Positions 1-64,000 of a stretch of DNA of 64,000 bases are shown here, piece after piece; within the stretch, counting starts at the first letter, position 1; each line of letters opens with the position of its first letter. The translations under genes and the position numbers were made by a program. Origin of the DNA: a virus; the IMG/VR virus record IMGVR_UViG_3300025010_000004, positions 1 through 64,000 of that record. One strand, given 5' to 3'. The notes under the pieces are model-generated. The model worked only from the letters and a program-made list of their open reading frames with translations, was not told the origin of the DNA and made no database searches.

Positions 1-2
1 CT

Positions 3-3000
3 ACTGTAGACTTATCGTTTGACCCTGTAAATACTCCTATTACTGTTAAAGTGTATTTGTCTGAGTGGTTGTCATATTATAATGACCATAATCATACCAG
101 AAAAACCACGTTAGTAGTTAATGATTATACACTTAAAACCACCGCACTAGACACATTAGACAATCGGAATTCAATGTACGGGTTTAACCGGGTACAGAAC
201 TCATACACGTATAGCATGTTAGCGAGTAAGCCGGATTATCCAAACCAAGATAACCCTACTATGGGGGCGGTGGTAACAACTACTACTAGCGTTGATGCCG
301 CTAGTGTTGTAATTTCTGCACCAGTACTTTATAATAATGCCAACGACACCTTCGTAGAGTTCAAACTATTCTATAAAGAAGAGTCCGCGGTGGATTGGAT
401 AGAATATCCGGCACCACAAAATTATAAAGACTGGAACAAACTAACGGCAAAAGCTACTAAGGCGGAAGTTTCTGTAGCAAGAGAGATGGTGTTCCCTACC
501 ACTGGTACGTATAGTATTAGTTTACTAAGAGTTACTGACAACCATCATGCTGACCTTTCCATAGGCGACAATATATATCTTAAGTCAGTTGATGAGATAG
601 TTTTTAGTGAAATATCGTATGTCAACACTGCACTTCTAGGTCTGCGTATAAAAGCTACTGACCAGATTTCTGGTAGTATGCCTAATATAACCTCTGTTGT
701 CAAAGGCGTAAAAGTAAAAGTTCCTGCTGGCACAAACGGAAGCAATTATAATGGCTCTTCTAGATACATGCCTGGAGGGTACGCTAACTGGAACGGTCAG
801 CTTACCTCTACTAAAACTTGGACGGATAACCCTATATGGTGCCTTTACGATATTCTAACTAACGAGAGATACGGGCTTGGCAACTATTTCAAAATAGACC
901 CATCCAAGCACGGTTTAATGCTGGCCAACTTCTACACAATGGCAGAGTACTGCGACGTTAGAATTAAAGATGACGGCACAGTAGTAACTGACCCTGCTTC
1001 TGCGGATTGGACTGCGGCTAGGCCTAGGTTTAGTCTTAACCTTGTAATAGATGAATCTAAAAGTGCTCCTGAAATACTGACTGCAATTTGTACCGTAATG
1101 CGCGCGTCGTGGTATTACTCAGAAGGGCTTGTGTGGATTGACATAGACCGTAAGAAGAATATTTCTCAAATTTTTAACATGAGCAATATTAAAGAATTTA
1201 CGCAGGCTGGTTCTTCTTATCGGGGTATAAGCAACTCATACGAGATACAATATCTAAATAAAGATGACGATTACAAAAGCGATATTCTTATAGTAGAGTC
1301 AGCCGGCCTAGCTAACGACCTGACTATAGAAGAGCGCAAGAAAACTATACAACTACAAGGAGTAACTAGCTATAAGCAAGCTCAATCCTTAGGAAAGTAC
1401 GTTCTTGCTGCTGGGGAAAACCTACTTACTACCGTAAGTTTTAAAACTGGCACTCACGGCATAATGTCAACAGTTGGCGATGTTATAGGAGTCCAGCACG
1501 ACGTTCCTCAGTGGGGGTATGGAGGTAAAGTTGTATCTTACAATACAGGCACTAGAGAACTAGAACTTAGTGCTGAGGCAGTCTTTATAGAAGGTTCTGT
1601 GCTAGCTGTTATGATAACTGACGGGGTGGCTGCGCCTGAAACCTATAGTTTAGTACAGTCAGCCCCTGGAGCGTATACTACAATAACGCTTTCAGAAGAT
1701 CCTAGTCCTGCTCCTAAATCGGGAGACACTTACTACGTAGGCGAAGCTACTAATCTAATTAAGCCTTTTAAAATAATAGGGCTTAAAAGAGATACAGATG
1801 AAATTGTAGAAGTAATGTGTGTCGAATACAACGAGTCTATCTATGATAGCGCAGATGATATATCTGGGCTTAGTTCAGTATACCAAGTAAACTATTCTAG
1901 GTTGCCTGATGTATTAAATGTGTCGTCTATAACAAATTTCAAAGTAGAGGAAAGAGCCTACACAGATTCATCTGGAGCAGTTAAGTTTGGCGTTGATTGT
2001 TATTACACAATCCCTACGCAGATTAACTGGAAAGGTGTAATTATATACTATGGGGTTTATGGCTCAGGGGTCTATACCGCTTTGTCAATAGATAATACTG
2101 GACATGTATTTATCCCAGAAGTCTTAACCAGCGGCAGGTATCAGTTTGTAGCGTGTGCTGTTTACAAAGAAGGAGTGCAGCAGACTCTTAATGATGCATT
2201 TTATGATTTAGTTAATCTTCCGTTTGCTGATATTACTTTAACAGCTTCGTTGTCTAACACAGTAATGCTGGGAGGAATATCCGGTCTTCAAATTGACGGG
2301 CAAGGCAACAACACTGAGTTTCTAGGTAAGGATGTTAAGTTTACTTGGCGCAAACCTCAGTTACTAGATGCTTTAACTGGGCTTTCAGCAGGTGCTGAAT
2401 CTAATGGAGCTGGCTCTGATTCTTCTGCCGATTGGTTGAAGTACTATAAGATAGAAGTTTTGAACTCTTCTGGGTCTGTTAGGCGAACTGACAAGTCTTT
2501 TACAGAAGAGTATACGTACACTTATATCCAAAATCACGCTGACGGTATTAATAGAAATATTAGGTTTAGAGCTTGCGCTGTAGATAAACTGGGTAGAGAA
2601 GGGGCTTGGGCTACTATAGATGTTAGCAATCCTTCTCCTGCTGTGGTTAGTGGCGTTACTCTTACAGCTTTTAACGATTCTGTAGCAGTAAACTTCACAC
2701 CTTCTAGTGAGATAGATGTGTCTCATTACTTGGTTTACGCAAGTCAATCTAGTGGGTTTATCCCTGCGGAAAACCTTTTGGTAAACCGAGGACCAGAGAC
2801 TTCGTTCATACTTCCCGTAACTTTGTTCGGTACGTGGAATTTCGTCGTGTGTGCAGTAGATGCATTCGGCGAGTTAGGGCTTAATTACTCACCACAGTAC
2901 TCAGTTTACGTTTCTGCCCCACAAGTTCTTCCTGACGAACTATACACAACACTTAGGACAGACTTCTGGGTTAGAGATTCTATCTTTAATTTTAGCCCTG

Positions 3001-5705
3001 CTGGTTCTGCAAGCACAACACTTACTTGGACCGCTGGTAGCATTATAAGAAACGACACAGTATACACATTAGCCCAAGGAACACTAGATAGTGCCCACAA
3101 CTCTTACATTATAGCTACTCTTTCAAGTAGTACTGCTACTATCTCTAAAGCAGCGTTTGGAGCTGTTCCTGCATTAACAGCAAGTCAAGTAATAATTGCT
3201 GTTACTTCTTCTGCGCCTAGTAACGGAACTAACAACTACCTTTGCTACATGCGGCAAGCTAATAGTATGGAGATGGATGGGGCTATTATCCGCCAAGCGA
3301 CTATAGGCAGTTTACAGGTAGCAGACGCATCAATAACTCAAGCTAAGGTTACTGGTCTTGTTGTAGGCGATGATGGTATTAGCATGGGGGCTAATGCTAC
3401 TATATCTTGGGGAAAAGTAGAAAGCAAGCCTACCACTTTAGTGCCTAGAAATAGTTGTGTTGTTGACGGTAATAAGATTTCTAAAGTAAATGGAGCTGCG
3501 GCTTGGGACTCTGATTGCTATAGTAAAGAGGGATACGCCGGGGGCTCATACTGTACTTTTACTGCTGATAGGAACGATAGAGATATTGTGGCAGGGTTAA
3601 CAACAGAGCCTACCTATAATCAATCATACGCGTCAGTTCATTACGCTATAAACATAACAGCTAGCGGAACTGTTTACGGTTATAGATTCGGTGTCCAGAC
3701 ACCTGCTTCAGGGCTGAGCACTTATGTTGCTGGGGATGTATTTTCAGTTGTTTACGACGGAGTGGTAGTTAAGCTTCTTAAGAATGGTACTGTTATTGGT
3801 ACACTTACCCCTGCGGCGGCTAATCTTAAACTGTATTTTGACTGCTCCATGCACTCCTCAAACTGTTCTATAAGCAATGTTCAGTTTGGGCCTATGACTA
3901 ATAGCCAGTGGGCTGGTAACATGAACGGGTTTTTGAAGTCAGTTGATGGAGGGCAATACAGAACTACTGACTCATCCAAGAATGGGGCGATTAGAATACG
4001 CCTGCCTGTTTTTGCAGATACTATGATTAAGTTCTTTGTGGATATTTACGAGTATCTTAACGGGTACTCATGTACTATGGAAATTGCTGGGTATGCTTAC
4101 GCAGGAGCTAGCGCCTGGTATAACGTAACAGCTAGAGTGGTAGGGTCAAGCAACGTAGAATACCCTGTAAGATTTGGGGTATCTTCTAGTTTACCTGCGG
4201 TCTGGATAGGCAATGTAGGTGATGCATGGTCGTATCCACAGATAACTATACGGGATGTGACACTCGGTTACGCTGGAATGTCTAAGGACTTGTGGGAGAC
4301 AGGATGGCAGATTACTTTTGATACAGCTGCCCCTACTTCTGTTACGGCTGAGGTTTTAGATACTCTACCTGGTGCGGATTGGTCTAAAGTTTCAGGAACT
4401 GGAAGACCCGCGAATGGGGCAACTGTGGGTGCTACATTAGGAACTGATTTTAAAGCTCCAGATGGAACGGTGCTAAGCGGGGGTTATACTACTATTGGGC
4501 CTAATTTTGTTTATACTGGAGAGTTGAACGCTGATAACATAAATTCTGGAATGATAGTAAATAAGAATTATTTAACTAGCGGTAGTTACTCACCTAATAT
4601 TATACCAGTTAACTCTTCATCTATAACACTAAGATCAGCTGAGCAGTTCCCTGCGTCTGGGTGGGCTTATTTGGTAAGTAGCGGAGGTGTAGAAACATTT
4701 TATTACACATCAAAAAGCGGTAATACATTGCAAGGTATACCTGTAGGGGTTTCTGGTAATATAGCCTATACACACCCGGCAGGAGTTACTTGTACTCCAC
4801 TTAATAAACCTAGCCTAATTGTAAATTCTGATATAGGGCAGTTTATAGCTATATGTGACGCTAATGGTAGTGGTAATTACACCGCTATGGTTAATATAGG
4901 AAACTCGGTGGACACCTGGGGAGAGTCTTTTGCTTCTTTTGGTAATTTGCTGCAAGGGTATAAAAAGGGAGTAGTAGGTTTATCAGCAGATGATGTGGCT
5001 ATATATGGTTCGTCTTTCGGTTCAGTAGCTATTTATGGGTCTGCTAATGCATCTAATGCTATAGGAGTCTCCGGGTCTGCACAAGGGGCTGGGGGCAAAG
5101 GCGTACAAGGTAACGGAATTGGGTACGATTTTTATGCAGCAGGGTCTAATAAGATAAAAGGAACTGTAGTAGCGTCGTTTACCGGAGCGCATGAAGGGTT
5201 ATATAGTAAAGATTTGGCACTTGTTACTGGAGATATACTTGTAGATGTGTCCTTAGTACATAAAAGGGATATAGCACAAAATATATTTGTACACGAAGTG
5301 GCAACTAAAGAGAAGCAACGAGATATTATAGGCGTAGCCAGTTCAGAGAGAGTATCGTTATCCGAAGAGATCCCTATGTCTCTAGTGGATAAAACCAAAG
5401 AGGGTATAGTCGATCCTAAAGGGGTCACTTCATGGCAACCTATAGACGGATACCTAGAACTAGCTGAACTGTATGATTTAATTCATATAAATGCAGTTGG
5501 TGACGGGGGAATAAACGTATGTAAAGACGGTGGCAACATTCAAGCGGGTGATTACATTTGCTCTTCTTCAAGACCTGGGAAAGGTATGAAGCAGGATGAT
5601 GACCTTCTTCACAACTATACAGTAGCTAAAGCTAGAGAAGATTGCATCTGGGCTGACGACGAAGACGATACTAGAATGATAGCTTGCAGCTACCACTGCG
5701 GCTGA
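3..5705 (+). CDS. Tail tip / host specificity protein, lambda J-like (5' end outside window)
   Basis: The reading frame is open from the left edge, so the N-terminus is missing; about 1900 residues are visible. Residues soon after the start of the visible part contain the J-type motif WCLYDILTNERYGLGNYF, typical of the tail tip attachment protein that contacts the receptor. The middle is Ser/Thr-rich with fibronectin-III-like beta segments (for example around bases 2640-2900). The last 150 residues (KRDIAQNIFV to CSYHCG, with PGKGMKQDDD) resemble the C-terminal peptidase/chaperone domains that help tail spikes fold; that part is inference. It heads the rightward tail genes and is followed at once by a homing endonuclease gene. 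Family assignment is firm, receptor unknown. Confidence 0.85.
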   Translation, partial: TVDLSFDPVNTPITVKVYLSEWLSYYNDHNHTRKTTLVVNDYTLKTTALDTLDNRNSMYGFNRVQNSYTYSMLASKPDYPNQDNPTMGAVVTTTTSVDAASVVISAPVLYNNANDTFVEFKLFYKEESAVDWIEYPAPQNYKDWNKLTAKATKAEVSVAREMVFPTTGTYSISLLRVTDNHHADLSIGDNIYLKSVDEIVFSEISYVNTALLGLRIKATDQISGSMPNITSVVKGVKVKVPAGTNGSNYNGSSRYMPGGYANWNGQLTSTKTWTDNPIWCLYDILTNERYGLGNYFKIDPSKHGLMLANFYTMAEYCDVRIKDDGTVVTDPASADWTAARPRFSLNLVIDESKSAPEILTAICTVMRASWYYSEGLVWIDIDRKKNISQIFNMSNIKEFTQAGSSYRGISNSYEIQYLNKDDDYKSDILIVESAGLANDLTIEERKKTIQLQGVTSYKQAQSLGKYVLAAGENLLTTVSFKTGTHGIMSTVGDVIGVQHDVPQWGYGGKVVSYNTGTRELELSAEAVFIEGSVLAVMITDGVAAPETYSLVQSAPGAYTTITLSEDPSPAPKSGDTYYVGEATNLIKPFKIIGLKRDTDEIVEVMCVEYNESIYDSADDISGLSSVYQVNYSRLPDVLNVSSITNFKVEERAYTDSSGAVKFGVDCYYTIPTQINWKGVIIYYGVYGSGVYTALSIDNTGHVFIPEVLTSGRYQFVACAVYKEGVQQTLNDAFYDLVNLPFADITLTASLSNTVMLGGISGLQIDGQGNNTEFLGKDVKFTWRKPQLLDALTGLSAGAESNGAGSDSSADWLKYYKIEVLNSSGSVRRTDKSFTEEYTYTYIQNHADGINRNIRFRACAVDKLGREGAWATIDVSNPSPAVVSGVTLTAFNDSVAVNFTPSSEIDVSHYLVYASQSSGFIPAENLLVNRGPETSFILPVTLFGTWNFVVCAVDAFGELGLNYSPQYSVYVSAPQVLPDELYTTLRTDFWVRDSIFNFSPAGSASTTLTWTAGSIIRNDTVYTLAQGTLDSAHNSYIIATLSSSTATISKAAFGAVPALTASQVIIAVTSSAPSNGTNNYLCYMRQANSMEMDGAIIRQATIGSLQVADASITQAKVTGLVVGDDGISMGANATISWGKVESKPTTLVPRNSCVVDGNKISKVNGAAAWDSDCYSKEGYAGGSYCTFTADRNDRDIVAGLTTEPTYNQSYASVHYAINITASGTVYGYRFGVQTPASGLSTYVAGDVFSVVYDGVVVKLLKNGTVIGTLTPAAANLKLYFDCSMHSSNCSISNVQFGPMTNSQWAGNMNGFLKSVDGGQYRTTDSSKNGAIRIRLPVFADTMIKFFVDIYEYLNGYSCTMEIAGYAYAGASAWYNVTARVVGSSNVEYPVRFGVSSSLPAVWIGNVGDAWSYPQITIRDVTLGYAGMSKDLWETGWQITFDTAAPTSVTAEVLDTLPGADWSKVSGTGRPANGATVGATLGTDFKAPDGTVLSGGYTTIGPNFVYTGELNADNINSGMIVNKNYLTSGSYSPNIIPVNSSSITLRSAEQFPASGWAYLVSSGGVETFYYTSKSGNTLQGIPVGVSGNIAYTHPAGVTCTPLNKPSLIVNSDIGQFIAICDANGSGNYTAMVNIGNSVDTWGESFASFGNLLQGYKKGVVGLSADDVAIYGSSFGSVAIYGSANASNAIGVSGSAQGAGGKGVQGNGIGYDFYAAGSNKIKGTVVASFTGAHEGLYSKDLALVTGDILVDVSLVHKRDIAQNIFVHEVATKEKQRDIIGVASSERVSLSEEIPMSLVDKTKEGIVDPKGVTSWQPIDGYLELAELYDLIHINAVGDGGINVCKDGGNIQAGDYICSSSRPGKGMKQDDDLLHNYTVAKAREDCIWADDEDDTRMIACSYHCG

Positions 5706-5735
5706 TTAACTATTTGATTTTATTGAGGTTTTATA

Positions 5736-6275
5736 GTGATAGTATATAAAGCTACGAACAATATAAACGGAAAAATTTATATAGGGTACACCACTAACTC
5801 TTTAGAGCATAGGAAAAGACAGCACATAAGTAGAGCTAAAAGCAAACACCAAGGAATATCGTTGTTTCATTTGGCTCTACGTAAATATGGACCTGCTAAT
5901 TTTTCATGGGTTGTTATAGATAGCGGGGTGAGTAGAGACGAACTTATACTTAAAGAAGAATTTTGGATAAATTTTTATAAAAGTAGCAGCGTGTTATATA
6001 ACCTGCGTAGTGGTGGAGCAGTAGGGTCAACACTATCAAATGATATTAAAAGACAAATATCAATAAAATTAAAGAATAGGCAAATAAAAGATGAATTAAA
6101 GAGGAAGGTAATGTGTGTTGATACTGGAGAAGTATTCGATTCGCTTACAGCAGCCGCCAAGTTTTTAAAAACATCAAGGTCTAACATTAGAAGAGTACTA
6201 GACTCAATAGGAACTTGTAAAGGGTTGACGTGGATTACTATTAAACTACCAGAGTACGGTTATACATATAATTAG
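5736..6275 (+). CDS. GIY-YIG homing endonuclease
   Basis: A 179-residue protein starting at GTG behind GAGG (spacing 7). The N-terminus MIVYKATNNINGKIYIGYT is the GIY-YIG catalytic core in the variant form VYKA...KIYIGYT; conserved downstream residues (H of RKRQH, E of LKEEFWI, N of LYNLRSGG) are also present. The C-terminal half (MCVDTGEVFDSL, AAKFLKTSRSNIRRVL) is a NUMOD-type DNA-binding helix typical of free-standing phage homing enzymes. It sits 30 bases after the tail tip gene and 10 bases before the next tail gene. It is most likely a selfish element that spreads between phage genomes and has no structural role. Confidence 0.88.
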   Translation: MIVYKATNNINGKIYIGYTTNSLEHRKRQHISRAKSKHQGISLFHLALRKYGPANFSWVVIDSGVSRDELILKEEFWINFYKSSSVLYNLRSGGAVGSTLSNDIKRQISIKLKNRQIKDELKRKVMCVDTGEVFDSLTAAAKFLKTSRSNIRRVLDSIGTCKGLTWITIKLPEYGYTYN

Positions 6276-6285
6276 GAGGGTTCAA

Positions 6286-7080
6286 GTGGCATACATATCA
6301 AACGGAACAATCTCAATATACAAAGGAACAGCTCCTATAGGACTTTCCGCCAGCCTTACTACAGGTGGAACCATACCGCTAGCTACATATAACTATAAGT
6401 TGGCTGCTGTGTTTCCTTCTGGCGAGTCTTTGCCTTCTGCTGCGGTTAACGCAGTAGTGGCTAATTCCACTAATGACGCTGTGTACTTAACCTGGACCGC
6501 AGTTACTGGGGCAACTTCATACAGAATATATAGAAAAGCCTCAACTGATGCTAATTACACTGAATACCTAACATCTGCTACTAATTCACTTCTAGATACC
6601 AACCAAGTAAGAAGTAGTGGCTCCCCGCAGGTATCCGACACAGTTAGCAATAAAGTAGTCGGAAGCGGCACTACCTTCTTAACTGGAGTTACTGTAGGTA
6701 ACAGCTTTAAAGTACGAAGTGATTCTGTTATTTATCAAGTAGCTGCTATTACTAGCGATACTTTGCTTAGCCTTAGTGTTAATTATGAAGGTAGCGCTGT
6801 TACAGGTGGACAGTACCAAATAAGCAATTACTACACACCTAACCTTAATCTAGCTGAGATAGACATGTATACAGCCGACTGGCCTCATTGGTTGACTACT
6901 GAGGTTATACGCAGGCTAGACCAGAAATTTACAAACGGGCTTACTATTAGCCCAGCGGCTAGCTCAACTCCTACAGTAAATGGAACTATGCAGTTTGAGT
7001 TAACTAGCAATACTAGCCTTAAAGTTAAGGTAAAAGGGGCTGATGGGGTTGTAAGAAGTACCACATTAACGTTAGCATAA
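6286..7080 (+). CDS. Tail-associated protein with fibronectin-III domain
   Basis: A 264-residue protein with GTG start behind a strong TAGGAGGG site. Residues 20-90 form an Fn3-like unit (LATYNYKLAAVFPSGES ... VYLTWTAVTGATSYRIYRK), a fold common in phage tail and baseplate proteins that touch the cell surface. The rest is Ser/Thr/Val-rich beta-type sequence with no catalytic motif that I recognise. Its place between the tail tip gene and the endolysin supports a virion role. The exact position in the tail is unknown. Confidence 0.6.
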   Translation: MAYISNGTISIYKGTAPIGLSASLTTGGTIPLATYNYKLAAVFPSGESLPSAAVNAVVANSTNDAVYLTWTAVTGATSYRIYRKASTDANYTEYLTSATNSLLDTNQVRSSGSPQVSDTVSNKVVGSGTTFLTGVTVGNSFKVRSDSVIYQVAAITSDTLLSLSVNYEGSAVTGGQYQISNYYTPNLNLAEIDMYTADWPHWLTTEVIRRLDQKFTNGLTISPAASSTPTVNGTMQFELTSNTSLKVKVKGADGVVRSTTLTLA

Positions 7081-7092
7081 AGGAAAATACTA

Positions 7093-7257
7093 ATGGCAAA
7101 AAAACCAGCCCTCAAAGCAGTACCTAAAACATCTAAAATTGACAAAGAAGTTAAGGGCAAAAGGAAAGGTAAGTCTAAAAAGACCAATCAAGGCAACTCT
7201 CGTAACACTAAACGCACCACTAAGAATAAAACAAGAGAGAAAAAGGGTAGAAAATGA
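7093..7257 (+). CDS. Small very basic protein (54 aa)
   Basis: ATG lies 12 bases after the previous stop, with AGGAAA in front of it; the stop TGA overlaps the ATG of the endolysin gene (ATGA). The product is about 40% Lys plus Arg (MAKKPALKAVPKTSK ... NKTREKKGRK) and has no hydrophobic segment. Such proteins often bind nucleic acid or are structural accessories, but no family is recognised. The coupling to the endolysin suggests that the two are translated together. Confidence 0.6.
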   Translation: MAKKPALKAVPKTSKIDKEVKGKRKGKSKKTNQGNSRNTKRTTKNKTREKKGRK

Positions 7258-7727
7258 AACCTCAAATTTCTGATATGCACCCAAAGTTACAGGAATTTTT
7301 TAAAGAATTTTCAGCTAAAATGGCAGAGGCTGGAGTTCCGTTCGCCTTAACTTGCGTACTAAGAACTAAAGCAGAGCAGACTGCCTACTACGCTCAGGGC
7401 AGAAAGTCATTGGTAGAAGTAAACATACTGCGGCTTGCCGCAGGTATGTCTATGCTAGTTCCTTCTGAGAACAAATACACAGTGACTAGTACTATGAATA
7501 GTAAACACTTTCCTGACGCTAATGGTAAATCTAGAGCCTTTGATATAGTCATTTTGAAGAATGGAAAGACTTTGGTTTGGGATATTAAATGGGATGGGGA
7601 TAAGGATGGTATACCTGATTACTTAGAAGCTGCAAATATTGCTAAAGATATTGGGTTGGAGGCAGGCGCTTTTTGGAAGACGTTTAAAGACTATCCACAC
7701 GCGCAGCTACCTGCAAGTATAAAATAA
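7254..7727 (+). CDS. Endolysin, M15-type L-alanyl-D-glutamate peptidase
   Basis: A 157-residue peptidase that would cut the peptide stem of peptidoglycan at the end of infection. The zinc site of the VanY/M15 family is visible: S-K-H near residue 84 followed by the Asp of SRAFDIV, and the terminal motif DYPHAQL (D.PH.Q in the family). The length matches single-domain phage endolysins such as that of T5. There is no signal peptide, so export needs a holin; a holin-like gene lies at 14330. It is coupled by ATGA to the basic protein upstream. Confidence 0.85.
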   Translation: MKPQISDMHPKLQEFFKEFSAKMAEAGVPFALTCVLRTKAEQTAYYAQGRKSLVEVNILRLAAGMSMLVPSENKYTVTSTMNSKHFPDANGKSRAFDIVILKNGKTLVWDIKWDGDKDGIPDYLEAANIAKDIGLEAGAFWKTFKDYPHAQLPASIK

Positions 7728-7740
7728 AAAGTAATAATAT

Positions 7741-7770
7741 TTGCATGTTTTAGGTATATAAATATATAGT
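7741..7770 (+). promoter_or_regulatory. Possible promoter for the tail fibre genes
   Basis: The gap between endolysin and tail fibre contains TTGCAT, then 18 bases, then TATAGT, in a very AT-rich stretch. It lies just ahead of a GTAGAA-N4-TTCTAC palindrome at 7791. The match to a sigma-70 promoter is weak compared with the near-perfect promoters elsewhere in the window. Confidence 0.25.
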
Positions 7771-7790
7771 AGGACTGTTTTTAATCTAAA

Positions 7791-7806
7791 GTAGAACATG
7801 TTCTAC
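7791..7806. promoter_or_regulatory. Intergenic palindrome, copy 1 (CATG centre)
   Basis: Perfect 16-base palindrome GTAGAACATGTTCTAC. This is the only copy on the rightward side. It stands 20 bases before the ATG of the tail fibre gene, with AAGGAG between, the same arrangement relative to the downstream gene as for the leftward copies. Confidence 0.8.
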
Positions 7807-7825
7807 CTATACTAAGGAGTGCTTG

Positions 7826-9424
7826 ATGGCCTTAAATCTAAGAACCATATCTAACAGCGGAGCTGGTCTTAAAGATCCTGCAGGTAATCTGCTGTCTAAT
7901 ATAGAAGTTTCTTTTACCTTAGTTGATAGGTACGGAAAAGCCAAAGACTTTTTCGATAGTGTAACTGGTGAAAGAGTAGCATCTGTTACAAAATCTGTAA
8001 CTACTAACAGCTCGGCTGAGTTTTCTATAGCACTTTGGCCTACTTCTAGAGCGACAGAAACAGCCTTCTACAAGTGTAGTGTCAATCACACTGGGATTAA
8101 AGATTTTATATCTCCTTTAGTTGAAGGGGAATCTGTATTATCTTGGGCTACGTTTAAAGCTTCTGGCGCTTCTATAGAGGCCAATGAGACTTCTGGTTTT
8201 GCGCAGCATTTACAAGATATGTCTCTGCATTTAACTACTGCGCAGAACATAGCTTTGGATGCTGCTAATAATCCTTCTATAGCTAACCCTTACGCGACTT
8301 TGAATGATATAGTTCTGTCTGGAGGCGGTCACGTAGTACAGGACGAAGGTAATAATGCGCCTGCACAGGGGAAGCTTAATTTTGTAGGAGCAGGAGTAAC
8401 TGTTTCTGATGACCCTGATAACGGGGCTACTGTAGTCACTATCGTGACCGGCGAAACAAGCGCCGCTACTAATTTAGTAGCTGGGGCTGTTAAGCTGTCT
8501 GTAGCTGCGGTTGATGCTGAGAATCCTATAGCAGTTGGCACTAACGACTCTAGGCTTAGTGATTCACGAACTCCTCTTAGCCATACACAGCCTCTTTCAA
8601 CTATAAACGATGTAACTATATCTGCCGCTAATCTCAATAGTTTAGATGATGGAATTAACTCTACACTCCATTTTCACAATGCTGATAGAGATAGGGCTAA
8701 CCACACAGGAACTCAGGGGTGGGCTACTGTAACAAAGACAGGATCTTTCTTAACTGACATAGCAGATATACCAACTCCGGTAGCTAGTAAAGCTCTTAAA
8801 AGAAACGCCACTAACACAGGCTACGAGTGGGCAGATATTTCTGGGTTAACTGACCATGAGGGATTGACTGGTTTGCTAGGTGGTGCTGCAAACGACCACC
8901 ATCACATAACTAGTGCTCAACGAACAGATTTAACGGACGGCGGTGATAGCACTCTCCATTATCATGCTAGTGACCGACTTGTTGATAACCATGTATCAGG
9001 AACTACGAATAAGCTTTTTACTGCTACAGAGAAAACTAAATTAGCAGGCATATCTGATGCTGCAAATAATTATACTCATCCTTCAACACACTCTGCTGAT
9101 ATAGTAACTGATGGCACAACTAATAAAGCATTTACTGCAACTGAAAAAACAAAGCTAAGTGGTATCGCAGATAGCGCCAATAATTATGCTCACCCATCAA
9201 CTCATACAGCAAGTATTATCTCTGTAGCTACTACTGGGTTTGCTGGTAATTTAACTTCAGCAGAAGATACTGTGCAAAAGGCGCTAGATAAGATTGACGA
9301 TTTAGTTTTAGGAGCCACGCAAGTAGTATTGGAGCATGAAGACACGCAAATAACCACGCAATATACGTTAGTGGTTGGATTAGACGAAGAAGGAAATACT
9401 GTACTAAAAATAGTGGAGTTATAA
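7826..9424 (+). CDS. Tail fibre protein with repeated FTATEKTKL segments
   Basis: A 532-residue protein; ATG at 7826 is 6 bases after AAGGAG. The N-terminal 120 residues look like a virion-attachment domain (LKDPAGNLLSNIEVSFTLVD, then a beta sandwich). The C-terminal half has repeats typical of long tail fibres: FTATEKTKLAGI ... ANNYTHPSTHSADI, then FTATEKTKLSGI ... ANNYAHPSTHTASI, and the HFHNADRDRANHTGTQ / HYHASDR segments. These form triple-stranded fibre shafts in known phages. It probably reaches the receptor or carries the next gene product. Confidence 0.8.
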   Translation: MALNLRTISNSGAGLKDPAGNLLSNIEVSFTLVDRYGKAKDFFDSVTGERVASVTKSVTTNSSAEFSIALWPTSRATETAFYKCSVNHTGIKDFISPLVEGESVLSWATFKASGASIEANETSGFAQHLQDMSLHLTTAQNIALDAANNPSIANPYATLNDIVLSGGGHVVQDEGNNAPAQGKLNFVGAGVTVSDDPDNGATVVTIVTGETSAATNLVAGAVKLSVAAVDAENPIAVGTNDSRLSDSRTPLSHTQPLSTINDVTISAANLNSLDDGINSTLHFHNADRDRANHTGTQGWATVTKTGSFLTDIADIPTPVASKALKRNATNTGYEWADISGLTDHEGLTGLLGGAANDHHHITSAQRTDLTDGGDSTLHYHASDRLVDNHVSGTTNKLFTATEKTKLAGISDAANNYTHPSTHSADIVTDGTTNKAFTATEKTKLSGIADSANNYAHPSTHTASIISVATTGFAGNLTSAEDTVQKALDKIDDLVLGATQVVLEHEDTQITTQYTLVVGLDEEGNTVLKIVEL

Positions 9425-10276
9425 ATGAACTTTCGAATTAAAAATAAAGCTACTATACTTTTCACTGCGACTATTGGCGCTTTCTTTGTAGCCCAGATAT
9501 ATGCGGCTCCTGGGGATAAAACTGACGTTGGAAGTGTTTCTGCTGTGAGGCATAAGCGGTTATCTAGCGCTACGTTAGACTACAATAGGATGCCTAACCG
9601 AGTAGTTGTTCAGGATAGTCTAACCTCCGCTTCATCTACTGAGGCTCTCTCAGCAAAGCAAGGTAAGAATCTTAAAGCGATCCAGGACAACTACAGCACG
9701 GCGCAAGCCGCAAAGGATGAAGCACAAGACTCCAATATTAACGCGCGCCTTGCAACCTCAACGGCAGCAGCAACCTACAAAACCCTCGAAGGTTTCAACG
9801 ACTACTCCGCCGCACAACACGCCAAGCGCATCGCCCACAAAACCGCCGACGATCACCCCCAGTACCACAACGACACGCGGGGGGATGCGCGGTATCAGAA
9901 AAGCACATTAACCGGGCTTTCCGGCGATGCCACGTTACGCACCAACAACACCTACATTGCCAACGCCACCGGCAGATTGACGTTAGCCAATTACTCCACA
10001 GGCAGAATCGTTTTGTTCACGAATTACAGCGCCCGGCTCATCCCAGGTCAATCATCCATGCAGGTTAAGTGGACGCATCCTTCCACTTTCACAGGCTACA
10101 CAACATCGGCAGGATGGTCGGTAAAAATACCGGTCAATACCTACCTGGAACTGGTATCGCTAGGCTCCCCAATGTGGCAGGCGATCATGACAACGCAGCA
10201 CCTGGTTAAAACTGGAATAGATGAATTTAACGCACTGCCGAGTGCAACCATAGTTATTACCAACTTAGTACCATAG
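9425..10276 (+). CDS. Mosaic tail fibre-like protein with N-terminal signal-like segment
   Basis: A 283-residue protein. Residues 9-28 (ATILFTATIGAFFVAQIYAA) look like a secretion signal or membrane anchor, unusual for a tail fibre. Residues 60-85 (RVVVQDSLTSAS, ALSAKQGKNLK) are a common tail-fibre repeat. From about base 9690 the codon use turns GC-rich and the protein continues with HTKTADDHPQY-like and TGLSGDATL segments; the C-terminus is a compact beta domain. The gene therefore looks like a fusion of an AT-rich phage 5' part and an imported 3' part. Receptor binding is likely but not shown. Confidence 0.55.
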   Translation: MNFRIKNKATILFTATIGAFFVAQIYAAPGDKTDVGSVSAVRHKRLSSATLDYNRMPNRVVVQDSLTSASSTEALSAKQGKNLKAIQDNYSTAQAAKDEAQDSNINARLATSTAAATYKTLEGFNDYSAAQHAKRIAHKTADDHPQYHNDTRGDARYQKSTLTGLSGDATLRTNNTYIANATGRLTLANYSTGRIVLFTNYSARLIPGQSSMQVKWTHPSTFTGYTTSAGWSVKIPVNTYLELVSLGSPMWQAIMTTQHLVKTGIDEFNALPSATIVITNLVP

Positions 10277-10285
10277 GAGGTCGGG

Positions 10286-13200
10286 ATGAGATTATTCTTT
10301 ATAAGTATATTTTTGCTCCTCCTAACCAGCAACGCCTGGGGAGCATCTATTACCAACGCCACCGGCCAGGCCGCAGGCACCTATAACTGGTCAGATTCGG
10401 CCACATGGCAGGGCGGCGTTATTCCGGGTCACGACAGCAACGCAAACAGCGACACCGTTATCATCAACGCCCCGGCCAGCGGCGTCATCACTCTTATCAT
10501 CGACCAAAATCTGACCATCGGCAATCCGGCAGACAACACCACGTTCGGGGTTTTGGTTAAAGGGGTTTCAGCAACCAATTACGTGCGGCTGCAGGTTGCC
10601 GACGGCGTGACGGTAACGTTTACCGGGCTCACCAATTACGGACTCAATCAGGGCTATCCTCTGAAAGTTGAGCGGTACGGCCGATTCGAGCCACAACCGG
10701 GCAGCGCGGTAGCGATGGACTCGGCCAGTGAAATGCAAAACATGGCGCTGATACAGGGCACCGTCTACGCCGTCGGCACGGCTGACAAAAAAATAACCTT
10801 TACCTCCCCGGCTGCCCGCGTCAATTGGAACAACAGCGGCACCACTACCCTGACAACCGCCCACGAAAAACAGTATTGGGTGGATAAAAACATCATCAAC
10901 ATCAAACTCGACCGCGACTGGATAGCCAATGCAGACGGCACCGGTCCCGGCGACGACTCGGCTACCGGCAGCACGTCAATAAACGTCTCGGCGATGGCCC
11001 CGGCGGGTTTATTCACAACCCGCAAAAATTACCAATTGGACGCCAACGGTTTGCCCGATCCGACCAACCTTACCGAGGTCGGGGATTATTCCATTAATCA
11101 CGACATGGGACAGATATTTGTCAAAGTAACCGATCAGAACTATGCCGCCATCTCCGCGACTATCGCCTATAAATACCTCACCTATACCGGCTGGGGCATC
11201 AAGCTGCTGGAGAATACCACCTACAACGAAGGCTTTTTTGAACACTGCAATTTTGAGTACATGGGTTTTTACACCACAGCGTTAGGTTCCAACTATGGCG
11301 GAATTACTGTCAGATATAAAAACAGCGCAGCCAGCGCAGCCGACCGTCTATTCAGGTTTGCTAACAACCGGGTAAGGTACTCGGCCTCGTTCCTCGGCCT
11401 TCGGGCGCTGACCGGCACGGCTGCCGACCCGATACTGATTGCCAACAATGATTTTGGTGCCGTCTATGCCGTATCGAGCGCGTTTGCCACTCTTAATTTT
11501 TACGCTGAGGCCAGCGCTTACGTAGCCTTGCGCGACAATCTGGTTAAGACATACCGCTATTTTGTCTCTTCCGGAGGTTACAGCGCGATTCCTATACCGT
11601 TGTCAAATTTTACATTTACCGGCAACAAAATTGCCGCGGCGCAATTGTGGGAGGCAAAGCAGTATGGCGGCGCTCCGATGCCGGATCTGGACATGTCTGG
11701 CAACTATCTGCACGGTTTCGGCTCGTCCGCCATTGCCTCGTCTCTCGTGTATATCAAACATATTTACGGAACTGCCGGCCACCCGGTGCTGATTCATCAC
11801 AACGAGTTCGCCCATAATTACCGGACGATTCTGCACGAGTCGCATATAAAAATTTATGGCAACAATTTTAGGAACTGCAACAAACACTCAAATATGATGG
11901 CCGCATCTAGCCTGGACGAGTACTTATCCGACGTTGATTTTTACAATAACGTGGCGTGGGGTCACGGCATCAGCATCAACACCTCCGGGTTATTCCAGCT
12001 TGGTTATAACAATCGCGTATGGGTGGACAATATCAGGTGTAAAAACAATACGCTGTATAACGCAATCAACGGCTTGGAGTTGTCAGACCTCGACATAGGC
12101 GGCTCTGGCACCACCAACATCGTAACCGTGGGCACCAATATCGAGTATGACAACAACATTGTCCACTCCATGACCACCAACGGCGTGCAGGTGGGGCTGG
12201 GCTGGAACTCCCGTTACAACCGTACCCGGCTGCACCTGGTCAGCCTCGACAACAATATTGTGTACAACTCCGGCTCTGCAGCCTATCTCAATGTTACCCC
12301 CGGCACGTTTACGTGGGGCGGGGAACGGTACAATCTGGCGGCAACGCGCAATGTTGAAGGGGTCGCACTTCATTCGGCCAGCTACAGCAGTCCGCAAACC
12401 AACAAAGCCCTGGCGTTGACAGTAACCACACCCGGCAGTGACGAAACACTGGCATGGGATGGCGGCACGGCTATCCAATTGGTGCAGGGCACCGGCTCGT
12501 TCACCAGCGCCGGAACTAATCCGGCTGACGGTTCCAGTGGTCGAACTCCGTTCGGCACGGTCACCGACGCCGCAAAAACCTGGCAGGTTGACGATTTTCG
12601 GGATACTGACATCAACACCGTAACCAGCCCGTCGGCAATGTGGATCAAAATCACCTCTGGCACCGGCGCGGGGCAGATCCGCATGATTGCCCACACAGCC
12701 AGTGCTACCACATTGAGGATTGTCCCAGCCTGGGACACGCTGCCGCAGGTGGGCGACACCTACACCATTTACAAATCAATGGTGCAGTTGACCGACGGGG
12801 CTGGGACAAATACTATTATGGCCGGTATTGATCTCCGTACCTTACCTACCACCTCACAGACCGACACCGGTATCTCGTGGGCCAACAACAGCCTGACCAG
12901 TGACCCACTGCTGGCGAATCCTGCATCGCTGTCCACCAGCGTTAATGACTACAAAATCACCGCAGGCTCACCGGCCATTGACGCGGGAACGTCACTCAAT
13001 GCCCCTGCCACCGACTATTTTGACACTTCACGCACTACTGCTGATATTGGGTTTTTTGAGTTTGTGTCGGCAGCAAACACCACCTTCGCCGCCTCCGGTA
13101 CGGTTTCAGGCATCGGTACCAGTGACACAATCAGCACTATCCAGATCATCTGGCAACTAAGTGGGACCGATGCAAACGAATCTGCCGCTATATCAGCGGG

Positions 13201-13384
13201 CAGGACAGTATCGTTAACTGAGTCCTCAGATGTATCAGCTTTTCAGGGGTCAGGTTACAACGTATCCATCTCTAAATTGGGGGCGGGAACCTACACGCCA
13301 AAAGTAAGAGTTATCGAAAATAGAGGCGCAGGCGGCAACGTTACCGGGGGCTGGACCGCTGGCAGCAATTTTGTAATTCCGTAA
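10286..13384 (+). CDS. Secreted-type right-handed beta-helix surface protein
   Basis: A 1032-residue protein with a clear signal peptide (MRLFFISIFLLLLTSNAWG, then AS). Residues 30-75 (TYNWSDSATWQGGVIPG, DTVIINAP) match the start of G8-like / polysaccharide-surface domains. Residues 330-640 contain many short Asn-rich rungs (ANNDFG, DLDMSGNYLHG, HHNEFAH, YGNNFRNCN, YDNNIVH) expected of a parallel beta-helix as in pectate lyases and tail spikes. The C-terminus is an Ig-like module. The codon use is GC-rich (34 of 60 bases in 12421-12480), unlike the neighbours, so recent transfer is likely. It could be a capsule depolymerase, adhesin or lysogen-free moron; catalytic residues cannot be named. 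Confidence 0.6.
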   Translation: MRLFFISIFLLLLTSNAWGASITNATGQAAGTYNWSDSATWQGGVIPGHDSNANSDTVIINAPASGVITLIIDQNLTIGNPADNTTFGVLVKGVSATNYVRLQVADGVTVTFTGLTNYGLNQGYPLKVERYGRFEPQPGSAVAMDSASEMQNMALIQGTVYAVGTADKKITFTSPAARVNWNNSGTTTLTTAHEKQYWVDKNIINIKLDRDWIANADGTGPGDDSATGSTSINVSAMAPAGLFTTRKNYQLDANGLPDPTNLTEVGDYSINHDMGQIFVKVTDQNYAAISATIAYKYLTYTGWGIKLLENTTYNEGFFEHCNFEYMGFYTTALGSNYGGITVRYKNSAASAADRLFRFANNRVRYSASFLGLRALTGTAADPILIANNDFGAVYAVSSAFATLNFYAEASAYVALRDNLVKTYRYFVSSGGYSAIPIPLSNFTFTGNKIAAAQLWEAKQYGGAPMPDLDMSGNYLHGFGSSAIASSLVYIKHIYGTAGHPVLIHHNEFAHNYRTILHESHIKIYGNNFRNCNKHSNMMAASSLDEYLSDVDFYNNVAWGHGISINTSGLFQLGYNNRVWVDNIRCKNNTLYNAINGLELSDLDIGGSGTTNIVTVGTNIEYDNNIVHSMTTNGVQVGLGWNSRYNRTRLHLVSLDNNIVYNSGSAAYLNVTPGTFTWGGERYNLAATRNVEGVALHSASYSSPQTNKALALTVTTPGSDETLAWDGGTAIQLVQGTGSFTSAGTNPADGSSGRTPFGTVTDAAKTWQVDDFRDTDINTVTSPSAMWIKITSGTGAGQIRMIAHTASATTLRIVPAWDTLPQVGDTYTIYKSMVQLTDGAGTNTIMAGIDLRTLPTTSQTDTGISWANNSLTSDPLLANPASLSTSVNDYKITAGSPAIDAGTSLNAPATDYFDTSRTTADIGFFEFVSAANTTFAASGTVSGIGTSDTISTIQIIWQLSGTDANESAAISAGRTVSLTESSDVSAFQGSGYNVSISKLGAGTYTPKVRVIENRGAGGNVTGGWTAGSNFVIP

Positions 13385-13537
13385 TGGTCATCAGGCTGGA
13401 ATGGTCAAACGAGGGGAGAGTTTAAAGCCTACTCGTTCGATGGTGGATTTGGAAATCTGTTGACGGGCTATTTTGAAGTTTCTGTCGGCACCCACGAACG
13501 CAAAAGCATCCTGGCAAACGAACTTCAAACACTGTGA
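13385..13537 (+). other. In-frame 50-codon open extension after the beta-helix stop codon
   Basis: After the TAA at 13382-13384 the same frame stays open for 50 codons (WSSGWNGQTRGEFK ... ILANELQTL) to a TGA at 13535. It has no start codon of its own with a binding site. The encoded sequence is protein-like (Gly/aromatic-rich). It may be a former C-terminus cut off by a new stop codon, a low-level readthrough extension, or the remains of a deleted gene. Confidence 0.4.
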
Positions 13538-13549
13538 ATGGAGGTGACT

Positions 13550-13756
13550 GTGCAGGAAGAATATAGAGGACCGGAGCGGCGGAGAATAATAATGTGTACG
13601 CTGCTGATGGTTATTGCATCAGGCTGCTCAAGGCACCAGCTAGACTCCTACGATGTTAGCCTATCAGCTAACGATACAAAGTATCAGAGTGATAGATCAG
13701 ACACGGCAACTACAGTTGGTGGAAAGATTGATTTCCACTTTAAGGTGAAGAGATGA
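13550..13756 (+). CDS. Small putative lipoprotein
   Basis: A 68-residue product read from GTG at 13550 behind GGAGGTGA; an upstream ATG at 13538 has no binding site. After a charged N-terminus (EEYRGPERRR) comes a hydrophobic stretch ending in the lipobox-like VIASGC, so Cys would be lipidated after signal peptidase II cleavage. The rest is Ser/Asp-rich with a beta-type end (GGKIDFHFKVKR). Its place beside lipase-like and holin-like genes fits an outer-membrane lysis factor (o-spanin-like), but no Pro-rich region typical of Rz1 is present, so this is a guess. Confidence 0.5.
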   Translation: MQEEYRGPERRRIIMCTLLMVIASGCSRHQLDSYDVSLSANDTKYQSDRSDTATTVGGKIDFHFKVKR

Positions 13757-14337
13757 ACACTATAAAATCAGCAGTAGACGCTTGCTATAATAGCTACGAT
13801 GATGCACAAGCTATTCAAGTAGATGATATGTACTATCATGTATGCGAGATAGATGGTACTACCTATTTAGCTATTAGAGGCACTGATAATAAAATGAACG
13901 TGCGTAGAAACCTTAGGTTTTGGCCAGCGCCCAGTCCCAAAGGTCACATAGCACATAAAGGGTTCGTTGGCGCTAGCAACGTCCTAGTGCAAGAAGCTAA
14001 AAGAATAAAAGAAGAATCAAAAAATTTTATCATAACAGGCCACTCTCTAGGCGGAGCTACCGCTATTATACTAGCGGAAGCTTTGGAGTGTCAGGTAATT
14101 AGCTTTGGGTCTCCTAGAGTATACTTTAAATGGGGCAGCAGCCCTACCTTGAATCATCTTAGGGTAATATGCGACGATGACCCTGTGCCTATGATTCCTA
14201 GGCTTCTTTACAAGCACGTAGAATCCCAATCACTTGTGCTTCACGACAATGATGGGGGCATAGATACAAAAGATCACGACATTGATGTGTACCGTAGTAG
14301 AGTATACGCTTATTTCAACGGAGTCTATAATGGGTAA
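13753..14337 (+). CDS. Class 3 lipase-like alpha/beta hydrolase
   Basis: A 194-residue protein coupled to the lipoprotein gene by ATGA. It shows the serine hydrolase elbow ITGHSLGGATA (Ser near residue 100), a following Asp in the CDDDPVPMIP segment and a late His in TKDHDIDVY, which together give the Ser-Asp-His triad of fungal-type class 3 lipases. The segment YLAIRGT is the usual oxyanion-side strand. There is no signal peptide. In mycobacteriophages LysB esterases attack the outer envelope; an analogous envelope-lipid role at lysis is plausible here, as is a virion role. Confidence 0.75.
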   Translation: MNTIKSAVDACYNSYDDAQAIQVDDMYYHVCEIDGTTYLAIRGTDNKMNVRRNLRFWPAPSPKGHIAHKGFVGASNVLVQEAKRIKEESKNFIITGHSLGGATAIILAEALECQVISFGSPRVYFKWGSSPTLNHLRVICDDDPVPMIPRLLYKHVESQSLVLHDNDGGIDTKDHDIDVYRSRVYAYFNGVYNG

Positions 14338-14566
14338 GAAACTAAAAGATATACTTGCCGGGTTTATTGAGGATAAGAAAACATCAACTGCAGGAGTAGT
14401 CCCATTGGCCGGAGCAGCGGCTATGGCCTATGGTATGTATACAGGGGCAGTTCCTATTACGTACGAGAACGTCGGTATAGTTGCAACTGGAGCTTCTACT
14501 GGTATAGGACTTTTATTTGCAAAAGATTCAGCAAAGAAGAAGAGAGTGCCAAGGAAGAAGAAATAA
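14330..14566 (+). CDS. Holin-like small membrane protein
   Basis: A 78-residue protein that overlaps the lipase stop by 8 bases. It has two weakly hydrophobic Gly/Ala-rich segments (AGVVPLAGAAAMAYGMYTG and VGIVATGASTGIGLLF) and a strongly basic tail (AKKKRVPRKKK). This layout fits a two-segment holin, but similar proteins also occur in tails. It is the last rightward gene before the bidirectional terminator. Confidence 0.45.
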   Translation: MGKKLKDILAGFIEDKKTSTAGVVPLAGAAAMAYGMYTGAVPITYENVGIVATGASTGIGLLFAKDSAKKKRVPRKKK

Positions 14567-14570
14567 GAAA

Positions 14571-14600
14571 AGCCCCTCAACTAAAGTTGAGGGGCTTTTT
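14571..14600. terminator. Bidirectional rho-independent terminator
   Basis: An 11-bp perfect stem AGCCCCTCAAC / GTTGAGGGGCT around loop TAAA is followed by TTTT on the plus strand and, read the other way, preceded by AAAA that gives a U run on the minus strand. It separates the rightward tail/lysis genes from the leftward metabolism genes. Confidence 0.93.
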
Positions 14601-14631
14601 AGTTATCGCTACGGGAATTAACGTAGCGTTA

Positions 14632-15093
14632 CTAGTAATCTTTTCCTTTTTTAAGTATCTTTTGGTTTGAGCTTGCTAAGGTAACTCCATATACTGTATC
14701 GAAATTTCCTTTAAGCTCGTCTATGTATCTACCAGTTTTAATATAGTCGAATTGGTTTCTAATACTAAAGTCAATCTCTGCTATAATCTTACGCGTAAAC
14801 AGCCACGTCTTAAGCCCTGCATTTTTAAGTTTTTCAGCCAATTCAAGCAGCTCTTTAGTAGGCTGCTCTGTAGGCTCGCCGCCCATAAACATAACTTGAG
14901 TAACTAGCCTAGGGTTTTCTTTTGATTTACTTATTAAGTACGCGCTTAGTTCTTCTACTGATACCTCGTCACCTTTAGTAGGGTCATGCGTTTCTGGGTT
15001 GTGACAATTAAAACAATGTGGGCCTGAGCAGCCTGCGAAATAAATGTCAATAGATAGTGAGGATAAGGAGTATTGGGTAGTAAGTATCCTCAT
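14632..15093 (-). CDS. nrdG: Anaerobic ribonucleotide reductase activating protein
   Basis: A 153-residue radical SAM enzyme that installs the glycyl radical on NrdD. The [4Fe-4S] motif is AGCSGPHCFNCHNPE, a C-x4-C-x2-C form used by one NrdG branch. GGEPTEQP is the SAM-binding GGE motif. Its ATG overlaps the NrdD stop (TAATG), so the two are translated together. It works only without oxygen, which says something about when and where the host grows. Confidence 0.93.
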   Translation of the reverse strand: MRILTTQYSLSSLSIDIYFAGCSGPHCFNCHNPETHDPTKGDEVSVEELSAYLISKSKENPRLVTQVMFMGGEPTEQPTKELLELAEKLKNAGLKTWLFTRKIIAEIDFSIRNQFDYIKTGRYIDELKGNFDTVYGVTLASSNQKILKKGKDY

Positions 15094-17021
15094 TATAGTT
15101 TAACCTTCTCTGCTTTGTAGAACTGTCTATTTGGGTAGTCTTCTTCTCGCCTTACCTGATTCCAGTATTTAACGTTGGTAAGAAACCCAACAACCCTCGT
15201 AAAGTTATCTGCAACATCAGCCCCACATATTGAACACTTCGTATCTTTACCTATACTCATATGGTCATTTACACATCGCTGTATATTGTAGTTAATAGCA
15301 AAATAAACAACCCCCTGCTTGGCACACGTCTTAATAAGATCTACTATCTTATTGTGGTCATTTATCCTTTCTTCTACATTTAGGTGACATATAGCACCGC
15401 CTGAAAAGTGACTGTCAAACAACCCCTGAAGCTTGATTCTATCTAACAAATCAGCCTTAGTAACTAGAGGAATAAACTGATTGCTGTAGATATCGTACTT
15501 ATCATTAAACCCTAGAAGTCTGTCTTTAGCAGCCAATTTAATCGAACTGCTTTCTCCTGGGATTTGTTCACAGTTATGTGGAGTCTTGTACAACTTCTGG
15601 TATTTGTCATTTTCAAGGTTAATAGTTTCTAGAAGAGCTACTACAAAATCTTGCCCGTCACTTTCTAGAATATTGTACCCCATAATTTCACAGCATTCAT
15701 TAAGCCCGTTAACTCCTAAAGTGGAGTATTGTCTTGATAACTCCATAAAACCTAGTGAGTAGAGCGGTAAATTTCCACTTTCAATCCTCTTCTTAATTAT
15801 GGTTCTTTTAGTGTGGTTAACTTTAGCAGCCACCCCTACTAGTTCTTTTAACTCACTAAAGAAGTGTGTTTCTCTTTCTACGCTGTTACTTATTTTAGCT
15901 GCTCTCGTAGCCAGCTTGGGTAAATTTACAGAAACCACCCCAAGAGACCCTATCTTGGAACTACCGCTTCCGAATGAGTTGAAGTACTCATTATCCATTT
16001 CGGATCTTAAACGGCAGCATGAGCTAAGCATCGAGGATTTGCCTATGTAGATGTTGATAAACCCATAGGCCATGTTTTTCTTTGCAATGAACTCGGCAAA
16101 GGTATTGTCTAGTAGTTCCTTCTGGTCGTTTATTGTAAAGCAGGCAGTCACTATAGGAAAAGTAATCGGGGTGCGCTCCATTTCTTTATTCATTACATCT
16201 AGAAACAACTCTTGTAGTTGCTCGACCACATATATAGTAGGGGTGCTCCCATCCGGGAATACGTAGTTCGGGCAAAGGCTTTCTAAGAAAGGCCTGTCGA
16301 ATATAGACACATTTGTAAAGCACGATTGGGAACCTCTTGAGGGTTGTCCAAGAGTGTAAATTAGACTTACTATAGTCTCTTTTACGTATTTCCAGCATGA
16401 GGCTTCATCCTTGAATTCAAAGCCTGCATCTTTTTTATCAGTCAGAATTTTCTCTACATAATAACTCATAACTATGAACAAATCCGCCAGGCCGGTGGCC
16501 CCTAGGGTTGAGTTCGCCGCAATTATAGTGAATTGTTCCACCTGGCTTTTGAAGCTGTACAGGTATTTAGGAGCAATTGATTTAATCTTATCGACCATCG
16601 GGAGACCTAAAAGTGAAATATCGTAAGTGCTGTAATTAAAACAATAGGGACTCCCTGCAGCGATGCCGTGAGCATCATGAAAATAAACATTACCTGATAT
16701 TTGATCTTCCATAGCTGAGTTAGCTATAGCAGCCCCATAAAGCTTCTTCATATTTTTCCATAGCATATAGTAACTATTTAGTTTTAAAAAAGGCTTTGGC
16801 AACTCCAAGCTGTATGCTATATTGCTGTTGTCAGACATATTAGCGTTGGAGTCTATACTGGCATCGGCAGTAGTAGCTGCAGCGAAGAACTCTTTTGAAA
16901 ATTTTGACATGTCAAGTTGCTTGCCGATACCGTCGATATCAAACAACTTTTGCCCGTATTTAGATTTTAGGTACATCATTAAGTCTACAAATTCTTGGTC
17001 GTACGTTTGGTGAATATACAT
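15093..17021 (-). CDS. nrdD: Anaerobic (class III) ribonucleoside-triphosphate reductase
   Basis: A 642-residue enzyme that reduces NTPs to dNTPs using a glycyl radical and formate. The radical site is in RVVGFLTN near residue 612, with the usual metal-binding Cys/His cluster in front (CVNDH, CSICG). The segments NSTLGATGLADLFI and FTNVSIFD belong to the NrdD barrel. The length is close to that of T4 NrdD (605), and the regulatory ATP-cone is missing or very short, as is common in phage enzymes. A strong AAGAAGGAGAA site precedes the ATG. Confidence 0.95.
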   Translation of the reverse strand: MYIHQTYDQEFVDLMMYLKSKYGQKLFDIDGIGKQLDMSKFSKEFFAAATTADASIDSNANMSDNSNIAYSLELPKPFLKLNSYYMLWKNMKKLYGAAIANSAMEDQISGNVYFHDAHGIAAGSPYCFNYSTYDISLLGLPMVDKIKSIAPKYLYSFKSQVEQFTIIAANSTLGATGLADLFIVMSYYVEKILTDKKDAGFEFKDEASCWKYVKETIVSLIYTLGQPSRGSQSCFTNVSIFDRPFLESLCPNYVFPDGSTPTIYVVEQLQELFLDVMNKEMERTPITFPIVTACFTINDQKELLDNTFAEFIAKKNMAYGFINIYIGKSSMLSSCCRLRSEMDNEYFNSFGSGSSKIGSLGVVSVNLPKLATRAAKISNSVERETHFFSELKELVGVAAKVNHTKRTIIKKRIESGNLPLYSLGFMELSRQYSTLGVNGLNECCEIMGYNILESDGQDFVVALLETINLENDKYQKLYKTPHNCEQIPGESSSIKLAAKDRLLGFNDKYDIYSNQFIPLVTKADLLDRIKLQGLFDSHFSGGAICHLNVEERINDHNKIVDLIKTCAKQGVVYFAINYNIQRCVNDHMSIGKDTKCSICGADVADNFTRVVGFLTNVKYWNQVRREEDYPNRQFYKAEKVKL

Positions 17022-17049
17022 GCTTTGTTCTCCTTCTTAAAGAATAGAA

Positions 17050-17077
17050 AGGAGAGTGTACAACAATACACTCTCCT
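17050..17077 (-). terminator. Hairpin between clpP and nrdD
   Basis: An 11-bp stem AGGAGAGTGTA / TACACTCTCCT with a 6-base loop, followed on the minus strand by TTTCTATTCTTT. It lies after the ClpP-like gene and before NrdD, so it could end or weaken transcription or stabilise the message. A TATAAT-like box lies just upstream but has no good -35 partner. Confidence 0.55.
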
Positions 17078-17114
17078 ATGGGTATCTATATTATATACCT
17101 AATTCCAACCTTTT

Positions 17115-17864
17115 TTATTTAACTTTTGTGGCAACTTTCTTAGCTACTTTGCGCTTGCTTATCGGGGTTACATCGAGCCCCCTAGGAACTACCGCGTCAA
17201 CAAGACCCCATTTAACCGCTTCTTCTGCTGTAATATACCAGTCTTGTTTTTTAGCATGTAGTTCATCAAGTCTCTTTTGGGTGACTCTACTCTTCTCTAC
17301 AATGATACTATCAATAACCTTCTGGTCTTTTGCCAGTTGGTCTGCGTTATCCTTATGGTCTTGCAGCTTTCCATAGCCTGGAAAATTTGCTATACTGTGG
17401 GCCATAAGTGCGCAAAAAGAATATGCGTACCGGGCGTGCCCAGATATTAGAATTAGAAATGCCATTGACGCGGCCTGCCCTTGTGCTACAGTTACCACAG
17501 GGGTTTTTGATTGGTAGATCGCGCTCACTACTGCAAGGCCGTCTGTAACGTAACCTCCGGGGCTATTTATAAATAAAGTTATAGGGTTGTATAATCTGTT
17601 ATACCCTACTTCCCTAGCAGTCAGTTCTTCATCTTCACTATTGAAACGCTCTATCGCCATAACAGCTTTTTCAATCCATGTTTCATCTACAGGGCCATTT
17701 AGAATTATTTGCCTGTTAGCTAGATGCTCTTTGTAAACATCAGTGGCTATATTGCCTGTGCTTAAAAGCTCCTGCGGGTTACACCCCTGTGCTACCGAAA
17801 CCTCCTTTACGTTCGGTTTCGTCAAGTTCATCAACTGCCACAAATTTTGCTTGTATATATTCAT
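17115..17864 (-). CDS. ClpP-like serine protease
   Basis: A 249-residue S14 peptidase. The catalytic residues are visible: Ser133 in GQAASMAFL, His156 in ALMAHSIAN and Asp208 in [24 protein letters not shown] is the substrate-binding strand. The N-terminal ~45 residues and a Lys-rich tail ([13 protein letters not shown]) extend the core. It starts inside the end of the dUTPase gene (86-base overlap). Because it sits among nucleotide metabolism genes and not beside portal or capsid genes, it is unlikely to be the head maturation protease; it may act with, or compete against, the host Clp ATPases. Confidence 0.85.
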
Positions 17865-18240
17865 TAAATACCCCCTGCGCGATTCTGTCTCCGTCGGCTA
17901 TTACGACTGGTTCCGTTCCGTGGTTAATTACAATAGCCCCAATTTCATTTCTATAGTCAGAATCTATAGTCCCTGGAGTGTTAACTAGAGTGATGCCGTG
18001 CTTAAGAGCTAGGCCAGACCTAGGCCTAAGTTGAAGCTCATATCCTTTGGGTATAGCCATAGCAATCCCAAGAGGTATAAGCTTCCTCTCTCCGACATTA
18101 AGTATCAGTGGCTCGTCGAGGTATGCATAAAAGTCTACACCAGATGAGCCGACGGTAGCGTCTTTAGGTAGAGGGTGCCTCCCATCCCTAACGTTTTTAA
18201 TTTTAACGTAAAACATATATTTCTTTAAAGCAGAAAACAT
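17779..18240 (-). CDS. dut: dUTPase (trimeric dUTP diphosphatase)
   Basis: A 153-residue enzyme that converts dUTP to dUMP and keeps uracil out of phage DNA. All five family motifs can be seen: [43 protein letters not shown] and the terminal GGFGSTG. ATG at 18240 follows AGGAGG by 4 bases; the TTG before it is too close to the site. The last motif overlaps the start of the ClpP-like gene. Confidence 0.95.
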
Positions 18241-18248
18241 CAAACCTC

Positions 18249-18818
18249 CTATCCAATTAAATTTTCTTGTAAAAATTCAAGATTAACTTCTTTACCAGCA
18301 CTACACATGTCTGCTAGGTGAACTATAAGTTCAGCGGTTGCGTATTCCTCAGGAAACTTTTTAGCTCTATTATGGGAAGTCCACCGACCTGTATGGTAGG
18401 CAACCGCATTACATATCTCAGAAACGTCCTTCTTAGCTATGCCCTCAAAGTCAATAGCAAGCTTAGCCAAGAATCCAGCTCCGTCTCTATCGTGAGTTTT
18501 GGTTGTGTATTTCTCCATCACTAGCCCGTATTTAACTATGTCGTGCAGGATAACGGAAGAAATAACTATGTCTTTTTCTCTACCTTCTAAATTATAAGCT
18601 CGACACAGAATGCCTGCAAAATATGTGGCAGACCTTGTATGTCGTACTAACCCACCTGTGCCATTACTTTGAGCCGGGTGGTATTTTCCAGTAGATGAAC
18701 TGGGCACCAGCCAGAAATAAGCTGGTGCCTTGTCCAACGCGAACTTTGTAAATTCACGTATGTTATCATCCTCAATCTGCCTAAGCTCATTGCCTAGTAG
18801 ATCCTCTGCTCTGCTCAT
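18249..18818 (-). CDS. HD-domain hydrolase
   Basis: A 189-residue protein with a metal-binding HD signature: H in [11 protein letters not shown] in [11 protein letters not shown], a His in [10 protein letters not shown] and the Asp in HLADMCSAG. Proteins of this type are phosphohydrolases acting on nucleotides or on oligonucleotide signals. The start overlaps the stop of the phosphoesterase gene upstream (TAATG). The exact substrate is unknown. Confidence 0.75.
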
Positions 18819-19615
18819 TAGATAATATCCTCATAGGTGTTGCGAAGTCTTTCTATTGAAATTTCTTCTACGTCGAATCGTCCTTCTGCCCAGTGTGTTA
18901 GAATATTGACTCCGCGCCAATAAGCATTCAACCCTCCGTAGGCGTAATCATCAACATGCTCGAAAAACGCTCCACACATCAATATCTGTAGGATATTGTC
19001 AGCTCCATGCCTGTAGTAGTTGACGTTCTCACGTCTATGAGAATGTGCGAACACCAGACTTTTAGCAGTCATTTCAGCTGCCCGGTGGATTGCGTAGCGA
19101 CCTGAAACGGCCTGGTTTGCCATATTCATTAAAGAGTGCGTGAAATTAACTCCGTCGAACTCAATACCTTGTCGGTATGGAATTATGTCATGGAACCCGT
19201 GGTCTAATAGGTTAAGGTCATCGTCAAGGTTAAGGTGCTCTTTAAGTTCTGCACGGGTTTCGAGATAGCGTACAAGTCTGTCTTCGTGATTACCGTAGAT
19301 ATAAACAATACGAGGTTTGTATACTCGCTCTTTAAGTCTACGTTGCTTGTCTTGAAGTGTTCGTAGTTGGAAGAACAGAAGATCAAGCGCCATATTACCT
19401 GCGGCTATGTCGTTCTGGTATCTCCGCCCTTCCATTACTCCTGACTTGTTGAGATCCCAGTTAGATAAGCTTTCAAGAGATACGAAATCCCCCATAGTTA
19501 TAATCCGGTCAGGCCTGCGGTCAACAATTAGTTGACCTAGTATAGCGAATCTAGATAGGTCTTGCTCGGGGCCTACGTGTGCGTCAGGTATTACTAGTGT
19601 AGTATTATTTAATAT
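18818..19615 (-). CDS. Calcineurin-like metallophosphoesterase with non-standard start
   Basis: About 265 residues. The motifs of the family are in order: PDAHVG (D-x-H), ITMGDF (GD), GNHEDR (GNH), and FAHSHRREN near the end (H). The first motif lies upstream of the first ATG (at 19495), so the true start must be further up. The frame is closed by TGA at 19628 and holds no ATG, GTG or TTG before PDAHVG; the GGAGG at 19618-19622 points to ATA (19613-19615) or TTA (19610-19612). Substrate unknown; the enzyme may act on DNA ends or nucleotides. Confidence 0.75.
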   Translation of the reverse strand: MLNNTTLVIPDAHVGPEQDLSRFAILGQLIVDRRPDRIITMGDFVSLESLSNWDLNKSGVMEGRRYQNDIAAGNMALDLLFFQLRTLQDKQRRLKERVYKPRIVYIYGNHEDRLVRYLETRAELKEHLNLDDDLNLLDHGFHDIIPYRQGIEFDGVNFTHSLMNMANQAVSGRYAIHRAAEMTAKSLVFAHSHRRENVNYYRHGADNILQILMCGAFFEHVDDYAYGGLNAYWRGVNILTHWAEGRFDVEEISIERLRNTYEDII

Positions 19616-19635
19616 TTCCTCCGTGGTTCAGTGAA

Positions 19636-19651
19636 GTAGAACATGTTCTAC
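19636..19651. promoter_or_regulatory. Intergenic palindrome, copy 2 (CATG centre)
   Basis: GTAGAACATGTTCTAC. The TAG inside its first arm on the minus strand is the stop codon of the RuvC-like gene, and the phosphoesterase binding site follows 14 bases further on. Confidence 0.85.
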
Positions 19652-20190
19652 TTATTGTCAGTTAACCCATGTAGTGCCAAAAAGTGCGCATCCGCCAAAT
19701 CATAAATACTAGAGGGCTTTAAACTTCGATTAATAATGTAGTCCTCAAATCTTACTTTAACCTCGAATGGAAGTTCAGCAACTGTCGCCTTCTTAAGCCC
19801 GTCTTTAAGTTTCAGTCGTTTAATTTCCCTCCTTTCCTCTATCGGAATAACCTTGGCTCTCCAACTTGTCACTGGAACGGTGGTAACTTTAATACCTGGG
19901 TATAACACATATAATCTAGTTTTTATATACCATAAAAGGCCAGCTAGAATATCTTTACTAGAAGACACAGACCCAAAGCTTAAACCTTCTATGAATACAT
20001 CTGGAAGTACGTTCTCGTAATTTATGGCATCATCTACAACCTTCAATAGTCTATCCCATTGGTAGACTATTAGCTCTTCGTTATCAATCTCTTTCGGGGC
20101 ACATATTAGTTCGTATGATACCAATGAGCCGGTGTCAGTTACGGATACTACAGCGGTGCTCCTTTTAGATTGATCTATCCCTATTCGCAT
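19648..20190 (-). CDS. RuvC-like Holliday junction resolvase
   Basis: A 180-residue RNase-H-fold nuclease. The acidic residues of the RuvC site are visible: Asp in MRIGIDQSKRSTA, Glu in VFIEGLSFG, and the Asp pair in YDLADAHFLAL. It would cut branched DNA intermediates during recombination or packaging. Its stop codon lies in a GTAGAA palindrome. It is adjacent to recombination and repair genes. Confidence 0.82.
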   Translation of the reverse strand: MRIGIDQSKRSTAVVSVTDTGSLVSYELICAPKEIDNEELIVYQWDRLLKVVDDAINYENVLPDVFIEGLSFGSVSSSKDILAGLLWYIKTRLYVLYPGIKVTTVPVTSWRAKVIPIEERREIKRLKLKDGLKKATVAELPFEVKVRFEDYIINRSLKPSSIYDLADAHFLALHGLTDNK

Positions 20191-20583
20191 TTAAAGTCCT
20201 TTTCTTCGCTGCTCCTCAAGGATAATACCTTTGGCAAGAATTAAGTAATTAATTACGTCGTCTATAGCGTCAAATACTCCCTCACCTTCTACGGCCAACT
20301 TGCCATGCTTAAGGTATGATTTGATACGCATAAACTTATCCTGGCTTCTTAGCAGTATTCCGAGCACAGGGTGAACCCCAAGGGAATTAGAGGCTTTGAA
20401 GTTATCAAAAACTCCGCCACCTGCTGTGTAGTCTTGATTTTTAGCTTTCATGACCTCTAACGTGGCTGCACAAGTTGCTCTATGCAACTCAATAAGTTCG
20501 TCCCTAGACATGTTATACTTAGGCCCTATGCCCTCTTTAGGTACAAATTCTATTTCTACTTCTTTTGCAACTTTCTTACTCAA
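20191..20583 (-). CDS. DUF1599 / Nmad1-like protein
   Basis: A 130-residue protein with the family pattern KNQDYTAGGGVFDNFKAS, then GILLRSQDKFMRI and DAIDDVINYLILA. DUF1599 proteins occur in many phages near nucleotide metabolism genes and have been suggested to act in nucleotide modification or dNTP handling. The biochemical role is not established. It stops one base before the resolvase start. Confidence 0.75.
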   Translation of the reverse strand: MSKKVAKEVEIEFVPKEGIGPKYNMSRDELIELHRATCAATLEVMKAKNQDYTAGGGVFDNFKASNSLGVHPVLGILLRSQDKFMRIKSYLKHGKLAVEGEGVFDAIDDVINYLILAKGIILEEQRRKGL

Positions 20584-20585
20584 AG

Positions 20586-22088
20586 CTATACCTCCTTCTT
20601 AAACATCCATTCTCCAGACTCTTTGGCTTCTAGGATGGTTCCTTTATGTTTATATCCTACTTTGTTTAGCACGCTATATTTCCAAGATGAACGCCAACGC
20701 TTACGCTTCATTTGCAGGCTAGGCTCTATCCAAACATTAGGCCCGTACTTGTTAAAGTAGTAAGGCATGTTACTTTCACAAGACTTACAAATTCCCCTGT
20801 TAGCGTGGCTCCACCTAACGTCTCCACAAAGAGCGCACCCAAGTATTTCTATGTCAGTGCCTCTAAGTTTCCTTGTTCTCCAACCCTGAGCACCCCACAG
20901 CAAGCTCTTGCCTATGAAATACTCTTTCTCTCCTATTACTATGTAGTACATATCCATGAGCAGCCCTTTAATGATAGATAGGTTGCTTAAGATAGCATTT
21001 TCTTTTTCATCGAAAGAATAAATGCACTTTATTCTTTCTCCATTAAACCAAGCTATAAATCCCATAGGCTCGTCATTTTCTAACCAAATGGAATCTATTT
21101 TACATAAAGACACCCTACAAGTTACCCTAAATACTTTTCCGGTAGCTAAACTTTGCGCGTCTGAAATTAGAAGCTCTGATAGCTTCATACTTCCTACAAC
21201 CTTAATTAGAGCATCACGTAAATCATCTTCGTCTCGTATAACTACTATAGGTGACGAATCCACATTTATAGTAAGGTTGCGTTTGGTAAAGTTTAAAATG
21301 TTATAGACCCTAATAGGGTACGGTGTTTCTATTTCTTCCTTGGATAAATACTTATTGCATTCAGCCCAACTGTTGAAAAAATCAAACGGGTATATGTTAT
21401 GCCCATCACTTACACCAGCTATAGTGTATCTAGGGTTTATAGATATGCCCATATCAAGTTTTATTTCTTCTGTTAATTTTGCTGGTTTTAGCTCATAGTC
21501 GTCTCTGTATTTAACAGCACAATAATTAGGCTCTTTGCTGACCACACAGATTGTCGAAGCTCCTTCTGGTATAGCCCTTATAGCTACCGGGTAGCTTAAC
21601 TCTGAAAATGAAGTTTTAATGTACTCTATATCACCGTACACAATGTCTGAGGATATGTCGTCTATTGAAAGTAAGGTTTGAACTTCCAGCATCGGGAAAA
21701 TCTTTATCCAGTCTTTTGAAAGAACATCTAGAAAAAGATCTCTATGTGGCTTGTCACACGCAGAAATAAATCTAACTAGTGCAGCTTCTCTAGACCTAGT
21801 TATGTTTACGTCTTCGTACCTGCGTATTAGTTTTAGAAAAGAATCAAAAGTTGCATTATTTTCGTCTGCTACAGGAACGTAGTGGTATCTAGAAGGATCT
21901 ATTGATCTGAACTTAGAGTTCCACAAACAGAACCATGCAAAGAAGGATAGAAGCCAAAGCTCAGAGGCATTTAGTTCGCTTACTATATCCGTAAACGCTG
22001 ATTTTCTTGCAGGCATATACCTAACTTCGTGCATGACGGAGGTGACATACATAACTTTTGAAATGTCTGCGTCAGTTATTTTTATCAT
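20586..22088 (-). CDS. Divergent ATP-dependent-ligase-like protein, probably inactive, with zinc ribbon
   Basis: A 500-residue protein not recognised as a named family. Residues 30-140 resemble the N-terminal domain of the window's own ligase (41475-42827), and residues 166-178 (YPVAIRAIPEGAS) line up without gaps with its nucleotidyl motif YPAIVEIKFDGFR. The catalytic Lys is replaced by Ile173 and the Arg by Ser178. A segment PYPIRVYNILNF matches the position of ligase motif IIIa. The C-terminus has a C-x2-C ... C-x2-C ribbon (CALCG, CKSCE). Inference: a non-catalytic ligase relative that binds nicked or structured DNA. The alternative is an unrelated replication accessory protein. Confidence 0.4.
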   Translation of the reverse strand: MIKITDADISKVMYVTSVMHEVRYMPARKSAFTDIVSELNASELWLLSFFAWFCLWNSKFRSIDPSRYHYVPVADENNATFDSFLKLIRRYEDVNITRSREAALVRFISACDKPHRDLFLDVLSKDWIKIFPMLEVQTLLSIDDISSDIVYGDIEYIKTSFSELSYPVAIRAIPEGASTICVVSKEPNYCAVKYRDDYELKPAKLTEEIKLDMGISINPRYTIAGVSDGHNIYPFDFFNSWAECNKYLSKEEIETPYPIRVYNILNFTKRNLTINVDSSPIVVIRDEDDLRDALIKVVGSMKLSELLISDAQSLATGKVFRVTCRVSLCKIDSIWLENDEPMGFIAWFNGERIKCIYSFDEKENAILSNLSIIKGLLMDMYYIVIGEKEYFIGKSLLWGAQGWRTRKLRGTDIEILGCALCGDVRWSHANRGICKSCESNMPYYFNKYGPNVWIEPSLQMKRKRWRSSWKYSVLNKVGYKHKGTILEAKESGEWMFKKEV

Positions 22089-22096
22089 GTTCCTCC

Positions 22097-23977
22097 TTAT
22101 AATATTCTAGATATTCCGTCTTCTTTAACAACTTCTATTGAACTATCAAAAACCACTTGGTTTACTAACGGAGTGTGGCTAATTGTGTATATGCATTTAC
22201 CCTTGTTTCTTAGGTAAGATAAAACTTCAAATAACCCCTCTTTTCCTTCGTCATCAAGGGCGCTAAATATTTCGTCAAGCACCAGCACATTGTAGCAAGC
22301 AGACCCCATTGCCTCTAGCATCTCAATAACAGAGAATAGGCAGGCCATTTTAATTCTTGCGCGTTCCCCGCCACTGTAGTTAGCGAACGGCATATTTTTA
22401 TCTGGGTCTACTACAGAAAACTCAATTTTTCCTTCCGCTGAAATATAGAAGGAGCACTTAATCTTGCCGTTAGTTATTATGGAGGAATACTTATCCATCG
22501 TAGCGTTAAGGGTTTGAAGAAACCTATTCATCTTATGAACTCTGTACCCGTTGCCGCCAAGTATCCTTGTCCAGTTATCTAGAAGATCAATTCTACTGTA
22601 CAATTCTGAAAGCTCTTTTTTAGCTACTTCTATTTTTTCTGAAATTTTAATGTTGTTGGCTATAGCGTCTTGGTTTATTTTTTTGTATGTCCTAGAGCGT
22701 GTGTTGTTTTCTCTTATATCCTTTAGTTTGTGTTCCAGCCTTTGCTTATAAAGCTGCTGTGCAAGTATCTTCTCACGCTGCTTAACTATTTCATTATTGA
22801 TTACTTCTTCGTCCTCTACTGTTGGAGGTATGAAGTTATCCGTCAGGCTTTTAAGAGCTTCTACTGACACACGTAGCTCATTATAGTTTTTCCATGCAGC
22901 TACCCTAGCTTCTGAGTTGTCTAATTGTAAGGCTAAGTCTGCGAGTTTACTATTGCATTCGTCTATGGTTTCTACCAACGAGGCTTTGCGCTGTTCGTAT
23001 TGCATAAGTGCGTCGTTGCTATTGACGCTCTGGCCGCACCTAGAACATACACTTTCAGGGGCTACCATGCCAGTTAACGATTCTCTAGCAACTTTACGAG
23101 TCAACTTGACCTCTGTACAAAGTTTGGTTATGCGTGCTAGCTCGTTTATGTCTAGTTGCTCAGTAGATGAATGTAGGTAGTCTAGTGCGGACAGCCTAAG
23201 GGTCTTAGTCTCTAAGTTGGCCTTATTTATACTATATTTAGCTAATTCGCCTTTCTTAGTCGCCAACACTTCTGCTTTTGCCCACACAGCATTGAACGCT
23301 TTATTTAGCCCGTCCAGTTCGTTAGAGGCTTCCACTATAGCTCTTTCTACAGGTTCTTCATCTAGCTCGTCTGGAATGTTGGGTATAATACTTGTAACGC
23401 TATCCTCTAGTGACGCTATAAGTATTTCCTTGTTCTTAATCTCAGCCTTTACTTGTTTATTTTTAGCTTTTACTTCCACCAGCATAGCGTCGAGTTCATC
23501 TAGCTTTAGTACCTTGTTTATAAACCCTTTCCTAGCTGTGTCTGTGGAATCTTCTACCAAGTCTAAAGTGCTATCTGTTGATTGGTAGGTCATGTTTGCA
23601 AATGTTTCGTATTGATCTTCTAGAATTTCTCTAATTAGCTCAAGATTTTGAGGAATAGTTTTCCTAGATATATTCTTACCGTCTACGTGTACACTTATAG
23701 TTCCAGTCTTACGAGAGTTTACTACAGTGTATTCTTGCTTTCCTTTGGTGAAAACTACCGTGATTACGTAGGGCTGTTTTGTAACTGTATTAGACACATC
23801 ATCAATCTTAGTGCCTTTAGGATTACGGTTAAACAGTCCTTGGGCTAGTGCTAAATAGATAGACGTTTTACTAGCTCCGTTTACCCCTCCTATACTGTGT
23901 ATCCCAGAATTGAAGTCGAACTCTAAGTAGGAGTAGGCAAAGCAGTTTTGAAGTATTATCTTTTTAAACACTATCAC
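22097..23977 (-). CDS. SbcC / gp46-like recombination nuclease ATPase subunit
   Basis: A 626-residue SMC-type ATPase. The Walker A is GGVNGASKTS (Ala in place of the usual Gly before Lys), followed by long coiled coils around a zinc hook CSRCGQ near residue 310, the signature YSGGERARIK and the Walker B VLVLDEIFSALDDEG. With the nuclease subunit upstream it forms an Mre11/Rad50-type complex that processes DNA ends and may help degrade host DNA or support recombination-dependent replication. GTG start overlaps the partner stop (GTGA). Confidence 0.93.
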   Translation of the reverse strand: MIVFKKIILQNCFAYSYLEFDFNSGIHSIGGVNGASKTSIYLALAQGLFNRNPKGTKIDDVSNTVTKQPYVITVVFTKGKQEYTVVNSRKTGTISVHVDGKNISRKTIPQNLELIREILEDQYETFANMTYQSTDSTLDLVEDSTDTARKGFINKVLKLDELDAMLVEVKAKNKQVKAEIKNKEILIASLEDSVTSIIPNIPDELDEEPVERAIVEASNELDGLNKAFNAVWAKAEVLATKKGELAKYSINKANLETKTLRLSALDYLHSSTEQLDINELARITKLCTEVKLTRKVARESLTGMVAPESVCSRCGQSVNSNDALMQYEQRKASLVETIDECNSKLADLALQLDNSEARVAAWKNYNELRVSVEALKSLTDNFIPPTVEDEEVINNEIVKQREKILAQQLYKQRLEHKLKDIRENNTRSRTYKKINQDAIANNIKISEKIEVAKKELSELYSRIDLLDNWTRILGGNGYRVHKMNRFLQTLNATMDKYSSIITNGKIKCSFYISAEGKIEFSVVDPDKNMPFANYSGGERARIKMACLFSVIEMLEAMGSACYNVLVLDEIFSALDDEGKEGLFEVLSYLRNKGKCIYTISHTPLVNQVVFDSSIEVVKEDGISRIL

Positions 23978-24942
23978 AATTCTCTCCTAAGCTCTGCCAT
24001 CATATCTGCTATTAGGCTGTCGGAATACCCTAGGCTTTTCATATAGCTTTGTAGATCATCCGGCGTATCCACAGCTTCTTCTGCTAATGATTCTTCAACT
24101 TTAACTTCTAGGTGTTTTTCCAGTTTGGGTATCTTGCACACCCTTACATTTTCCGGTATATCTTTTATAGCTCTTAGCTCTTCTGGGGTTCCTTCTACAT
24201 CAATTTTAAAGAAGTCCTTATACCCTTCAAAGCTCGCCAGATAAACATCATCTGCGTTACGTTTCCTATAAACTAGATGCGGGTAGTCCAGCGTCTTTCT
24301 TGTAGTCGTTATACCGCCATCAATTTCAATCTCTACGTAACCACATTCGGGCGCGTACTCAAACTCTTTGTTGACTGGGTTGTTAGTGTAGATGACATTT
24401 CCAAAGGCCATAGGCATATGTATATCTCCTAATACACATAGGTCATAGCCTTTAGTGAATTTTTTAAAATCTATTTCTTCCTTAATGTGCGGCGGCACTT
24501 CACATCTTGCATGAGATATCAGTATGTTTGTGCCTTCTGTAAAATTAGGCGTATAGTAGTGTATAGAATCATGGTTAACCAGATGAAAAGTTACTCCTAG
24601 AAATGTAGGACTTGTCCGGTAGAACACGTTATCGAACCTGTCCACCTCTAAGTAATCAATTATACTTTCGCCATCTTTTAATTTTTCATGATTCCCTGCT
24701 ACTAACAAAGTGGTTACGCCGGTCTTATTAAGCTCATGCATTAAATACATAAACAACCTTAACTCTTCTTTCTTGGGATCTATAGAGTCCAGCGTATCAC
24801 CGCATAAAGCTAGGATAGCACGTTTATCTACACAGTCAGATATAAGATTGTCTATAAACTCTTCGTACCTATCTATTTGCCACTGCTTAGGTACGTTTGG
24901 CACCATTTTAAGGTGTAAGTCTCCTACTGCTATAACTTTCAT
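23974..24942 (-). CDS. SbcD / gp47-like recombination nuclease subunit
   Basis: A 322-residue metallophosphoesterase. Motifs in order: GDLHLK, CGDTLD, VAGNHEKL, LISHARCE and LGDIHMP, which supply the two-metal site of Mre11-type nucleases. It is coupled to the ATPase subunit by GTGA. The C-terminal Glu-rich end with SYMKSLGYSDSL would bind the partner. Confidence 0.93.
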   Translation of the reverse strand: MKVIAVGDLHLKMVPNVPKQWQIDRYEEFIDNLISDCVDKRAILALCGDTLDSIDPKKEELRLFMYLMHELNKTGVTTLLVAGNHEKLKDGESIIDYLEVDRFDNVFYRTSPTFLGVTFHLVNHDSIHYYTPNFTEGTNILISHARCEVPPHIKEEIDFKKFTKGYDLCVLGDIHMPMAFGNVIYTNNPVNKEFEYAPECGYVEIEIDGGITTTRKTLDYPHLVYRKRNADDVYLASFEGYKDFFKIDVEGTPEELRAIKDIPENVRVCKIPKLEKHLEVKVEESLAEEAVDTPDDLQSYMKSLGYSDSLIADMMAELRREL

Positions 24943-24954
24943 AATCCTCCTATG

Positions 24955-25048
24955 TGGAAGAGGGTGAGAGGATCGAACTCTCAGAGCGTGGTCTTAGCAC
25001 GCCCGGACTGATTAGCAATCAGCTTCCCTACCATTAGGCCAACCCTCC
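24955..25048 (-). tRNA. tRNA-Ser (GCU anticodon)
   Basis: On the minus strand a 94-base cloverleaf: acceptor GGAGGGT paired with ACCCTCT (first pair G-U), anticodon arm CTGAT-TGCTAAT-CAG giving GCU, a long variable arm (GGGCGTGC/GACCACGC region) typical of serine tRNAs, T-arm GAGAG-TTCGATC-CTCTC, and an encoded CCA. The discriminator base is U; G is usual for bacterial tRNA-Ser. It reads AGC and AGU codons. It lies between the SbcD gene and a small gene in a leftward operon. Confidence 0.88.
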
Positions 25049-25055
25049 GCATTGA

Positions 25056-25385
25056 TTATCTAGAGTACATCCTACGAAAGTTCTCAACAGTAGTTGAAGC
25101 TTTAGTAACTACATCAGCCAGCACCTTCTTGCGATCTTCTACAAACGAAACAGCTTTTTCAGTCTTCTCGTTGTATTTAATCTCTGCCTTCATATACTCA
25201 GCGTAGGCATCTTCAATAGCTTTTGCAAACTTATCTACGTCCTTAGAAAGTGTAGTCTCTATGGACTCAATTTCTTTGCTTGCCATAGTAGCTGCGGCTT
25301 CAAATTTGTTAATGAACTTATCGAACCCTGCCACTGCTGATGCCAACTGCTGCTCCGGTGAAAATATCTTGAATTTGAAATTCAT
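25056..25385 (-). CDS. Small helical coiled-coil protein
   Basis: A 109-residue protein made almost only of amphipathic helix (heptad-like Lys/Glu/Ala pattern from residue 20 to 100). No family is recognised. It starts behind AAAGGAGG, itself just downstream of a GC-rich hairpin and a palindrome, and lies next to the ssDNA-binding protein gene, so a DNA replication accessory role is possible. Confidence 0.5.
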   Translation of the reverse strand: MNFKFKIFSPEQQLASAVAGFDKFINKFEAAATMASKEIESIETTLSKDVDKFAKAIEDAYAEYMKAEIKYNEKTEKAVSFVEDRKKVLADVVTKASTTVENFRRMYSR

Positions 25386-25402
25386 AAATCCTCCTTTAAA
25401 GA

Positions 25403-25420
25403 GGGAGGCTTGCGCCTCCC
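25403..25420 (-). terminator. GC-rich hairpin with GCAA loop
   Basis: On the minus strand GGGAGGC-GCAA-GCCTCCC, followed by TCTTT. It lies after the ssDNA-binding protein gene and before the coiled-coil gene. The U run is short, so it may attenuate or stabilise the message and not end transcription fully. Confidence 0.5.
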
Positions 25421-25432
25421 TTAATTGCTAGG

Positions 25433-25448
25433 GTAGAACAAGTTCTAC
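25433..25448. promoter_or_regulatory. Intergenic palindrome, copy 3 (CAAG centre)
   Basis: GTAGAACAAGTTCTAC, starting one base after the stop codon of the ssDNA-binding protein gene on the minus strand. Arms are unchanged, centre differs. Confidence 0.82.
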
Positions 25449-25449
25449 C

Positions 25450-26325
25450 TTACCATTCTACATCGTCAGCACCGCCGCCGTTGTCAACAACGATGGTAGT
25501 TTTTTCACCAGTTTGGGTGGACGAGCTATCAGGTTTAGCAGTAAGCTTCTTCTGCTGCTCATTTTTGAACTCCAGCAGTTGTTTGTTTACGCCGGTAACA
25601 AGCTGGAAGTTTTCTTTAAAAACTGCTGCAGGTACAGGCTCGCCTTTGTCAGACTTAAGACGATAGAACACGGTTGCTCCCTGCTCGTCTTCTTCCGTAC
25701 TGAACTTAGTAGTTACAGCAATAGTCGGAATGCCTTTAAGCCCTTCGTTGATGTAGTCCTGAAATGCTTTGTAGCTAGTGCCTTTGACATAGAACATTGC
25801 GATAGGGCAGTCAGTTCCATCAGGAAGTTTGGTTCCCGCCGGGAGGCGGAGGTAAACTACGTGCTGATTGATACAGCGATCTCCCTTTTCAAGCCCATCT
25901 TTCCTACGAGCACACGACTTGTCGTTACAAACAGACTTGTAGTTATAGCCGGTAGGTACTTCGCCGCGCTCGCAGATGATCTGGCTAGAACACCGCTTTT
26001 TGGGGTCTTCGGACCAGAAGGAATACTGAGTTCCGACTTTAAGGATAACACAGTTAAGTTTTTCGCCGAGGTCTGTTCCTGCGTGCTCAAGCACTTTTTT
26101 ACCATCGACGGTTTTGCTGGACTGGCCTAGAACGAAGTTGCCTTTAGGCACTTTGTTTCCGCTAAGGTCAGCACGTTCTTTGTAGTTGATTTTTACGATT
26201 GGAGTTTTAGTACCACCACCGTTGCCCTGTCCTGTAAGACGGGCGAGGTTTTCTTTTTCCTCGTCAGTAAGTAAGTCTAGAAGTTCTTGGTAAGCATCGG
26301 TTTCGGTGGGTTTGGTTTTAGCCAT
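25450..26325 (-). CDS. Single-stranded DNA-binding protein candidate
   Basis: A 291-residue protein. A core of about 200 residues is rich in aromatic and basic residues (QYSFWSEDPKKRC, NQHVVYLRLPAG) with six Cys between residues 110 and 150 (KRCSSQIIC, VCNDKSCARR, DRCINQH) that may bind zinc, as in T4 gp32. The C-terminus is Gly-rich and acidic (GGGADDVEW), like the partner-binding tails of SSBs. It has its own sigma-70 promoter and leader peptide upstream, and sits with exonuclease and SbcCD genes. Strong expression and context support an SSB; the family match itself is inferred. Confidence 0.55.
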   Translation of the reverse strand: MAKTKPTETDAYQELLDLLTDEEKENLARLTGQGNGGGTKTPIVKINYKERADLSGNKVPKGNFVLGQSSKTVDGKKVLEHAGTDLGEKLNCVILKVGTQYSFWSEDPKKRCSSQIICERGEVPTGYNYKSVCNDKSCARRKDGLEKGDRCINQHVVYLRLPAGTKLPDGTDCPIAMFYVKGTSYKAFQDYINEGLKGIPTIAVTTKFSTEEDEQGATVFYRLKSDKGEPVPAAVFKENFQLVTGVNKQLLEFKNEQQKKLTAKPDSSSTQTGEKTTIVVDNGGGADDVEW

Positions 26326-26354
26326 TGAGTAGTTCTCCTTCTTTTGAGTGTTGG

Positions 26355-26408
26355 TTAGAGTTGGTCGAATAGAGTGATTAGGAATGATATGAAATCGTAA
26401 TCTTTCAT
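26355..26408 (-). CDS. 17-residue leader peptide ahead of the SSB gene
   Basis: MKDYDFISFLITLFDQL is read from an ATG behind an excellent GAAAGGAGGTGG site, only about 30 bases downstream of the promoter at 26439-26467 and 30 bases before the SSB start. It could regulate translation of the next gene by coupling or ribosome stalling, or be a small active peptide. Confidence 0.5.
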   Translation of the reverse strand: MKDYDFISFLITLFDQL

Positions 26409-26438
26409 TACCACCTCCTTTCTTTAAAAGTGTCGCAT

Positions 26439-26467
26439 ATTATACCACACTTTTTGTGATTTGTCAA
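26439..26467 (-). promoter_or_regulatory. Sigma-70 promoter for the SSB gene
   Basis: On the minus strand TTGACA, 17 bases, TATAAT: both boxes match the consensus perfectly. The bases before -10 (GTGTGG) are shared with the promoters at 36.1, 36.2 and 55.3 kb. It reads leftward into the leader peptide and the SSB gene. Confidence 0.92.
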
Positions 26468-26476
26468 GCATTATTT

Positions 26477-26749
26477 TCACTTTTTGTTATCTTTATTTCT
26501 GTAGCCTTCTATTAATTTTTCCAGAACATCGTTAGCGTTAAGCCCGTCCAACACCATTACTGGGAACACTTTTCCATTAGCACCTAAGAGTTCCATCTTA
26601 TTGTACGTATGGTACTCCGGCTCAAAGTAGTTGGCAGGCTTAGACCCGCAATATTCCATAAACCTAATAGGGAAAGGTATGGTAAATCTGTCACCTTTCC
26701 ATTGCACAGGTATATCAAGTGTATCAGCAGCACCTCCTATGAATAACAT
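26477..26749 (-). CDS. Hypothetical protein, 90 aa
   Basis: ATG behind GGGGGAGG. The sequence (FIGGAADTLDIPVQWKGDRF ... YEPEYHTYNKMELLG) is globular with mixed strands and a C-terminal helix. No family is recognised. It follows the exonuclease gene after 3 bases and ends just before the promoter of the SSB gene. Confidence 0.5.
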   Translation of the reverse strand: MLFIGGAADTLDIPVQWKGDRFTIPFPIRFMEYCGSKPANYFEPEYHTYNKMELLGANGKVFPVMVLDGLNANDVLEKLIEGYRNKDNKK

Positions 26750-26752
26750 ATA

Positions 26753-27715
26753 TTACCTCCCCCTAAAAGGTGCAGTCCACTCGTCGTAACTATTATATAT
26801 GTTGACCTTCCCTCTCTCGAATAACATCTCCTTAACTTTTTTGTCGTCCAATACAGGAGGCTCATCTATACGTGCTTTTATGTCTTCAAGCATGTTGATT
26901 CCTTCTCCCAATATTTTGTTGTATGTTTCTGCATCATGCAGCAAATTTACTAAAGGCACATTTCTATGCACTAGATGAAAATTTTCTTTAAGATTAGCCC
27001 TAGCCTTTTCAGAAAATCTAGGTATATCCAAATTGTCTACGTTCTTTTCTATTTCAGATATAGAGCCGTATTTTCTAATTAACTTAAGTGCCGTTCCAGG
27101 CCCCATACCTTCAGGTGAATATATGGAGTCACTAGTATCTCCGGCTAGCGCCTTATATTCAACAAACTGCTGTGGGGTTATCTGGTATACTTCTTTAAAC
27201 CTAGGCTCAGTGACCCACACATTCTGGGGAAGCTCTACGTCTAATAGCTTCATTTTAGGGCCATAAGCCCTCTGCATAACTCCTGGCCTAAGCAACTGAA
27301 ACAAGTCTGTATCAGAGCTTAAAATTGCAGCACGATAATTATCACCTTTGGTTGTAGCTAGATAGGAAATAATGTCGTCAGCCTCACATCCCCCAACACC
27401 AACAACTTCGAATCCAAACAAAGGAGCCAGTTTAATGAACTCGTCTACTTGCTTGAAGAACTTAGACAAGGCTTCCTTTTCGGCGGGTGTAGCAAGTTCT
27501 CTCCTAGCTCTCCTAGCTTCTTTGTATTGCGGGTACATAGCAAGCCTAAAGGCCGACTGGCCTCTATCACAGGCCAAGACTACCTTGTGTATCTTCCAAT
27601 CCCTAACTATGTTCTTAATGTCAGCAATGAACCTCCAAACAGGATCGCTTTCATTGCAGTGGTATAAATTGAACATTGAATTTAGGGTATCTAATAAAAG
27701 CACGTTTTTCGTCAC
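26753..27715 (-). CDS. 5'-3' exonuclease / flap endonuclease
   Basis: A 320-residue FEN-family nuclease that removes RNA primers and 5' flaps. Metal-binding acidic residues appear in VLLLDTLNS, VVLACDRG, GCEADDIISYL and ILSSDTDLFQ; the helix-hairpin-helix is in GPGTALKLIRKYG preceded by AGDTSDSIYSPEGM. The size and motifs match the T5 D15 / T4 RNase H group. The partner polymerase at 28921 lacks its own 5' nuclease domain, so this gene supplies it. Confidence 0.93.
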   Translation of the reverse strand: MTKNVLLLDTLNSMFNLYHCNESDPVWRFIADIKNIVRDWKIHKVVLACDRGQSAFRLAMYPQYKEARRARRELATPAEKEALSKFFKQVDEFIKLAPLFGFEVVGVGGCEADDIISYLATTKGDNYRAAILSSDTDLFQLLRPGVMQRAYGPKMKLLDVELPQNVWVTEPRFKEVYQITPQQFVEYKALAGDTSDSIYSPEGMGPGTALKLIRKYGSISEIEKNVDNLDIPRFSEKARANLKENFHLVHRNVPLVNLLHDAETYNKILGEGINMLEDIKARIDEPPVLDDKKVKEMLFERGKVNIYNSYDEWTAPFRGR

Positions 27716-27939
27716 AGTACTTTAACTCCCTTCTCTGCTTGATCTTTAATGATCTTTTCCATACGTTTAGCACACTCTTCACAAAAGCAACTGTGTTCAC
27801 CGTGCTTAACCTTCCCTACGTGTCGATGTTTCTTATTATTCCATTTAATTTCCATAGTAGCTATAGTAAGCATAGTACCAGCGTAGTCTTCTGGAATAAG
27901 CTTTCTACATGCTACGCATGTTCTGCTGAGTGTGACCAT
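27712..27939 (-). CDS. Small zinc-binding protein
   Basis: A 75-residue protein with two C-x2-C pairs, TCVACRKL at the start and CFCEECAKR near the end, enough for one zinc site. The stop overlaps the exonuclease start by 4 bases. No function is assigned. Confidence 0.6.
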   Translation of the reverse strand: MVTLSRTCVACRKLIPEDYAGTMLTIATMEIKWNNKKHRHVGKVKHGEHSCFCEECAKRMEKIIKDQAEKGVKVL

Positions 27940-27947
27940 GTTAGCTC

Positions 27948-28514
27948 CTATATCAACTCGTAGAATCTTTCTAAAAATGCTTTTTCTGCATCAACCCGAC
28001 TAAGCCCTTTAATAGGATAGATTACAGGAATTTCGCCAGCAGCCTTATTAGGCTTTGTGACAAATGGCTTTATTCCTTCTGTGGATTCCCATTTCCTAGT
28101 ACAGTTATCAAGCAGCACCTGAGCCTTTTCAGTTACAAGCATTCGTAAATCTGCTAGTTTTATTTCTTCCATTATTTCTTTACTAGGCGTTGGTATTCTA
28201 AATTTCTCGTCTATAACGTTTCTTATTTTATGCTCTAGTTCACTAAACCCTTTTACTAGATGTTTAAAAGGCCTAGGCATATCGGGAAGGTATGCCTCTG
28301 CGCTATCATGCATTAGGGCGTAAATTTCTGCCTCTTTGGAAACGTTATAAGACATAATTATAGAATGCTCAGACACACTGTAGTGAAATTTAGTGTGTGC
28401 ATTGTACCTGCAAACGCCAGCTAGCGCATGGGCTATATCCCGTAAAGATATAGCCTCTGTGGTTAAATTATCAATATCAAATACTTTTCCAGAAAAAGTC
28501 TGTATCCAACTCAT
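27948..28514 (-). CDS. YfbR-like HD-domain 5'-nucleotidase
   Basis: A 188-residue HD phosphohydrolase. Metal ligands are in HYSVSEHS, ALMHDSAEAYLPDMPRPFK and IKLADLRML; this arrangement is that of the YfbR group, which removes phosphate from dNMPs. In phages it may shape the nucleotide pool. It starts behind GGGAGGTAACT. Confidence 0.82.
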   Translation of the reverse strand: MSWIQTFSGKVFDIDNLTTEAISLRDIAHALAGVCRYNAHTKFHYSVSEHSIIMSYNVSKEAEIYALMHDSAEAYLPDMPRPFKHLVKGFSELEHKIRNVIDEKFRIPTPSKEIMEEIKLADLRMLVTEKAQVLLDNCTRKWESTEGIKPFVTKPNKAAGEIPVIYPIKGLSRVDAEKAFLERFYELI

Positions 28515-28524
28515 AGTTACCTCC

Positions 28525-28821
28525 CTAAACTACCTTCAGGCTATGCCCGTTCTTAGCCCATGATTTTAAAACAGCTGACACTTTACGAGAGTATTCATGC
28601 GCCTCCTTCTCCGAAGGAGTATTTAAGTCTACGGCCATAAGCTCATCGTATAATGTTTCTACGTAACGAGCTAGGGCATAGTTCTCTAGCACAGTACCAG
28701 ACTCAAGATAGTAAACCGTGTCGCTTATACTGAGCCTGTTCAAACACAGAAAGAACAGATTACTCGAAACCCAACTCTTCGAGTCCGACCTTAGAAATCC
28801 CGACTTTTCGCTTTGGCTCAT
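28525..28821 (-). CDS. Hypothetical protein, up to 98 aa
   Basis: Helical C-terminal part (ENYALARYVETLYDEL ... AHEYSRKVSAVLKSWAK). The first 20 residues overlap the DUF1540-like gene in another frame. ATG at 28821 has GCGAGGACT in front; a later start would have no good binding site. No family is recognised. Confidence 0.45.
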   Translation of the reverse strand: MSQSEKSGFLRSDSKSWVSSNLFFLCLNRLSISDTVYYLESGTVLENYALARYVETLYDELMAVDLNTPSEKEAHEYSRKVSAVLKSWAKNGHSLKVV

Positions 28822-28924
28822 AGTCCTCGCACTCTCCTTCCTGGTCTATAGTGATAGTTGCTTTGTAGCATTCTCCGTCAGTGTTATGGATGCACTTCTC
28901 TCTGTCACAAATTATGTCTGTCAT
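28760..28924 (-). CDS. DUF1540-like small Cys-rich protein
   Basis: A 54-residue protein that starts in an ATGA overlap with the polymerase stop, behind GAGGAGG. The Cys pattern (IICDREKCIHN, GECYKATITI, GECEDY) follows DUF1540: four Cys expected to bind a metal around a short beta hairpin. The role of these proteins is unknown. The coupling to the polymerase gene is the main evidence that the frame is used. Confidence 0.6.
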   Translation of the reverse strand: MTDIICDREKCIHNTDGECYKATITIDQEGECEDYEPKRKVGISKVGLEELGFE

Positions 28925-31437
28925 TGGTCCTCCTCTTCGTCGTCCTCTGTTTCCTGATACTGCAGCGACTCGTACTTTTCCGCGTCAAATTTAGCAACGT
29001 CATTCCAGTTCTTACCTACTTCTGCGTCAGCTTTCATAGGAAAAGGGGCGTTATCTATTCCTTTAGGCCAAATACTCATGTGCCTGAGAATAAAGTCGTG
29101 GGCTTCCTTAACACAACTGTCGGGGACTTCCATTTCACAACTGTCATGGATAACGTTAATTATTCTGTACGGCAGATTCTTTTCATCAATCTCAGTCAGC
29201 ATATTCACAACTGCTTGCAGAAGTGTATCAGAAGACACGCTTTGTATCTGGAAGTTGTTAGCCTGCCGCGCTGCCCTAGAAGATAACGCTCTATCCTCAG
29301 AGGTTATGTAAGGCACTCTCCTACGTCTTCCGTTTACGGCTACAACATATCCATTCTCCACCGCGAATTTAATGTTATCTGCGAAAAACCTAGCAACACC
29401 GCTATGTCTTTCGAAATAAGTATCAAGCATTTCTTGTGCCGCTTCATTCGAAATACCAGCCCTCTTTGCTACCGTAGAAGCCCCTGCTCCGTAAAGCGCA
29501 CTGAAGCCTAAGGTTTTACCATTCTGTCTAGCCTCTGGGTACATATGCTTGACTTCATGTACTTCGCAAGGGAGATTAAATACTTCCTTGGCTGTGTTAG
29601 AATGTGGGTCTAGTCCATTTATGAAGCCATCACACATAACTTTATCTTTTGATATGGCTGCCGTAACCCTAAGCTCTGCGTTGCTAAGGTCAGCTATTAC
29701 TAGGCTGTAGCCTTCCTCAGCAATAAAGCATCTTTTGAGGTTGACACTTTCGGCTGAATGCATCACGACATTTTGCAGGCTGGGTTTTGTTGAGGAAATA
29801 CGCCCAGTTGCAGCACCACATACTCTAAAAGAACAGTGTAGGCGTCCGTTAACGTTCATGTTTATAATAGCGTTAACGTAGGTACTTAACATCTTTTGCA
29901 ACTCTTCAACTTCTTTAATTAATTTGATACTTGCTACATTCGGGAATCTTTCTGCCCAGACTGCAAAGCACTCCTTGTCTACAGCAAAAAATCCTTTCTT
30001 AGTTTTTTTAATCTCAGGGAACCGAAGAATATCTTTAAAAAGGAGGCGCTTATGGTTAGGACTGCTGCACAGAAAGGTAAGTGGTTCTGGTAAGGCTTTG
30101 AGTTTGTTCTTTCGTTGTAGATTGATTTGGTCTAGCTTCAGCCCAGACAGAACTTTAATAGCTACCTTTATTTCTGGAAGCTGTTGAATTTTATCATTAA
30201 GCGATTTTATTCTACCTTCCAACTCTTCCTTGTACCTAGCCGCTTCCTCAACATCTACCTTCCACCCGTTCTGCTCTATCCGAGCCAGCGCCCATGCATA
30301 ACTACTAACATCCTTAAACACCTCTTCCTGCTCTTCAACTATCAACTGTTTTTTAAAGTAATCAGCGAGTTGAAAACAATAGTCTACGTCCATACAGCCG
30401 TACGGAAACATAATTTCTAGAGGTATCATGTCATAGGTTAGCTCTGATTTTTTTAACTTTTTTTCCTTGCAAAGTTGTGTCTTAAATTCTTCTAGTGGCT
30501 TGTCGTAGTCACCAGCATCATCTAACAGAGTGGCCGCACAGAACTTTAATGAATGGGATTCTCTGTCTTCTAATGTCAAAAAGGAAGCTATCAATACGTC
30601 GAATACGTTATGCTTTGGCAGTTGTATTCCATATTTATGGCAAAGATGTTTGAAGTCGAAGTATCCATTAGCAACTATTTTTTCTCTAGAATCATCTTCA
30701 ACTAGGTATTTTATTCCACTAATAATTTCATCCCATTCTTCTGTACTCCAATTACCACCGTAGTCAGGAGTCTGTATGAACGCTCCAAAATCTTTTTTAT
30801 GGGATAACTGGATTGATAAAACTTTTCCGGTGTTAAACTGCAATGAAGTAGTTTCAATATCTATAGAAAAACTAAACACATTTTCAACATAAAATTTATA
30901 CATTGATCGAAATTTTTCTATAGTGTCAATAAGCACGTACTTCTTTTCAGCTTTTTCTTTAACAATTATCTGCGGATACTCCATTTCTTGCTTGACTAAT
31001 TTAAGGCTGTTAGTTATCACCGTTTGCATGTCAGGCTTGTACGCCAGCATACTATACGGCGGCGAAACTACAGCCTTGCATTTGTACTTATCGCAATAGA
31101 TAACCTTACCATAAAACTTACTTGCTCCTTTATTTCCAGTCATAACTTCGTAAGCTTTGGCGGTAGGAATTAATAGGACGCTCGGAGCGTTAACTTCTAT
31201 AAACTCGATTATCTCTGCCTCTTTGTTTTTAAAATCCTGTGCTTTTGGTTCTTTAACATCGGATAAAGTCAGCACTGAAACTTCCTCGAACGATATGCCG
31301 AGAGCCTTAAGCTCTACAACTAACTTGGTTATACCGTCTGGGGTTATCATCCCTCTTTCTATCCATGAAGCATGCTGCGGTGAATCGTATACTACTACTA
31401 ATTTTGTATTGGTTGCTACCCTTGGCTTAATTCCCAT
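28921..31437 (-). CDS. Family A DNA polymerase with 3'-5' exonuclease and UDG-like N-terminal domain
   Basis: An 838-residue replicative polymerase. Residues 1-150 resemble the uracil-DNA-glycosylase fold found at the start of some phage polymerases (VLLIPTAKAYEVMTG, VVSPPYSMLAYKPD). The exonuclease acidic motif is FSIDIETTSLQF near residue 193. Polymerase motifs: A VIADLSNAELRVTA, B GKTLGFSALYGAGAS, C VIHDSCEMEV. There is no 5' nuclease domain; that activity is in the separate exonuclease gene. The N-terminal assignment is weaker than the rest. Confidence 0.93.
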   Translation of the reverse strand: MGIKPRVATNTKLVVVYDSPQHASWIERGMITPDGITKLVVELKALGISFEEVSVLTLSDVKEPKAQDFKNKEAEIIEFIEVNAPSVLLIPTAKAYEVMTGNKGASKFYGKVIYCDKYKCKAVVSPPYSMLAYKPDMQTVITNSLKLVKQEMEYPQIIVKEKAEKKYVLIDTIEKFRSMYKFYVENVFSFSIDIETTSLQFNTGKVLSIQLSHKKDFGAFIQTPDYGGNWSTEEWDEIISGIKYLVEDDSREKIVANGYFDFKHLCHKYGIQLPKHNVFDVLIASFLTLEDRESHSLKFCAATLLDDAGDYDKPLEEFKTQLCKEKKLKKSELTYDMIPLEIMFPYGCMDVDYCFQLADYFKKQLIVEEQEEVFKDVSSYAWALARIEQNGWKVDVEEAARYKEELEGRIKSLNDKIQQLPEIKVAIKVLSGLKLDQINLQRKNKLKALPEPLTFLCSSPNHKRLLFKDILRFPEIKKTKKGFFAVDKECFAVWAERFPNVASIKLIKEVEELQKMLSTYVNAIINMNVNGRLHCSFRVCGAATGRISSTKPSLQNVVMHSAESVNLKRCFIAEEGYSLVIADLSNAELRVTAAISKDKVMCDGFINGLDPHSNTAKEVFNLPCEVHEVKHMYPEARQNGKTLGFSALYGAGASTVAKRAGISNEAAQEMLDTYFERHSGVARFFADNIKFAVENGYVVAVNGRRRRVPYITSEDRALSSRAARQANNFQIQSVSSDTLLQAVVNMLTEIDEKNLPYRIINVIHDSCEMEVPDSCVKEAHDFILRHMSIWPKGIDNAPFPMKADAEVGKNWNDVAKFDAEKYESLQYQETEDDEEEDQ

Positions 31438-31446
31438 AATCAGCTC

Positions 31447-31815
31447 CTACCTCCAATTGTCACCAACCTCCTTGTGGTATTCTATCATAGTGCTGGACGA
31501 AAAAGCCCACGCCGCTATTTCTTCTTTGTTTCCAATTTTTGAATGTGGTACGCCTTCGAGGACTACTTGACGTATGTGCTTGTATTCGTGCCCTACACTC
31601 TGGACTACGTGATTAACAGGTCTAGCAGCGGCTACTTCGATCTTGTATTCTTCTCCGTTGTAAAGAAGCCGCGCCGTCACATACTTATTAAGGATGGATT
31701 TAACCGGGGGATATTCTGTGTGAATCTTTGTATTTGCTACTGGATACTTGTCTCTGAGCCACGCTAGAAACTTATCTGCTGCCCTTGCTTTTTCAGCTAT
31801 TGTTAGATCGTGCAT
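31447..31815 (-). CDS. Small zincin-like protein with HEYKH motif
   Basis: 122 residues from ATG at 31815 behind CAGGAGG; an upstream start would run through the palindrome and lacks a site. SVGHEYKHIRQ is an HExxH zinc motif, and E of NKEEIAAWAF could be the third ligand as in gluzincins. Catalytic activity is an inference from the motif only. It precedes the polymerase gene by 10 bases. Confidence 0.55.
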   Translation of the reverse strand: MHDLTIAEKARAADKFLAWLRDKYPVANTKIHTEYPPVKSILNKYVTARLLYNGEEYKIEVAAARPVNHVVQSVGHEYKHIRQVVLEGVPHSKIGNKEEIAAWAFSSSTMIEYHKEVGDNWR

Positions 31816-31828
31816 AATCCTCCTGTAG

Positions 31829-31848
31829 GTAGAACATGCATGTTCTAC
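31829..31848. promoter_or_regulatory. Intergenic palindrome, copy 4 (expanded centre)
   Basis: GTAGAACATGCATGTTCTAC: the arms are as in the other copies, but the centre is CATGCATG, 4 bases longer, and still self-complementary. It lies one base after the primase stop and 8 bases before the next binding site. Confidence 0.8.
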
Positions 31849-31849
31849 C

Positions 31850-32854
31850 TTACCAGTACACATTCTGACATTTCCCTTTCTCTATAAAGTTACACCTATG
31901 CATAGAACACCGTGAACCTAACTCAGGTTTTCTGTCAGGTAAGCATAAAGGTACGCTTGCTTTGACTTTGTTTTCGATAGCCCAACTTATTTCATCCTTA
32001 CTTAAGTCTCCTAGGTCTTTTCCCTCAGGAACTCTTGAAGTGTTGGTTGAATAAACTGGGAGCCAATTACTAATCATACTGCATATTTCTTGTTCTGCTT
32101 TTATTCCAGCTTTGTCGTTATCAGCAAACATCACTACGTAATCTACATTCAAAGCCAAGACCATCCTAAGCTTGGTCCGAGACCAGTTGTTTGCTCCAAA
32201 GAAGCAAAGCGTAGGAAACCCATGCCCGACCCCATTTACAGAATGAAAAATCCCTTCGCCTAATATCACATAGTTAGGCTTCATTTCCTTAACTATGTCA
32301 TACGGGTAAAGCCAATCTACCCCGCAACTACTCCCCTTATTACGTAGATACTTAGGCTTCATATCATCTTTTAAAGCCCGTGCATCCACCCCAATAAGCT
32401 CGCCTCCTAAGTAAATAGGAAACACTATTCGGTTATCGTACCAGCCTCTGTTGCAGCGTATAGCTCCTAGTTTTCTGTAGGTGTCTATTGAAATTCCTCT
32501 GAACCCATCTTCATCCCAAGGGTCTCCCGGAGGTATCAGCACCTGCCTTGCTTCGCTAAGAGGAACGTCGAACGTATGCTCTATTTGCTTTATCTTAGCT
32601 CGTATAGCCATAGTCCTAAAGTCAAGTTCCTCTAGTGCCCCTCCAGTTAACCATTGTAGTAGATCGTCACCTTTTAGTGAAAATCCACACGCGAAGCAAT
32701 GTGAAACTAGCCTGTCAGCGTTAATGTTAAAACTTGGCCTTGCGTCAACCCCGCCTTGATGGTTGGCTGCGTGTGGGCATACTATGGCTATTTCACCGTC
32801 CGGCTTTATAACGTAGTGTATTCCTTTAGCCTCAATTAGTTCTATAATTTCCAC
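31850..32854 (-). CDS. DNA primase, CHC2 zinc finger and TOPRIM
   Basis: A 334-residue primase. The zinc domain is at residues 20-65 (IAIVCPHAANH, VSHCFACGFS). TOPRIM motifs are VILGEGIFHSVN (Glu) and VVMFADNDKAGIKAE (Asp-x-Asp). The C-terminus has four further Cys (CLPDRK, RCSMHRCNF, CQNVYW), perhaps a second metal site. No helicase domain is fused; the helicase is a separate gene. Confidence 0.92.
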   Translation of the reverse strand: MEIIELIEAKGIHYVIKPDGEIAIVCPHAANHQGGVDARPSFNINADRLVSHCFACGFSLKGDDLLQWLTGGALEELDFRTMAIRAKIKQIEHTFDVPLSEARQVLIPPGDPWDEDGFRGISIDTYRKLGAIRCNRGWYDNRIVFPIYLGGELIGVDARALKDDMKPKYLRNKGSSCGVDWLYPYDIVKEMKPNYVILGEGIFHSVNGVGHGFPTLCFFGANNWSRTKLRMVLALNVDYVVMFADNDKAGIKAEQEICSMISNWLPVYSTNTSRVPEGKDLGDLSKDEISWAIENKVKASVPLCLPDRKPELGSRCSMHRCNFIEKGKCQNVYW

Positions 32855-32873
32855 ACGCCCTCCTTTCTATACG

Positions 32874-33146
32874 TCACACCTTTCGTAGGTGTTCCACAAA
32901 TGCGCCTACCACATCACGCAGCGTTTCCATTTTCGCAATGAAATCGTCCAGTGAATCAGTTTCAGCCTTATGCAGCCTAATCTTGCTATGGCAATCGGAT
33001 ATTTCCAAAATAGTCATAACTTCTTTCTTACCTTTACGGGTCCAAGGTGCCACACCATGATAAGCCACAACTGCACCAGTAGATGGATGCCCGTGAGGGT
33101 TTAACCACTGCCTATTTGAGTACCCGGCTCCTTTATCTTTTGCCAC
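32874..33146 (-). CDS. Hypothetical protein, 90 aa
   Basis: GTG start inside the end of a 39-residue gene. The N-terminus (GYSNRQWLNPHGHPSTGAVVAYHG) is basic and Gly/His-rich; the C-terminus is a helix (DDFIAKMETLRDVVGAFVEHL). No family recognised. It lies between helicase loader and primase genes, so a replication accessory role is possible. Confidence 0.55.
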   Translation of the reverse strand: MAKDKGAGYSNRQWLNPHGHPSTGAVVAYHGVAPWTRKGKKEVMTILEISDCHSKIRLHKAETDSLDDFIAKMETLRDVVGAFVEHLRKV

Positions 33147-33252
33147 GATTTAACCTCATCACTTCCTGCTTCGTTTTTGGCCACGAATTAACTATTTTAG
33201 ACGCGGCCTCAAGTTGACGAACAAGCCAACCCGCCTTAAAATTGACTACCAT
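33133..33252 (-). CDS. 39-residue basic protein
   Basis: ATG behind AAGGAGGGAG; the product MVVNFKAGWLVRQLEAASK ... NRGKR is basic and helical. Its stop overlaps the GTG start of the next gene by 14 bases, which suggests coupled translation. No family is recognised. Confidence 0.45.
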   Translation of the reverse strand: MVVNFKAGWLVRQLEAASKIVNSWPKTKQEVMRLNRGKR

Positions 33253-33265
33253 TTCAGCTCCCTCC

Positions 33266-34084
33266 TTATACCTTTTTAAGCGCAGCTAGCTCCTTCGCCA
33301 GATCGGCTACTGTTGCTTTTATAGTGGCGTCTTTTAGTCTTATAGGTATAGCCCCATACCTATCCAAACTAACTTTGTACCTCTCTTTGAACTCTTCTGG
33401 TGTAAGGTGAGAGGATAGAATTGTAGACTTGCCCCTTAGCCTGCGCTGGTCTATGAACGCAGAACAGGTAGCCTCAGTGAATCCTGAGTTCGCCTTGTAC
33501 ACAGTTCCAAGCATACTAAGGCAAGCTATATCTGCGGCTTCCATAGCATCTATAAGCGCAGAGTCTTGGAATGTCTTAACTTCCTCCATGAATGTAGTAA
33601 GTGGGACCATGCAACATTTCAACTTACTTCTAACCGCCGATTTAAGAATGTTTGAAGCAGCCAGCATAGCTCCGTCTTCGAATTCACTGTAGAAATAAAG
33701 CACTCTGCCTAAGCTGGAAAATCCTATAGGATCTTCCAGTATTTGTGAATACAGGTTTAGGTTTTCTCCTGTAGTAGCAGGCAGCTCATTCCTGTCGATA
33801 TACATAGGCGGTATTCTGGCTATTGTATAATGTATTGCCCTAAGCTTTTCTTCGTGACTGTGTTCTGTCAATTTATATTTCCTCCAATACGCCTCATGGC
33901 ACCTACTAACTATGCTAGGCAAGTCCAAGGCCACTCTATCCAGTTGGTCGCTTCCGTACAGCTGAAATATACCTTTAAGATATGGTTTCGGTATCGTAAG
34001 GTATTTTCTAAATATCATGCTGTCCTTAAGTGTGTAGTTGGCGTTAAGCGGCCTTAGTAAGTTTCTTACTGGAACATTATCCAC
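33266..34084 (-). CDS. DnaC-like helicase loader, degenerate ATPase
   Basis: A 272-residue protein whose C-terminal 170 residues follow the DnaC/IstB plan: VLYFYSEFEDGAMLAAS at the P-loop position, SALIDAMEAADIACLSMLGT at the Walker B position, FIDQRRLRGKSTILSSHLTPEEFKERY (sensor I / box VII), and SLDRYGAI (sensor II). The P-loop Gly-Lys-Thr and the Walker B acidic pair are missing, so ATP hydrolysis is doubtful. Position next to the DnaB-type helicase supports a loading role. Family assignment is an inference from pattern. Confidence 0.5.
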   Translation of the reverse strand: MDNVPVRNLLRPLNANYTLKDSMIFRKYLTIPKPYLKGIFQLYGSDQLDRVALDLPSIVSRCHEAYWRKYKLTEHSHEEKLRAIHYTIARIPPMYIDRNELPATTGENLNLYSQILEDPIGFSSLGRVLYFYSEFEDGAMLAASNILKSAVRSKLKCCMVPLTTFMEEVKTFQDSALIDAMEAADIACLSMLGTVYKANSGFTEATCSAFIDQRRLRGKSTILSSHLTPEEFKERYKVSLDRYGAIPIRLKDATIKATVADLAKELAALKKV

Positions 34085-34449
34085 TATTTTCCCCTAGCAG
34101 CTTCCATCTCAGCTTTTGTTCTTCGCTTGCGCTTCTGCTTTTGGTTTACCGGAACGGCCACAGGCTTTTCTTCAACCTTTACAGCTTCAACTTCTTCTTT
34201 AGGTGTTCTGGTCTTTTTCGGTCCTTCCTTAGCAGGTGCCTTCTTTTTCTTTCTAATGCTTTTAGGTTCTACGAAATTAGGTATGCCGTACTTAGTCAGA
34301 TACTTCTGCTCTATAAGCAGGGCTTTAATCTTTTCGTAGTTCTCAGTGTAGGTTTTGCACAATTCTTTCACCTTTATCGCACAGCTATAAACACAAATTA
34401 GGGCATTTATCTGGCACTGCCCTCCGTCCTTCTCGCACCATACTATCAT
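34084..34449 (-). CDS. Basic-tailed hypothetical protein
   Basis: 121 residues. Residues 1-60 have Cys at 4, 12, 19 and 23 and a helical part; the second half is a Lys/Pro/Glu-rich tail (IRKKKKAPAKEGPKK ... QKQKRKRRTKAEMEAARGK) likely to bind DNA or RNA. The stop overlaps the start of the loader gene and its own start overlaps the zinc-ribbon gene stop (ATGA type). Confidence 0.55.
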   Translation of the reverse strand: MIVWCEKDGGQCQINALICVYSCAIKVKELCKTYTENYEKIKALLIEQKYLTKYGIPNFVEPKSIRKKKKAPAKEGPKKTRTPKEEVEAVKVEEKPVAVPVNQKQKRKRRTKAEMEAARGK

Positions 34450-34640
34450 TTTGCCTCCAATGGCTCATAAATGCGCTCAAAATTATCTGGATTTCCACCA
34501 CCTCTCCAGTAGTCATTCCCTCCATCTATAAAAATGGAGCCACAGCTACACGAAACCCAGTCATGTCTATGTACTGAGACTATAATACCTCCGCACTTCA
34601 AACACTTTGCTTTATTTTTGTACTTTTTATCTTCTTCCAT
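34446..34640 (-). CDS. Zinc-ribbon protein, phage DUF7695-like
   Basis: A 64-residue protein with CLKCGG and SCSCGS pairs, then FIDGGNDYWRGGG. The pattern of a zinc ribbon followed by a Gly-rich D-G-G-x-x-Y-x-R-G stretch is common in small phage proteins of unknown role. Starts after AAGGAGGTGAC and a palindrome. Confidence 0.65.
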   Translation of the reverse strand: MEEDKKYKNKAKCLKCGGIIVSVHRHDWVSCSCGSIFIDGGNDYWRGGGNPDNFERIYEPLEAK

Positions 34641-34658
34641 TTTGTCACCTCCTTGTGG

Positions 34659-34674
34659 GTAGAACTTGTTCTAC
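34659..34674. promoter_or_regulatory. Intergenic palindrome, copy 5 (CTTG centre)
   Basis: GTAGAACTTGTTCTAC, 2 bases after the helicase stop codon and a few bases before the binding site of the zinc-ribbon gene. Confidence 0.82.
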
Positions 34675-34676
34675 TT

Positions 34677-36032
34677 CTAGAATGCCAGATCTTCAAATTT
34701 ACAAACATCAAACCTTCTCAACAATTTAAACGGTTTAAGGGCCGGCTCGTTAGGTACTGACTGAAAATTCCTAAAAGCTTTGTATGCCACTGTAGACGTT
34801 CCTGCTTCCTTGTCGCCATTTTCCTGTTTGAGGATAAGGCATAGATCGCAGTCCGCAATTATTCCTCCACCCCACCTAATCTTATCTTCTTTTTCGTCTA
34901 ACTGCACTGGTGTTATAATCCTGCAGTCGTTGTTTCTGGCGAACGTTTTAAGGTCTCTACTTCTAGCCAGAAGGTATTCCCATGATGCTAATGTTTTGTC
35001 TCCACCTCCCCTCGGAACTAACGAGATATAGTCTAGTACAAACGTTCGGACATTCTTCATGTCCACCATCATCTGCATGTAAAGGAATAATTTGTCCCAA
35101 GACCCAGGCTTGTCTGGTATAAAGAATCTATTTTTCTTAGGGGCAAAATGATCCCAGAACAAAGGCCACCACTTGTCGGCATCTTCATTCTTAGTCTGCT
35201 CAATGAAATCTTTCATGTTAGGATTAAAATCACACAAATGACGGACTTCGGCCTCTCGCAGGGCTAGCCGCTGTTCATTTGTTAGCATATTACTGGTTAT
35301 TAGCCCAACATTAATTTCACTTTTAGATGCAAGTATCCTCATCTTAACTTCTGTCTGACTCATCTCGTAAGAGATGTAACAAGAAGACCCTTCATAATTT
35401 TCATGCCCGTAGGTTAGAAACTGTAGAGCTAGTAGCGATTTACCAGCTTTACTAGGAGCACCTACTAATGTTAAACTTTTTTCTGCAAAAGGACCATGCA
35501 TATCTAGCGAAGTCAGCCCAGACTTTCTGAAATTGTACTGGACGCTCTTACCAGCAAGGCGGACCATATCACCAGAATCTAGGTTATCTCCAGCCCCATG
35601 TTGGAACATACTTTCGTACATCTCTTTCATAACAGCCACCGCGTTGTCTTCGTCCCGCTTGTCCACTGAGTCTACTAGCTTTCCAGCGCCGTCTAGTATG
35701 CACCTAAACTGATACTGAGTATGTAGTTTTTTAATTAGATCATCCGTGGTGATGCCTGATGTGTCCTTGGCTTTTATGTCTGAAATAAGATCTACGTAGA
35801 ATCTCTGCTTGTCTGGGTTGGCTACCCTGTTTGTAATCTCCATCTTTAGAACGTCCCACCCAGGAAGTTGATAATGGGTAGTAAAATGAGTGCCTATGAT
35901 GGTGTATATGTTCTGAAGCTCTTTGTTTCCGAATAGCTCTGTAGGAACTGCCATCAATAATTCTGGAGATTTCGATTCTACTATTTTTTTCAGTATCAGC
36001 ATCTCTGCTTGTGTATTTACTATTTTTGACAT
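34677..36032 (-). CDS. Replicative DnaB-type helicase
   Basis: A 451-residue hexameric helicase. The N-terminal domain (residues 1-150) is short and helical; the RecA core has Walker A LVGAPSKAGKSLLALQF, Walker B-like FVLDYISLVPRGG, and the H4 motif RIITPVQLDEKED. It unwinds the fork for the family A polymerase. It is the first gene behind the leftward promoter at 36138-36166. Confidence 0.92.
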   Translation of the reverse strand: MSKIVNTQAEMLILKKIVESKSPELLMAVPTELFGNKELQNIYTIIGTHFTTHYQLPGWDVLKMEITNRVANPDKQRFYVDLISDIKAKDTSGITTDDLIKKLHTQYQFRCILDGAGKLVDSVDKRDEDNAVAVMKEMYESMFQHGAGDNLDSGDMVRLAGKSVQYNFRKSGLTSLDMHGPFAEKSLTLVGAPSKAGKSLLALQFLTYGHENYEGSSCYISYEMSQTEVKMRILASKSEINVGLITSNMLTNEQRLALREAEVRHLCDFNPNMKDFIEQTKNEDADKWWPLFWDHFAPKKNRFFIPDKPGSWDKLFLYMQMMVDMKNVRTFVLDYISLVPRGGGDKTLASWEYLLARSRDLKTFARNNDCRIITPVQLDEKEDKIRWGGGIIADCDLCLILKQENGDKEAGTSTVAYKAFRNFQSVPNEPALKPFKLLRRFDVCKFEDLAF

Positions 36033-36137
36033 AGTTGCTCCTTACTGGCGTTTTTATGAGTTGTATATTTGATTGTGGAATAAGTTGTAGTTAATTAACA
36101 GAATGGAGATGCAAGTGAATCATCAAAATGAAGGCGT

Positions 36138-36166
36138 ATTATACCACAGCAATTGATAAATGTCAA
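36138..36166 (-). promoter_or_regulatory. Sigma-70 promoter for the helicase operon
   Basis: On the minus strand TTGACA, 17 bases, TATAAT, perfect boxes, with CTGTGG before -10. It reads leftward through a leader of about 100 bases into the helicase gene. A rightward promoter lies about 85 bases away, back to back. Confidence 0.92.
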
Positions 36167-36248
36167 GCTTTATTTTTAACTTTTTTGTGGTCAATACCAC
36201 TTATTTTCGGGGAATATAAAATTATTTTTCAAAAAGTGAAAATAAAGC

Positions 36249-36277
36249 TTGACAAAATCGCAAAAGTGTGGTATAAT
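36249..36277 (+). promoter_or_regulatory. Sigma-70 promoter of RNA gene 1
   Basis: TTGACA (36249-36254), 17 bases, TATAAT (36272-36277). The spacer ends in AGTGTGG. It faces right, against all nearby protein genes, and its only transcript before the next terminator is the small RNA described next. Confidence 0.92.
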
Positions 36278-36278
36278 A

Positions 36279-36406
36279 CAATCTTCGAGCCAAAGCGAAG
36301 AAGATTGCTAATAGGTTGGTTTTAAGGTTTACTGTTTATAGCCTTTTCTTTTACCTTTACCCTGTGTCTACCCCGCCCGAAGGGCGGGAGGCGTTTTAAT
36401 GAGAAA
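36279..36406 (+). ncRNA. Structured small RNA 1 (related to the RNA at 55344)
   Basis: About 125 bases with no coding frame of note. Stem CAATCTTC / GAAGATTG (36279-36286 with 36300-36307) encloses GAGCC...GCGAA; the second copy keeps the enclosed bases but has a different, still paired stem. The middle GGTTTTAAGGT pairs with ACCTTTACC. The 3' end CTGTGTCTACC, hairpin CCCGCCC-GAA-GGGCGGG (36372-36388), AGGCGTTTTAATGAGA is identical in both copies. Standard promoter spacing would put the first base near 36284, inside the 5' stem, so the exact 5' end needs mapping. Role unknown. Confidence 0.75.
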
Positions 36407-36628
36407 TTTATCAATCTTAGCTTTATTCTCAAGTGTATCTATCAAGTCTTCACGGTCTTCTATAATACTACAAAGGTCGTAATTCTCTTCTTCAAGGTCT
36501 TCTATCTCTTCCCTCAACCTATCATTCTCATTTTCATTAAACTTTGAACGTTCATACTCACAAGTAACGCACATACTTCTAGGGCTTAGCTCATGTACTT
36601 CTCTATCGCATTGGTAGCATCGTTTCAT
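36368..36628 (-). CDS. Zinc-finger coiled-coil protein overlapping RNA gene 1
   Basis: An 86-residue protein: a C-x2-C ... C-x2-C finger at the start (RCYQCDRE, MCVTCEYER), then an acidic coiled coil (RLREEIEDLEEENYDL). The last 12 codons, LIKTPPALRAG and stop, are the complement of the 3' hairpin of the small RNA, so the two transcripts collide or can pair here. Start behind CGAAGGAGG. Confidence 0.65.
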   Translation of the reverse strand: MKRCYQCDREVHELSPRSMCVTCEYERSKFNENENDRLREEIEDLEEENYDLCSIIEDREDLIDTLENKAKIDKFLIKTPPALRAG

Positions 36629-36641
36629 TTTACCTCCTTCG

Positions 36642-36657
36642 GTAGAACATGTTCTAC
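36642..36657. promoter_or_regulatory. Intergenic palindrome, copy 6 (CATG centre)
   Basis: GTAGAACATGTTCTAC. The stop codon TAG of the YqeY-like gene is within it; GAAGGAGG of the next gene follows at once. Confidence 0.85.
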
Positions 36658-37094
36658 CCTGCCAATAGTTCCTTAGTTATTTTAGCGGCAACCGCTCCGT
36701 CGTATAGACCAGCGTAGTTTTCTTTAAGGAACTTCATAACATCTTTAAGTTCCACCTGGCCCTCTCCAGCGTCACGCGTAACTTTTATGTACTTATGCGC
36801 AAGGGCTGTCAACTCATCTGTGCTAAGCTGCTTAGGAAGATATCCATTCAGGATAGCTATCTCAGCTTCCCTAGCATCAATATACGATTTAACGTCAGGT
36901 AGCCTATCAGAATACCTTATGCACTCGTTAGCATTATTTATAAACTTTTTAACTACGGCCACAAATTCGGCGTCTGAGGGGTTTTTATTTACCTTAGTGG
37001 CCTCACCTATTAGCGTGCCTAATAAGTCCTTTCTGAGGCCATCCTTGGCCCTCAGAGCACCTATTCTGTCAGCCCTAACATCGTCTATTAACAT
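36654..37094 (-). CDS. YqeY / GatB-tail domain protein
   Basis: A 146-residue protein with the YqeY pattern: DGLRKDLLGTLIGEATK, NNANECIRYSDRLPD, EIAILNGYLPKQLSTDEL, and the end LKDVMKFLKEN ... DGAVAAKITKELL. The domain is shared with the tRNA-binding tail of GatB amidotransferase, and YqeY proteins are thought to bind tRNA. With the phage GluRS at 60587 this may point to interest in Glu/Gln-tRNA charging, which is inference. Confidence 0.75.
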   Translation of the reverse strand: MLIDDVRADRIGALRAKDGLRKDLLGTLIGEATKVNKNPSDAEFVAVVKKFINNANECIRYSDRLPDVKSYIDAREAEIAILNGYLPKQLSTDELTALAHKYIKVTRDAGEGQVELKDVMKFLKENYAGLYDGAVAAKITKELLAG

Positions 37095-37492
37095 TACGCA
37101 GCCTCCTTAGGAGGCATACAATTGTCGCATAGGCAATATACCCACCCATCTATGTTTTTAATGCAGTCATATTGTAGCTCTCCACACTTTTCGCAGGTGA
37201 TGCTACACTTTCCCTCAAAAGCCCCCAAAGCAGTCTCAACGCCATACCCTACTTTATCGGGGTAGGTTACGTAGCACCTAGCCTGCCCGAACTTTTCCTT
37301 TATCTGGAAAATTTTAATTTCGTGAGGCCCACCGTTATGTGTGCGTTGCCATTCAAGGCTCTTTAGAAAATCTTCTACGTGCCTGGCCCAGCCTACTCCG
37401 CATTCAATTCCGCGCACAGGTTTACCTTCTTTGTCAGTTTCAAAGAGGTGAATATACTTCTGCTCCAATTCATCGTACCAATGTTTTAGCAT
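37094..37492 (-). CDS. Hypothetical Cys-rich protein, 132 aa
   Basis: The core (WARHVEDFLKSLEWQRTHNG, IFQIKEKFGQARCYVTY) is globular. The C-terminus has four Cys pairs (CSITCEKCGE, YDC, YCLCDNC) fit for one or two zinc sites. Similar short proteins occur in many phages without a known role. Coupled to YqeY by overlap. Confidence 0.55.
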   Translation of the reverse strand: MLKHWYDELEQKYIHLFETDKEGKPVRGIECGVGWARHVEDFLKSLEWQRTHNGGPHEIKIFQIKEKFGQARCYVTYPDKVGYGVETALGAFEGKCSITCEKCGELQYDCIKNIDGWVYCLCDNCMPPKEAA

Positions 37493-37698
37493 AGTTGTGC
37501 CTCCACTACTGCCCTAGCGCAGTTAATAGCGTCTTTGTGTCTGCCCAGTCTGCTAAGCTCGCCTTTGCGTATCTGCCGTATTAGCATACGCAGGGTATTC
37601 CTAGCATGGTGCTCATTCATGTCACCGACAGCGATAACCTCCATATCCTTAGTTACCCACAGTTCTTCGTCCTTGTAGTTGTTGTCTCTAATTGGCAT
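37486..37698 (-). CDS. Hypothetical protein, 70 aa
   Basis: Starts behind AAGGAGG. The sequence MPIRDNNYKDEELWVTKDM is followed by a helical basic part (HHARNTLRMLIRQIRKGEL). No family recognised. It overlaps the next gene by 7 bases. Confidence 0.5.
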   Translation of the reverse strand: MPIRDNNYKDEELWVTKDMEVIAVGDMNEHHARNTLRMLIRQIRKGELSRLGRHKDAINCARAVVEAQLC

Positions 37699-37716
37699 TT
37701 TTACCTCCTTGTAGTG

Positions 37717-37950
37717 TTAGCAATTTCCGTCTTCTTTTATTTCGAATTTAACTTTTCTCTGTTCTCCTACGAAGAACCAGTACTCGGTTTGTTCCAGTCT
37801 CCACCTACCAACGGCCTTCTCGACAGACTTGCATCCACAGTTGGGGCAGCAGGCGTATGAATTAGTCCATATAACAGTCCCAAAAGTCCAGTCGCAATTA
37901 GTACACCTATGCCCTATCTCGTAGCGCCCATACTCCACTAGTGTTTTCAT
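37717..37950 (-). CDS. Zinc-ribbon protein, 77 aa
   Basis: RCTNCDW and CCPNCGCK give a four-Cys zinc ribbon; the rest is an aromatic-rich beta segment (EQTEYWFFVGEQRKVKF). The start overlaps the stop of the membrane protein gene by 4 bases. Confidence 0.6.
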   Translation of the reverse strand: MKTLVEYGRYEIGHRCTNCDWTFGTVIWTNSYACCPNCGCKSVEKAVGRWRLEQTEYWFFVGEQRKVKFEIKEDGNC

Positions 37951-38222
37951 TTAGACGTACCTCCCGGATATTTAGTATAGTATATAGCTAGGGCTGTCCA
38001 TGTCCCATTGCCTAGCATTACAGATAGGTTCCCTAAGAATGATAGAGGTTGACACAGCGCAGTGTAGTAGACTATGTTCCATACACCTATTAGTGTGAAG
38101 AATGCTTGTGGACCCCAAGATATACCAGCCACCATTTTATCTCTTCTTAACTTGAACACATTAACCCACACTATAATTCCTGCTATGGCGACTAGTATTG
38201 CGTTTATTGCGTCTACATTCAT
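37947..38222 (-). CDS. Membrane protein, three helices, PnuC/SemiSWEET-sized
   Basis: A 91-residue protein with hydrophobic segments at about 5-22, 38-56 and 62-80 (NAILVAIAGIIVWVNV, QAFFTLIGVWNIVYYTA, LGNLSVMLGNGTWTALAIYY). It has no signal peptide. The size would fit a small transporter half or an inner-membrane effector, for example in exclusion of other phages. Not assigned. Confidence 0.55.
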   Translation of the reverse strand: MNVDAINAILVAIAGIIVWVNVFKLRRDKMVAGISWGPQAFFTLIGVWNIVYYTALCQPLSFLGNLSVMLGNGTWTALAIYYTKYPGGTSK

Positions 38223-39547
38223 TAAGAGCTTACCTCATACTTTAACTTTCTATAGAATTTGTCTCTGTTGTTAGCAAAAATTTCAGCAAGATACCCCTTA
38301 TCCCTGAAATCTATGACCCAAGGTTTCGGCTTACCATCAACTTTTCTAACAACCCTACCAGTTATTTGCTGTGTATCCTTCAAATTGTTGTTAGGTTTAG
38401 TCATTACAACACAATCAGCCGATGGGAAGTCTACCCCTTTGTCCATTTTTTTAGATACAAACACAAAATCAAGCTGGCCAGTTTCAAACAGGTGCTTGAC
38501 TTCTCTATCTCTTTTAGCTGAAGTTGTGCCTACATAGACTATGGTTCTAGCACCACTCCGAGTCATAACAGTGCTTAGTAGTTTTGCTTGGTCTACTTTA
38601 ATACATACTACAATTGTTCTTCGTTTTTCTGCTAAACACTTTTTAAGTACGCCGTATATAACGGCCATTCGTTTCGCAGATTTAGCCAACGACGGTAGTA
38701 TCTTGCTTCCAAAGTCATTAGGAACCTCGGACTCCCAAGCGACTCCTGTATCGACCCACTCAACTGTAGGAATAAGTGCGTTATTATCAACCATTGTAAC
38801 ACATACCGGCGCTATAAGATCTTCCAGGATTCCTGTTGATAGGTTTTTGCTAAAGAAAGTTGCGCTGCACCCTATGCGGTATTTTGTGTCAAGGCGCATC
38901 ATGACTTCTTTGAAGGTGGCTGCTTTAACAACGTGCGCTTCGTCTATCAGAACGCACCCAAACTTAGAACGCATAGCTGCAAGCAGCGCTGGGTTTCGGT
39001 GCAGAAGCTGGAATGTTGTTAAACAAACATCTCCAAACTTGTTTGATTTTGCGTTTAGAATGTCAATTTTTTTGTTGTAGATAAGATTGTAAGCGTCGGC
39101 CCAGTTGGCTGCGATATTGACTTGATCCGTCAAGAGGAGCGTCTTATTTCCAAGCTGCCCAGCTACGTAAGACATTACAACGGTCTTACCAGTGCCACAC
39201 CCCGCGCTCAAGGTTCCTGAGAATCTTTCTCTGACGTGGTTAAGAAGATTGTTGGCAGGTTCTACCTGATAATCTCTGAATTTAAATTCAGGGTTTAAAA
39301 CAAAAGGAGCAGCGATAGGCTCACCGCTACTCCTGCAATCTACTATCGTGCTCCCCAGCAAACTAGCCACTACTTCTAACTTATGCATACTAGGAGGAAG
39401 ATAAGCAACTCCATCTTTGTACACGTAGTTATAAAATACTTCACCTGTTCTTGAGACGTAGGAAAACATGTTAAGTATCACACCCTTAAGTGCTTCGTCG
39501 TCTGGCAGAACTACTTTGGCCGCATTGCGAACCTCAATTATACTCAT
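38222..39547 (-). CDS. Superfamily 2 DEAD/DEAH-type helicase
   Basis: A 441-residue ATP-dependent helicase. Walker A is CGTGKTVVMSY, motif II DEAHVV, motif III CSATFF, and motif VI QITGRVVRKVDGK. The layout is that of the T5 D10 and T4 UvsW group, which process branched DNA. The start overlaps the stop of the gene upstream only loosely (9 bases gap). Likely role: fork remodelling or recombination. Confidence 0.9.
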   Translation of the reverse strand: MSIIEVRNAAKVVLPDDEALKGVILNMFSYVSRTGEVFYNYVYKDGVAYLPPSMHKLEVVASLLGSTIVDCRSSGEPIAAPFVLNPEFKFRDYQVEPANNLLNHVRERFSGTLSAGCGTGKTVVMSYVAGQLGNKTLLLTDQVNIAANWADAYNLIYNKKIDILNAKSNKFGDVCLTTFQLLHRNPALLAAMRSKFGCVLIDEAHVVKAATFKEVMMRLDTKYRIGCSATFFSKNLSTGILEDLIAPVCVTMVDNNALIPTVEWVDTGVAWESEVPNDFGSKILPSLAKSAKRMAVIYGVLKKCLAEKRRTIVVCIKVDQAKLLSTVMTRSGARTIVYVGTTSAKRDREVKHLFETGQLDFVFVSKKMDKGVDFPSADCVVMTKPNNNLKDTQQITGRVVRKVDGKPKPWVIDFRDKGYLAEIFANNRDKFYRKLKYEVSS

Positions 39548-39556
39548 AAAGCTCCT

Positions 39557-39862
39557 TTATAAGATCCCTTCTTCCTTAGTTCTGAGGTAGTCGAATATGG
39601 CCGAAGCAAAAGTCTCAGGGTCTATGTAGTCTTCCAATATAGGCCACAACAGCGGTCCACTAAGGCCGTCGTCGCTGGCTATAAAGTCTTCTTTGATGTG
39701 GCCCCACCAAGGTTGCTTCTTAGCCCATTTAAGAAGCTCACCGTAGTATTCCCAATCGCTCCAGAATCCTATGGACGATGTTACGCTGTAGTTATTAAGT
39801 CTCTGGAATTTTCCTCCCATTTTTTCAATGAGATAGGTTTCTCTTTCCTCTTTAAATTGCAT
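39557..39862 (-). CDS. Hypothetical protein, 101 aa
   Basis: Trp-rich, acidic (FWSDWEYYGELLKWAKKQPWWGH, DDGLSGPLLWPILEDYI). Starts behind AAAGGAGG right after a palindrome. No family recognised. Confidence 0.5.
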   Translation of the reverse strand: MQFKEERETYLIEKMGGKFQRLNNYSVTSSIGFWSDWEYYGELLKWAKKQPWWGHIKEDFIASDDGLSGPLLWPILEDYIDPETFASAIFDYLRTKEEGIL

Positions 39863-39879
39863 ATAGCCTCCTTTGGTGG

Positions 39880-39895
39880 GTAGAACATGTTCTAC
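39880..39895. promoter_or_regulatory. Intergenic palindrome, copy 7 (CATG centre)
   Basis: GTAGAACATGTTCTAC. Contains the TAG stop codon of the phosphatase gene; AAAGGAGG of the next gene lies 7 bases beyond. Confidence 0.85.
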
Positions 39896-40563
39896 CTTCT
39901 TTTGTACCCATCAACCTCGTAGAAGATGGCGTTGGTAACATCGCACATAGTAAACTTACCACCGAACACTCCGGCAGTGTCTAGATTAATCCTGTTTTCG
40001 CGTATTTCTGGGCCATACTCGTTAGCTGAGTGCCCGTGGATTACCTTCTTACCGAAGTCATGAAATGAGTATAAGAATTCTCCTCTTATCCATGTCATAT
40101 CTTCTTCAGTTTGCTCTTCTAAAGGAATGCCAGGACGGAGCCCAGCGTGAACAAATAGGTACTCTTCAGTCTCGTACCTATACGGTAGGTCGTTTAGAAA
40201 TTTGTAGTGCTCTTTAGGGAAGTCCTCTATAAACGGCCTTTTAAGCATGCCTGCATTGTAATCTCCTAGGTAGCTTTTAATTGTTGTGTTACCACCATTG
40301 AACAGAAATATGTGGTGGGACAGTCTTCCTTTCAAATATTCTAGTAATAGGTCTTCGTGGTTTCCCCTCAACACTATAGTTTTTGGGAACAACTCTTGTA
40401 TTTTTATCAGAATATCTATCATCTTTTTACTATCAGGCCCTCTGTCGATGAAGTCTCCTAGGACTATTAGCCTGTCTTCTTTGGTAAGCTTAGCCTTTTG
40501 GAGAAGTTGTATGAATTGGTTGTAACACCCGTGTATGTCCGATACTACTAGTAGTCTCTCCAT
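39892..40563 (-). CDS. Serine/threonine protein phosphatase, lambda-type
   Basis: A 223-residue PPP-family enzyme. Motifs: VVSDIHGCYNQF, VLGDFIDRGPDS, LRGNHEDLLLEY, and late His in VHAGLRPG and VIHGHSAN. The layout equals that of phage lambda NinI and host PrpA/B. It may remove phosphates from host or phage proteins, or act on dinucleoside polyphosphates. Confidence 0.9.
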   Translation of the reverse strand: MERLLVVSDIHGCYNQFIQLLQKAKLTKEDRLIVLGDFIDRGPDSKKMIDILIKIQELFPKTIVLRGNHEDLLLEYLKGRLSHHIFLFNGGNTTIKSYLGDYNAGMLKRPFIEDFPKEHYKFLNDLPYRYETEEYLFVHAGLRPGIPLEEQTEEDMTWIRGEFLYSFHDFGKKVIHGHSANEYGPEIRENRINLDTAGVFGGKFTMCDVTNAIFYEVDGYKRR

Positions 40564-40574
40564 TTTATGCTCCT

Positions 40575-40937
40575 TTAGCTATTTGCATGGTTATATGCAA
40601 TAACTGCTGCTTTTATGTCTTGCCATTGTTTTAGAGTTACTATTGTTGAAGCAGCCTTTGTGCCTTTAAGCTCCGGCTTTTGTAGCACGTAAAAGGTAAA
40701 GGTAGCCCCTAAATAAGATCTTGGATCTATACCATCCATCTGGCTTGTTCCTACCAGTGGGTTATGCGATACCATTCTCACATTCCCGAAACAGAAATCC
40801 TTAGTGTAGCGCAGAGTTCTGGGAGGAGTAGTATCACCAAATTCGTCTTTAAAATGGATCTGCTCTAGCACAGTAACCTTAACCATCTTTCTTTTGTCCT
40901 TGTCTATAAGCTCACCCTTAATCTTGATATGTCTCAT
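40575..40937 (-). CDS. EQTH-family protein, copy 1
   Basis: 120 residues from the ATG behind GAGGAGGATGACG. It has the family plan: N-terminal RHIKIKGEL, central VTVLEQIHFKDEFGD (Gln-Ile-His in place of Gln-Thr-His) and C-terminal WQDIKAAVIAYNH. A middle insert of about 20 residues (GTSQMDGIDPRSYLG) is longer than in most copies. No match to a known domain comes to mind. It overlaps the small acidic gene before it by 20 bases. Confidence 0.8.
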   Translation of the reverse strand: MRHIKIKGELIDKDKRKMVKVTVLEQIHFKDEFGDTTPPRTLRYTKDFCFGNVRMVSHNPLVGTSQMDGIDPRSYLGATFTFYVLQKPELKGTKAASTIVTLKQWQDIKAAVIAYNHANS

Positions 40938-41076
40938 CGTCATCCTCCTCATATAAGTCAGATAGTTCTTCCTCTATTACAGACTTTTCATTTCTACGAT
41001 CATAGTCTTTTATAGAATTCATTCTATGCCCAGGTCTTGGAATAGGCACTCTAATTTGTTTGAAAGGAAGTGCCAT
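40918..41076 (-). CDS. Small acidic-tailed protein, 52 aa
   Basis: ATG in a TAATG overlap with the gene before, behind AAAGGATAA. MALPFKQIRVPIPRPGHRM is followed by a strongly acidic tail (VIEEELSDLYEEDDDETYQD). The tail codes for the binding site and start of the EQTH copy that follows. No family recognised. Confidence 0.55.
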   Translation of the reverse strand: MALPFKQIRVPIPRPGHRMNSIKDYDRRNEKSVIEEELSDLYEEDDDETYQD

Positions 41077-41264
41077 TATTTATCCTTTACGTATTTTGGG
41101 AGACAGTAAACGTCCCTTATCCCATACATATAGTCCAATTTTTGAAACCTATCCCATGTAATCTTAGCGGACTGCTCGCACGCAGCTCTAGTGGTAAACT
41201 CTTGAGTAGTTACACTAGCTCCGCCATATACAGACATAACTATAAAAAGAATCCAAGTTCCCAT
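41076..41264 (-). CDS. Small exported or membrane protein, 62 aa
   Basis: The first 20 residues (MGTWILFIVMSVYGGASVTT) are a signal or anchor; the rest has the pattern EFTTRAACEQSAKITWDRF ... RDVYCLPKYV with two Cys that may pair in the periplasm. Similar short exported proteins are frequent in phages. Function unknown. Confidence 0.6.
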   Translation of the reverse strand: MGTWILFIVMSVYGGASVTTQEFTTRAACEQSAKITWDRFQKLDYMYGIRDVYCLPKYVKDK

Positions 41265-41286
41265 TTAAATATCCTCCTCTATAAGG

Positions 41287-41472
41287 TCACCTACTAGGCG
41301 GCACGTCCTCCACACCTACTAACCACCAGAAATTTTCGTTTGGGTCATATCTTTCAATTAACGCTACTGTTTCTAACCAATAAATAGTATTTTTGAATGT
41401 GCGCGGAAACCATAAAAATTTTATCCGTGTCCGCTCTTCCCAATCCAGCGGTTTCCCTAGGTTAAATCTCAT
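41287..41472 (-). CDS. Hypothetical protein, 61 aa
   Basis: Start chosen at ATG 41472 behind GGGGGTGAAA, 2 bases after the ligase stop. The protein is aromatic-rich (FLWFPRTFKNTIYWLETVAL, NENFWWLVGVEDV). No family recognised. Confidence 0.55.
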   Translation of the reverse strand: MRFNLGKPLDWEERTRIKFLWFPRTFKNTIYWLETVALIERYDPNENFWWLVGVEDVPPSR

Positions 41473-41474
41473 TT

Positions 41475-42827
41475 TCACCCCCAACTGCACTCGCTTTTGT
41501 CAAATCTTTCCCTAACAAAAACGCAATGTCTCATGTTATTATCCGCCGTAATCTCTTTGTATATGACTTCAACAATAACCCCCACCATTTTCCCGCGTTT
41601 ATGCCTTAGCCACATATCAAGACCAAGATCATCACCCCACCCACCCATTACTTTACCGGAGATGGTTCCATCTCCTACAAGCATGGTTCCTAGTGAGCCT
41701 TCGTTCTTCGTGCCTTTGGTTCCTTCAAAGCAATCTTCAACTCTAAGATCGGCGGTGTAGAATTCTTTAACTTTTATGTTAGAGTAGCTACGTTTAAACT
41801 GGTAAACATCTTCCTTATCTTTTACCATTATACCTTCTTCATTAGCAGCAACAGCTTCCTTGAACATTCTAACAATATCCTCTTTGTTGTATGCCAGCCT
41901 AGTCACTGACATTTGTATGCTTGGCAAGGGCCTGTCTAGTCTTTCGAATAACCCTGTCAGCTCAGTCTTCCTATACTTAAGAGGCTTGCATGTGCCATTA
42001 GTACCTTGTGTAAGAAAATAGTCATAGTCAATTATATCCCATACCTTGTAGCCCAAGCAGTCACGCATCTCTTTGTCGGGATAGGTTCCTTGTTTGGATT
42101 TAGCCATAGACAGCCCCTGAGCAAACTGCCAATTTTTACCGGCGTCGTAGTTCTTTTTTGCAGTTTTGCAGTTAGGGTTGTATTTAATACCTATCGCCTC
42201 ACCGTCAAGAACAAACTTAGTTCCGGGGCGGAGTTGCATAATCTGAGGAATAAGGTGATCTAGTGTAAGTATTTCAAGACCTTCTCTAGAAAAGAATCGA
42301 ACAGTCTCTCCGTCGCATATCGCAATTACCCTGAAACCGTCGAACTTAATCTCAACTATAGCCGGATATTTAACTTTATCCCAATGCTGTTCTCCAGATT
42401 TAGGCTCAACCATAGGATGGGCCAGCATAACATCAAACACAGGAATTAGATTAGGAAAGGCTTTATTTATAGTGCTGGAGCTTACTCCGGCTTTAAGATC
42501 ACGTTTGATTACTTTCGCTACCCACTCAGCTGATTCTTTAGTGCATTTAGCTAAGAGGCGTTTAATCATACCTCTAGCCTCTGTTGGGGTAGTTGTGTGC
42601 TTGGCTAACAGATCAAGCAGAAGGAAAAGCTCCTGTGATATGTCAGGCTGCACTACGTTGTACGCCACAGGCTCGTCCAACTGCTGAACTCTATACGTCA
42701 AGTAAGGATTGTAGGTGTACCAGAGAAGCTTCTTTAGCGTCTCAGTTTCGTTCTTCCTTAATATTTCTTCTTTTCCATTCTTTGAGGCTTCTTTTGCCAG
42801 CAAAGATAATGTATTAAATTCTTTCAT
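41475..42827 (-). CDS. ATP-dependent DNA ligase
   Basis: A 450-residue enzyme that seals nicks. Residues 1-140 form the helical DNA-binding domain. The nucleotidyl motif I is VEIKFDGFR with Lys161 as the AMP-carrying residue; motif III FVLDGEAIG, IIIa VWDIIDYDYF, IV EEGIMVKDKED and V NIKVKEFY are present, followed by an OB fold. Length is near that of T4 and other phage ligases. Starts behind AAGGAGAAAT, one base into the next EQTH gene stop. Confidence 0.95.
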   Translation of the reverse strand: MKEFNTLSLLAKEASKNGKEEILRKNETETLKKLLWYTYNPYLTYRVQQLDEPVAYNVVQPDISQELFLLLDLLAKHTTTPTEARGMIKRLLAKCTKESAEWVAKVIKRDLKAGVSSSTINKAFPNLIPVFDVMLAHPMVEPKSGEQHWDKVKYPAIVEIKFDGFRVIAICDGETVRFFSREGLEILTLDHLIPQIMQLRPGTKFVLDGEAIGIKYNPNCKTAKKNYDAGKNWQFAQGLSMAKSKQGTYPDKEMRDCLGYKVWDIIDYDYFLTQGTNGTCKPLKYRKTELTGLFERLDRPLPSIQMSVTRLAYNKEDIVRMFKEAVAANEEGIMVKDKEDVYQFKRSYSNIKVKEFYTADLRVEDCFEGTKGTKNEGSLGTMLVGDGTISGKVMGGWGDDLGLDMWLRHKRGKMVGVIVEVIYKEITADNNMRHCVFVRERFDKSECSWG

Positions 42828-43177
42828 TATTTCTCCTTGAAGTACTCGTTGTATTGCTCAACTGCTTCTTTTATGGCTGGCCAGAACTCTTGTGGTATAG
42901 GGTACTCTACGCGCTTATCCCAATCTGAGATTCCATTAACGTATAGCTCTGCTCCGTTACTACGCTCAATGAAATGGTCTAGAGGGCCTTCCAGTTCCTC
43001 GTCATAAGGAGAGTCTATTCCATCAGATACTAAATCTATAACCCCCTTATACGTGGCACAAGAGAACCTACTAATACCGTCACCAAAAGTAGCCCCTATA
43101 TTAGTTTGCTCCAGCACTGTAACATAGGCCAGGTTTTTGTCATCAGACAGCCTAGCCCTAACCTTTAAATGCTTCAT
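42827..43177 (-). CDS. EQTH-family protein, copy 2
   Basis: 116 residues: KHLKVRARL, VTVLEQTNIGATFGDG and WPAIKEAVEQYNEYFKEK. The middle part has an acidic insert (YDEELEGPLDHF) before AELYVNGISDW. The stop and the ligase ATG overlap, so the two are translated in one run. The last base of the previous zinc-ribbon gene overlaps the ATG (ATGA type). Confidence 0.82.
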   Translation of the reverse strand: MKHLKVRARLSDDKNLAYVTVLEQTNIGATFGDGISRFSCATYKGVIDLVSDGIDSPYDEELEGPLDHFIERSNGAELYVNGISDWDKRVEYPIPQEFWPAIKEAVEQYNEYFKEK

Positions 43178-43311
43178 CTATCACCTCTTGTGCCGTAATT
43201 AGGATTGATGATTGTGGCTACGCATCTAGGGCAATGCAATACCCGACATACGGTGCAATCATCTTTATTGAAGCTAGTTTCCTTACCGCAGCAAGGGCAT
43301 TTAATAGTCAC
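43174..43311 (-). CDS. Zinc-ribbon protein, 45 aa
   Basis: GTG start at 43311 behind TTAGGAGGTGTAAA; an upstream ATG would run back through the palindrome. KCPCCGKE, CTVCRVLHCPRC give two C-x2-C pairs plus one more. Coupled to EQTH copy 2. Confidence 0.6.
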   Translation of the reverse strand: MTIKCPCCGKETSFNKDDCTVCRVLHCPRCVATIINPNYGTRGDR

Positions 43312-43327
43312 TTTACACCTCCTAAAG

Positions 43328-43343
43328 GTAGAATATGTTCTAC
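43328..43343. promoter_or_regulatory. Intergenic palindrome, copy 8 (TATG centre)
   Basis: GTAGAATATGTTCTAC. One centre base differs; the 6-base arms are intact. Contains the TAG stop of the ThyX-like gene. Confidence 0.82.
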
Positions 43344-43831
43344 TTCTTAAATAAATTTCCGCAGCATTTAAGCTCTGGGCACACCCCGTTTCTGAACTCA
43401 CATTCCCTAACCATGTACTTGGGTAGGTAAGGGTCTACTAAAGCAACAGCTTCCTTAATAGCTTGCATCACTTCTTGTGTTTCTTTAGATGCTTGTCCGC
43501 ACAGCCTCTTTCGGGACATATTGATAAGTGCTTCGGCGTTAATTAACATTGAATGATTTATCTTAGTTAGTCGGTTAGCTAACTCACCGCCTCTATCTTC
43601 GCGGTTAGTGCCTACAAAATGCTCAACCCCAAATTTATGACGCACGAGATGAACGGAAATGAAGGTCATTATGTTCGTAATAGAACACCAGAACCACTGG
43701 GTCCGTATTGGGCTATGCATATTTCGATATATCTTATCTAGAGTCATTTTACTTTCTCTACCCCGCATGGTGGCAGAGCAAGCGGCTCTTAAAATTCGTT
43801 CGTCAGTCAACTTTGTAACTGTTACTTCCAT
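43340..43831 (-). CDS. ThyX-like flavin-dependent thymidylate synthase relative
   Basis: A 163-residue protein. MTFISVHLVRHKFGVEHFVGTNRE sits where ThyX has its RHRxxSxNExSxRY signature; VRHK and NRE are kept, the Ser residues are not. LINAEALINMSRKRLCGQA matches the later substrate helix, and the end has CEF, CPELKCCG. It is shorter than typical ThyX (210-250). It may be a reduced dUMP methylase or a relative with another substrate. Confidence 0.6.
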   Translation of the reverse strand: MEVTVTKLTDERILRAACSATMRGRESKMTLDKIYRNMHSPIRTQWFWCSITNIMTFISVHLVRHKFGVEHFVGTNREDRGGELANRLTKINHSMLINAEALINMSRKRLCGQASKETQEVMQAIKEAVALVDPYLPKYMVRECEFRNGVCPELKCCGNLFKK

Positions 43832-44148
43832 GCAACAGCCTCTTCATTTTCTATAGAGGCTCCGCCGTCTTCAAGTTCCCCGGACCAATCAATTTGCGCG
43901 CGTATCCATTCCCTAAAATCCTTCGATAAAAACTCTCCCCAACGGTGGGACAGCATCGCTTTGGCCGTAATGTCATTACTGAACTTCCGCAACACAACAG
44001 GCAACTCCTCCACCAGTTCATCGAACATAAAATCTCTACTGTTTACGTAGCCGGTTTGTCGTTTGTAGTCAACGTAATCCAACACGCTGAAAGACGGAGG
44101 TGACGGGAATCCTACGTGTATTAGTGCTTTGACTTCAACTTCTTTCAT
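43822..44148 (-). CDS. Hypothetical protein, 108 aa
   Basis: Mixed sequence with KEVEVKALIHVGFPSPPSFSVLDY at the start and an amphipathic helix (FDELVEELPVVLRKFSND). Overlaps both neighbours (ThyX-like gene and RHH gene) by about 10-14 bases, so it belongs to the same message. No family recognised. Confidence 0.5.
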   Translation of the reverse strand: MKEVEVKALIHVGFPSPPSFSVLDYVDYKRQTGYVNSRDFMFDELVEELPVVLRKFSNDITAKAMLSHRWGEFLSKDFREWIRAQIDWSGELEDGGASIENEEAVAWK

Positions 44149-44326
44149 GGGCTACCTCCTTGGCTTTTTGGTTATCTCTAGCTAAGGAAAGTAGCAAGTC
44201 TCTGATAACGGTTGATCGGTTGACCTTCTGTGGGGTGAAAGATTTCTTTTTAGCTTCTTCCACCAGTTCGTCAAGCAGAGTGATTTCAGGTGGATAAAGA
44301 GACAGGCTTATTAGTTTGTGGGCCAT
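44135..44326 (-). CDS. Ribbon-helix-helix regulator-like protein
   Basis: 63 residues from ATG 44326 behind CCAAGGAGG. HKLISLSLYPPEITLLDELVEEAKKK ... RSTVIRDLLLSLA has the strand-helix-helix plan of CopG/MetJ-type DNA binders. It is the first gene after the promoter at 44352-44380, a good place for a phage regulator. A candidate reader of the GTAGAA palindromes, but nothing shows this. Confidence 0.65.
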   Translation of the reverse strand: MAHKLISLSLYPPEITLLDELVEEAKKKSFTPQKVNRSTVIRDLLLSLARDNQKAKEVAHERS

Positions 44327-44351
44327 TGGCACCTCCTTGGTTAATTTTTGT

Positions 44352-44380
44352 ATTATATCACAAAATATCAACCAAGTCAA
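44352..44380 (-). promoter_or_regulatory. Sigma-70 promoter for the RHH / ThyX-like group
   Basis: On the minus strand TTGACT, 17 bases, TATAAT. The -35 box overlaps the stop of EQTH copy 3. The bases before -10 differ from the TGTGG form of the other promoters. Confidence 0.85.
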
Positions 44381-44733
44381 GCATAAAATGCGTTATATGC
44401 TAAAATGGCGTCCTTTATTTGTGGCCAGGCTTTTACGGGTATTCTTAAAACGAAGGTGTCACGTTCTAGGTCATCATGTCCTTTTAGAAAAACAAGGTAA
44501 CGAGCCGGTGAGGCGAACTTTACCCCTCTAGAGTAGGTTTCAAGTTTGCCTAAATCTACAAACTCCATAAAACTCCATGATAGTAGCACTACTTCGCCAT
44601 ACTGGAAGTACGATGCATACGTGGCGCCTTTTGTAGCAAAATCTGCCCCTATGTGACTCTGCTCTACTATTCTTAACTCAGCTACATTAGTGTTTTTTTC
44701 AAGAATAGAAGCAACAACCTTTATATGTTTCAT
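44377..44733 (-). CDS. EQTH-family protein, copy 3
   Basis: 118 residues: KHIKVVASI, LRIVEQSHIGADFAT (Ser in place of Thr), YLVFLKGHDDLERDTF and WPQIKDAILAYNAF. It is 3 bases after copy 4, an evident tandem pair. Its end overlaps a promoter. Confidence 0.82.
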   Translation of the reverse strand: MKHIKVVASILEKNTNVAELRIVEQSHIGADFATKGATYASYFQYGEVVLLSWSFMEFVDLGKLETYSRGVKFASPARYLVFLKGHDDLERDTFVLRIPVKAWPQIKDAILAYNAFYA

Positions 44734-44736
44734 AAG

Positions 44737-45033
44737 TCACTCCTTGAAGTGTTCGTTGTATGCCAGTACGGCTTCTTTAAATCTAGCGTACTCGCCAATA
44801 GGAAGTAGTATGGGGTTTAGGTCACTTGCTCTTTGCCTTCCGCGCACCCATACCTGGTTGTCACGGCCTTTACAAGGAAGCACAGAACTGCTTAGCACAC
44901 ACCCATTGTGGATAAAGTCCCTGTTTTCTGTGCCAAACTCCTCCTCAATGTGAGTCTGTTCAGTTATTACTACACTAACCTCTTTGTACGAGGGCGGAAT
45001 TAATTCCGCCCTATACTTGATATGCTTGTACAT
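44737..45033 (-). CDS. EQTH-family protein, copy 4
   Basis: 98 residues, near the minimal form: YKHIKYRAEL, VVITEQTHIEEEFGT, then QVWVRGRQRASDLN and FKEAVLAYNEHFKE. Tandem with copy 3. Confidence 0.85.
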   Translation of the reverse strand: MYKHIKYRAELIPPSYKEVSVVITEQTHIEEEFGTENRDFIHNGCVLSSSVLPCKGRDNQVWVRGRQRASDLNPILLPIGEYARFKEAVLAYNEHFKE

Positions 45034-45035
45034 AC

Positions 45036-45770
45036 CTATACTCCTTTTAGAAGCTTCAATGATTTTCCAAGGTTCCTGTTGCCTATATACGGGCGAACAT
45101 ACTGGCTAAAGAACTTGCTGTGCTTGGCCTGTTCTTTTATTTCAGGCGGCATTTTCAAGAACTCCAGTTTGATGGCCCTACGTATGCACTTGGCTCTATC
45201 CAAACTGGTTGTGCCACTGAATATAGCCCATTTGTGCAATAGCACTGGAGGGTCTATGTTTGGAGGACGCCGCTCACATGTACCGTCAGTTTTAACATAT
45301 ACAGAATCAAGCAGCCTCGGCTCCATTTCGGTATAGAGTTCACGGGTCTTAATGAACTCAACAGACTGGTCCTTCGTATTGTATTTAACTATTGGGTAGT
45401 CGTACAAATACGGAGTTATCCTTTTAACTATGGTTTCTGCCTTGTTCATTATGTCCCTCGGCACAACCTTGTATGCCTCCAGCCAGAACACATAAACACT
45501 ATCCCCTTCTACGTACCCTACATTAGCAGGTTTGTAAATGAGTTTTTCCTTCATTTCCTCAAATATCTGCCGCTTCTCCAGACATAAATCTCTATGCCAC
45601 ATGTAGTTTACTGCTGTTGCCAGCTCTCGCTTTACGGCCATATCGTATGCCAGCTGGTAGAAATTTATAGCACCGGCAAAATTAAGCTCCTTCTCCGCTT
45701 CTTTCCCTTTAAGGAAATATACGCGAGATGGGCTTATTCTAAATAGTTTATCTTCTTCTGCTTTTGTCAT
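45036..45770 (-). CDS. Hypothetical protein, 244 aa
   Basis: N-terminal 80 residues are helical and look like a TPR-type hairpin (EKELNFAGAINFYQLAYDMAVKR). The middle is mixed (DSVYVFWLEAYKVV), the end is basic (IKLEFLKMPPEIKEQAKHSKFF). No catalytic motif. It may be an adaptor protein. Confidence 0.5.
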   Translation of the reverse strand: MTKAEEDKLFRISPSRVYFLKGKEAEKELNFAGAINFYQLAYDMAVKRELATAVNYMWHRDLCLEKRQIFEEMKEKLIYKPANVGYVEGDSVYVFWLEAYKVVPRDIMNKAETIVKRITPYLYDYPIVKYNTKDQSVEFIKTRELYTEMEPRLLDSVYVKTDGTCERRPPNIDPPVLLHKWAIFSGTTSLDRAKCIRRAIKLEFLKMPPEIKEQAKHSKFFSQYVRPYIGNRNLGKSLKLLKGV

Positions 45771-45805
45771 TGTATCTCCTTCACCTATAGTAGGCTTCTT
45801 AGAAT

Positions 45806-46351
45806 TTACATACTATCTTTGTACAGATCACCTTTGTAAGCAATGTCCAGCATGATAGTAACAAGCATCCTCTCGTCAGGATACTCCTTTACCAGACGTT
45901 CTTCTAGGGTTCCTTCGGACAAACGTTTCGGCCTGTGCCTAGTCATAGATGCGTCTATGTAGTCAGCTATAGCCACTAGTATAGATATATCAAATAGTTT
46001 CTTAATCGTAGGAAAAGAAAACTCTCTGGGTATATCTCTAACATCTATTCCATACCCTCCACCGGATATCATCCTGTGATGCATACCTGAGCATAGCCCT
46101 GTAAATAGCATTCGCTTCTTTAGCTCTAAGTACCCACCTATAGCATGACCTTTAATTAACTCGTACTCTTCCTTAGTTATTTCCCTGTCAGAAAACAGTT
46201 CGTCAGGAAGTTTAAATTTGCCGGTGTCATGGAACAGCCCAGCTAGGAAAGCTGCGTGATGATCTTTTCCAGTCTCTCTCGCAGCTTCCCTAGCAAGTCT
46301 AGCTACACGTACTTCATGTGCAATTATACCGTCAGCACAGGCCTTGTCCAA
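45806..46351 (-). CDS. HD-GYP-like phosphodiesterase
   Basis: A 181-residue protein following the HD-GYP plan: LAGLFHDTGKFKLPDELF, IKGHAIGGY, MHHRMISGGGYG (GGGYG where HD-GYP has DGSGYP) and VAIADYIDA. HD-GYP enzymes cut cyclic di-GMP and related dinucleotides. In a phage it could degrade a host signal molecule used in defence or biofilm control; the replaced GYP loop makes the substrate uncertain. Confidence 0.7.
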   Translation of the reverse strand: MDKACADGIIAHEVRVARLAREAARETGKDHHAAFLAGLFHDTGKFKLPDELFSDREITKEEYELIKGHAIGGYLELKKRMLFTGLCSGMHHRMISGGGYGIDVRDIPREFSFPTIKKLFDISILVAIADYIDASMTRHRPKRLSEGTLEERLVKEYPDERMLVTIMLDIAYKGDLYKDSM

Positions 46352-46365
46352 AATAAGCCTCCTTG

Positions 46366-46905
46366 TTAGAAAAAATCGTCTAATACGTACATGTCGTACT
46401 GCGGTGCTGCTTTTTTCTTTTTGACCTTTTCTGCAGCCGGAGGCTTACTAACAGAAGCCTCAACCTTTTCCTTCTTCTCAGGTTTAGGTTGCACCGCAGA
46501 TTCTTTTTTTGCTCTATCAGGGTCCACATGTTCCACGCCTATAACTATAATAGGCGCATCTTTATCTGGAATCTTAACCCAAGGAAGCTCCTTTAAGCTA
46601 CGACCTATTACGTCAGACCTAGCTCCAGCTAGCAGCCTACCAGCCTCACTCAACGCCTCGGTCTTTGTGGCGGCTGGTAGATATGTCTCCACTACGCCAC
46701 AGCCAAGCGCAGATATTACTGTTCTGTAGGCATTCTGTATGTTGCGGTAGTAGTCTTCATTAAGCCCCAGATATCCTCCGTCAACGTCGCACATAACCCG
46801 GCCCCCGTGGCCAGATATACGCCCTACAATGTAGTCGCGGTATTCTTTACCCCCGCGGTGGAAACCAACAGGCTTCGTAGTTATAACCAAATCGCCGTTT
46901 GCCAT
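46366..46905 (-). CDS. Hypothetical protein with basic tail, 179 aa
   Basis: Residues 1-110 are globular (GDLVITTKPVGFHRGGKEY, VMCDVDGGYLGL). The tail is Lys/Pro/Ala-rich (KPEKKEKVEASVSKPP, VKKKKAAPQYDMY) and ends in DDFF. Overlaps the peptidase gene stop by one base. No family recognised. Confidence 0.5.
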   Translation of the reverse strand: MANGDLVITTKPVGFHRGGKEYRDYIVGRISGHGGRVMCDVDGGYLGLNEDYYRNIQNAYRTVISALGCGVVETYLPAATKTEALSEAGRLLAGARSDVIGRSLKELPWVKIPDKDAPIIVIGVEHVDPDRAKKESAVQPKPEKKEKVEASVSKPPAAEKVKKKKAAPQYDMYVLDDFF

Positions 46906-48125
46906 TACTTATCGTCCTCCTTGGTTGATTTTGTTTCTTCCGTTACAGTAACAGGATCGCCCTCTTTGCCGACATGGAAGGGGTCTTTTGTATCTGTAGT
47001 TTTGGTCTCACCTATAAGTTTGAAATACACTTCGATCTGCTTGTGTATCTCATCGTCAGCGTCAAGGTAAACGTCACGAAGATATTTTAAATCTTCGTCG
47101 GTTAGTAGCTCCATAAGTCCGTTCATTATCTCGCCGCAAGTGTCATCGCAGTCACTCCACTGGTAGCCGCAAGACATACAGAACCCTCCCTGCGTAACGA
47201 ACTTAAGCGCAAGATCTATGGTTGACCGTCCTACGGAGTCAATCCATAAAGTATCCGAACTCTGCGTAGTAGTCGTAGTCGTAGGGAGGTTGTTCTTTTT
47301 TCCGTTGTCAGTCCCTTTATACTCATACGGCTTGTAGTTGTTGACATACTTCACCTTAGCAGTAGCCGGGTATAGCTTGTCGATAGGAGCCTTAAGCATG
47401 CCCATCACCCTGCCTATGGTCATGTACATTTCGTCAATGTGCATGTACTCATTTGCTGAATGCTGCTGGTAGTATCCGATTGACAAGTTTACCGCAGGAA
47501 TCAAATACTCTTCCTGCAGATCAGCAATGTCAGAGTACGAGCCGTGGCTGCTCCTGAACCCGAAACTTTCAACGTAATTTATAACTTCGGTTGGTAACTT
47601 AGTTCCGTAAGTAACCCAATCATTACAGCCTTGGCGGTCCATTTCAACAAACAATCTGGTGTTCCTGTTGTCGTACTTCTTGAACACTTCAGTTGCAACG
47701 AACACCCGCACGCCTTTGCCTCCGCTTTCTTCGCCGTTTGTAAGAATGACGCTAGGCATCGGGAGCTTTTCTTTTCGGCATCTTCGCACAAGGTCGATGC
47801 AAGCAAAAACACCAGCGCGATCATCTCCACCAAGAACGCCTGTGGAATTTCGAAGAACGTTCCTGTTCTGCACAAGATTGTAGACCTTTCCTGCATGGAA
47901 TTCATGACGAGGTTTTTCACCCACTTGGAGTTGCGGGTCGCGAACGGTGTCCATGTGAGCAACTATGCATATCGGGCTGTCGCCAACTGCGTACACGAAG
48001 TTATCGCTGTGTATGTATACGTTTTTATATTCACTGCCTAAGAATTTTGTAGCAGCGGTTACTACTTCAAGTGTTGTCATGCTCAGAACTTCCTGAACGG
48101 TACTCATCAGCTTTGTAGGCTTCAT
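46905..48125 (-). CDS. M20/M42-type zinc aminopeptidase
   Basis: A 406-residue co-catalytic metallopeptidase. Metal ligands: His/Asp in IVAHMDTV, Asp in LGGDDRAGV, Glu pair in NGEESGGKG, Asp-like in MDRQG, and a late His in NEYMHIDEM. Residues 300-406 are an acidic, Cys-containing tail (CMSCGYQWSDCDDTCG). Such peptidases are rare in phages; it may process peptides from host or phage proteins, or compete with a defence peptide. Starts behind AAGGAGG after a palindrome. Confidence 0.8.
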   Translation of the reverse strand: MKPTKLMSTVQEVLSMTTLEVVTAATKFLGSEYKNVYIHSDNFVYAVGDSPICIVAHMDTVRDPQLQVGEKPRHEFHAGKVYNLVQNRNVLRNSTGVLGGDDRAGVFACIDLVRRCRKEKLPMPSVILTNGEESGGKGVRVFVATEVFKKYDNRNTRLFVEMDRQGCNDWVTYGTKLPTEVINYVESFGFRSSHGSYSDIADLQEEYLIPAVNLSIGYYQQHSANEYMHIDEMYMTIGRVMGMLKAPIDKLYPATAKVKYVNNYKPYEYKGTDNGKKNNLPTTTTTTQSSDTLWIDSVGRSTIDLALKFVTQGGFCMSCGYQWSDCDDTCGEIMNGLMELLTDEDLKYLRDVYLDADDEIHKQIEVYFKLIGETKTTDTKDPFHVGKEGDPVTVTEETKSTKEDDK

Positions 48126-48159
48126 ATGAAATATCCTCCTTGTGTATTGCTAGGTTGAA

Positions 48160-48175
48160 GTAGAACTTGTTCTAC
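48160..48175. promoter_or_regulatory. Intergenic palindrome, copy 9 (CTTG centre)
   Basis: GTAGAACTTGTTCTAC, 5 bases after the stop of the multi-zinc-ribbon gene on the minus strand. Confidence 0.82.
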
Positions 48176-48180
48176 CCTTG

Positions 48181-49761
48181 TTACCCTACCTCTTCCGTGA
48201 AGTCCTCCCACCCAGCCGGAAGATCGGCGTAGCGAGGCTTGACCTTAGCGCCTACCTCTTTACCTTTGCGCTTGGCGTCGCATGCCGTACAAAGTTCTTC
48301 CCCATCAGCTCTGTACTTATTGTGGTACATTTCTCCACAATCTTGGCACTTGAACGCAACACCCCCAAGACAGTTATTGCAAACCCTGCCGACGTATTTG
48401 TGGTAAGTTACGTTATCCGTTAGATGGTACAGGCCACACACAGAACAATGCATAAACTTAGGTACGCATTCACCGCACACTTTACCGACACCGGCAAGCT
48501 CTTTTAGTTTACGTGTGTCTTCTTTAAGGCCACAATGTGAGCACAAAGTAAAGTGTTTTTTGTCGCATGCTGTACAAACGTTTCTGCCTTTAATAACAGT
48601 AACATTTCCTTTTTCGTGCCACTCACCACAATACGAGCAGTTACTGTACTTAGCATCAGTGCAGCGCTTGCATATAAGCTGGTTATGTACAGTGTTCATG
48701 GTGTCCATGTTATGGCGCTCTCCGCACACTTCACACGTTCCCCTAGCCTTACCGTAGTGGCCTCGGCAGGTTCCGCCTTGTTTGTATGTGGTTGTAATTC
48801 CACACTCAAGGCACATAGCTGGGGCAAACTGTAAAACTGGCATTTCGTACGCCACCTTAGCCGGGTAAGAAAGATCTATCCCATAGTTGTCAAAATAGAG
48901 TGCTGCGGTGTAGTGGTGATCTTCTGCCGTTGCGTACTTAATTTTACCAGGCGTAAAAGTAATACCGTGCTTAGTAAGGAATTCATTTTCAATCCCAAAT
49001 TTTGCCGATACCTTTTCTTCAAGGAATGCTCTGGCGGCATCACGCTCAAACCCGAAATATGCACCATAAGATTTTGGCTGCACGATGTACCCTTTGTCCG
49101 TAATAGCCATCCAGGTTCTTCCGAGCTTGTATATCTCGGCGTCTGTCATTTTAGCCGTCTCCTTAGCTATAAATGAGATCAGCGATATGCCGTCAGAGGC
49201 GTAGGCAATGTTTCCGTTGTAGTTTTCATGCCCAAAACTGTGGCACGAGCTAAAGGCGGCGTTGTCGGAAGCTGTAAGAAAATCTAGCAGATTGGTAGAA
49301 ACTACGAGCTTCCTGCCAGATTTTATAACGTCTCCTAGCCTCGGCAGAAACTGCTTGCGGTTACTGAGCTTAAGTTCAGGGGCGCAATATTCGATTATCT
49401 CGTCATTGTCCTCAAGCTGCTTGGCAAGAATTTTAGATATCTTACCCGGCTGGCCTTTCATAATAATCTCATTTTTAACCAGAGATATAGTAGAAAGGTC
49501 AATCTGATTACCCTTTTGCACAGCCTGATGCAGTAGATGCGCAACAACAGAGTAAGCAACAGGGTAATCCTTCCGCAGCATCTGTTCAGATTTGACCATA
49601 GGGATCTCAACGCGAAACATGTTGTCTTCGTTAAGCCCAACCATAGCGTCGATTTCAGCCTTAGCCTTGCGCATTGTGGCATACACTTTGTCAAGCGCGC
49701 CTGTAGGAATCCTGCGCTTTCGCAAAACCAATTCAATAGTTTTCAGCATTTCTTTGTTCAT
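48181..49761 (-). CDS. Large protein with about six tandem zinc ribbons
   Basis: A 526-residue protein. The first 290 residues contain a phage domain with FLTASDNAAFSSCHSFGHENYNG and a following strand-rich part (SLISFIAKE, GRTWMAITDKGY). From residue 300 on there is a series of C-x2-C pairs (CLECG, CEVCG, CKRC, CSYCG, CTACD, CSHCG, CGEC, CSVCG, CNNC, CQDCG, CTACD), enough for five or six zinc ribbons of LIM-like spacing. It may bind nucleic acids or many partners at once. The N-terminal domain seems related to that of the protein at 53656. Confidence 0.6.
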   Translation of the reverse strand: MNKEMLKTIELVLRKRRIPTGALDKVYATMRKAKAEIDAMVGLNEDNMFRVEIPMVKSEQMLRKDYPVAYSVVAHLLHQAVQKGNQIDLSTISLVKNEIIMKGQPGKISKILAKQLEDNDEIIEYCAPELKLSNRKQFLPRLGDVIKSGRKLVVSTNLLDFLTASDNAAFSSCHSFGHENYNGNIAYASDGISLISFIAKETAKMTDAEIYKLGRTWMAITDKGYIVQPKSYGAYFGFERDAARAFLEEKVSAKFGIENEFLTKHGITFTPGKIKYATAEDHHYTAALYFDNYGIDLSYPAKVAYEMPVLQFAPAMCLECGITTTYKQGGTCRGHYGKARGTCEVCGERHNMDTMNTVHNQLICKRCTDAKYSNCSYCGEWHEKGNVTVIKGRNVCTACDKKHFTLCSHCGLKEDTRKLKELAGVGKVCGECVPKFMHCSVCGLYHLTDNVTYHKYVGRVCNNCLGGVAFKCQDCGEMYHNKYRADGEELCTACDAKRKGKEVGAKVKPRYADLPAGWEDFTEEVG

Positions 49762-49782
49762 TAAGGCCCTCCTTGCCGTTTT

Positions 49783-49971
49783 TTATTTCTTCTGAGCTGC
49801 CTCGATAAGCTTGGTAAGCTTTGCTCTCTCCTTCTTTGCACCTACACCTGCACCCAACCGCTTATCCAGCCGGTCGATTTGCTGCTGCGGCGTAAGAAGG
49901 CCCCTCTGTTCGGCCCTAACCTGGGCGTCTTTACGTCTCTGGTCTTTTCTTTCAGGTGAATTAACAATCAT
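49783..49971 (-). CDS. Small basic protein, 62 aa
   Basis: MIVNSPERKDQRRKDAQVRAEQ begins a helical, charged protein; similar RNP-like small proteins occur in other phages. Starts behind CAAGGAGG. No function assigned. Confidence 0.5.
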   Translation of the reverse strand: MIVNSPERKDQRRKDAQVRAEQRGLLTPQQQIDRLDKRLGAGVGAKKERAKLTKLIEAAQKK

Positions 49972-50007
49972 GGTAGACCTCCTTGTGCTTGGTAGTGTTT
50001 CGTTTGG

Positions 50008-50433
50008 TTACTTCCACCCCTTCTCTTCAAGTAGCCGTCTGAAGCGCGCTGCTTGTTCTTTTGCTTCAATAACTAGCTTGGCTTCTTCTACTTCCCGCGC
50101 AGCAATCGCTTCGTCGGTAAAGTAGGTGTTGTACTTTTTTACTGCTATTTTTAGCTTCTTCCAGCCATCTGCGTGAATAACACAGGACCTAGACGGATGC
50201 CCTACTGGTGCGTTTAGTAAGTCTCTAGACAGCACCCTAAACTCAGCACCAGTAGTTGGGCCTGGTCGGCCATACGAAGAGCTGGCAAGTCTGAACTTTG
50301 TAGTAGATATAAATCTTCGACTTTTATCTCCGAAATCTACGTAAGCGTGCGTCTGCTCCAGTATAGTTACTCTACAAAGTTCGAAATTATGCTCCGGGAG
50401 TAATTCTCCTTTAATCTTAATGTGCTTTGCCAT
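50008..50433 (-). CDS. EQTH-family protein, copy 5
   Basis: 141 residues: AKHIKIKGELL, VTILEQTHAYVDFGDKSRRF, and WKKLKIAVKKYNTYF. The C-terminus carries a 30-residue charged helix (AAREVEEAKLVIEAKEQAARF) that the others lack. Starts behind GAAGGGAGG after a hairpin. Confidence 0.83.
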   Translation of the reverse strand: MAKHIKIKGELLPEHNFELCRVTILEQTHAYVDFGDKSRRFISTTKFRLASSSYGRPGPTTGAEFRVLSRDLLNAPVGHPSRSCVIHADGWKKLKIAVKKYNTYFTDEAIAAREVEEAKLVIEAKEQAARFRRLLEEKGWK

Positions 50434-50452
50434 GAACCTCCCTTCTTAGAAT

Positions 50453-50477
50453 AGGCTGCGCTTAATAAGCGCAGCCT
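50453..50477 (-). terminator. Hairpin between EQTH copies 6 and 5
   Basis: A 12-bp perfect stem AGGCTGCGCTTA / TAAGCGCAGCCT with a one-base loop position (more likely 10 bp with a 5-base loop). No long U run follows. It ends or separates the message between two EQTH genes. Confidence 0.6.
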
Positions 50478-50493
50478 TTACTCATCCGTAGTA

Positions 50494-50838
50494 TTACCCG
50501 ATAATTACCGTGCATACATCCGCTTTTTTCGGAGCCGGTGCAGGCACACATGCGAAGTACTTGTTATAGGCTTCGACAGCGGCTTTGAATTTGGCGTAGG
50601 TGGTTATGGGCATGGTGAGGGTGTAGTTGTTGCGGTAGGCGTTGTGGCCGCGAACAAAAACTTTATTGGCACCATCTACCTCAGGGTAAGCTGCGCTAGC
50701 AATGGTAAACCCACAGTGGGTAAACCTATCACTGCAGTCCCCGAAGTTGCTGTTAATATGAGTTTGCGAAAGGATCTGAACTTTTACAGTCTGGAAATCA
50801 GGAGCCACCGGGGTTACTTTACACGTAATTTTTTTCAT
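50494..50838 (-). CDS. EQTH-family protein, copy 6, with CTVIIG tail
   Basis: 114 residues: ITCKVTPVA, VQILSQTHINSNFGD, KVFVRGHNAYRNNYTL, FKAAVEAYNKYF. After a Pro/Ala linker (VPAPAPKKAD) it ends with VCTVIIG. Glu of the motif is Ser here. Confidence 0.85.
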   Translation of the reverse strand: MKKITCKVTPVAPDFQTVKVQILSQTHINSNFGDCSDRFTHCGFTIASAAYPEVDGANKVFVRGHNAYRNNYTLTMPITTYAKFKAAVEAYNKYFACVPAPAPKKADVCTVIIG

Positions 50839-50862
50839 TAATTTTCCTCCTTGGAATGTTGT

Positions 50863-50882
50863 GGGGCCGCTTAGGCGGCCCC
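50863..50882 (-). terminator. Hairpin between EQTH copies 7 and 6
   Basis: Minus strand GGGGCCGC-CTAA-GCGGCCCC, 8-bp GC-only stem. A U run is absent. It separates the two EQTH genes. Confidence 0.6.
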
Positions 50883-50896
50883 TGTGTGAAATAGAA

Positions 50897-51247
50897 TTAG
50901 CCGACGATTACAGCACACGCATCAGCTTTGGGAGCCGGTGGAGCACAGACAGCGTTTACACGGTTGTACTCTTTGACCGCCTCAACAACTTTCGCCCACA
51001 GCTTTTTGCCAACAACGACGGTGTTTCCGTTTTTGGCAGCGTCGGACCCACGGAGCCAGATGGTGTTATTGTCATCTTTGTCACGGGCGGGGTGCTTGTT
51101 GGAACCGAGGACGATTCCGTTGGAAGCGCGGAACTTGTTGCTGTAGCCCTTACCGAAGGCGTATCCGGTGTGGGTCTGCTCGGTAACATTAAACATGACC
51201 TTATTGTAGTTCGGGTTCACCACGGCCTGAAGTATAACTTTTTTCAT
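50897..51247 (-). CDS. EQTH-family protein, copy 7, with CAVIVG tail
   Basis: 116 residues: KKVILQAVV, VMFNVTEQTHTGYAFGKGYSNKF, TIWLRGSDAAKNG, WAKVVEAVKEYNRV. The linker CAPPAPKAD precedes the tail ACAVIVG. Confidence 0.85.
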   Translation of the reverse strand: MKKVILQAVVNPNYNKVMFNVTEQTHTGYAFGKGYSNKFRASNGIVLGSNKHPARDKDDNNTIWLRGSDAAKNGNTVVVGKKLWAKVVEAVKEYNRVNAVCAPPAPKADACAVIVG

Positions 51248-51295
51248 GAGAATTCCTCCTTTGTCTTTCGGGCATAGCCCTACAGTTAACTTGGT

Positions 51296-51327
51296 AGGAG
51301 GCTAACCGACTCCGCCGGAAGCCTCCT
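51296..51327 (-). terminator. Hairpin between EQTH copies 8 and 7
   Basis: Stem AGGAGGCT / AGCCTCCT (minus strand) enclosing a GC-rich inner part (CCGGCGGAGTCGG). It lies in a 120-base gap that contains no gene. Confidence 0.5.
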
Positions 51328-51367
51328 TGTATATAAATTTATTCAGTTGTTCGCTACTGTGTTAATA

Positions 51368-51769
51368 TTAGCCGATGATTACAGCGCAGAAATCAGCAGG
51401 CTGTGCCGCAGGCTTACGCGGTGCCGGAGCCTTGGGAGCTGCATAGCAGCGAGGATCTGCGAAATCGAAGGCATTGTACTCTTTAACAGCAGCGACGATT
51501 TTTTCCCACTCAGCTTTGGTACATTCAACTGCGGAATCGTTGCTTTTCGCCTTGGAGCCACGCAGCCAGATAACGTTCTTCTCATCTGTGTCGCGTGCCG
51601 GGTGGCTGTTGGAAGCAAGAACGATGCCGTTGCTGGCAACGAACTTACGGGGGTCAAGGCTCCGCACGTCACCGAAGTCGCGTCCTTTGTGTGTCTGCTC
51701 CAGCACTTTAAAGAGCACCTTCGTAAAGTTGGGAACGACTTGTGCGGTAATCTTGATGTGTTTTCTCAT
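51368..51769 (-). CDS. EQTH-family protein, copy 8, with CAVIIG tail
   Basis: 133 residues from ATG 51769 behind AAAGGAGG. RKHIKITAQVV, LFKVLEQTHKGRDFGD, VIWLRGSKAKSND, WEKIVAAVKEYNAF, then a Pro/Ala linker (APAPRKPAAQPAD) and the tail FCAVIIG. Very like copy 7 in the middle (SNSHPARDTDEKN against SNKHPARDKDDNN), so the two are recent duplicates. Confidence 0.87.
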   Translation of the reverse strand: MRKHIKITAQVVPNFTKVLFKVLEQTHKGRDFGDVRSLDPRKFVASNGIVLASNSHPARDTDEKNVIWLRGSKAKSNDSAVECTKAEWEKIVAAVKEYNAFDFADPRCYAAPKAPAPRKPAAQPADFCAVIIG

Positions 51770-51802
51770 GGTAAATCCTCCTTTTGTTTGTATGCTGTTT
51801 AG

Positions 51803-51818
51803 GTAGAACAAGTTCTAC
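51803..51818. promoter_or_regulatory. Intergenic palindrome, copy 10 (CAAG centre)
   Basis: GTAGAACAAGTTCTAC between EQTH copies 9 and 8, 15 bases after the stop of copy 9 on the minus strand. Confidence 0.82.
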
Positions 51819-51832
51819 CTTCCCAACAGTGG

Positions 51833-52402
51833 TTAATGTTTATTCCTGTTTCCTCCGAAGTAGACCTTTTGATAGGCACGCTCCGCGCGCCAAGGCTCTA
51901 CTTTTTCTTTAGCCGGTCTTTCCTTAACAGGAACACCAACCTTTTTGACTGCTGCGCTTATGGAACTCTTTTCTTTTTCTGGTTCTTTTACATCATGAAA
52001 CTCGTTGTACGCTTTTACCGCCTGCTTGAACCGATCATAGGTTTCTTTGCCAAGCTCGAACGATACTTTTCCTACATCGCTAGGACGAAACAAAAGAACT
52101 ACACAGGTTCGATAGTGCAGACCTGGCTCATATTCACTAATTCTACCAAGCTCCAGAGAATACAAGTTAAGAGCATCTTCACCCTCAACTTTGTGGTTGA
52201 ACACCTTAGACTTGTCGTTAAAATTTTCACCAAAATGAGTCTGTTCGGTTATAGTCACCTTAACGGTTTCAAATAACGGAGGTGTTATTTCCGCCTTATA
52301 TTTTATGTGTCTTCTAACTTTTTTAGTAACAAAAGCACCTGTAACCCATTCGTACCGTTCAGGGTAAGTCTCTCCCTCATGGTAGGTGTAGTATTTATAC
52401 AT
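51833..52402 (-). CDS. EQTH-family protein, copy 9, extended
   Basis: 189 residues. An N-terminal extension of 30 residues (YKYYTYHEGETYPERYEW) precedes RRHIKYKAEI; then VTITEQTHFGENFNDKSKVF and FKQAVKAYNEFHD. The C-terminal 50 residues are charged (SAAVKKVGVPVKERPAKEK). Starts behind GGGAGGG. Confidence 0.8.
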   Translation of the reverse strand: MYKYYTYHEGETYPERYEWVTGAFVTKKVRRHIKYKAEITPPLFETVKVTITEQTHFGENFNDKSKVFNHKVEGEDALNLYSLELGRISEYEPGLHYRTCVVLLFRPSDVGKVSFELGKETYDRFKQAVKAYNEFHDVKEPEKEKSSISAAVKKVGVPVKERPAKEKVEPWRAERAYQKVYFGGNRNKH

Positions 52403-52413
52403 TTTAGCCCTCC

Positions 52414-52677
52414 CTATGTAAAGATGTAGCCACTAATTTTCAACAGCGCCCTACAGGATTTACATAGGTCCGAAAAAGAAGATACCTCTTCTCCATTTTC
52501 GTCTGCGTCGCCGACAGTGGCTCCATCGTCTGAATAGTAACTTCCTTTACAGCACCAACATCCTTTCTTGTCGGAGTGCTCTCTGCCATTAACCCTTTCA
52601 ACGAATGGGTCTTCTGATGTTTCTCCTACTTCTAGGATTGGGTTTTCCTTGTTAAATTTATTAAGATCAAAGTCCAT
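52414..52677 (-). CDS. Hypothetical acidic protein with four Cys, 87 aa
   Basis: The Cys pattern GCWCCKGS and LCKSCRALL could bind zinc; between them lies an acidic loop (DDGATVGDADENGEEV). No family recognised. Confidence 0.5.
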   Translation of the reverse strand: MDFDLNKFNKENPILEVGETSEDPFVERVNGREHSDKKGCWCCKGSYYSDDGATVGDADENGEEVSSFSDLCKSCRALLKISGYIFT

Positions 52678-52717
52678 TTTACCCCCGTAGAAACGTTTTA
52701 AGTTAGTTAAGGCTACC

Positions 52718-53311
52718 TTACCCTTTATCTGAAAATAAGTCCAGTTGTAGCTCAGATTTGGGCTCCTCAGCTATGGTTTCTTTTTCTATGACAGGGGCAA
52801 TATAGTCCTCTATCTTAAATTTCTTAGCTGCGGTCTTTAGAGGAGGCGAATATCCCCAACTTAACGGTTTTTCCTGCGCCAGAAATTTGGACAATTTGAG
52901 CTTAGGCATGCGGGGCACGGTCAAATCTTTTTTGTCGTACATGTAAATTTTACATGCGTTAGCTATGCTGTCCTCCATAGAGCCTCTAGTAACCAGGAGA
53001 TTTAGCCTCTCTGCTTCTATGAAAATGGCCCACATATCACGCTTGAAATCAGCGCGTATTGCTTCAGGCACGTAATCGTAACTGCATACCCACAATTTAC
53101 ACTGCAGTGCCTTTACAGTGCATCCCCCAATCCCAAGGTATTTACAGTTAACGCAGCAGAAGTTTTCTCCTTCCCTTCTACGATGACGCTCGCAAGCTCC
53201 GCCGCTAATATGGCATGGATCGTAGTCAACCAGAAGTTGCAAAGTTCTATCATACAGATTGTTGAAAATAGGGATGAGCTTTTTAGCGTAGTCGTATTCT
53301 CCTACTGGCAT
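52718..53311 (-). CDS. Cys-rich protein with C-terminal beta-clamp-binding motif
   Basis: A 197-residue protein with a cluster of eight Cys at residues 33-76 (CHISGGACERH, NFCCVNCKYLG, GGCTVKALQCKLWVC) that may hold zinc or an iron-sulfur cluster. The last residues are SELQLDLFSDKG: QLDLF is the classic motif that binds the bacterial sliding clamp (DnaN). It may therefore bring the phage factor to the host replication fork, or block the clamp. The Cys part is not recognised. Confidence 0.55.
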   Translation of the reverse strand: MPVGEYDYAKKLIPIFNNLYDRTLQLLVDYDPCHISGGACERHRRREGENFCCVNCKYLGIGGCTVKALQCKLWVCSYDYVPEAIRADFKRDMWAIFIEAERLNLLVTRGSMEDSIANACKIYMYDKKDLTVPRMPKLKLSKFLAQEKPLSWGYSPPLKTAAKKFKIEDYIAPVIEKETIAEEPKSELQLDLFSDKG

Positions 53312-53323
53312 GTAACACCTCCT

Positions 53324-53645
53324 TTAATCTTTGAAATACTCGTTGTATTCGTTAACCGCAGCTACTACCTCAGGCCAACGCGCAAATGGAATTGACAGTT
53401 CGAAGTTATCTTCGTTTTTGTTATCTCCTTTGAGGAAAACATAATAGTGCTCACCTTCAAGAAAAGCCTCCGGCCTTCCCAAATCACTCATTAATATGAC
53501 TAGATTCGATGCCTTAAATTGATCTTCATATGCTCGGTCTTCGTAGGCACACCCGAACTCTTTATACACATGGGTCTGCTCTATTATTCTGACGCGCATT
53601 CTATCACCTTCGTCAGGCTTAGCTATCAGGCTTAATGTGCTTCAT
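53324..53645 (-). pseudogene. EQTH-family copy 10 with a frameshift after MKHIK
   Basis: ATG AAG CAC ATT AAG behind AGGAGG starts the usual MKHIK, but the frame then stops (MKHIKPDS). If one base of the CC at 53629-53630 is dropped, reading goes on as LIAKPDEGDRMRVRIIEQTHVYKEFG, a perfect family N-terminus. The rest (VFLKGDNKNEDNFEL, WPEVVAAVNEYNEYFKD) is intact, and an internal ATG at 53599 follows AAGGTGATAG. It could be a broken copy, a sequencing error or a case of frameshifted or re-initiated translation. Confidence 0.7.
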
Positions 53646-53655
53646 TCATGACCTC

Positions 53656-55032
53656 CTACTCGATGGTTATAAGGTACGTTCCAGTATCCTTTGCATTATC
53701 TTTTTTGGTTGTCTTTGCCGGCGTGTTCTCGTAAGTTACAGCAGACACTTTTTCTTCGACTTTTCGCACAAGATCAACCTCGACCACACCTTTAGGCTTC
53801 ACTCCCCTTCTAGCCTTCGGTTTAACCTCAGCCACTACTGCCGCTTCTTCTACCTTCTTTTTAGCTGCTGGCTTCTTAGTCACAACAGGCGGAGGTAGAA
53901 CTTCTTCTACCTTTGGAGGCTCTACTACAGGTGCTTCAATTTTGTTTATATGTACAATCTTATTTCCAGGTATGTACCCCTTGTAGTTGTACGTGCTTCC
54001 TACACGGGTCCAATCTGCATGCTTACTGGCCAGCCCAAACACGAAGTCTCCAGCAGTTTCGTCGTAGCAAACAGAAAAGTCTTTACGTTGATTATCACAA
54101 TTAGGTAACGGGCACCAAGGAACTTTAACGTCACCAAGGGCTTCATGATAAACCGCAGGAACTCTGTAGTCGCAGAGAGTATCCATAGAGTATAATTCAG
54201 TCTTTCCCTGTTTCTTCATGGCTTCGATTACCTGGGTTCTATATGCAGCCGATACGCATTTAACATCCCCATAATACGGGTATTCATCTTTGGCCATATT
54301 TTTACGGTATATCATCCACCTTGCGACTGGCTTTCCATCTACCATGAGATAGCAACCTTTAGCGTAGGGCTGGTAGTGATACCACGCAGAAGGGTAAACC
54401 CCAGTATCATCAGCCACTTTAGGCCAAACCTTTCGGCTAATGTCTCCCCAATAGTCGTTTCCGACTCCCATGCAAGAGCCAGGAACTTTGGTCTTGTACA
54501 TTGTGTAGTAGTCTCTGACGGAGTTACATACCACTATCGCAGAAGGTAAGAAGCTGTCGGACACCATTTTGGCTAAATCTCTCACTTGTGCGTCTCCATA
54601 ACCAAGCTCCTTTAAATTTGTGTAGTCAGCCACAAGTTTGGCGAATGTGGTAATCTCCCACTTTAACGCTAGCTTAACTGCTCGCTCTGGAGTTGCAAAC
54701 CTAACCTCCGTCTTTGGGTCTTTCAGAATTTTGGTTATATATTCAAGCACGTCTTCTGCTTTGAAGTTAGCTTTAATGTTAGGGTATACCCTAACCTTGT
54801 CGGGATCGGATTTTACAGGGAGGGCAAGGGGCATTTCCGGCTTTACTTTGTAGCCGTAGCCTGCTCCTTCAATAACACCTTTTATCTTCTTGGTGACATT
54901 TGCCTTTATCTTCGGCAATGTTATTGCAAGCCGGAGGAACTTTTCAGCAGGCTTACCCACAACTTCTTTTGACTTCTCTGCTGTCTCAGGTTTGAGTTTG
55001 CCGAGTGCGTCCTTGTAAAATTTAAGTGCCAC
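53656..55032 (-). CDS. Hypothetical protein with Pro/Lys-rich tail, 458 aa
   Basis: Residues 100-330 form a domain with VPGSCMGVGNDYWG, YHYQPYAKGCYLMVDGKPVARWM and CDYRVPAVYHEALGDV; this S-C-M ... Gly-Cys-Tyr ... Ala-Arg-Trp plan recalls the N-terminal domain of the protein at 48181 and other phage proteins of unknown role. The tail is a Lys/Pro/Ala/Glu-rich linker (PPKVEEVLPPPVVTKKPAAKKK). A degenerate GTAGAA palindrome lies inside the tail at 53895. No function assigned. Confidence 0.55.
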   Translation of the reverse strand: MALKFYKDALGKLKPETAEKSKEVVGKPAEKFLRLAITLPKIKANVTKKIKGVIEGAGYGYKVKPEMPLALPVKSDPDKVRVYPNIKANFKAEDVLEYITKILKDPKTEVRFATPERAVKLALKWEITTFAKLVADYTNLKELGYGDAQVRDLAKMVSDSFLPSAIVVCNSVRDYYTMYKTKVPGSCMGVGNDYWGDISRKVWPKVADDTGVYPSAWYHYQPYAKGCYLMVDGKPVARWMIYRKNMAKDEYPYYGDVKCVSAAYRTQVIEAMKKQGKTELYSMDTLCDYRVPAVYHEALGDVKVPWCPLPNCDNQRKDFSVCYDETAGDFVFGLASKHADWTRVGSTYNYKGYIPGNKIVHINKIEAPVVEPPKVEEVLPPPVVTKKPAAKKKVEEAAVVAEVKPKARRGVKPKGVVEVDLVRKVEEKVSAVTYENTPAKTTKKDNAKDTGTYLITIE

Positions 55033-55075
55033 TGTTGTAATCCTCCTTAAAAGTAAAAAGTATACTTCTAGTTCT

Positions 55076-55264
55076 TTAGATAACCCATACTATAAGCGCT
55101 TCAATTCTAGCCAAGCATACTTCTAACGTAGGGGCAAACCTTATGTCTGCGTTGTCAATGTTGAACGCCATACAGAAGGCGGTTCCGAAATTCCACAAGG
55201 GGTAAGGGTCGCTGAGGTATTTATTCTTGAATTCCGCGAAATCACGGTAGCTCAGTTCGATCAT
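55076..55264 (-). CDS. Hypothetical protein, 62 aa
   Basis: MIELSYRDFAEFKNKYLSDPY is followed by FGTAFCMAFNIDNADIRFAP and a hydrophobic end. It is the first gene leftward after the RNA gene 2 region. No family recognised. Confidence 0.45.
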   Translation of the reverse strand: MIELSYRDFAEFKNKYLSDPYPLWNFGTAFCMAFNIDNADIRFAPTLEVCLARIEALIVWVI

Positions 55265-55314
55265 GTGTTTTCTCCTTCATTAAAAAATTATAATGTTTGA
55301 CATGCATTTTTTAC

Positions 55315-55343
55315 TTGACAAAATCAACTTTTTGTGGTATAAT
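55315..55343 (+). promoter_or_regulatory. Sigma-70 promoter of RNA gene 2
   Basis: TTGACA (55315-55320), 17 bases ending in TTTGTGG, TATAAT (55338-55343). It is a close match to the promoter at 36249 and also faces right, against the protein genes. Confidence 0.92.
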
Positions 55344-55482
55344 GCATTCATCGAGCCGTTAGGCGAAGATGAATGCTATAGGGTTTTAAGGTTATGCCTT
55401 GCTGTATGCCTTGCTGTATGCTTTGCTTATGACCTTAACCCTGTGTCTACCCCGCCCGAAGGGCGGGAGGCGTTTTAATGAG
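55344..55482 (+). ncRNA. Structured small RNA 2 (related to the RNA at 36279)
   Basis: About 135 bases. The 5' stem GCATTCATC / GATGAATGC (55344-55352 with 55368-55376) is paired like its counterpart at 36279, though most bases differ, and it encloses GAGCC-GTTA-GGCGAA with a small inner stem. AGGGTTTTAAGGT pairs with ACCTTAACCCT around two and a half 12-base repeats (TATGCCTTGCTG). The 3' part, from CTGTGTCTACC through hairpin CCCGCCC-GAA-GGGCGGG (55451-55467) to TTTTAATGAGA, is the same as in RNA 1. The transcript end is likely near the TTTT at 55473. Role unknown. Confidence 0.75.
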
Positions 55483-55485
55483 AAT

Positions 55486-55501
55486 GTAGAACATGTTCTA
55501 C
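55486..55501. promoter_or_regulatory. Intergenic palindrome, copy 11 (CATG centre)
   Basis: GTAGAACATGTTCTAC with the TAG stop codon of the NAMPT-like gene inside it. It lies directly behind the end of RNA gene 2 and so separates two convergent transcripts. Confidence 0.85.
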
Positions 55502-57033
55502 CGGCCAAGTAACCTTGCACGTATATCTGATAGGTTACCGTCAACCAACAGCACCCCGTCCTTAAATATTGGACGCAGTAGGTCAGTGCCAGCTGCCGCT
55601 ATCATGTTTTGGTTGGCTATTGACAATCCATCAATAGCCTCAATACCTTCAGCAGTCTGGACTACAACAACCCTACCGGTCAATGACTTTTTGATCTTGT
55701 CTGTATCAGTGGCAGGATCTTTGAAGATATTAACTTCCTTTCCTTTAATTACGCAGTGCGTTGACTTCATAGCGAAACCAAAGGTATCCCTAGTATTGTA
55801 TTGGTAGGTGTACGAACCTATACCAAATACAATATTTGTGGAAGCGAATCCTTTGCGCTTTAGGCGCTCGCAGATGTCTTTAGCCCTCTCAATGGTTATA
55901 GAGTCGCCGTAGATAGCGCCTATGTGGGGGTCAAGCTGCTTGTATCCTTTGCTGTTGATAGTGCCTCCGAAGGTATCCCACAGGATTTCTATGAGTCCTT
56001 TATAGGCGCTTTCACTACACTCCGGGTCAAACCTCTCAACATATACCTCGTAAGTGGAATAGTCAATCGTAGTGTTTAGCCCACAAATAATATCAGCAGG
56101 ATCTCCAGAATCAGGACGGATTACAACTTTACCATCCCTAGCCATGATAATATCTTTGAGCTTAGGAAGAATATTGCTGGTAACATGCCACAAATCCCAA
56201 GTATCAGATACGAGAGATACAATTCCCGTAGGATATACGTCTTGGATTAATCTACGAAATGTTTCATACTCATCTACTTTTCCTCCAGCGCAGACTACGC
56301 TGTGCTCAGTCGCCGGAACGCTACAGCCCACCAATTCTTTTTCGATATTGGCGTTGTATTTATCCTCAAGATAAAGTATAGCCGGAATAGTGTCTGTTCC
56401 TACAAACGATAGCAAGTGCCCTGCCCCACTTACACAAGCTGCTTCTACGGCCCCCATACCCCGCATTGAGAAATCGTGCCCCTGGAACTGCACGAAGTCT
56501 GGCATATCAGAAGTTTCCTCAGCGTATCTAGAAAGAATTTTGTGATATTCATACGCGATAGTGGCACTTGTGGAACCCTGCCACATCTCACACGAGGCCA
56601 AGGTTTCAATGTAGTTGGTAAGCCAGCCGAATCGTGGGTCGGTATTCTCAACAGTAAGCATAGGAACCCTTAGTGGAACAAGCGTTCCCTCCGGGACCGC
56701 TTTTATCAACAAAGGAAGATGCCCAAGTTCATGTAGCGCTCTTATATGTGTAGTATCAGGTTCCGCCACGCCTAACGTGAATTTAATCACCCTGCCGTAC
56801 TCTCCAGCAACTTCATCAACAGGACGGCTGAAGAAGTTTTCGTTAAAGAAGTCGATAAGCCAGTCTTTAACGAACCCCTGGAAGGAAAACGCCACCACTT
56901 TGTCAACGAACTTAATCCTTGACGTGCGAGGAATCCATGTGCTGTACACAATCTCAGTTCCGTCAGGATACTGGTCCTTGTGTCCGATTTTGTAGAAATC
57001 ACACAGTAACGTTGCAATTAGTCCTTTACGCAT
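55498..57033 (-). CDS. Nicotinamide phosphoribosyltransferase-type enzyme
   Basis: A 511-residue protein of the NAMPT family. VVIRPDSGDPADII carries the Arg/Asp pair that binds phosphoribosyl and nicotinamide; KGKEVNIFKDPATD and YGDSITIERAKDI are also typical. The length equals that of human NAMPT. It overlaps the PRPP-synthetase-type gene by 8 bases, so the two are made together. Two readings: a salvage enzyme that makes NMN, or the nicotinamide-ADP-ribose transferase of the published NARP1 pathway, whose enzymes carry the same annotation. It would counter NAD depletion by host defence. Confidence 0.92.
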   Translation of the reverse strand: MRKGLIATLLCDFYKIGHKDQYPDGTEIVYSTWIPRTSRIKFVDKVVAFSFQGFVKDWLIDFFNENFFSRPVDEVAGEYGRVIKFTLGVAEPDTTHIRALHELGHLPLLIKAVPEGTLVPLRVPMLTVENTDPRFGWLTNYIETLASCEMWQGSTSATIAYEYHKILSRYAEETSDMPDFVQFQGHDFSMRGMGAVEAACVSGAGHLLSFVGTDTIPAILYLEDKYNANIEKELVGCSVPATEHSVVCAGGKVDEYETFRRLIQDVYPTGIVSLVSDTWDLWHVTSNILPKLKDIIMARDGKVVIRPDSGDPADIICGLNTTIDYSTYEVYVERFDPECSESAYKGLIEILWDTFGGTINSKGYKQLDPHIGAIYGDSITIERAKDICERLKRKGFASTNIVFGIGSYTYQYNTRDTFGFAMKSTHCVIKGKEVNIFKDPATDTDKIKKSLTGRVVVVQTAEGIEAIDGLSIANQNMIAAAGTDLLRPIFKDGVLLVDGNLSDIRARLLGR

Positions 57034-57844
57034 CTCTTTTTACCTCCGTATAAAGTTGGTGTATGATAAGATTTTCTAGAGCAGTTGAATTACACATTAT
57101 GCTGTTTGTAGTATATACTTCGTCTATTAACTTTGATGTAAATATTTTCCCTGAGAATATAGTGTGCTCACAATGAGCAACCATAAGGTAAATATTCGCA
57201 GCGCCATGGGATTTAAGCGCCTCGGCTGCCGCAATAAAAGTTCCGCCTTTGGAGCATAGATCGTCTACTATCAGAACTTTTTTACCTTTTACACCTGTGC
57301 CTGACACAGAGTATTTTATGATATCACCAGTCTTGAAATCCCTTTCCTTGCTACCTACAGCGGAAGGATACCTTGCAACGTGACTATATCTCTTCTCAGC
57401 TCCTGCATCTGGGTAGAAAAGTATGGTGTTGTCCATTCCGTGCTTATCAACAAAGAGGGCCATGAGGGCTGGTATAATACTAATGTTTGTACACCGGTTT
57501 AGAAGAGCAGTAGAAACGTCGGAATGTGCGTCAACTACTTTAACTCTCGCAAAGTGCATTGCGTTAATCATATCGCATATGTACTTTAAGTTGAAAGTGT
57601 ATGTGTTGTTGGCTCTGTCCATTCTGCTGTACGGCATGTACAGAATCTTCAACGTCATTATGTTGTTCGGAATAACGTCATTCATGTAACTGCGAAGTAT
57701 GTACAAGTCCATAAGGTCTTGATCGGTTTCGAACTTTAGTACAACAACTGAGCTGTTGTGAAAAGTTATCTTATTGTAGTTCAGGTATCTTTCGTTGTTA
57801 GGAAAAACACCGAACTCAACTTTTACATTGTCAATTAAAATCAC
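57026..57844 (-). CDS. Ribose-phosphate pyrophosphokinase-type enzyme
   Basis: A 272-residue protein of the PRPP synthetase family, shorter than the cellular enzyme (about 310). YMPYSRMDRAN is the ATP-binding flag region and VLIVDDLCSKGGTF is the ribose-phosphate loop. It is coupled to the NAMPT-type gene. As part of a NARP1-like pair it would add pyrophosphate to ADP-ribose; as a classic enzyme it would make PRPP. Start behind AAAGGAGG (ATG at 57844, GTG just above also possible). Confidence 0.9.
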   Translation of the reverse strand: MILIDNVKVEFGVFPNNERYLNYNKITFHNSSVVVLKFETDQDLMDLYILRSYMNDVIPNNIMTLKILYMPYSRMDRANNTYTFNLKYICDMINAMHFARVKVVDAHSDVSTALLNRCTNISIIPALMALFVDKHGMDNTILFYPDAGAEKRYSHVARYPSAVGSKERDFKTGDIIKYSVSGTGVKGKKVLIVDDLCSKGGTFIAAAEALKSHGAANIYLMVAHCEHTIFSGKIFTSKLIDEVYTTNSIMCNSTALENLIIHQLYTEVKRDA

Positions 57845-57867
57845 TGGATGTTACCTCCTTTATTTAG

Positions 57868-57883
57868 GTAGAACATGTTCTAC
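57868..57883. promoter_or_regulatory. Intergenic palindrome, copy 12 (CATG centre)
   Basis: GTAGAACATGTTCTAC. Contains the TAG stop of the small membrane protein gene; AAAGGAGG of the PRPP-synthetase-type gene follows 8 bases later. Confidence 0.85.
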
Positions 57884-58173
57884 TTATGCATTTCTTCGTA
57901 GTATCCTATGATTGGAGTGGTTATCGCAACGAACACTAGCCCAAAGATAGCTGAGCAGAACCCTAGAGACACGACTTCCTTTACGGTAGATATATCCATT
58001 ACGAAGTAGGCCACTAGCAGGCCTATCCAGAAACACTGGCAGAACGCGCAGTTATTTAGGAACCTTGTAGGAGTGGTTTTACTCATTAGTTTAGTCAGCC
58101 AACGCATGTGCTTGTGCTGAAACAGGAAGAACTGAACCCCTAATACGGTTAGTAGGAAAATACAGAATAACAT
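57880..58173 (-). CDS. Small membrane protein, 97 aa
   Basis: Hydrophobic segments at residues 1-18, 48-62 and 68-90 (MLFCIFLLTVLGVQFFLF, FWIGLLVAYFVMD, GFCSAIFGLVFVAITTPI); a middle part with NNCAFCQCFW has three Cys at the membrane face. The topology suggests an inner-membrane protein of 3 helices. No family recognised. Confidence 0.55.
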   Translation of the reverse strand: MLFCIFLLTVLGVQFFLFQHKHMRWLTKLMSKTTPTRFLNNCAFCQCFWIGLLVAYFVMDISTVKEVVSLGFCSAIFGLVFVAITTPIIGYYEEMHK

Positions 58174-58182
58174 TTTGCCTCC

Positions 58183-59271
58183 TTATTCTTTCGCTTTTAT
58201 ATTTAGCACAGGTTTTATGAAATCAACTACATCAATAGTAATACCCTCCTGCGCCTTCATGACGTAGTTAATGTCTTTGTATGCCTCTGGAGCCTCATCT
58301 AGTATGCTCCTATCTGTGGAACAAACAACGCCTTCCATCTGGCCTACGAATTTATCGTAGTCAAGATTCTTCTTGGCGGCGTTTCTGCCCATAGTTCGTC
58401 CACACCCGTGAGACGCCGATGAAAGAAACTTTTCATTACCAAGTCCTTTGGTGATGTACACACCATCCCTCATATTAGCAGGAATTATGCCAAGTTGATG
58501 TGCGTCGGCTGGCGTAGCACCTTTTCGGTGCAGCACTCCTTCTTTTGTAATAATTGCGTGGTTATGGTTTTCGTTAATTAGAAGATTGCTCTTGTATGTG
58601 ACACCGAGAATCTTACATATTTTGTTTATCATTTTTAACCTGTTATATAACGCCCACTCTAACGCAAAATTCATATCCCCTAAGTAGGACAACCCAAGGT
58701 CTGATAATAAAGGAAACATTCTTCCTTGTTTCATGTACCACCCGCCTATTGTATGCCCAACGTTACGACTTCCTGAATGAATAGTCACACAATACGTGCC
58801 AGTATTTTGGCTTATCCCTATCTCTATGAAGTGATTGCCCCCTCCTAGAGTACCTAGCTGCATAACAGATTTTTCTTTTACTCTCTGTTTCACTTCTTTA
58901 GGCATGTGAGAGTGGATAACATATTCAAAATGATAGTCTGACTTATCAAGAGATGAAAATCCAGTAGGGATGGTTTTAACTATATCATCGTATAACTGTT
59001 TAAGGTTATCCTTTGATAGCTCATACTGAGGTATGTTTGTGTCAACCGAGCACATACCACATCCCACGTCGAAGCCTACGAAGCTAGGAGAGATCATGCC
59101 GTCAAGCAAGGCCACTCCGCCGATTGGAAGATCATAACCAGCGTGAACGTCAGGCATAATAGCCAATTTTTTAAGACATTCCAATGAAAGAACGTCATAA
59201 ATCTGCTGCTGCGCTGACTGCTCTATTTCTTCCATCGGCACCATAGACTGTAGTTTGTCAAGCTTGCTCAT
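58183..59271 (-). CDS. rtcB: RtcB RNA ligase
   Basis: A 362-residue GTP- and metal-dependent ligase that joins 2',3'-cyclic phosphate to 5'-OH RNA ends. Conserved parts: HAGYDLPIGGVALLDG, FVGFDVGCGMC (metal Cys), GGGNHFIEIG, SGSRNVGH and ASHGCGRTMGR (guanylate site). It is shorter than bacterial RtcB (about 400). In phages it is thought to repair tRNAs cut by anticodon nucleases of host defence. Confidence 0.94.
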   Translation of the reverse strand: MSKLDKLQSMVPMEEIEQSAQQQIYDVLSLECLKKLAIMPDVHAGYDLPIGGVALLDGMISPSFVGFDVGCGMCSVDTNIPQYELSKDNLKQLYDDIVKTIPTGFSSLDKSDYHFEYVIHSHMPKEVKQRVKEKSVMQLGTLGGGNHFIEIGISQNTGTYCVTIHSGSRNVGHTIGGWYMKQGRMFPLLSDLGLSYLGDMNFALEWALYNRLKMINKICKILGVTYKSNLLINENHNHAIITKEGVLHRKGATPADAHQLGIIPANMRDGVYITKGLGNEKFLSSASHGCGRTMGRNAAKKNLDYDKFVGQMEGVVCSTDRSILDEAPEAYKDINYVMKAQEGITIDVVDFIKPVLNIKAKE

Positions 59272-59281
59272 ATAATCTCCT

Positions 59282-59632
59282 TTACTCCTTGAAATATTCG
59301 TTGTATGCTTCTACTGCGGCTTTGATTCTGGGCCAGTCTTCCGAATAAATATCGAAAGTATGATAGTTTTGTATTGCAGACCCTCGCAGGTAGCATGTTA
59401 AAGTTGTTCGCCTAGCATGACTTACTACTTTTTGGGTGTGCGGAATATTCCCAGCGTGTGATACTAGGCGCACTCCGTTATGACAGAAGTCTACCGCTTG
59501 TTGTATTTGTACTACCTTTGGCAACTTTAAATCCCCAAAATCAGTATGAAAATGAGTTTGCTCAAGTATAGTTACAGCAGCCGCAGTCCTATCCTCAGAC
59601 AAAACACATTTAAGTTTTATATGTTTAGGCAT
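59282..59632 (-). CDS. EQTH-family protein, copy 11
   Basis: 116 residues: PKHIKLKCVL, VTILEQTHFHTDFGD, LTCYLRGSAIQNYHTF, WPRIKAAVEAYNEYFKE. In tandem with copy 12, 2 bases apart. A middle segment (FCHNGVRLVSHAGN) is very like that of copy 1 (FGNVRMVSHNP). Confidence 0.88.
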   Translation of the reverse strand: MPKHIKLKCVLSEDRTAAAVTILEQTHFHTDFGDLKLPKVVQIQQAVDFCHNGVRLVSHAGNIPHTQKVVSHARRTTLTCYLRGSAIQNYHTFDIYSEDWPRIKAAVEAYNEYFKE

Positions 59633-59634
59633 AG

Positions 59635-59964
59635 TTACTCCTTGAAATATTCGTTGTAGGCTTTAACGGCCTCCTTAATTAAAGGCCACATGTCGGCAGG
59701 TACGTCGAACGCTACGTTTTTTCTACTACTGGATATTAACCTAACATCAACTTGCCCGTCAGTCTTGTTTCGTCCGTCAAAGTTAGGATAATTATGCGTA
59801 GCAGAGAACAGGTCAATAACTCCGTGTCTGAATACTCTGCTATGCATTCTACCGGAAATATTTCCTCCAAACTCATCATCAAAATGTGTCTGTTCAAGTA
59901 TAGTCACGGATGCGGTTTGTTTGTTTTTAGATAGTATGGCGGATAATTTAAGGTGTTTATGCAT
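59635..59964 (-). CDS. EQTH-family protein, copy 12
   Basis: 109 residues from ATG 59964 behind GGGGTGA. HKHLKLSAIL, VTILEQTHFDDEFGGN, AFDVPADMWPLIKEAVKAYNEYFKE. Tandem with copy 11. Confidence 0.86.
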   Translation of the reverse strand: MHKHLKLSAILSKNKQTASVTILEQTHFDDEFGGNISGRMHSRVFRHGVIDLFSATHNYPNFDGRNKTDGQVDVRLISSSRKNVAFDVPADMWPLIKEAVKAYNEYFKE

Positions 59965-59966
59965 AT

Positions 59967-60146
59967 TCACCCCTTCAACACATCTTTGTCATCAACCCAC
60001 ACGTAGCCGGTAGCCAACTTGACTAAAGTTTTTCTGGCTACCCGCTCATAGACCGCGCCTTTAACCCCAAGCGTAGGAATGAACACCTCTTCGCGTTGCT
60101 TGATTATATTGGCAGATTTCCTATATCTTTTGGTTTCGGATTTCAT
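59967..60146 (-). CDS. Small basic protein, 59 aa
   Basis: ATG in an ATGA overlap with the gene before; MKSETKRYRKSANIIKQRE ... VWVDDKDVLKG. The stop overlaps the upstream GTG of EQTH copy 12. No family recognised. Confidence 0.55.
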   Translation of the reverse strand: MKSETKRYRKSANIIKQREEVFIPTLGVKGAVYERVARKTLVKLATGYVWVDDKDVLKG

Positions 60147-60286
60147 TTATCGTACCTCCCGAATCCCTTGCCTTTACGGGCCTGTTTCCGGTCTATCTTA
60201 AAGCCCTTGTCTTTTTCAACCTTCACGCCCTTTGTAGGAATCTTGCCGGACTTGATCTTCTCGAAGTTATTAGCGGATTGAGCCAT
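60143..60286 (-). CDS. Small very basic protein, 47 aa
   Basis: ATG behind AAAGGAGA; 15 Lys/Arg among 47 residues (NNFEKIKSGKIPTKGVKVEK, ARKGKGFGRYDK). Coupled to the next gene by ATGA. It may bind nucleic acid. Confidence 0.55.
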   Translation of the reverse strand: MAQSANNFEKIKSGKIPTKGVKVEKDKGFKIDRKQARKGKGFGRYDK

Positions 60287-60298
60287 TCGTAGTCTCCT

Positions 60299-60487
60299 TT
60301 ACTTGGTAGCTTTCAGTAAGGTGTTGGTGTGGAGTCTTCTGCAGTAGCCGTAAGTCTCTCTGCGGCTGTATGAAACCCAAGCTAAACAAAACTTGGTCGC
60401 ACAAAGGTTTCTATTTCCGTCTTCGTTTGATATTCCTACTCCGAAAGGACAGCGTAGTTTTACAGCTTCTTCTTCCAGAATTCGCAT
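60299..60487 (-). CDS. Small Cys-rich protein, 62 aa
   Basis: Residues VKLRCPFGVGISNEDG, NLCATKFCLAW and YGYCRRLHTN carry four Cys. Starts behind AAAGGAGACATTAATA. No family recognised. Confidence 0.5.
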   Translation of the reverse strand: MRILEEEAVKLRCPFGVGISNEDGNRNLCATKFCLAWVSYSRRETYGYCRRLHTNTLLKATK

Positions 60488-60590
60488 TATTAATGTCTCC
60501 TTTGAATGCGGTTGATATTACTTTGGCGTAGTATAAAGCATTTTTAAATGAGTCACCTAGCAGCCAATATTTTATAGTCAGTAGTATCAC
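60411..60590 (-). CDS. Possible 59-residue protein coupled to gltX
   Basis: GTG overlaps the GluRS stop (GTGA) and opens a frame with a plausible helix (KYWLLGDSFKNALYYAKVIS). Its second half overlaps the Cys-rich gene in another frame by 77 bases, and no clear binding site exists. The actual product may end early or not exist. Confidence 0.3.
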   Translation of the reverse strand: MILLTIKYWLLGDSFKNALYYAKVISTAFKGDINNANSGRRSCKTTLSFRSRNIKRRRK

Positions 60591-61933
60591 TTTAACGCCG
60601 CCTTCATTCTTGCGACGGCCTCTTTCTTTCCAAGGACGTGCATTACATTTACTACAGGAGGCGAAGCTGTTTTACCTGTGAGAGCCATGCGTATTTGCGG
60701 TCCGAGTTCTTTTAGCGTTACGTTATGTTTTTTACAGCCGTGGCTAATGGCCTCTTCTATATCTTCTATAGAATAGGTCTTTTTCTTCTCAAGTATTTCC
60801 ACTATGGAACCTACTGAATGATCGGCCCTTACCGCTTTAGGCTTTTTGTAATACACCTCAGCCATTTCTGCAATCTCAATTAAAGTCTTTGCCCTCGGCT
60901 GCAACAACTTCACAACCTCAATAATATCAGGGCCTTTGTCAGTTTTGTAGTGCATGAACGGCTTGGCTTGTTCCGCTATTCTCTTGGGATCGCCGTTCTT
61001 AATCCAATGCGCGTTAATGTGCAGCATTTTGTTCGGATCAAGACACCCTGGCGCTCTACCTACCGAATTAAGCGAGAACTTTTGTATCAGGTCGTCCATT
61101 GAGAATATTTCTTCATTCTTGTAGCTCCAGCCTACACGGGCAAGCCCATTGACAACAGCCTCCGGAAGAAAACCTTTATCCCTGTAGTCAAGGACAGAAG
61201 CATCACCGTTTCTCTTACTGAGTTTTTCGCCTTTATCATTAAGGATGAACGGGGTGTGGGCATATTCAGGAACCGGAAAGCCAAGCGCCTGATACAGCAT
61301 AGTCTGGGCTGGCACGTTGCCTACTCCGTCAACGCCTCGGACAATATGTGTAACACCCTGTAGGGCATCATCAACCATATTTGCAAGGAGGTATCCTACG
61401 CTTCCGTCCTGCCGTTGGATTACGAAGTCGCTGATCTCGCTGTTCTTCACGCTGATCTTTCCGAGAACATGATCTTTCCATTCTACGCGGCCCTGGTCTT
61501 GGGTCTTAAACCGTATGACGAATGGCTTTCCTTCTTGCTCTGGCTTTTCATAGCAGGTTCTATCGTAGAGGGGCTTTTGCTTGTTCCTCAGCATTTCATC
61601 CCTTTTTGCTGTGAGTTCTTCTGCCGTGCAGTAACACTTGTAGGCTTTTTTCTCTTTCAGGAGTTTATCTACGTATTCCTTGTAGATGTGACCTCGTTCG
61701 CTTTGGTAGATTATTTCTACGTCACTTTTGATGCCAAGCCAGTTGAGCCCTTCTAAAATGTTGTCTGCGAACTCTTGGGTAGATCTTGAAAAATCGGTAT
61801 TCTCAATACGCACGATAAAAGTTCCTTTATGTTGCCTAGCAAAAATATAATTATGCAAACTCTGGCGGGCCATCCCACAGTGCCCTGGGCCGGTGTTAGA
61901 TGGTGCTACGCGGCATACAATAGGTTTAGTCAT
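60587..61933 (-). CDS. gltX: Glutamyl-tRNA synthetase, full length
   Basis: 448 residues from ATG 61933 behind AAAGGAGAA. The class I catalytic site shows PSNTGPGHCGMAR (HIGH-type motif in the form GHCG), IVRIENTDFSRS, DGSVGYLLANMVDD and GEKLSKRNGDAS (KMSKS-type). The C-terminal 130 residues are the helical anticodon-binding region. The length is near that of cellular GluRS (470), so it is not a fragment. A complete synthetase is very rare in phages. It may keep charging going when host GluRS is inhibited, for example by HipA-type phosphorylation. Substitutions in the GHCG motif might alter activity. Confidence 0.93.
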   Translation of the reverse strand: MTKPIVCRVAPSNTGPGHCGMARQSLHNYIFARQHKGTFIVRIENTDFSRSTQEFADNILEGLNWLGIKSDVEIIYQSERGHIYKEYVDKLLKEKKAYKCYCTAEELTAKRDEMLRNKQKPLYDRTCYEKPEQEGKPFVIRFKTQDQGRVEWKDHVLGKISVKNSEISDFVIQRQDGSVGYLLANMVDDALQGVTHIVRGVDGVGNVPAQTMLYQALGFPVPEYAHTPFILNDKGEKLSKRNGDASVLDYRDKGFLPEAVVNGLARVGWSYKNEEIFSMDDLIQKFSLNSVGRAPGCLDPNKMLHINAHWIKNGDPKRIAEQAKPFMHYKTDKGPDIIEVVKLLQPRAKTLIEIAEMAEVYYKKPKAVRADHSVGSIVEILEKKKTYSIEDIEEAISHGCKKHNVTLKELGPQIRMALTGKTASPPVVNVMHVLGKKEAVARMKAALK

Positions 61934-61963
61934 AATTAAATTCTCCTTTGTGTTAGTTTGTAA

Positions 61964-61979
61964 GTAGAACATTTTCTAC
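61964..61979. promoter_or_regulatory. Intergenic palindrome, copy 13 (CATT centre)
   Basis: GTAGAACATTTTCTAC. Arms are intact while the centre is not self-complementary. It lies about 30 bases before the GluRS start, with the binding site in between. Confidence 0.78.
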
Positions 61980-62068
61980 TTTTTAGTTAATAAAAAATGC
62001 TTATATTCGGTATATAATACATATAGGAGCAGTTGGATTCGGCTCAAATAACTTATACTGGAGACGCG

Positions 62069-63325
62069 ATGAACCATTTTTACGTTTACTGCTACACAAA
62101 CCCAACAAAACCTGGAAGGTTCACTTTCCCTAATACAAATCTTTCTTTTCTATATGAACCTTTTTACATCGGTAAAGGTGCTTTAGATAGGATGTATAAT
62201 CATGTTAATGAGTCAATTAAAAAGAAAAATAAAACATGGAAAAATAAAACAATTTTATCTATATTAGAATCTGGGTACAATCCTAAAGACTTTGCATTTA
62301 AGCTGGCTGTACAATTAACAGAGGAGGAGGCATACTCAGTAGAGGAAACGTTAATAGCCACTATCGGCAGGCTGTCTACTAGAAAAGGCCCACTACTTAA
62401 TATACGAACTGGCGGGTTAGGGAGTAGTAATAAAAGTTATTGGAAAACAACTAATAAACTAACCCCAATACAAGAATACGAATGTGTATCTTTATACTTA
62501 AATGGTGAATCTATTAGTACATTATCAGCTAGGTTTGGGTTATTTAAAACCGCCATCCGAGGTATATTACTACGGCACGATGTAACAATAGTACGTAAAC
62601 CCACAGAAAAAAGAAGCAAGACTTTAAGTCTCATCCCAAATATTCTAGAAGACTACGAAAACGGTATGTCATCTATAAAAATAGGACAAAAATACTGTAT
62701 ATCAAAACGCACTGTATTATCAGAGCTTAGGAAAGCAGGAGTAACTATGAAAGAGCCTGCTTTCTATAAGACTATAAAAGATGAAGATGTACCTAATATA
62801 AGAGCCGCCTTTTTACGTGGAGAACGTGTAGAAGCTTTGGCCAAAAAATATAAAGTATCCACTAATACTATAAATAGGGCTATTCGTTATAATGAAGTAG
62901 TAACAGCAACTGGAAAATTAAAAATTAAAACTAACATTACCAGGCATAACCTGCTTAAAAAACTAACCGAAGACCAAGAATATCAACTAGGTCAAGACTA
63001 CATAGCTGGTATGTCATCTAGTGAATTAGCAGCAAAGTATAACGTTTTCTACACAACAGCCCTAGCAATTTTGAAACGACTCAACATACAAACTAGGCCT
63101 AGTTCAACACCAGACAAAACAACAATTGACCTAACACCAGAAGTTATAGAAATGTACCAGTCAGGACTAAGCTCTCTCGATATATTCAGAAAGTTGCCAG
63201 TAAGTCGCAACACAATTTTACGCATTCTTCACAGAAATAATGTACCACTTAGGCAAAGTGGAAAGCAGCCTACTAAGGTTATAGGTAGTAGTGATGCAGA
63301 AGAACTTGATGCTATGATGCAATAG
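62069..63325 (+). CDS. GIY-YIG homing endonuclease with five HTH repeats
   Basis: 418 residues from ATG 62069 behind TGGAGACGCG; a TTG at 62033 behind ATAGGAG would add 12 residues. The N-terminal 120 residues hold a GIY-YIG-like nuclease (FYVYCY, PFYIGKGALDRMYNH, EETLIATIGR, LLNIRTGG). Five tandem helix-turn-helix units follow, each of about 45-60 residues: YLNGESISTLSARFG, YENGMSSIKIGQKYC, LRGERVEALAKKYKV, YIAGMSSSELAAKYN and YQSGLSSLDIFRKLP. This would read a very long DNA target. It is the only rightward gene in the leftward half. Confidence 0.85.
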   Translation: MNHFYVYCYTNPTKPGRFTFPNTNLSFLYEPFYIGKGALDRMYNHVNESIKKKNKTWKNKTILSILESGYNPKDFAFKLAVQLTEEEAYSVEETLIATIGRLSTRKGPLLNIRTGGLGSSNKSYWKTTNKLTPIQEYECVSLYLNGESISTLSARFGLFKTAIRGILLRHDVTIVRKPTEKRSKTLSLIPNILEDYENGMSSIKIGQKYCISKRTVLSELRKAGVTMKEPAFYKTIKDEDVPNIRAAFLRGERVEALAKKYKVSTNTINRAIRYNEVVTATGKLKIKTNITRHNLLKKLTEDQEYQLGQDYIAGMSSSELAAKYNVFYTTALAILKRLNIQTRPSSTPDKTTIDLTPEVIEMYQSGLSSLDIFRKLPVSRNTILRILHRNNVPLRQSGKQPTKVIGSSDAEELDAMMQ

Positions 63326-63345
63326 TAATAGCCTGTATTGAAACA

Positions 63346-63376
63346 GGGAAGGCTAGCCATAAACACAAGCCTTCCC
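63346..63376. terminator. Terminator behind the homing endonuclease gene
   Basis: Stem GGGAAGGCT / AGCCTTCCC with a 13-base loop, followed by TTCTTCT on the plus strand. It stands between the rightward endonuclease gene and the leftward EQTH gene. Confidence 0.7.
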
Positions 63377-63409
63377 TTCTTCTAACAGTCTACAACGGTA
63401 GTTACATTT

Positions 63410-64000
63410 TTATCCGATCACAACAGCACAGGCGTCCACCGGTACTTCTATTGCTTTTGCAGGCGCAGCACATTTCTTCGATGCAGCGTAAACTTCGTTG
63501 TATTCTTTGACTGCATCTGCGAGCTTCTTGAAAGTGGCCGCAGGAACACGCATGACGTTGTTGTCCGAGCGGTTATCGGTTCCTCGCAGATATAGTTCGT
63601 TATGACCTATGCTGTAAAACGCTGGAGATGTATCGCTCAAAAGCTTGAACCCATTCGAGGCCACAAAATAGTTTGCATTTTCAGAAAAATCTTTTCGAAT
63701 GTGCGTCTGCTCAAGAACCTGAACATCCACAAACTGAAAGTCGGGGCCAACCGGAGTGCCGGAGATCTTGATGTGGCGCGGGTCGAAGGAGAAGAAGGCG
63801 TTGTAGGCTTCGACGGCAGCTTTGATCTTGACGTATGTAGCAACTGGTACGGCTATGGTTCGGTGGTCCAGATCGCGCCGAGTTCCACGTACATACAGAA
63901 GACCCCCATAGAGAGCCAAAGCCCCTTGACTACTAAGAGTGAACCCATCGTGCTTGAATTCCTCACCACAAGTACCGAATTCAGCTCCCCTGTGGCTCTG
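63410..64000 (-). CDS. EQTH-family protein, copy 13, two tandem domains, CAVVIG tail (5' end outside window)
   Basis: The frame is open to the right edge, where it begins QSHRGAEFGTCGEEFKHDG, the middle of a first EQTH domain; this domain goes on with LYVRGTRRDLDHRTI and VKIKAAVEAYNAFF. A second complete domain follows: PRHIKISGTPV, VQVLEQTHIRKDFSENANYF, ELYLRGTDNRSDNN, FKKLADAVKEYNEV, then a Pro/Ala linker and the tail ACAVVIG. Two domains in one chain suggest that the fold can pair as a dimer. Confidence 0.85.
   Translation of the reverse strand, partial: QSHRGAEFGTCGEEFKHDGFTLSSQGALALYGGLLYVRGTRRDLDHRTIAVPVATYVKIKAAVEAYNAFFSFDPRHIKISGTPVGPDFQFVDVQVLEQTHIRKDFSENANYFVASNGFKLLSDTSPAFYSIGHNELYLRGTDNRSDNNVMRVPAATFKKLADAVKEYNEVYAASKKCAAPAKAIEVPVDACAVVIG

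Follow-up and report, generated by a model that had tools for sequence, protein, structure and literature searches.

A probable recombination slot for signal-bearing fibre and adhesin genes behind the tail operon of an uncultured long-tailed phage

Tail-fibre genes of enterobacterial phages are mosaics with conserved linker patches, and to our knowledge these mosaic fibres carry no Sec signals; a secreted protein is not expected in a virion that is assembled in the cytoplasm. For the sharing of fibre sequence, the closest known parallel is found in the fibre modules of the distantly related Alteromonas phages A5, V22 and P24, which have a host-recognition module in common (PMC10579305). A signal-bearing protein encoded in a tail region is represented by Lom, an outer-membrane protein whose gene lies between the tail-spike and tail-fibre regions of lambda (PMC12309495). 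Signal peptides have also been used in arguments about origin: in a survey of phage retroelement targets, their absence from phage-encoded variable proteins was taken as support for phage origin (PMC6199706). The locus described here, two consecutive genes behind the tail operon of an uncultured phage, bears similarities with several of these systems. As in the Alteromonas phages, fibre genes are common to phages of different tail types that are otherwise without similarity (PMC10579305); unlike the Alteromonas module, which comprises several genes with a cognate chaperone and is shared at the protein level, the present sequences display short DNA joints, swaps of gene bodies, a deletion scar and a predicted signal on every fibre. 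With the enterobacterial mosaics they have in common constant ends, a variable, presumably receptor-binding body and apparent crossovers at short conserved stretches, the difference being that in the present case the changes extend over two or three consecutive genes. Like Lom, the products are predicted secreted phage proteins encoded among tail genes, but Lom is a beta-barrel, whereas the bodies in question resemble a fibre or a beta-helix. One of the two proteins also resembles bacterial choice-of-anchor Q proteins (NCBIfam NF041518) in a domain that scores above the curated cut-off; unlike in those proteins, it is followed by a phage-family C-terminal domain and not by a bacterial sorting signal. 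We consider it likely that this block, situated behind the tail operon, serves as a slot for the recombination of receptor-binding fibre and adhesin genes and is supplied from a pool of sequence that is shared among phages. Fibre swapping between phages is already known, and what is rarely caught in uncultured phages of different types is the combination of joints, donor relatives and a deletion scar. The odd part is the signals, because every fibre or adhesin gene of the sharing phages appears to have one, contrary to the reasoning of the retroelement survey (PMC6199706), and a literature search for signal-bearing fibres returned nothing directly comparable. Do some phages deliver adhesins via Sec, and if so, to what end?

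The window analysed is the first 64 kb (64,000 nucleotides) of the 113,294-bp virus record IMGVR_UViG_3300025010_000004, hereafter G000. Since this record carries genes for a terminase, a portal, a capsid protein, a 1388-aa tape-measure protein and a lambda-J-like tail protein, it belongs to a long-tailed phage. Its terminase is ~30% identical to the terminases of T5-sized enterobacterial phages; the best matches of portal and terminase are distant (about 28-50% identity) and spread over many hosts, and host assignment from these marker genes yielded no host. Both genes of the block (Table 1) are placed within the virion morphogenesis region, 3' of the tape-measure, J-like and fibre genes, the other neighbours of the slot being a lipoprotein-like and a lipase-like gene. 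Over window positions 1-15500, the block included, G000 is matched bar four bases by a second contig, 3300025000_000360 (L002/L004/L096), which diverges beyond.

Table 1. Features of the block and its flanks, in window coordinates
Feature	Position	Strand	Evidence or remark
Resident fibre gene	7823..9424	+	Without signal peptide; GC3 0.27; 83% protein identity to G004 counterpart
283-aa fibre-like gene with predicted signal peptide	9425..10276	+	Resident at both ends (55 aa N-terminal, 12 aa C-terminal), with the middle replaced
Signal peptide and N-terminal part of the 9425 gene, both resident	9425..9589	+	54.5% identity over 55 aa to G004; signal rule
Left joint	9832..9895	+	64/64 nt identical to G003 fibre gene; 3' end is the divergence point common to five fibre alleles
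Resident-type stretch spanning the 3' end of the 9425 gene and the signal-peptide region of its downstream neighbour	10225..10359	+	72% nt identity to G004 over 137 nt
1032-aa adhesin-like gene, signal-bearing, plausible beta-helix	10286..13384	+	GC3 0.64
Choice-of-anchor Q domain (NF041518)	12902..13063	+	36.8 bits, cut-off 25
Resident C-terminal domain (103 aa) of the 1032-aa gene	13073..13384	+	77% identity to G004
Scar: fragment from the interior of a G005-type fibre gene	13391..13495	+	94.3% nt identity to L104:7811-7916
Right joint, with the beginning of a small membrane-protein gene from the other phages; import ends here	13491..13585	+	91.6% to L042:12173-12261; exact 31-nt core in 8 contigs
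72-aa lipoprotein-like ORF, first residues donor-derived	13538..13756	+	Match to G003 small membrane protein
Resident lipase-like gene flanking the slot	13753..14337	+	Pfam Lipase_3; 58% to G004

The original prediction described a GC-rich, imported block at 9670-13540 that begins inside a coding frame, and the base composition bears this out. G+C amounts to 53.1% in this interval and to 41.9% in the remainder of the record, where none of the other non-overlapping 3.9-kb stretches exceeds 47.6% (mean 42.1, sd 2.1), making the block unique in the record at its size. The excess resides at third codon positions and amino-acid composition is therefore no explanation: GC3 is 0.54 in the gene at 9425 and 0.64 in the gene at 10286, versus 0.27-0.37 in the other adjacent tail and lysis genes and a genome gene mean of 0.41 (z = 1.7 and 3.1, respectively). 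Along the gene at 9425, GC3 remains at 0.28-0.45 to about residue 90 and rises to 0.53-0.78 beyond, a step that puts the left edge of the block inside the reading frame and agrees with the fusion that had been proposed. Whereas this left edge holds, the right end does not: the foreign stretch extends to about 13585, and recipient-type stretches are found inside. Codon usage likewise marks the body of the 1032-aa protein as foreign, its RSCU distance from the G000 core being 1.53, compared with a mean of 0.64 and a maximum of 1.07 for equal-length segments of the same genome. The body is nearer in codon usage to the phages G001-G003 and G005 than to the G000 core, yet it fits none of them, the distance to other phages being 1.18 or more. 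Such foreign codon usage, together with an anchor domain of bacterial type, speaks for a single event in which one surface-protein gene was recently taken from a host; this explanation is nevertheless improbable in view of a relative in which the same slot is occupied differently.

The relative, G004 (3300025012_000046, 99.5 kb; L087/L097/L099), has its gene order and most late genes in common with G000, the latter mostly at about 30-80% protein identity. Immediately after its counterpart of the 7823-9424 gene it encodes proteins of 137, 732 and 1089 aa, and then come a lipoprotein-like and a lipase-like gene. The 137-aa protein matches the product of the gene at 9425 over the 55 N-terminal residues (54.5%) and again at the C-terminus (PSATIxxTNLVP), the middle not clearly, and the 732-aa protein matches the 1032-aa protein in the signal peptide (MRLF...WGA) and in the last 103 residues (77%); no BLAST alignment was obtained between the bodies of the latter two. 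Given that G004 has the same slot and the same termini around unrelated bodies, the slot, the signals and the C-termini must predate the split of G000 and G004, and only the bodies have been replaced. The G004 block is GC-raised too, though less strongly (GC3 0.36-0.45 vs 0.28-0.32 in its neighbours). A related phage with the same gene in the same place and of matching composition, as an old block would imply, thus exists by half: slot, termini and raised G+C recur, the bodies differ. Signals, C-termini and slot being common to G004, an import of the signals in one capture event is contradicted; moreover, resident and foreign stretches alternate within the block, and the two patches and the scar described below match phage fibre loci, not bacteria. 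What survives of the recent capture first envisaged is an import into a tail-side adhesin locus, with a phage source for at least two short stretches. In the recombination slot that we favour, each gene has kept its resident ends, a signal-bearing N-terminus and a C-terminal segment, and has had its body exchanged.

Where did the foreign DNA come from? G003, a GC-rich phage known from a 61.8-kb record with repeated ends and otherwise different from G000, contains window 9832-9895 inside its 1101-aa fibre gene at 64 of 64 positions (L039, L041, L042). The same window is matched at 62/64 in G007 and 60/64 in G005, both variants of G003, and 48 of its bases match G006 at 98%. The fibre genes of G003, G005 and G007 are alike up to the 3' end of this left patch and divergent directly after it, and G000 departs at the same base. 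On the opposite side, window 13491-13585 is 91.6% identical to a stretch that begins ten bases past the stop codon of the G003 fibre gene. The 31-base core of this right joint recurs exactly in 8 IMG/VR contigs, which come from metagenomes 3300024999, 3300025000, 3300025012 and 3300025030 only, and it is located directly 3' of the fibre gene in G001, G002, G003, G005 and G007. The 105 nt of window 13391-13495, in turn, correspond at 94.3% to an internal part of the G005 fibre gene, which encodes 1311 aa and is another allele of the G003 fibre. Because the 1032-aa gene stops at 13384, 13391-13585 represents an orphan piece of a fibre gene joined to its usual downstream border, that is, a deletion scar; the 72-aa ORF at 13538 still opens with the VQEEYRGPERR of a small membrane protein encoded 3' of the G003 fibre. 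Past 13585, no continuing match to other phages was detected, and the G004 gene order resumes with the lipoprotein-like and lipase-like genes. Windows 9832-9895 and 13391-13585 are direct evidence of import. Since these patches are 92-94% or 64/64 identical, compared with 74-76% DNA identity between G000 and G004 for the resident gene adjoining the slot, the exchanges probably occurred later than that split. Foreign DNA has entered by exchange with the fibre genes of other phages and has left near-identical joints of 50-105 nt and a deletion scar; the joints may have offered the short homology needed for crossover.

Two other origins of this arrangement have to be weighed. All contigs that share these sequences come from four metagenomes with adjacent numbers, presumably one study, and co-occurring phages might have been merged during assembly; such a chimera is very unlikely, as two contigs with differences elsewhere both contain the block, eight contigs carry the patches between differing flanks, and the reading frames run uninterrupted across the joints. 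A constant patch directly 3' of variable fibre genes would also suit variation by a diversity-generating retroelement, the chance of which we regard as negligible, given that whole bodies differ and not adenine positions. A retroelement was rejected as a candidate, a reverse transcriptase (PF00078) being absent in G000, G001, G002, G003, G004 and G006.

The proposed recombination slot would draw on a pool that is wider than one pair of phages. DNA patches are common to G000, G001, G002, G003 and G006, the cores of which differ in composition and in their portal and terminase matches, and an all-against-all comparison uncovered more sharing of modules, e.g. of the third G004 gene with G001, G003, G005, G006 and G007. 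Judged by composition and distant portal and terminase matches, not by a tree, the patch-sharing phages appear to represent different lineages, and they probably use similar hosts. Core GC3 ranges from 0.36 (G004) to 0.62 (G001), and despite this range most fibre genes, namely those of G001, G002, G003, G005 and G006 and the two large ones of G004, have a GC3 of 0.43-0.50, as expected of a shared pool. Fibre GC3 accordingly lies under the core value in four GC-rich phages and over it in G004 and G006. Outside the band are the small G004 gene, at 0.36 equal to its core, and the G000 pair, at 0.54 and 0.64 above it.

What kind of proteins are exchanged? The best match of the 1032-aa body is the choice-of-anchor Q domain. 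The claim that this protein is a beta-helix is plausible: its body contains a ladder of ten N-turn motifs, compared with 3.2 in shuffles (p = 0.001), although no Pfam beta-helix profile and no solved structure in a PDB sequence search matched it, and AlphaFold2 without relatives gave a pLDDT of 30. For the 103-aa C-terminal domain the model was only moderate, with no confident structural match. Searches with the body (phages, plasmids, genome contigs and viral contigs) returned only the same phage, the G004 gene ends and a weak anchor-domain match in L003, and those with the C-terminal domain (genome contigs, phages and viral contigs) only the same phage, G004 and the L003 match, the contig finders relying on exact 8-residue words that miss distant relatives. 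The product of the gene at 9425 scores 25.6 bits against the fibre family PF22337, under the cut-off of 27, and its PHROG matches, used as a test of fibre family, are of unknown function. The bodies may bind host-surface glycans or receptors, in which case a swap would lead to the recognition of other cells.

The N-termini add a further dimension. A simple signal rule (positively charged start, hydrophobic core, small residues at -3/-1; not SignalP) was passed by 6 of the 122 ORFs of G000, with both genes of the block among them, in keeping with the unusual signal-like N-termini originally noted; the J-like protein, the 7823 fibre, the endolysin and the 6286 gene fail it. Against a background of 50/1013 ORFs in the loci examined, the rule holds for all seven N-terminal families of fibre and adhesin genes in the sharing phages. 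Five of 39 complete ORFs with a DDHPQY-type motif pass as well, 4/4 in this group and 1/35 elsewhere (Fisher p = 6e-5, a guide only in view of the low numbers and of the kinship between two members among the four). Several lineages have signals with no obvious relation to each other, which suggests selection for export of the fibre and adhesin products and not one inherited segment. All such genes of these phages retain a signal peptide, and for this reason their products may be exported by the host Sec machinery late in infection. More speculatively, and with considerable doubt, several phage lineages of one habitat could independently have provided their receptor-binding fibres with Sec signals; fibres that are exported, and that act or are mounted on the particle outside the cytoplasm, would be free of cytoplasmic assembly and could use bodies of bacterial surface proteins, hence one common pool.

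Perhaps, on the other hand, these are not virion proteins at all. Surface or periplasmic proteins made during infection might coat or mask the cell, serving superinfection exclusion or as decoys on debris, or be secreted depolymerases, their bodies being swapped as in other surface proteins. We take this to be a real possibility that falls short of probable: all such proteins have signal peptides, the choice-of-anchor Q domain belongs to bacterial surface proteins, lipoprotein-like and lipase-like genes adjoin, and Lom exemplifies a signal-bearing outer-membrane protein among the tail genes of lambda (PMC12309495). Yet the gene at 9425 and the patch-sharing genes carry fibre repeats and the DDHPQY linker, both typical of tail fibres, and these genes are located within morphogenesis operons, in G001, for example, between a portal-like and a capsid gene.

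The third adhesin gene of the related phage G004 is a chimera whose modules also occur in G001, G003, G005, G006 and G007, other phage records sharing fibre-gene DNA; at the same position G000, the record under study, has only a scar (window 13391-13585). G004, G006 and G007 also have a second patch that recurs, AYTS[AV]GGGRATND, at which fibre modules are joined; sequence related to it is present in G001 and G002.

Features and their positions (L087, locus of G004)
Feature	Position	Strand	Remarks
G004 third adhesin gene, signal-bearing, 1089 aa	L087:6285-9554		weak NosD/beta-helix matches
AYTS[AV]GGGRATND patch	L087:6495-6555; L040:287; L056:5315
179-aa ORF	window 5736-6275		lambda-J-like gene on one side, next tail gene on the other
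430-aa ORF	window 62033-63325	+	surrounding genes on minus strand

Up to about window 15500, contig 3300025000_000360 is the same as the window save for four differences near 8500-9000; across the nrdD/clpP/dut region (window 15500-18587) the two diverge by up to 26%, and the onset of this divergence would mark either a junction between strains or the edge of a recombined stretch.

The 179-aa ORF has a GIY-YIG-like start (IVYKATNNINGKIYIGYT) and a low third-codon-position G+C (0.28), and its predicted product is probably a homing endonuclease. The 430-aa ORF, with a third-codon-position G+C of 0.27, is a candidate for another import; it lies in the kilobase that, at 34% G+C, is richer in A+T than any other in the window. 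Finally, the gene at window 55498-57033 strongly matches phage nicotinamide phosphoribosyltransferase (PHROG 448, E 9e-197), and is a possible NAD salvage gene that would be relevant to NAD-depleting defence.
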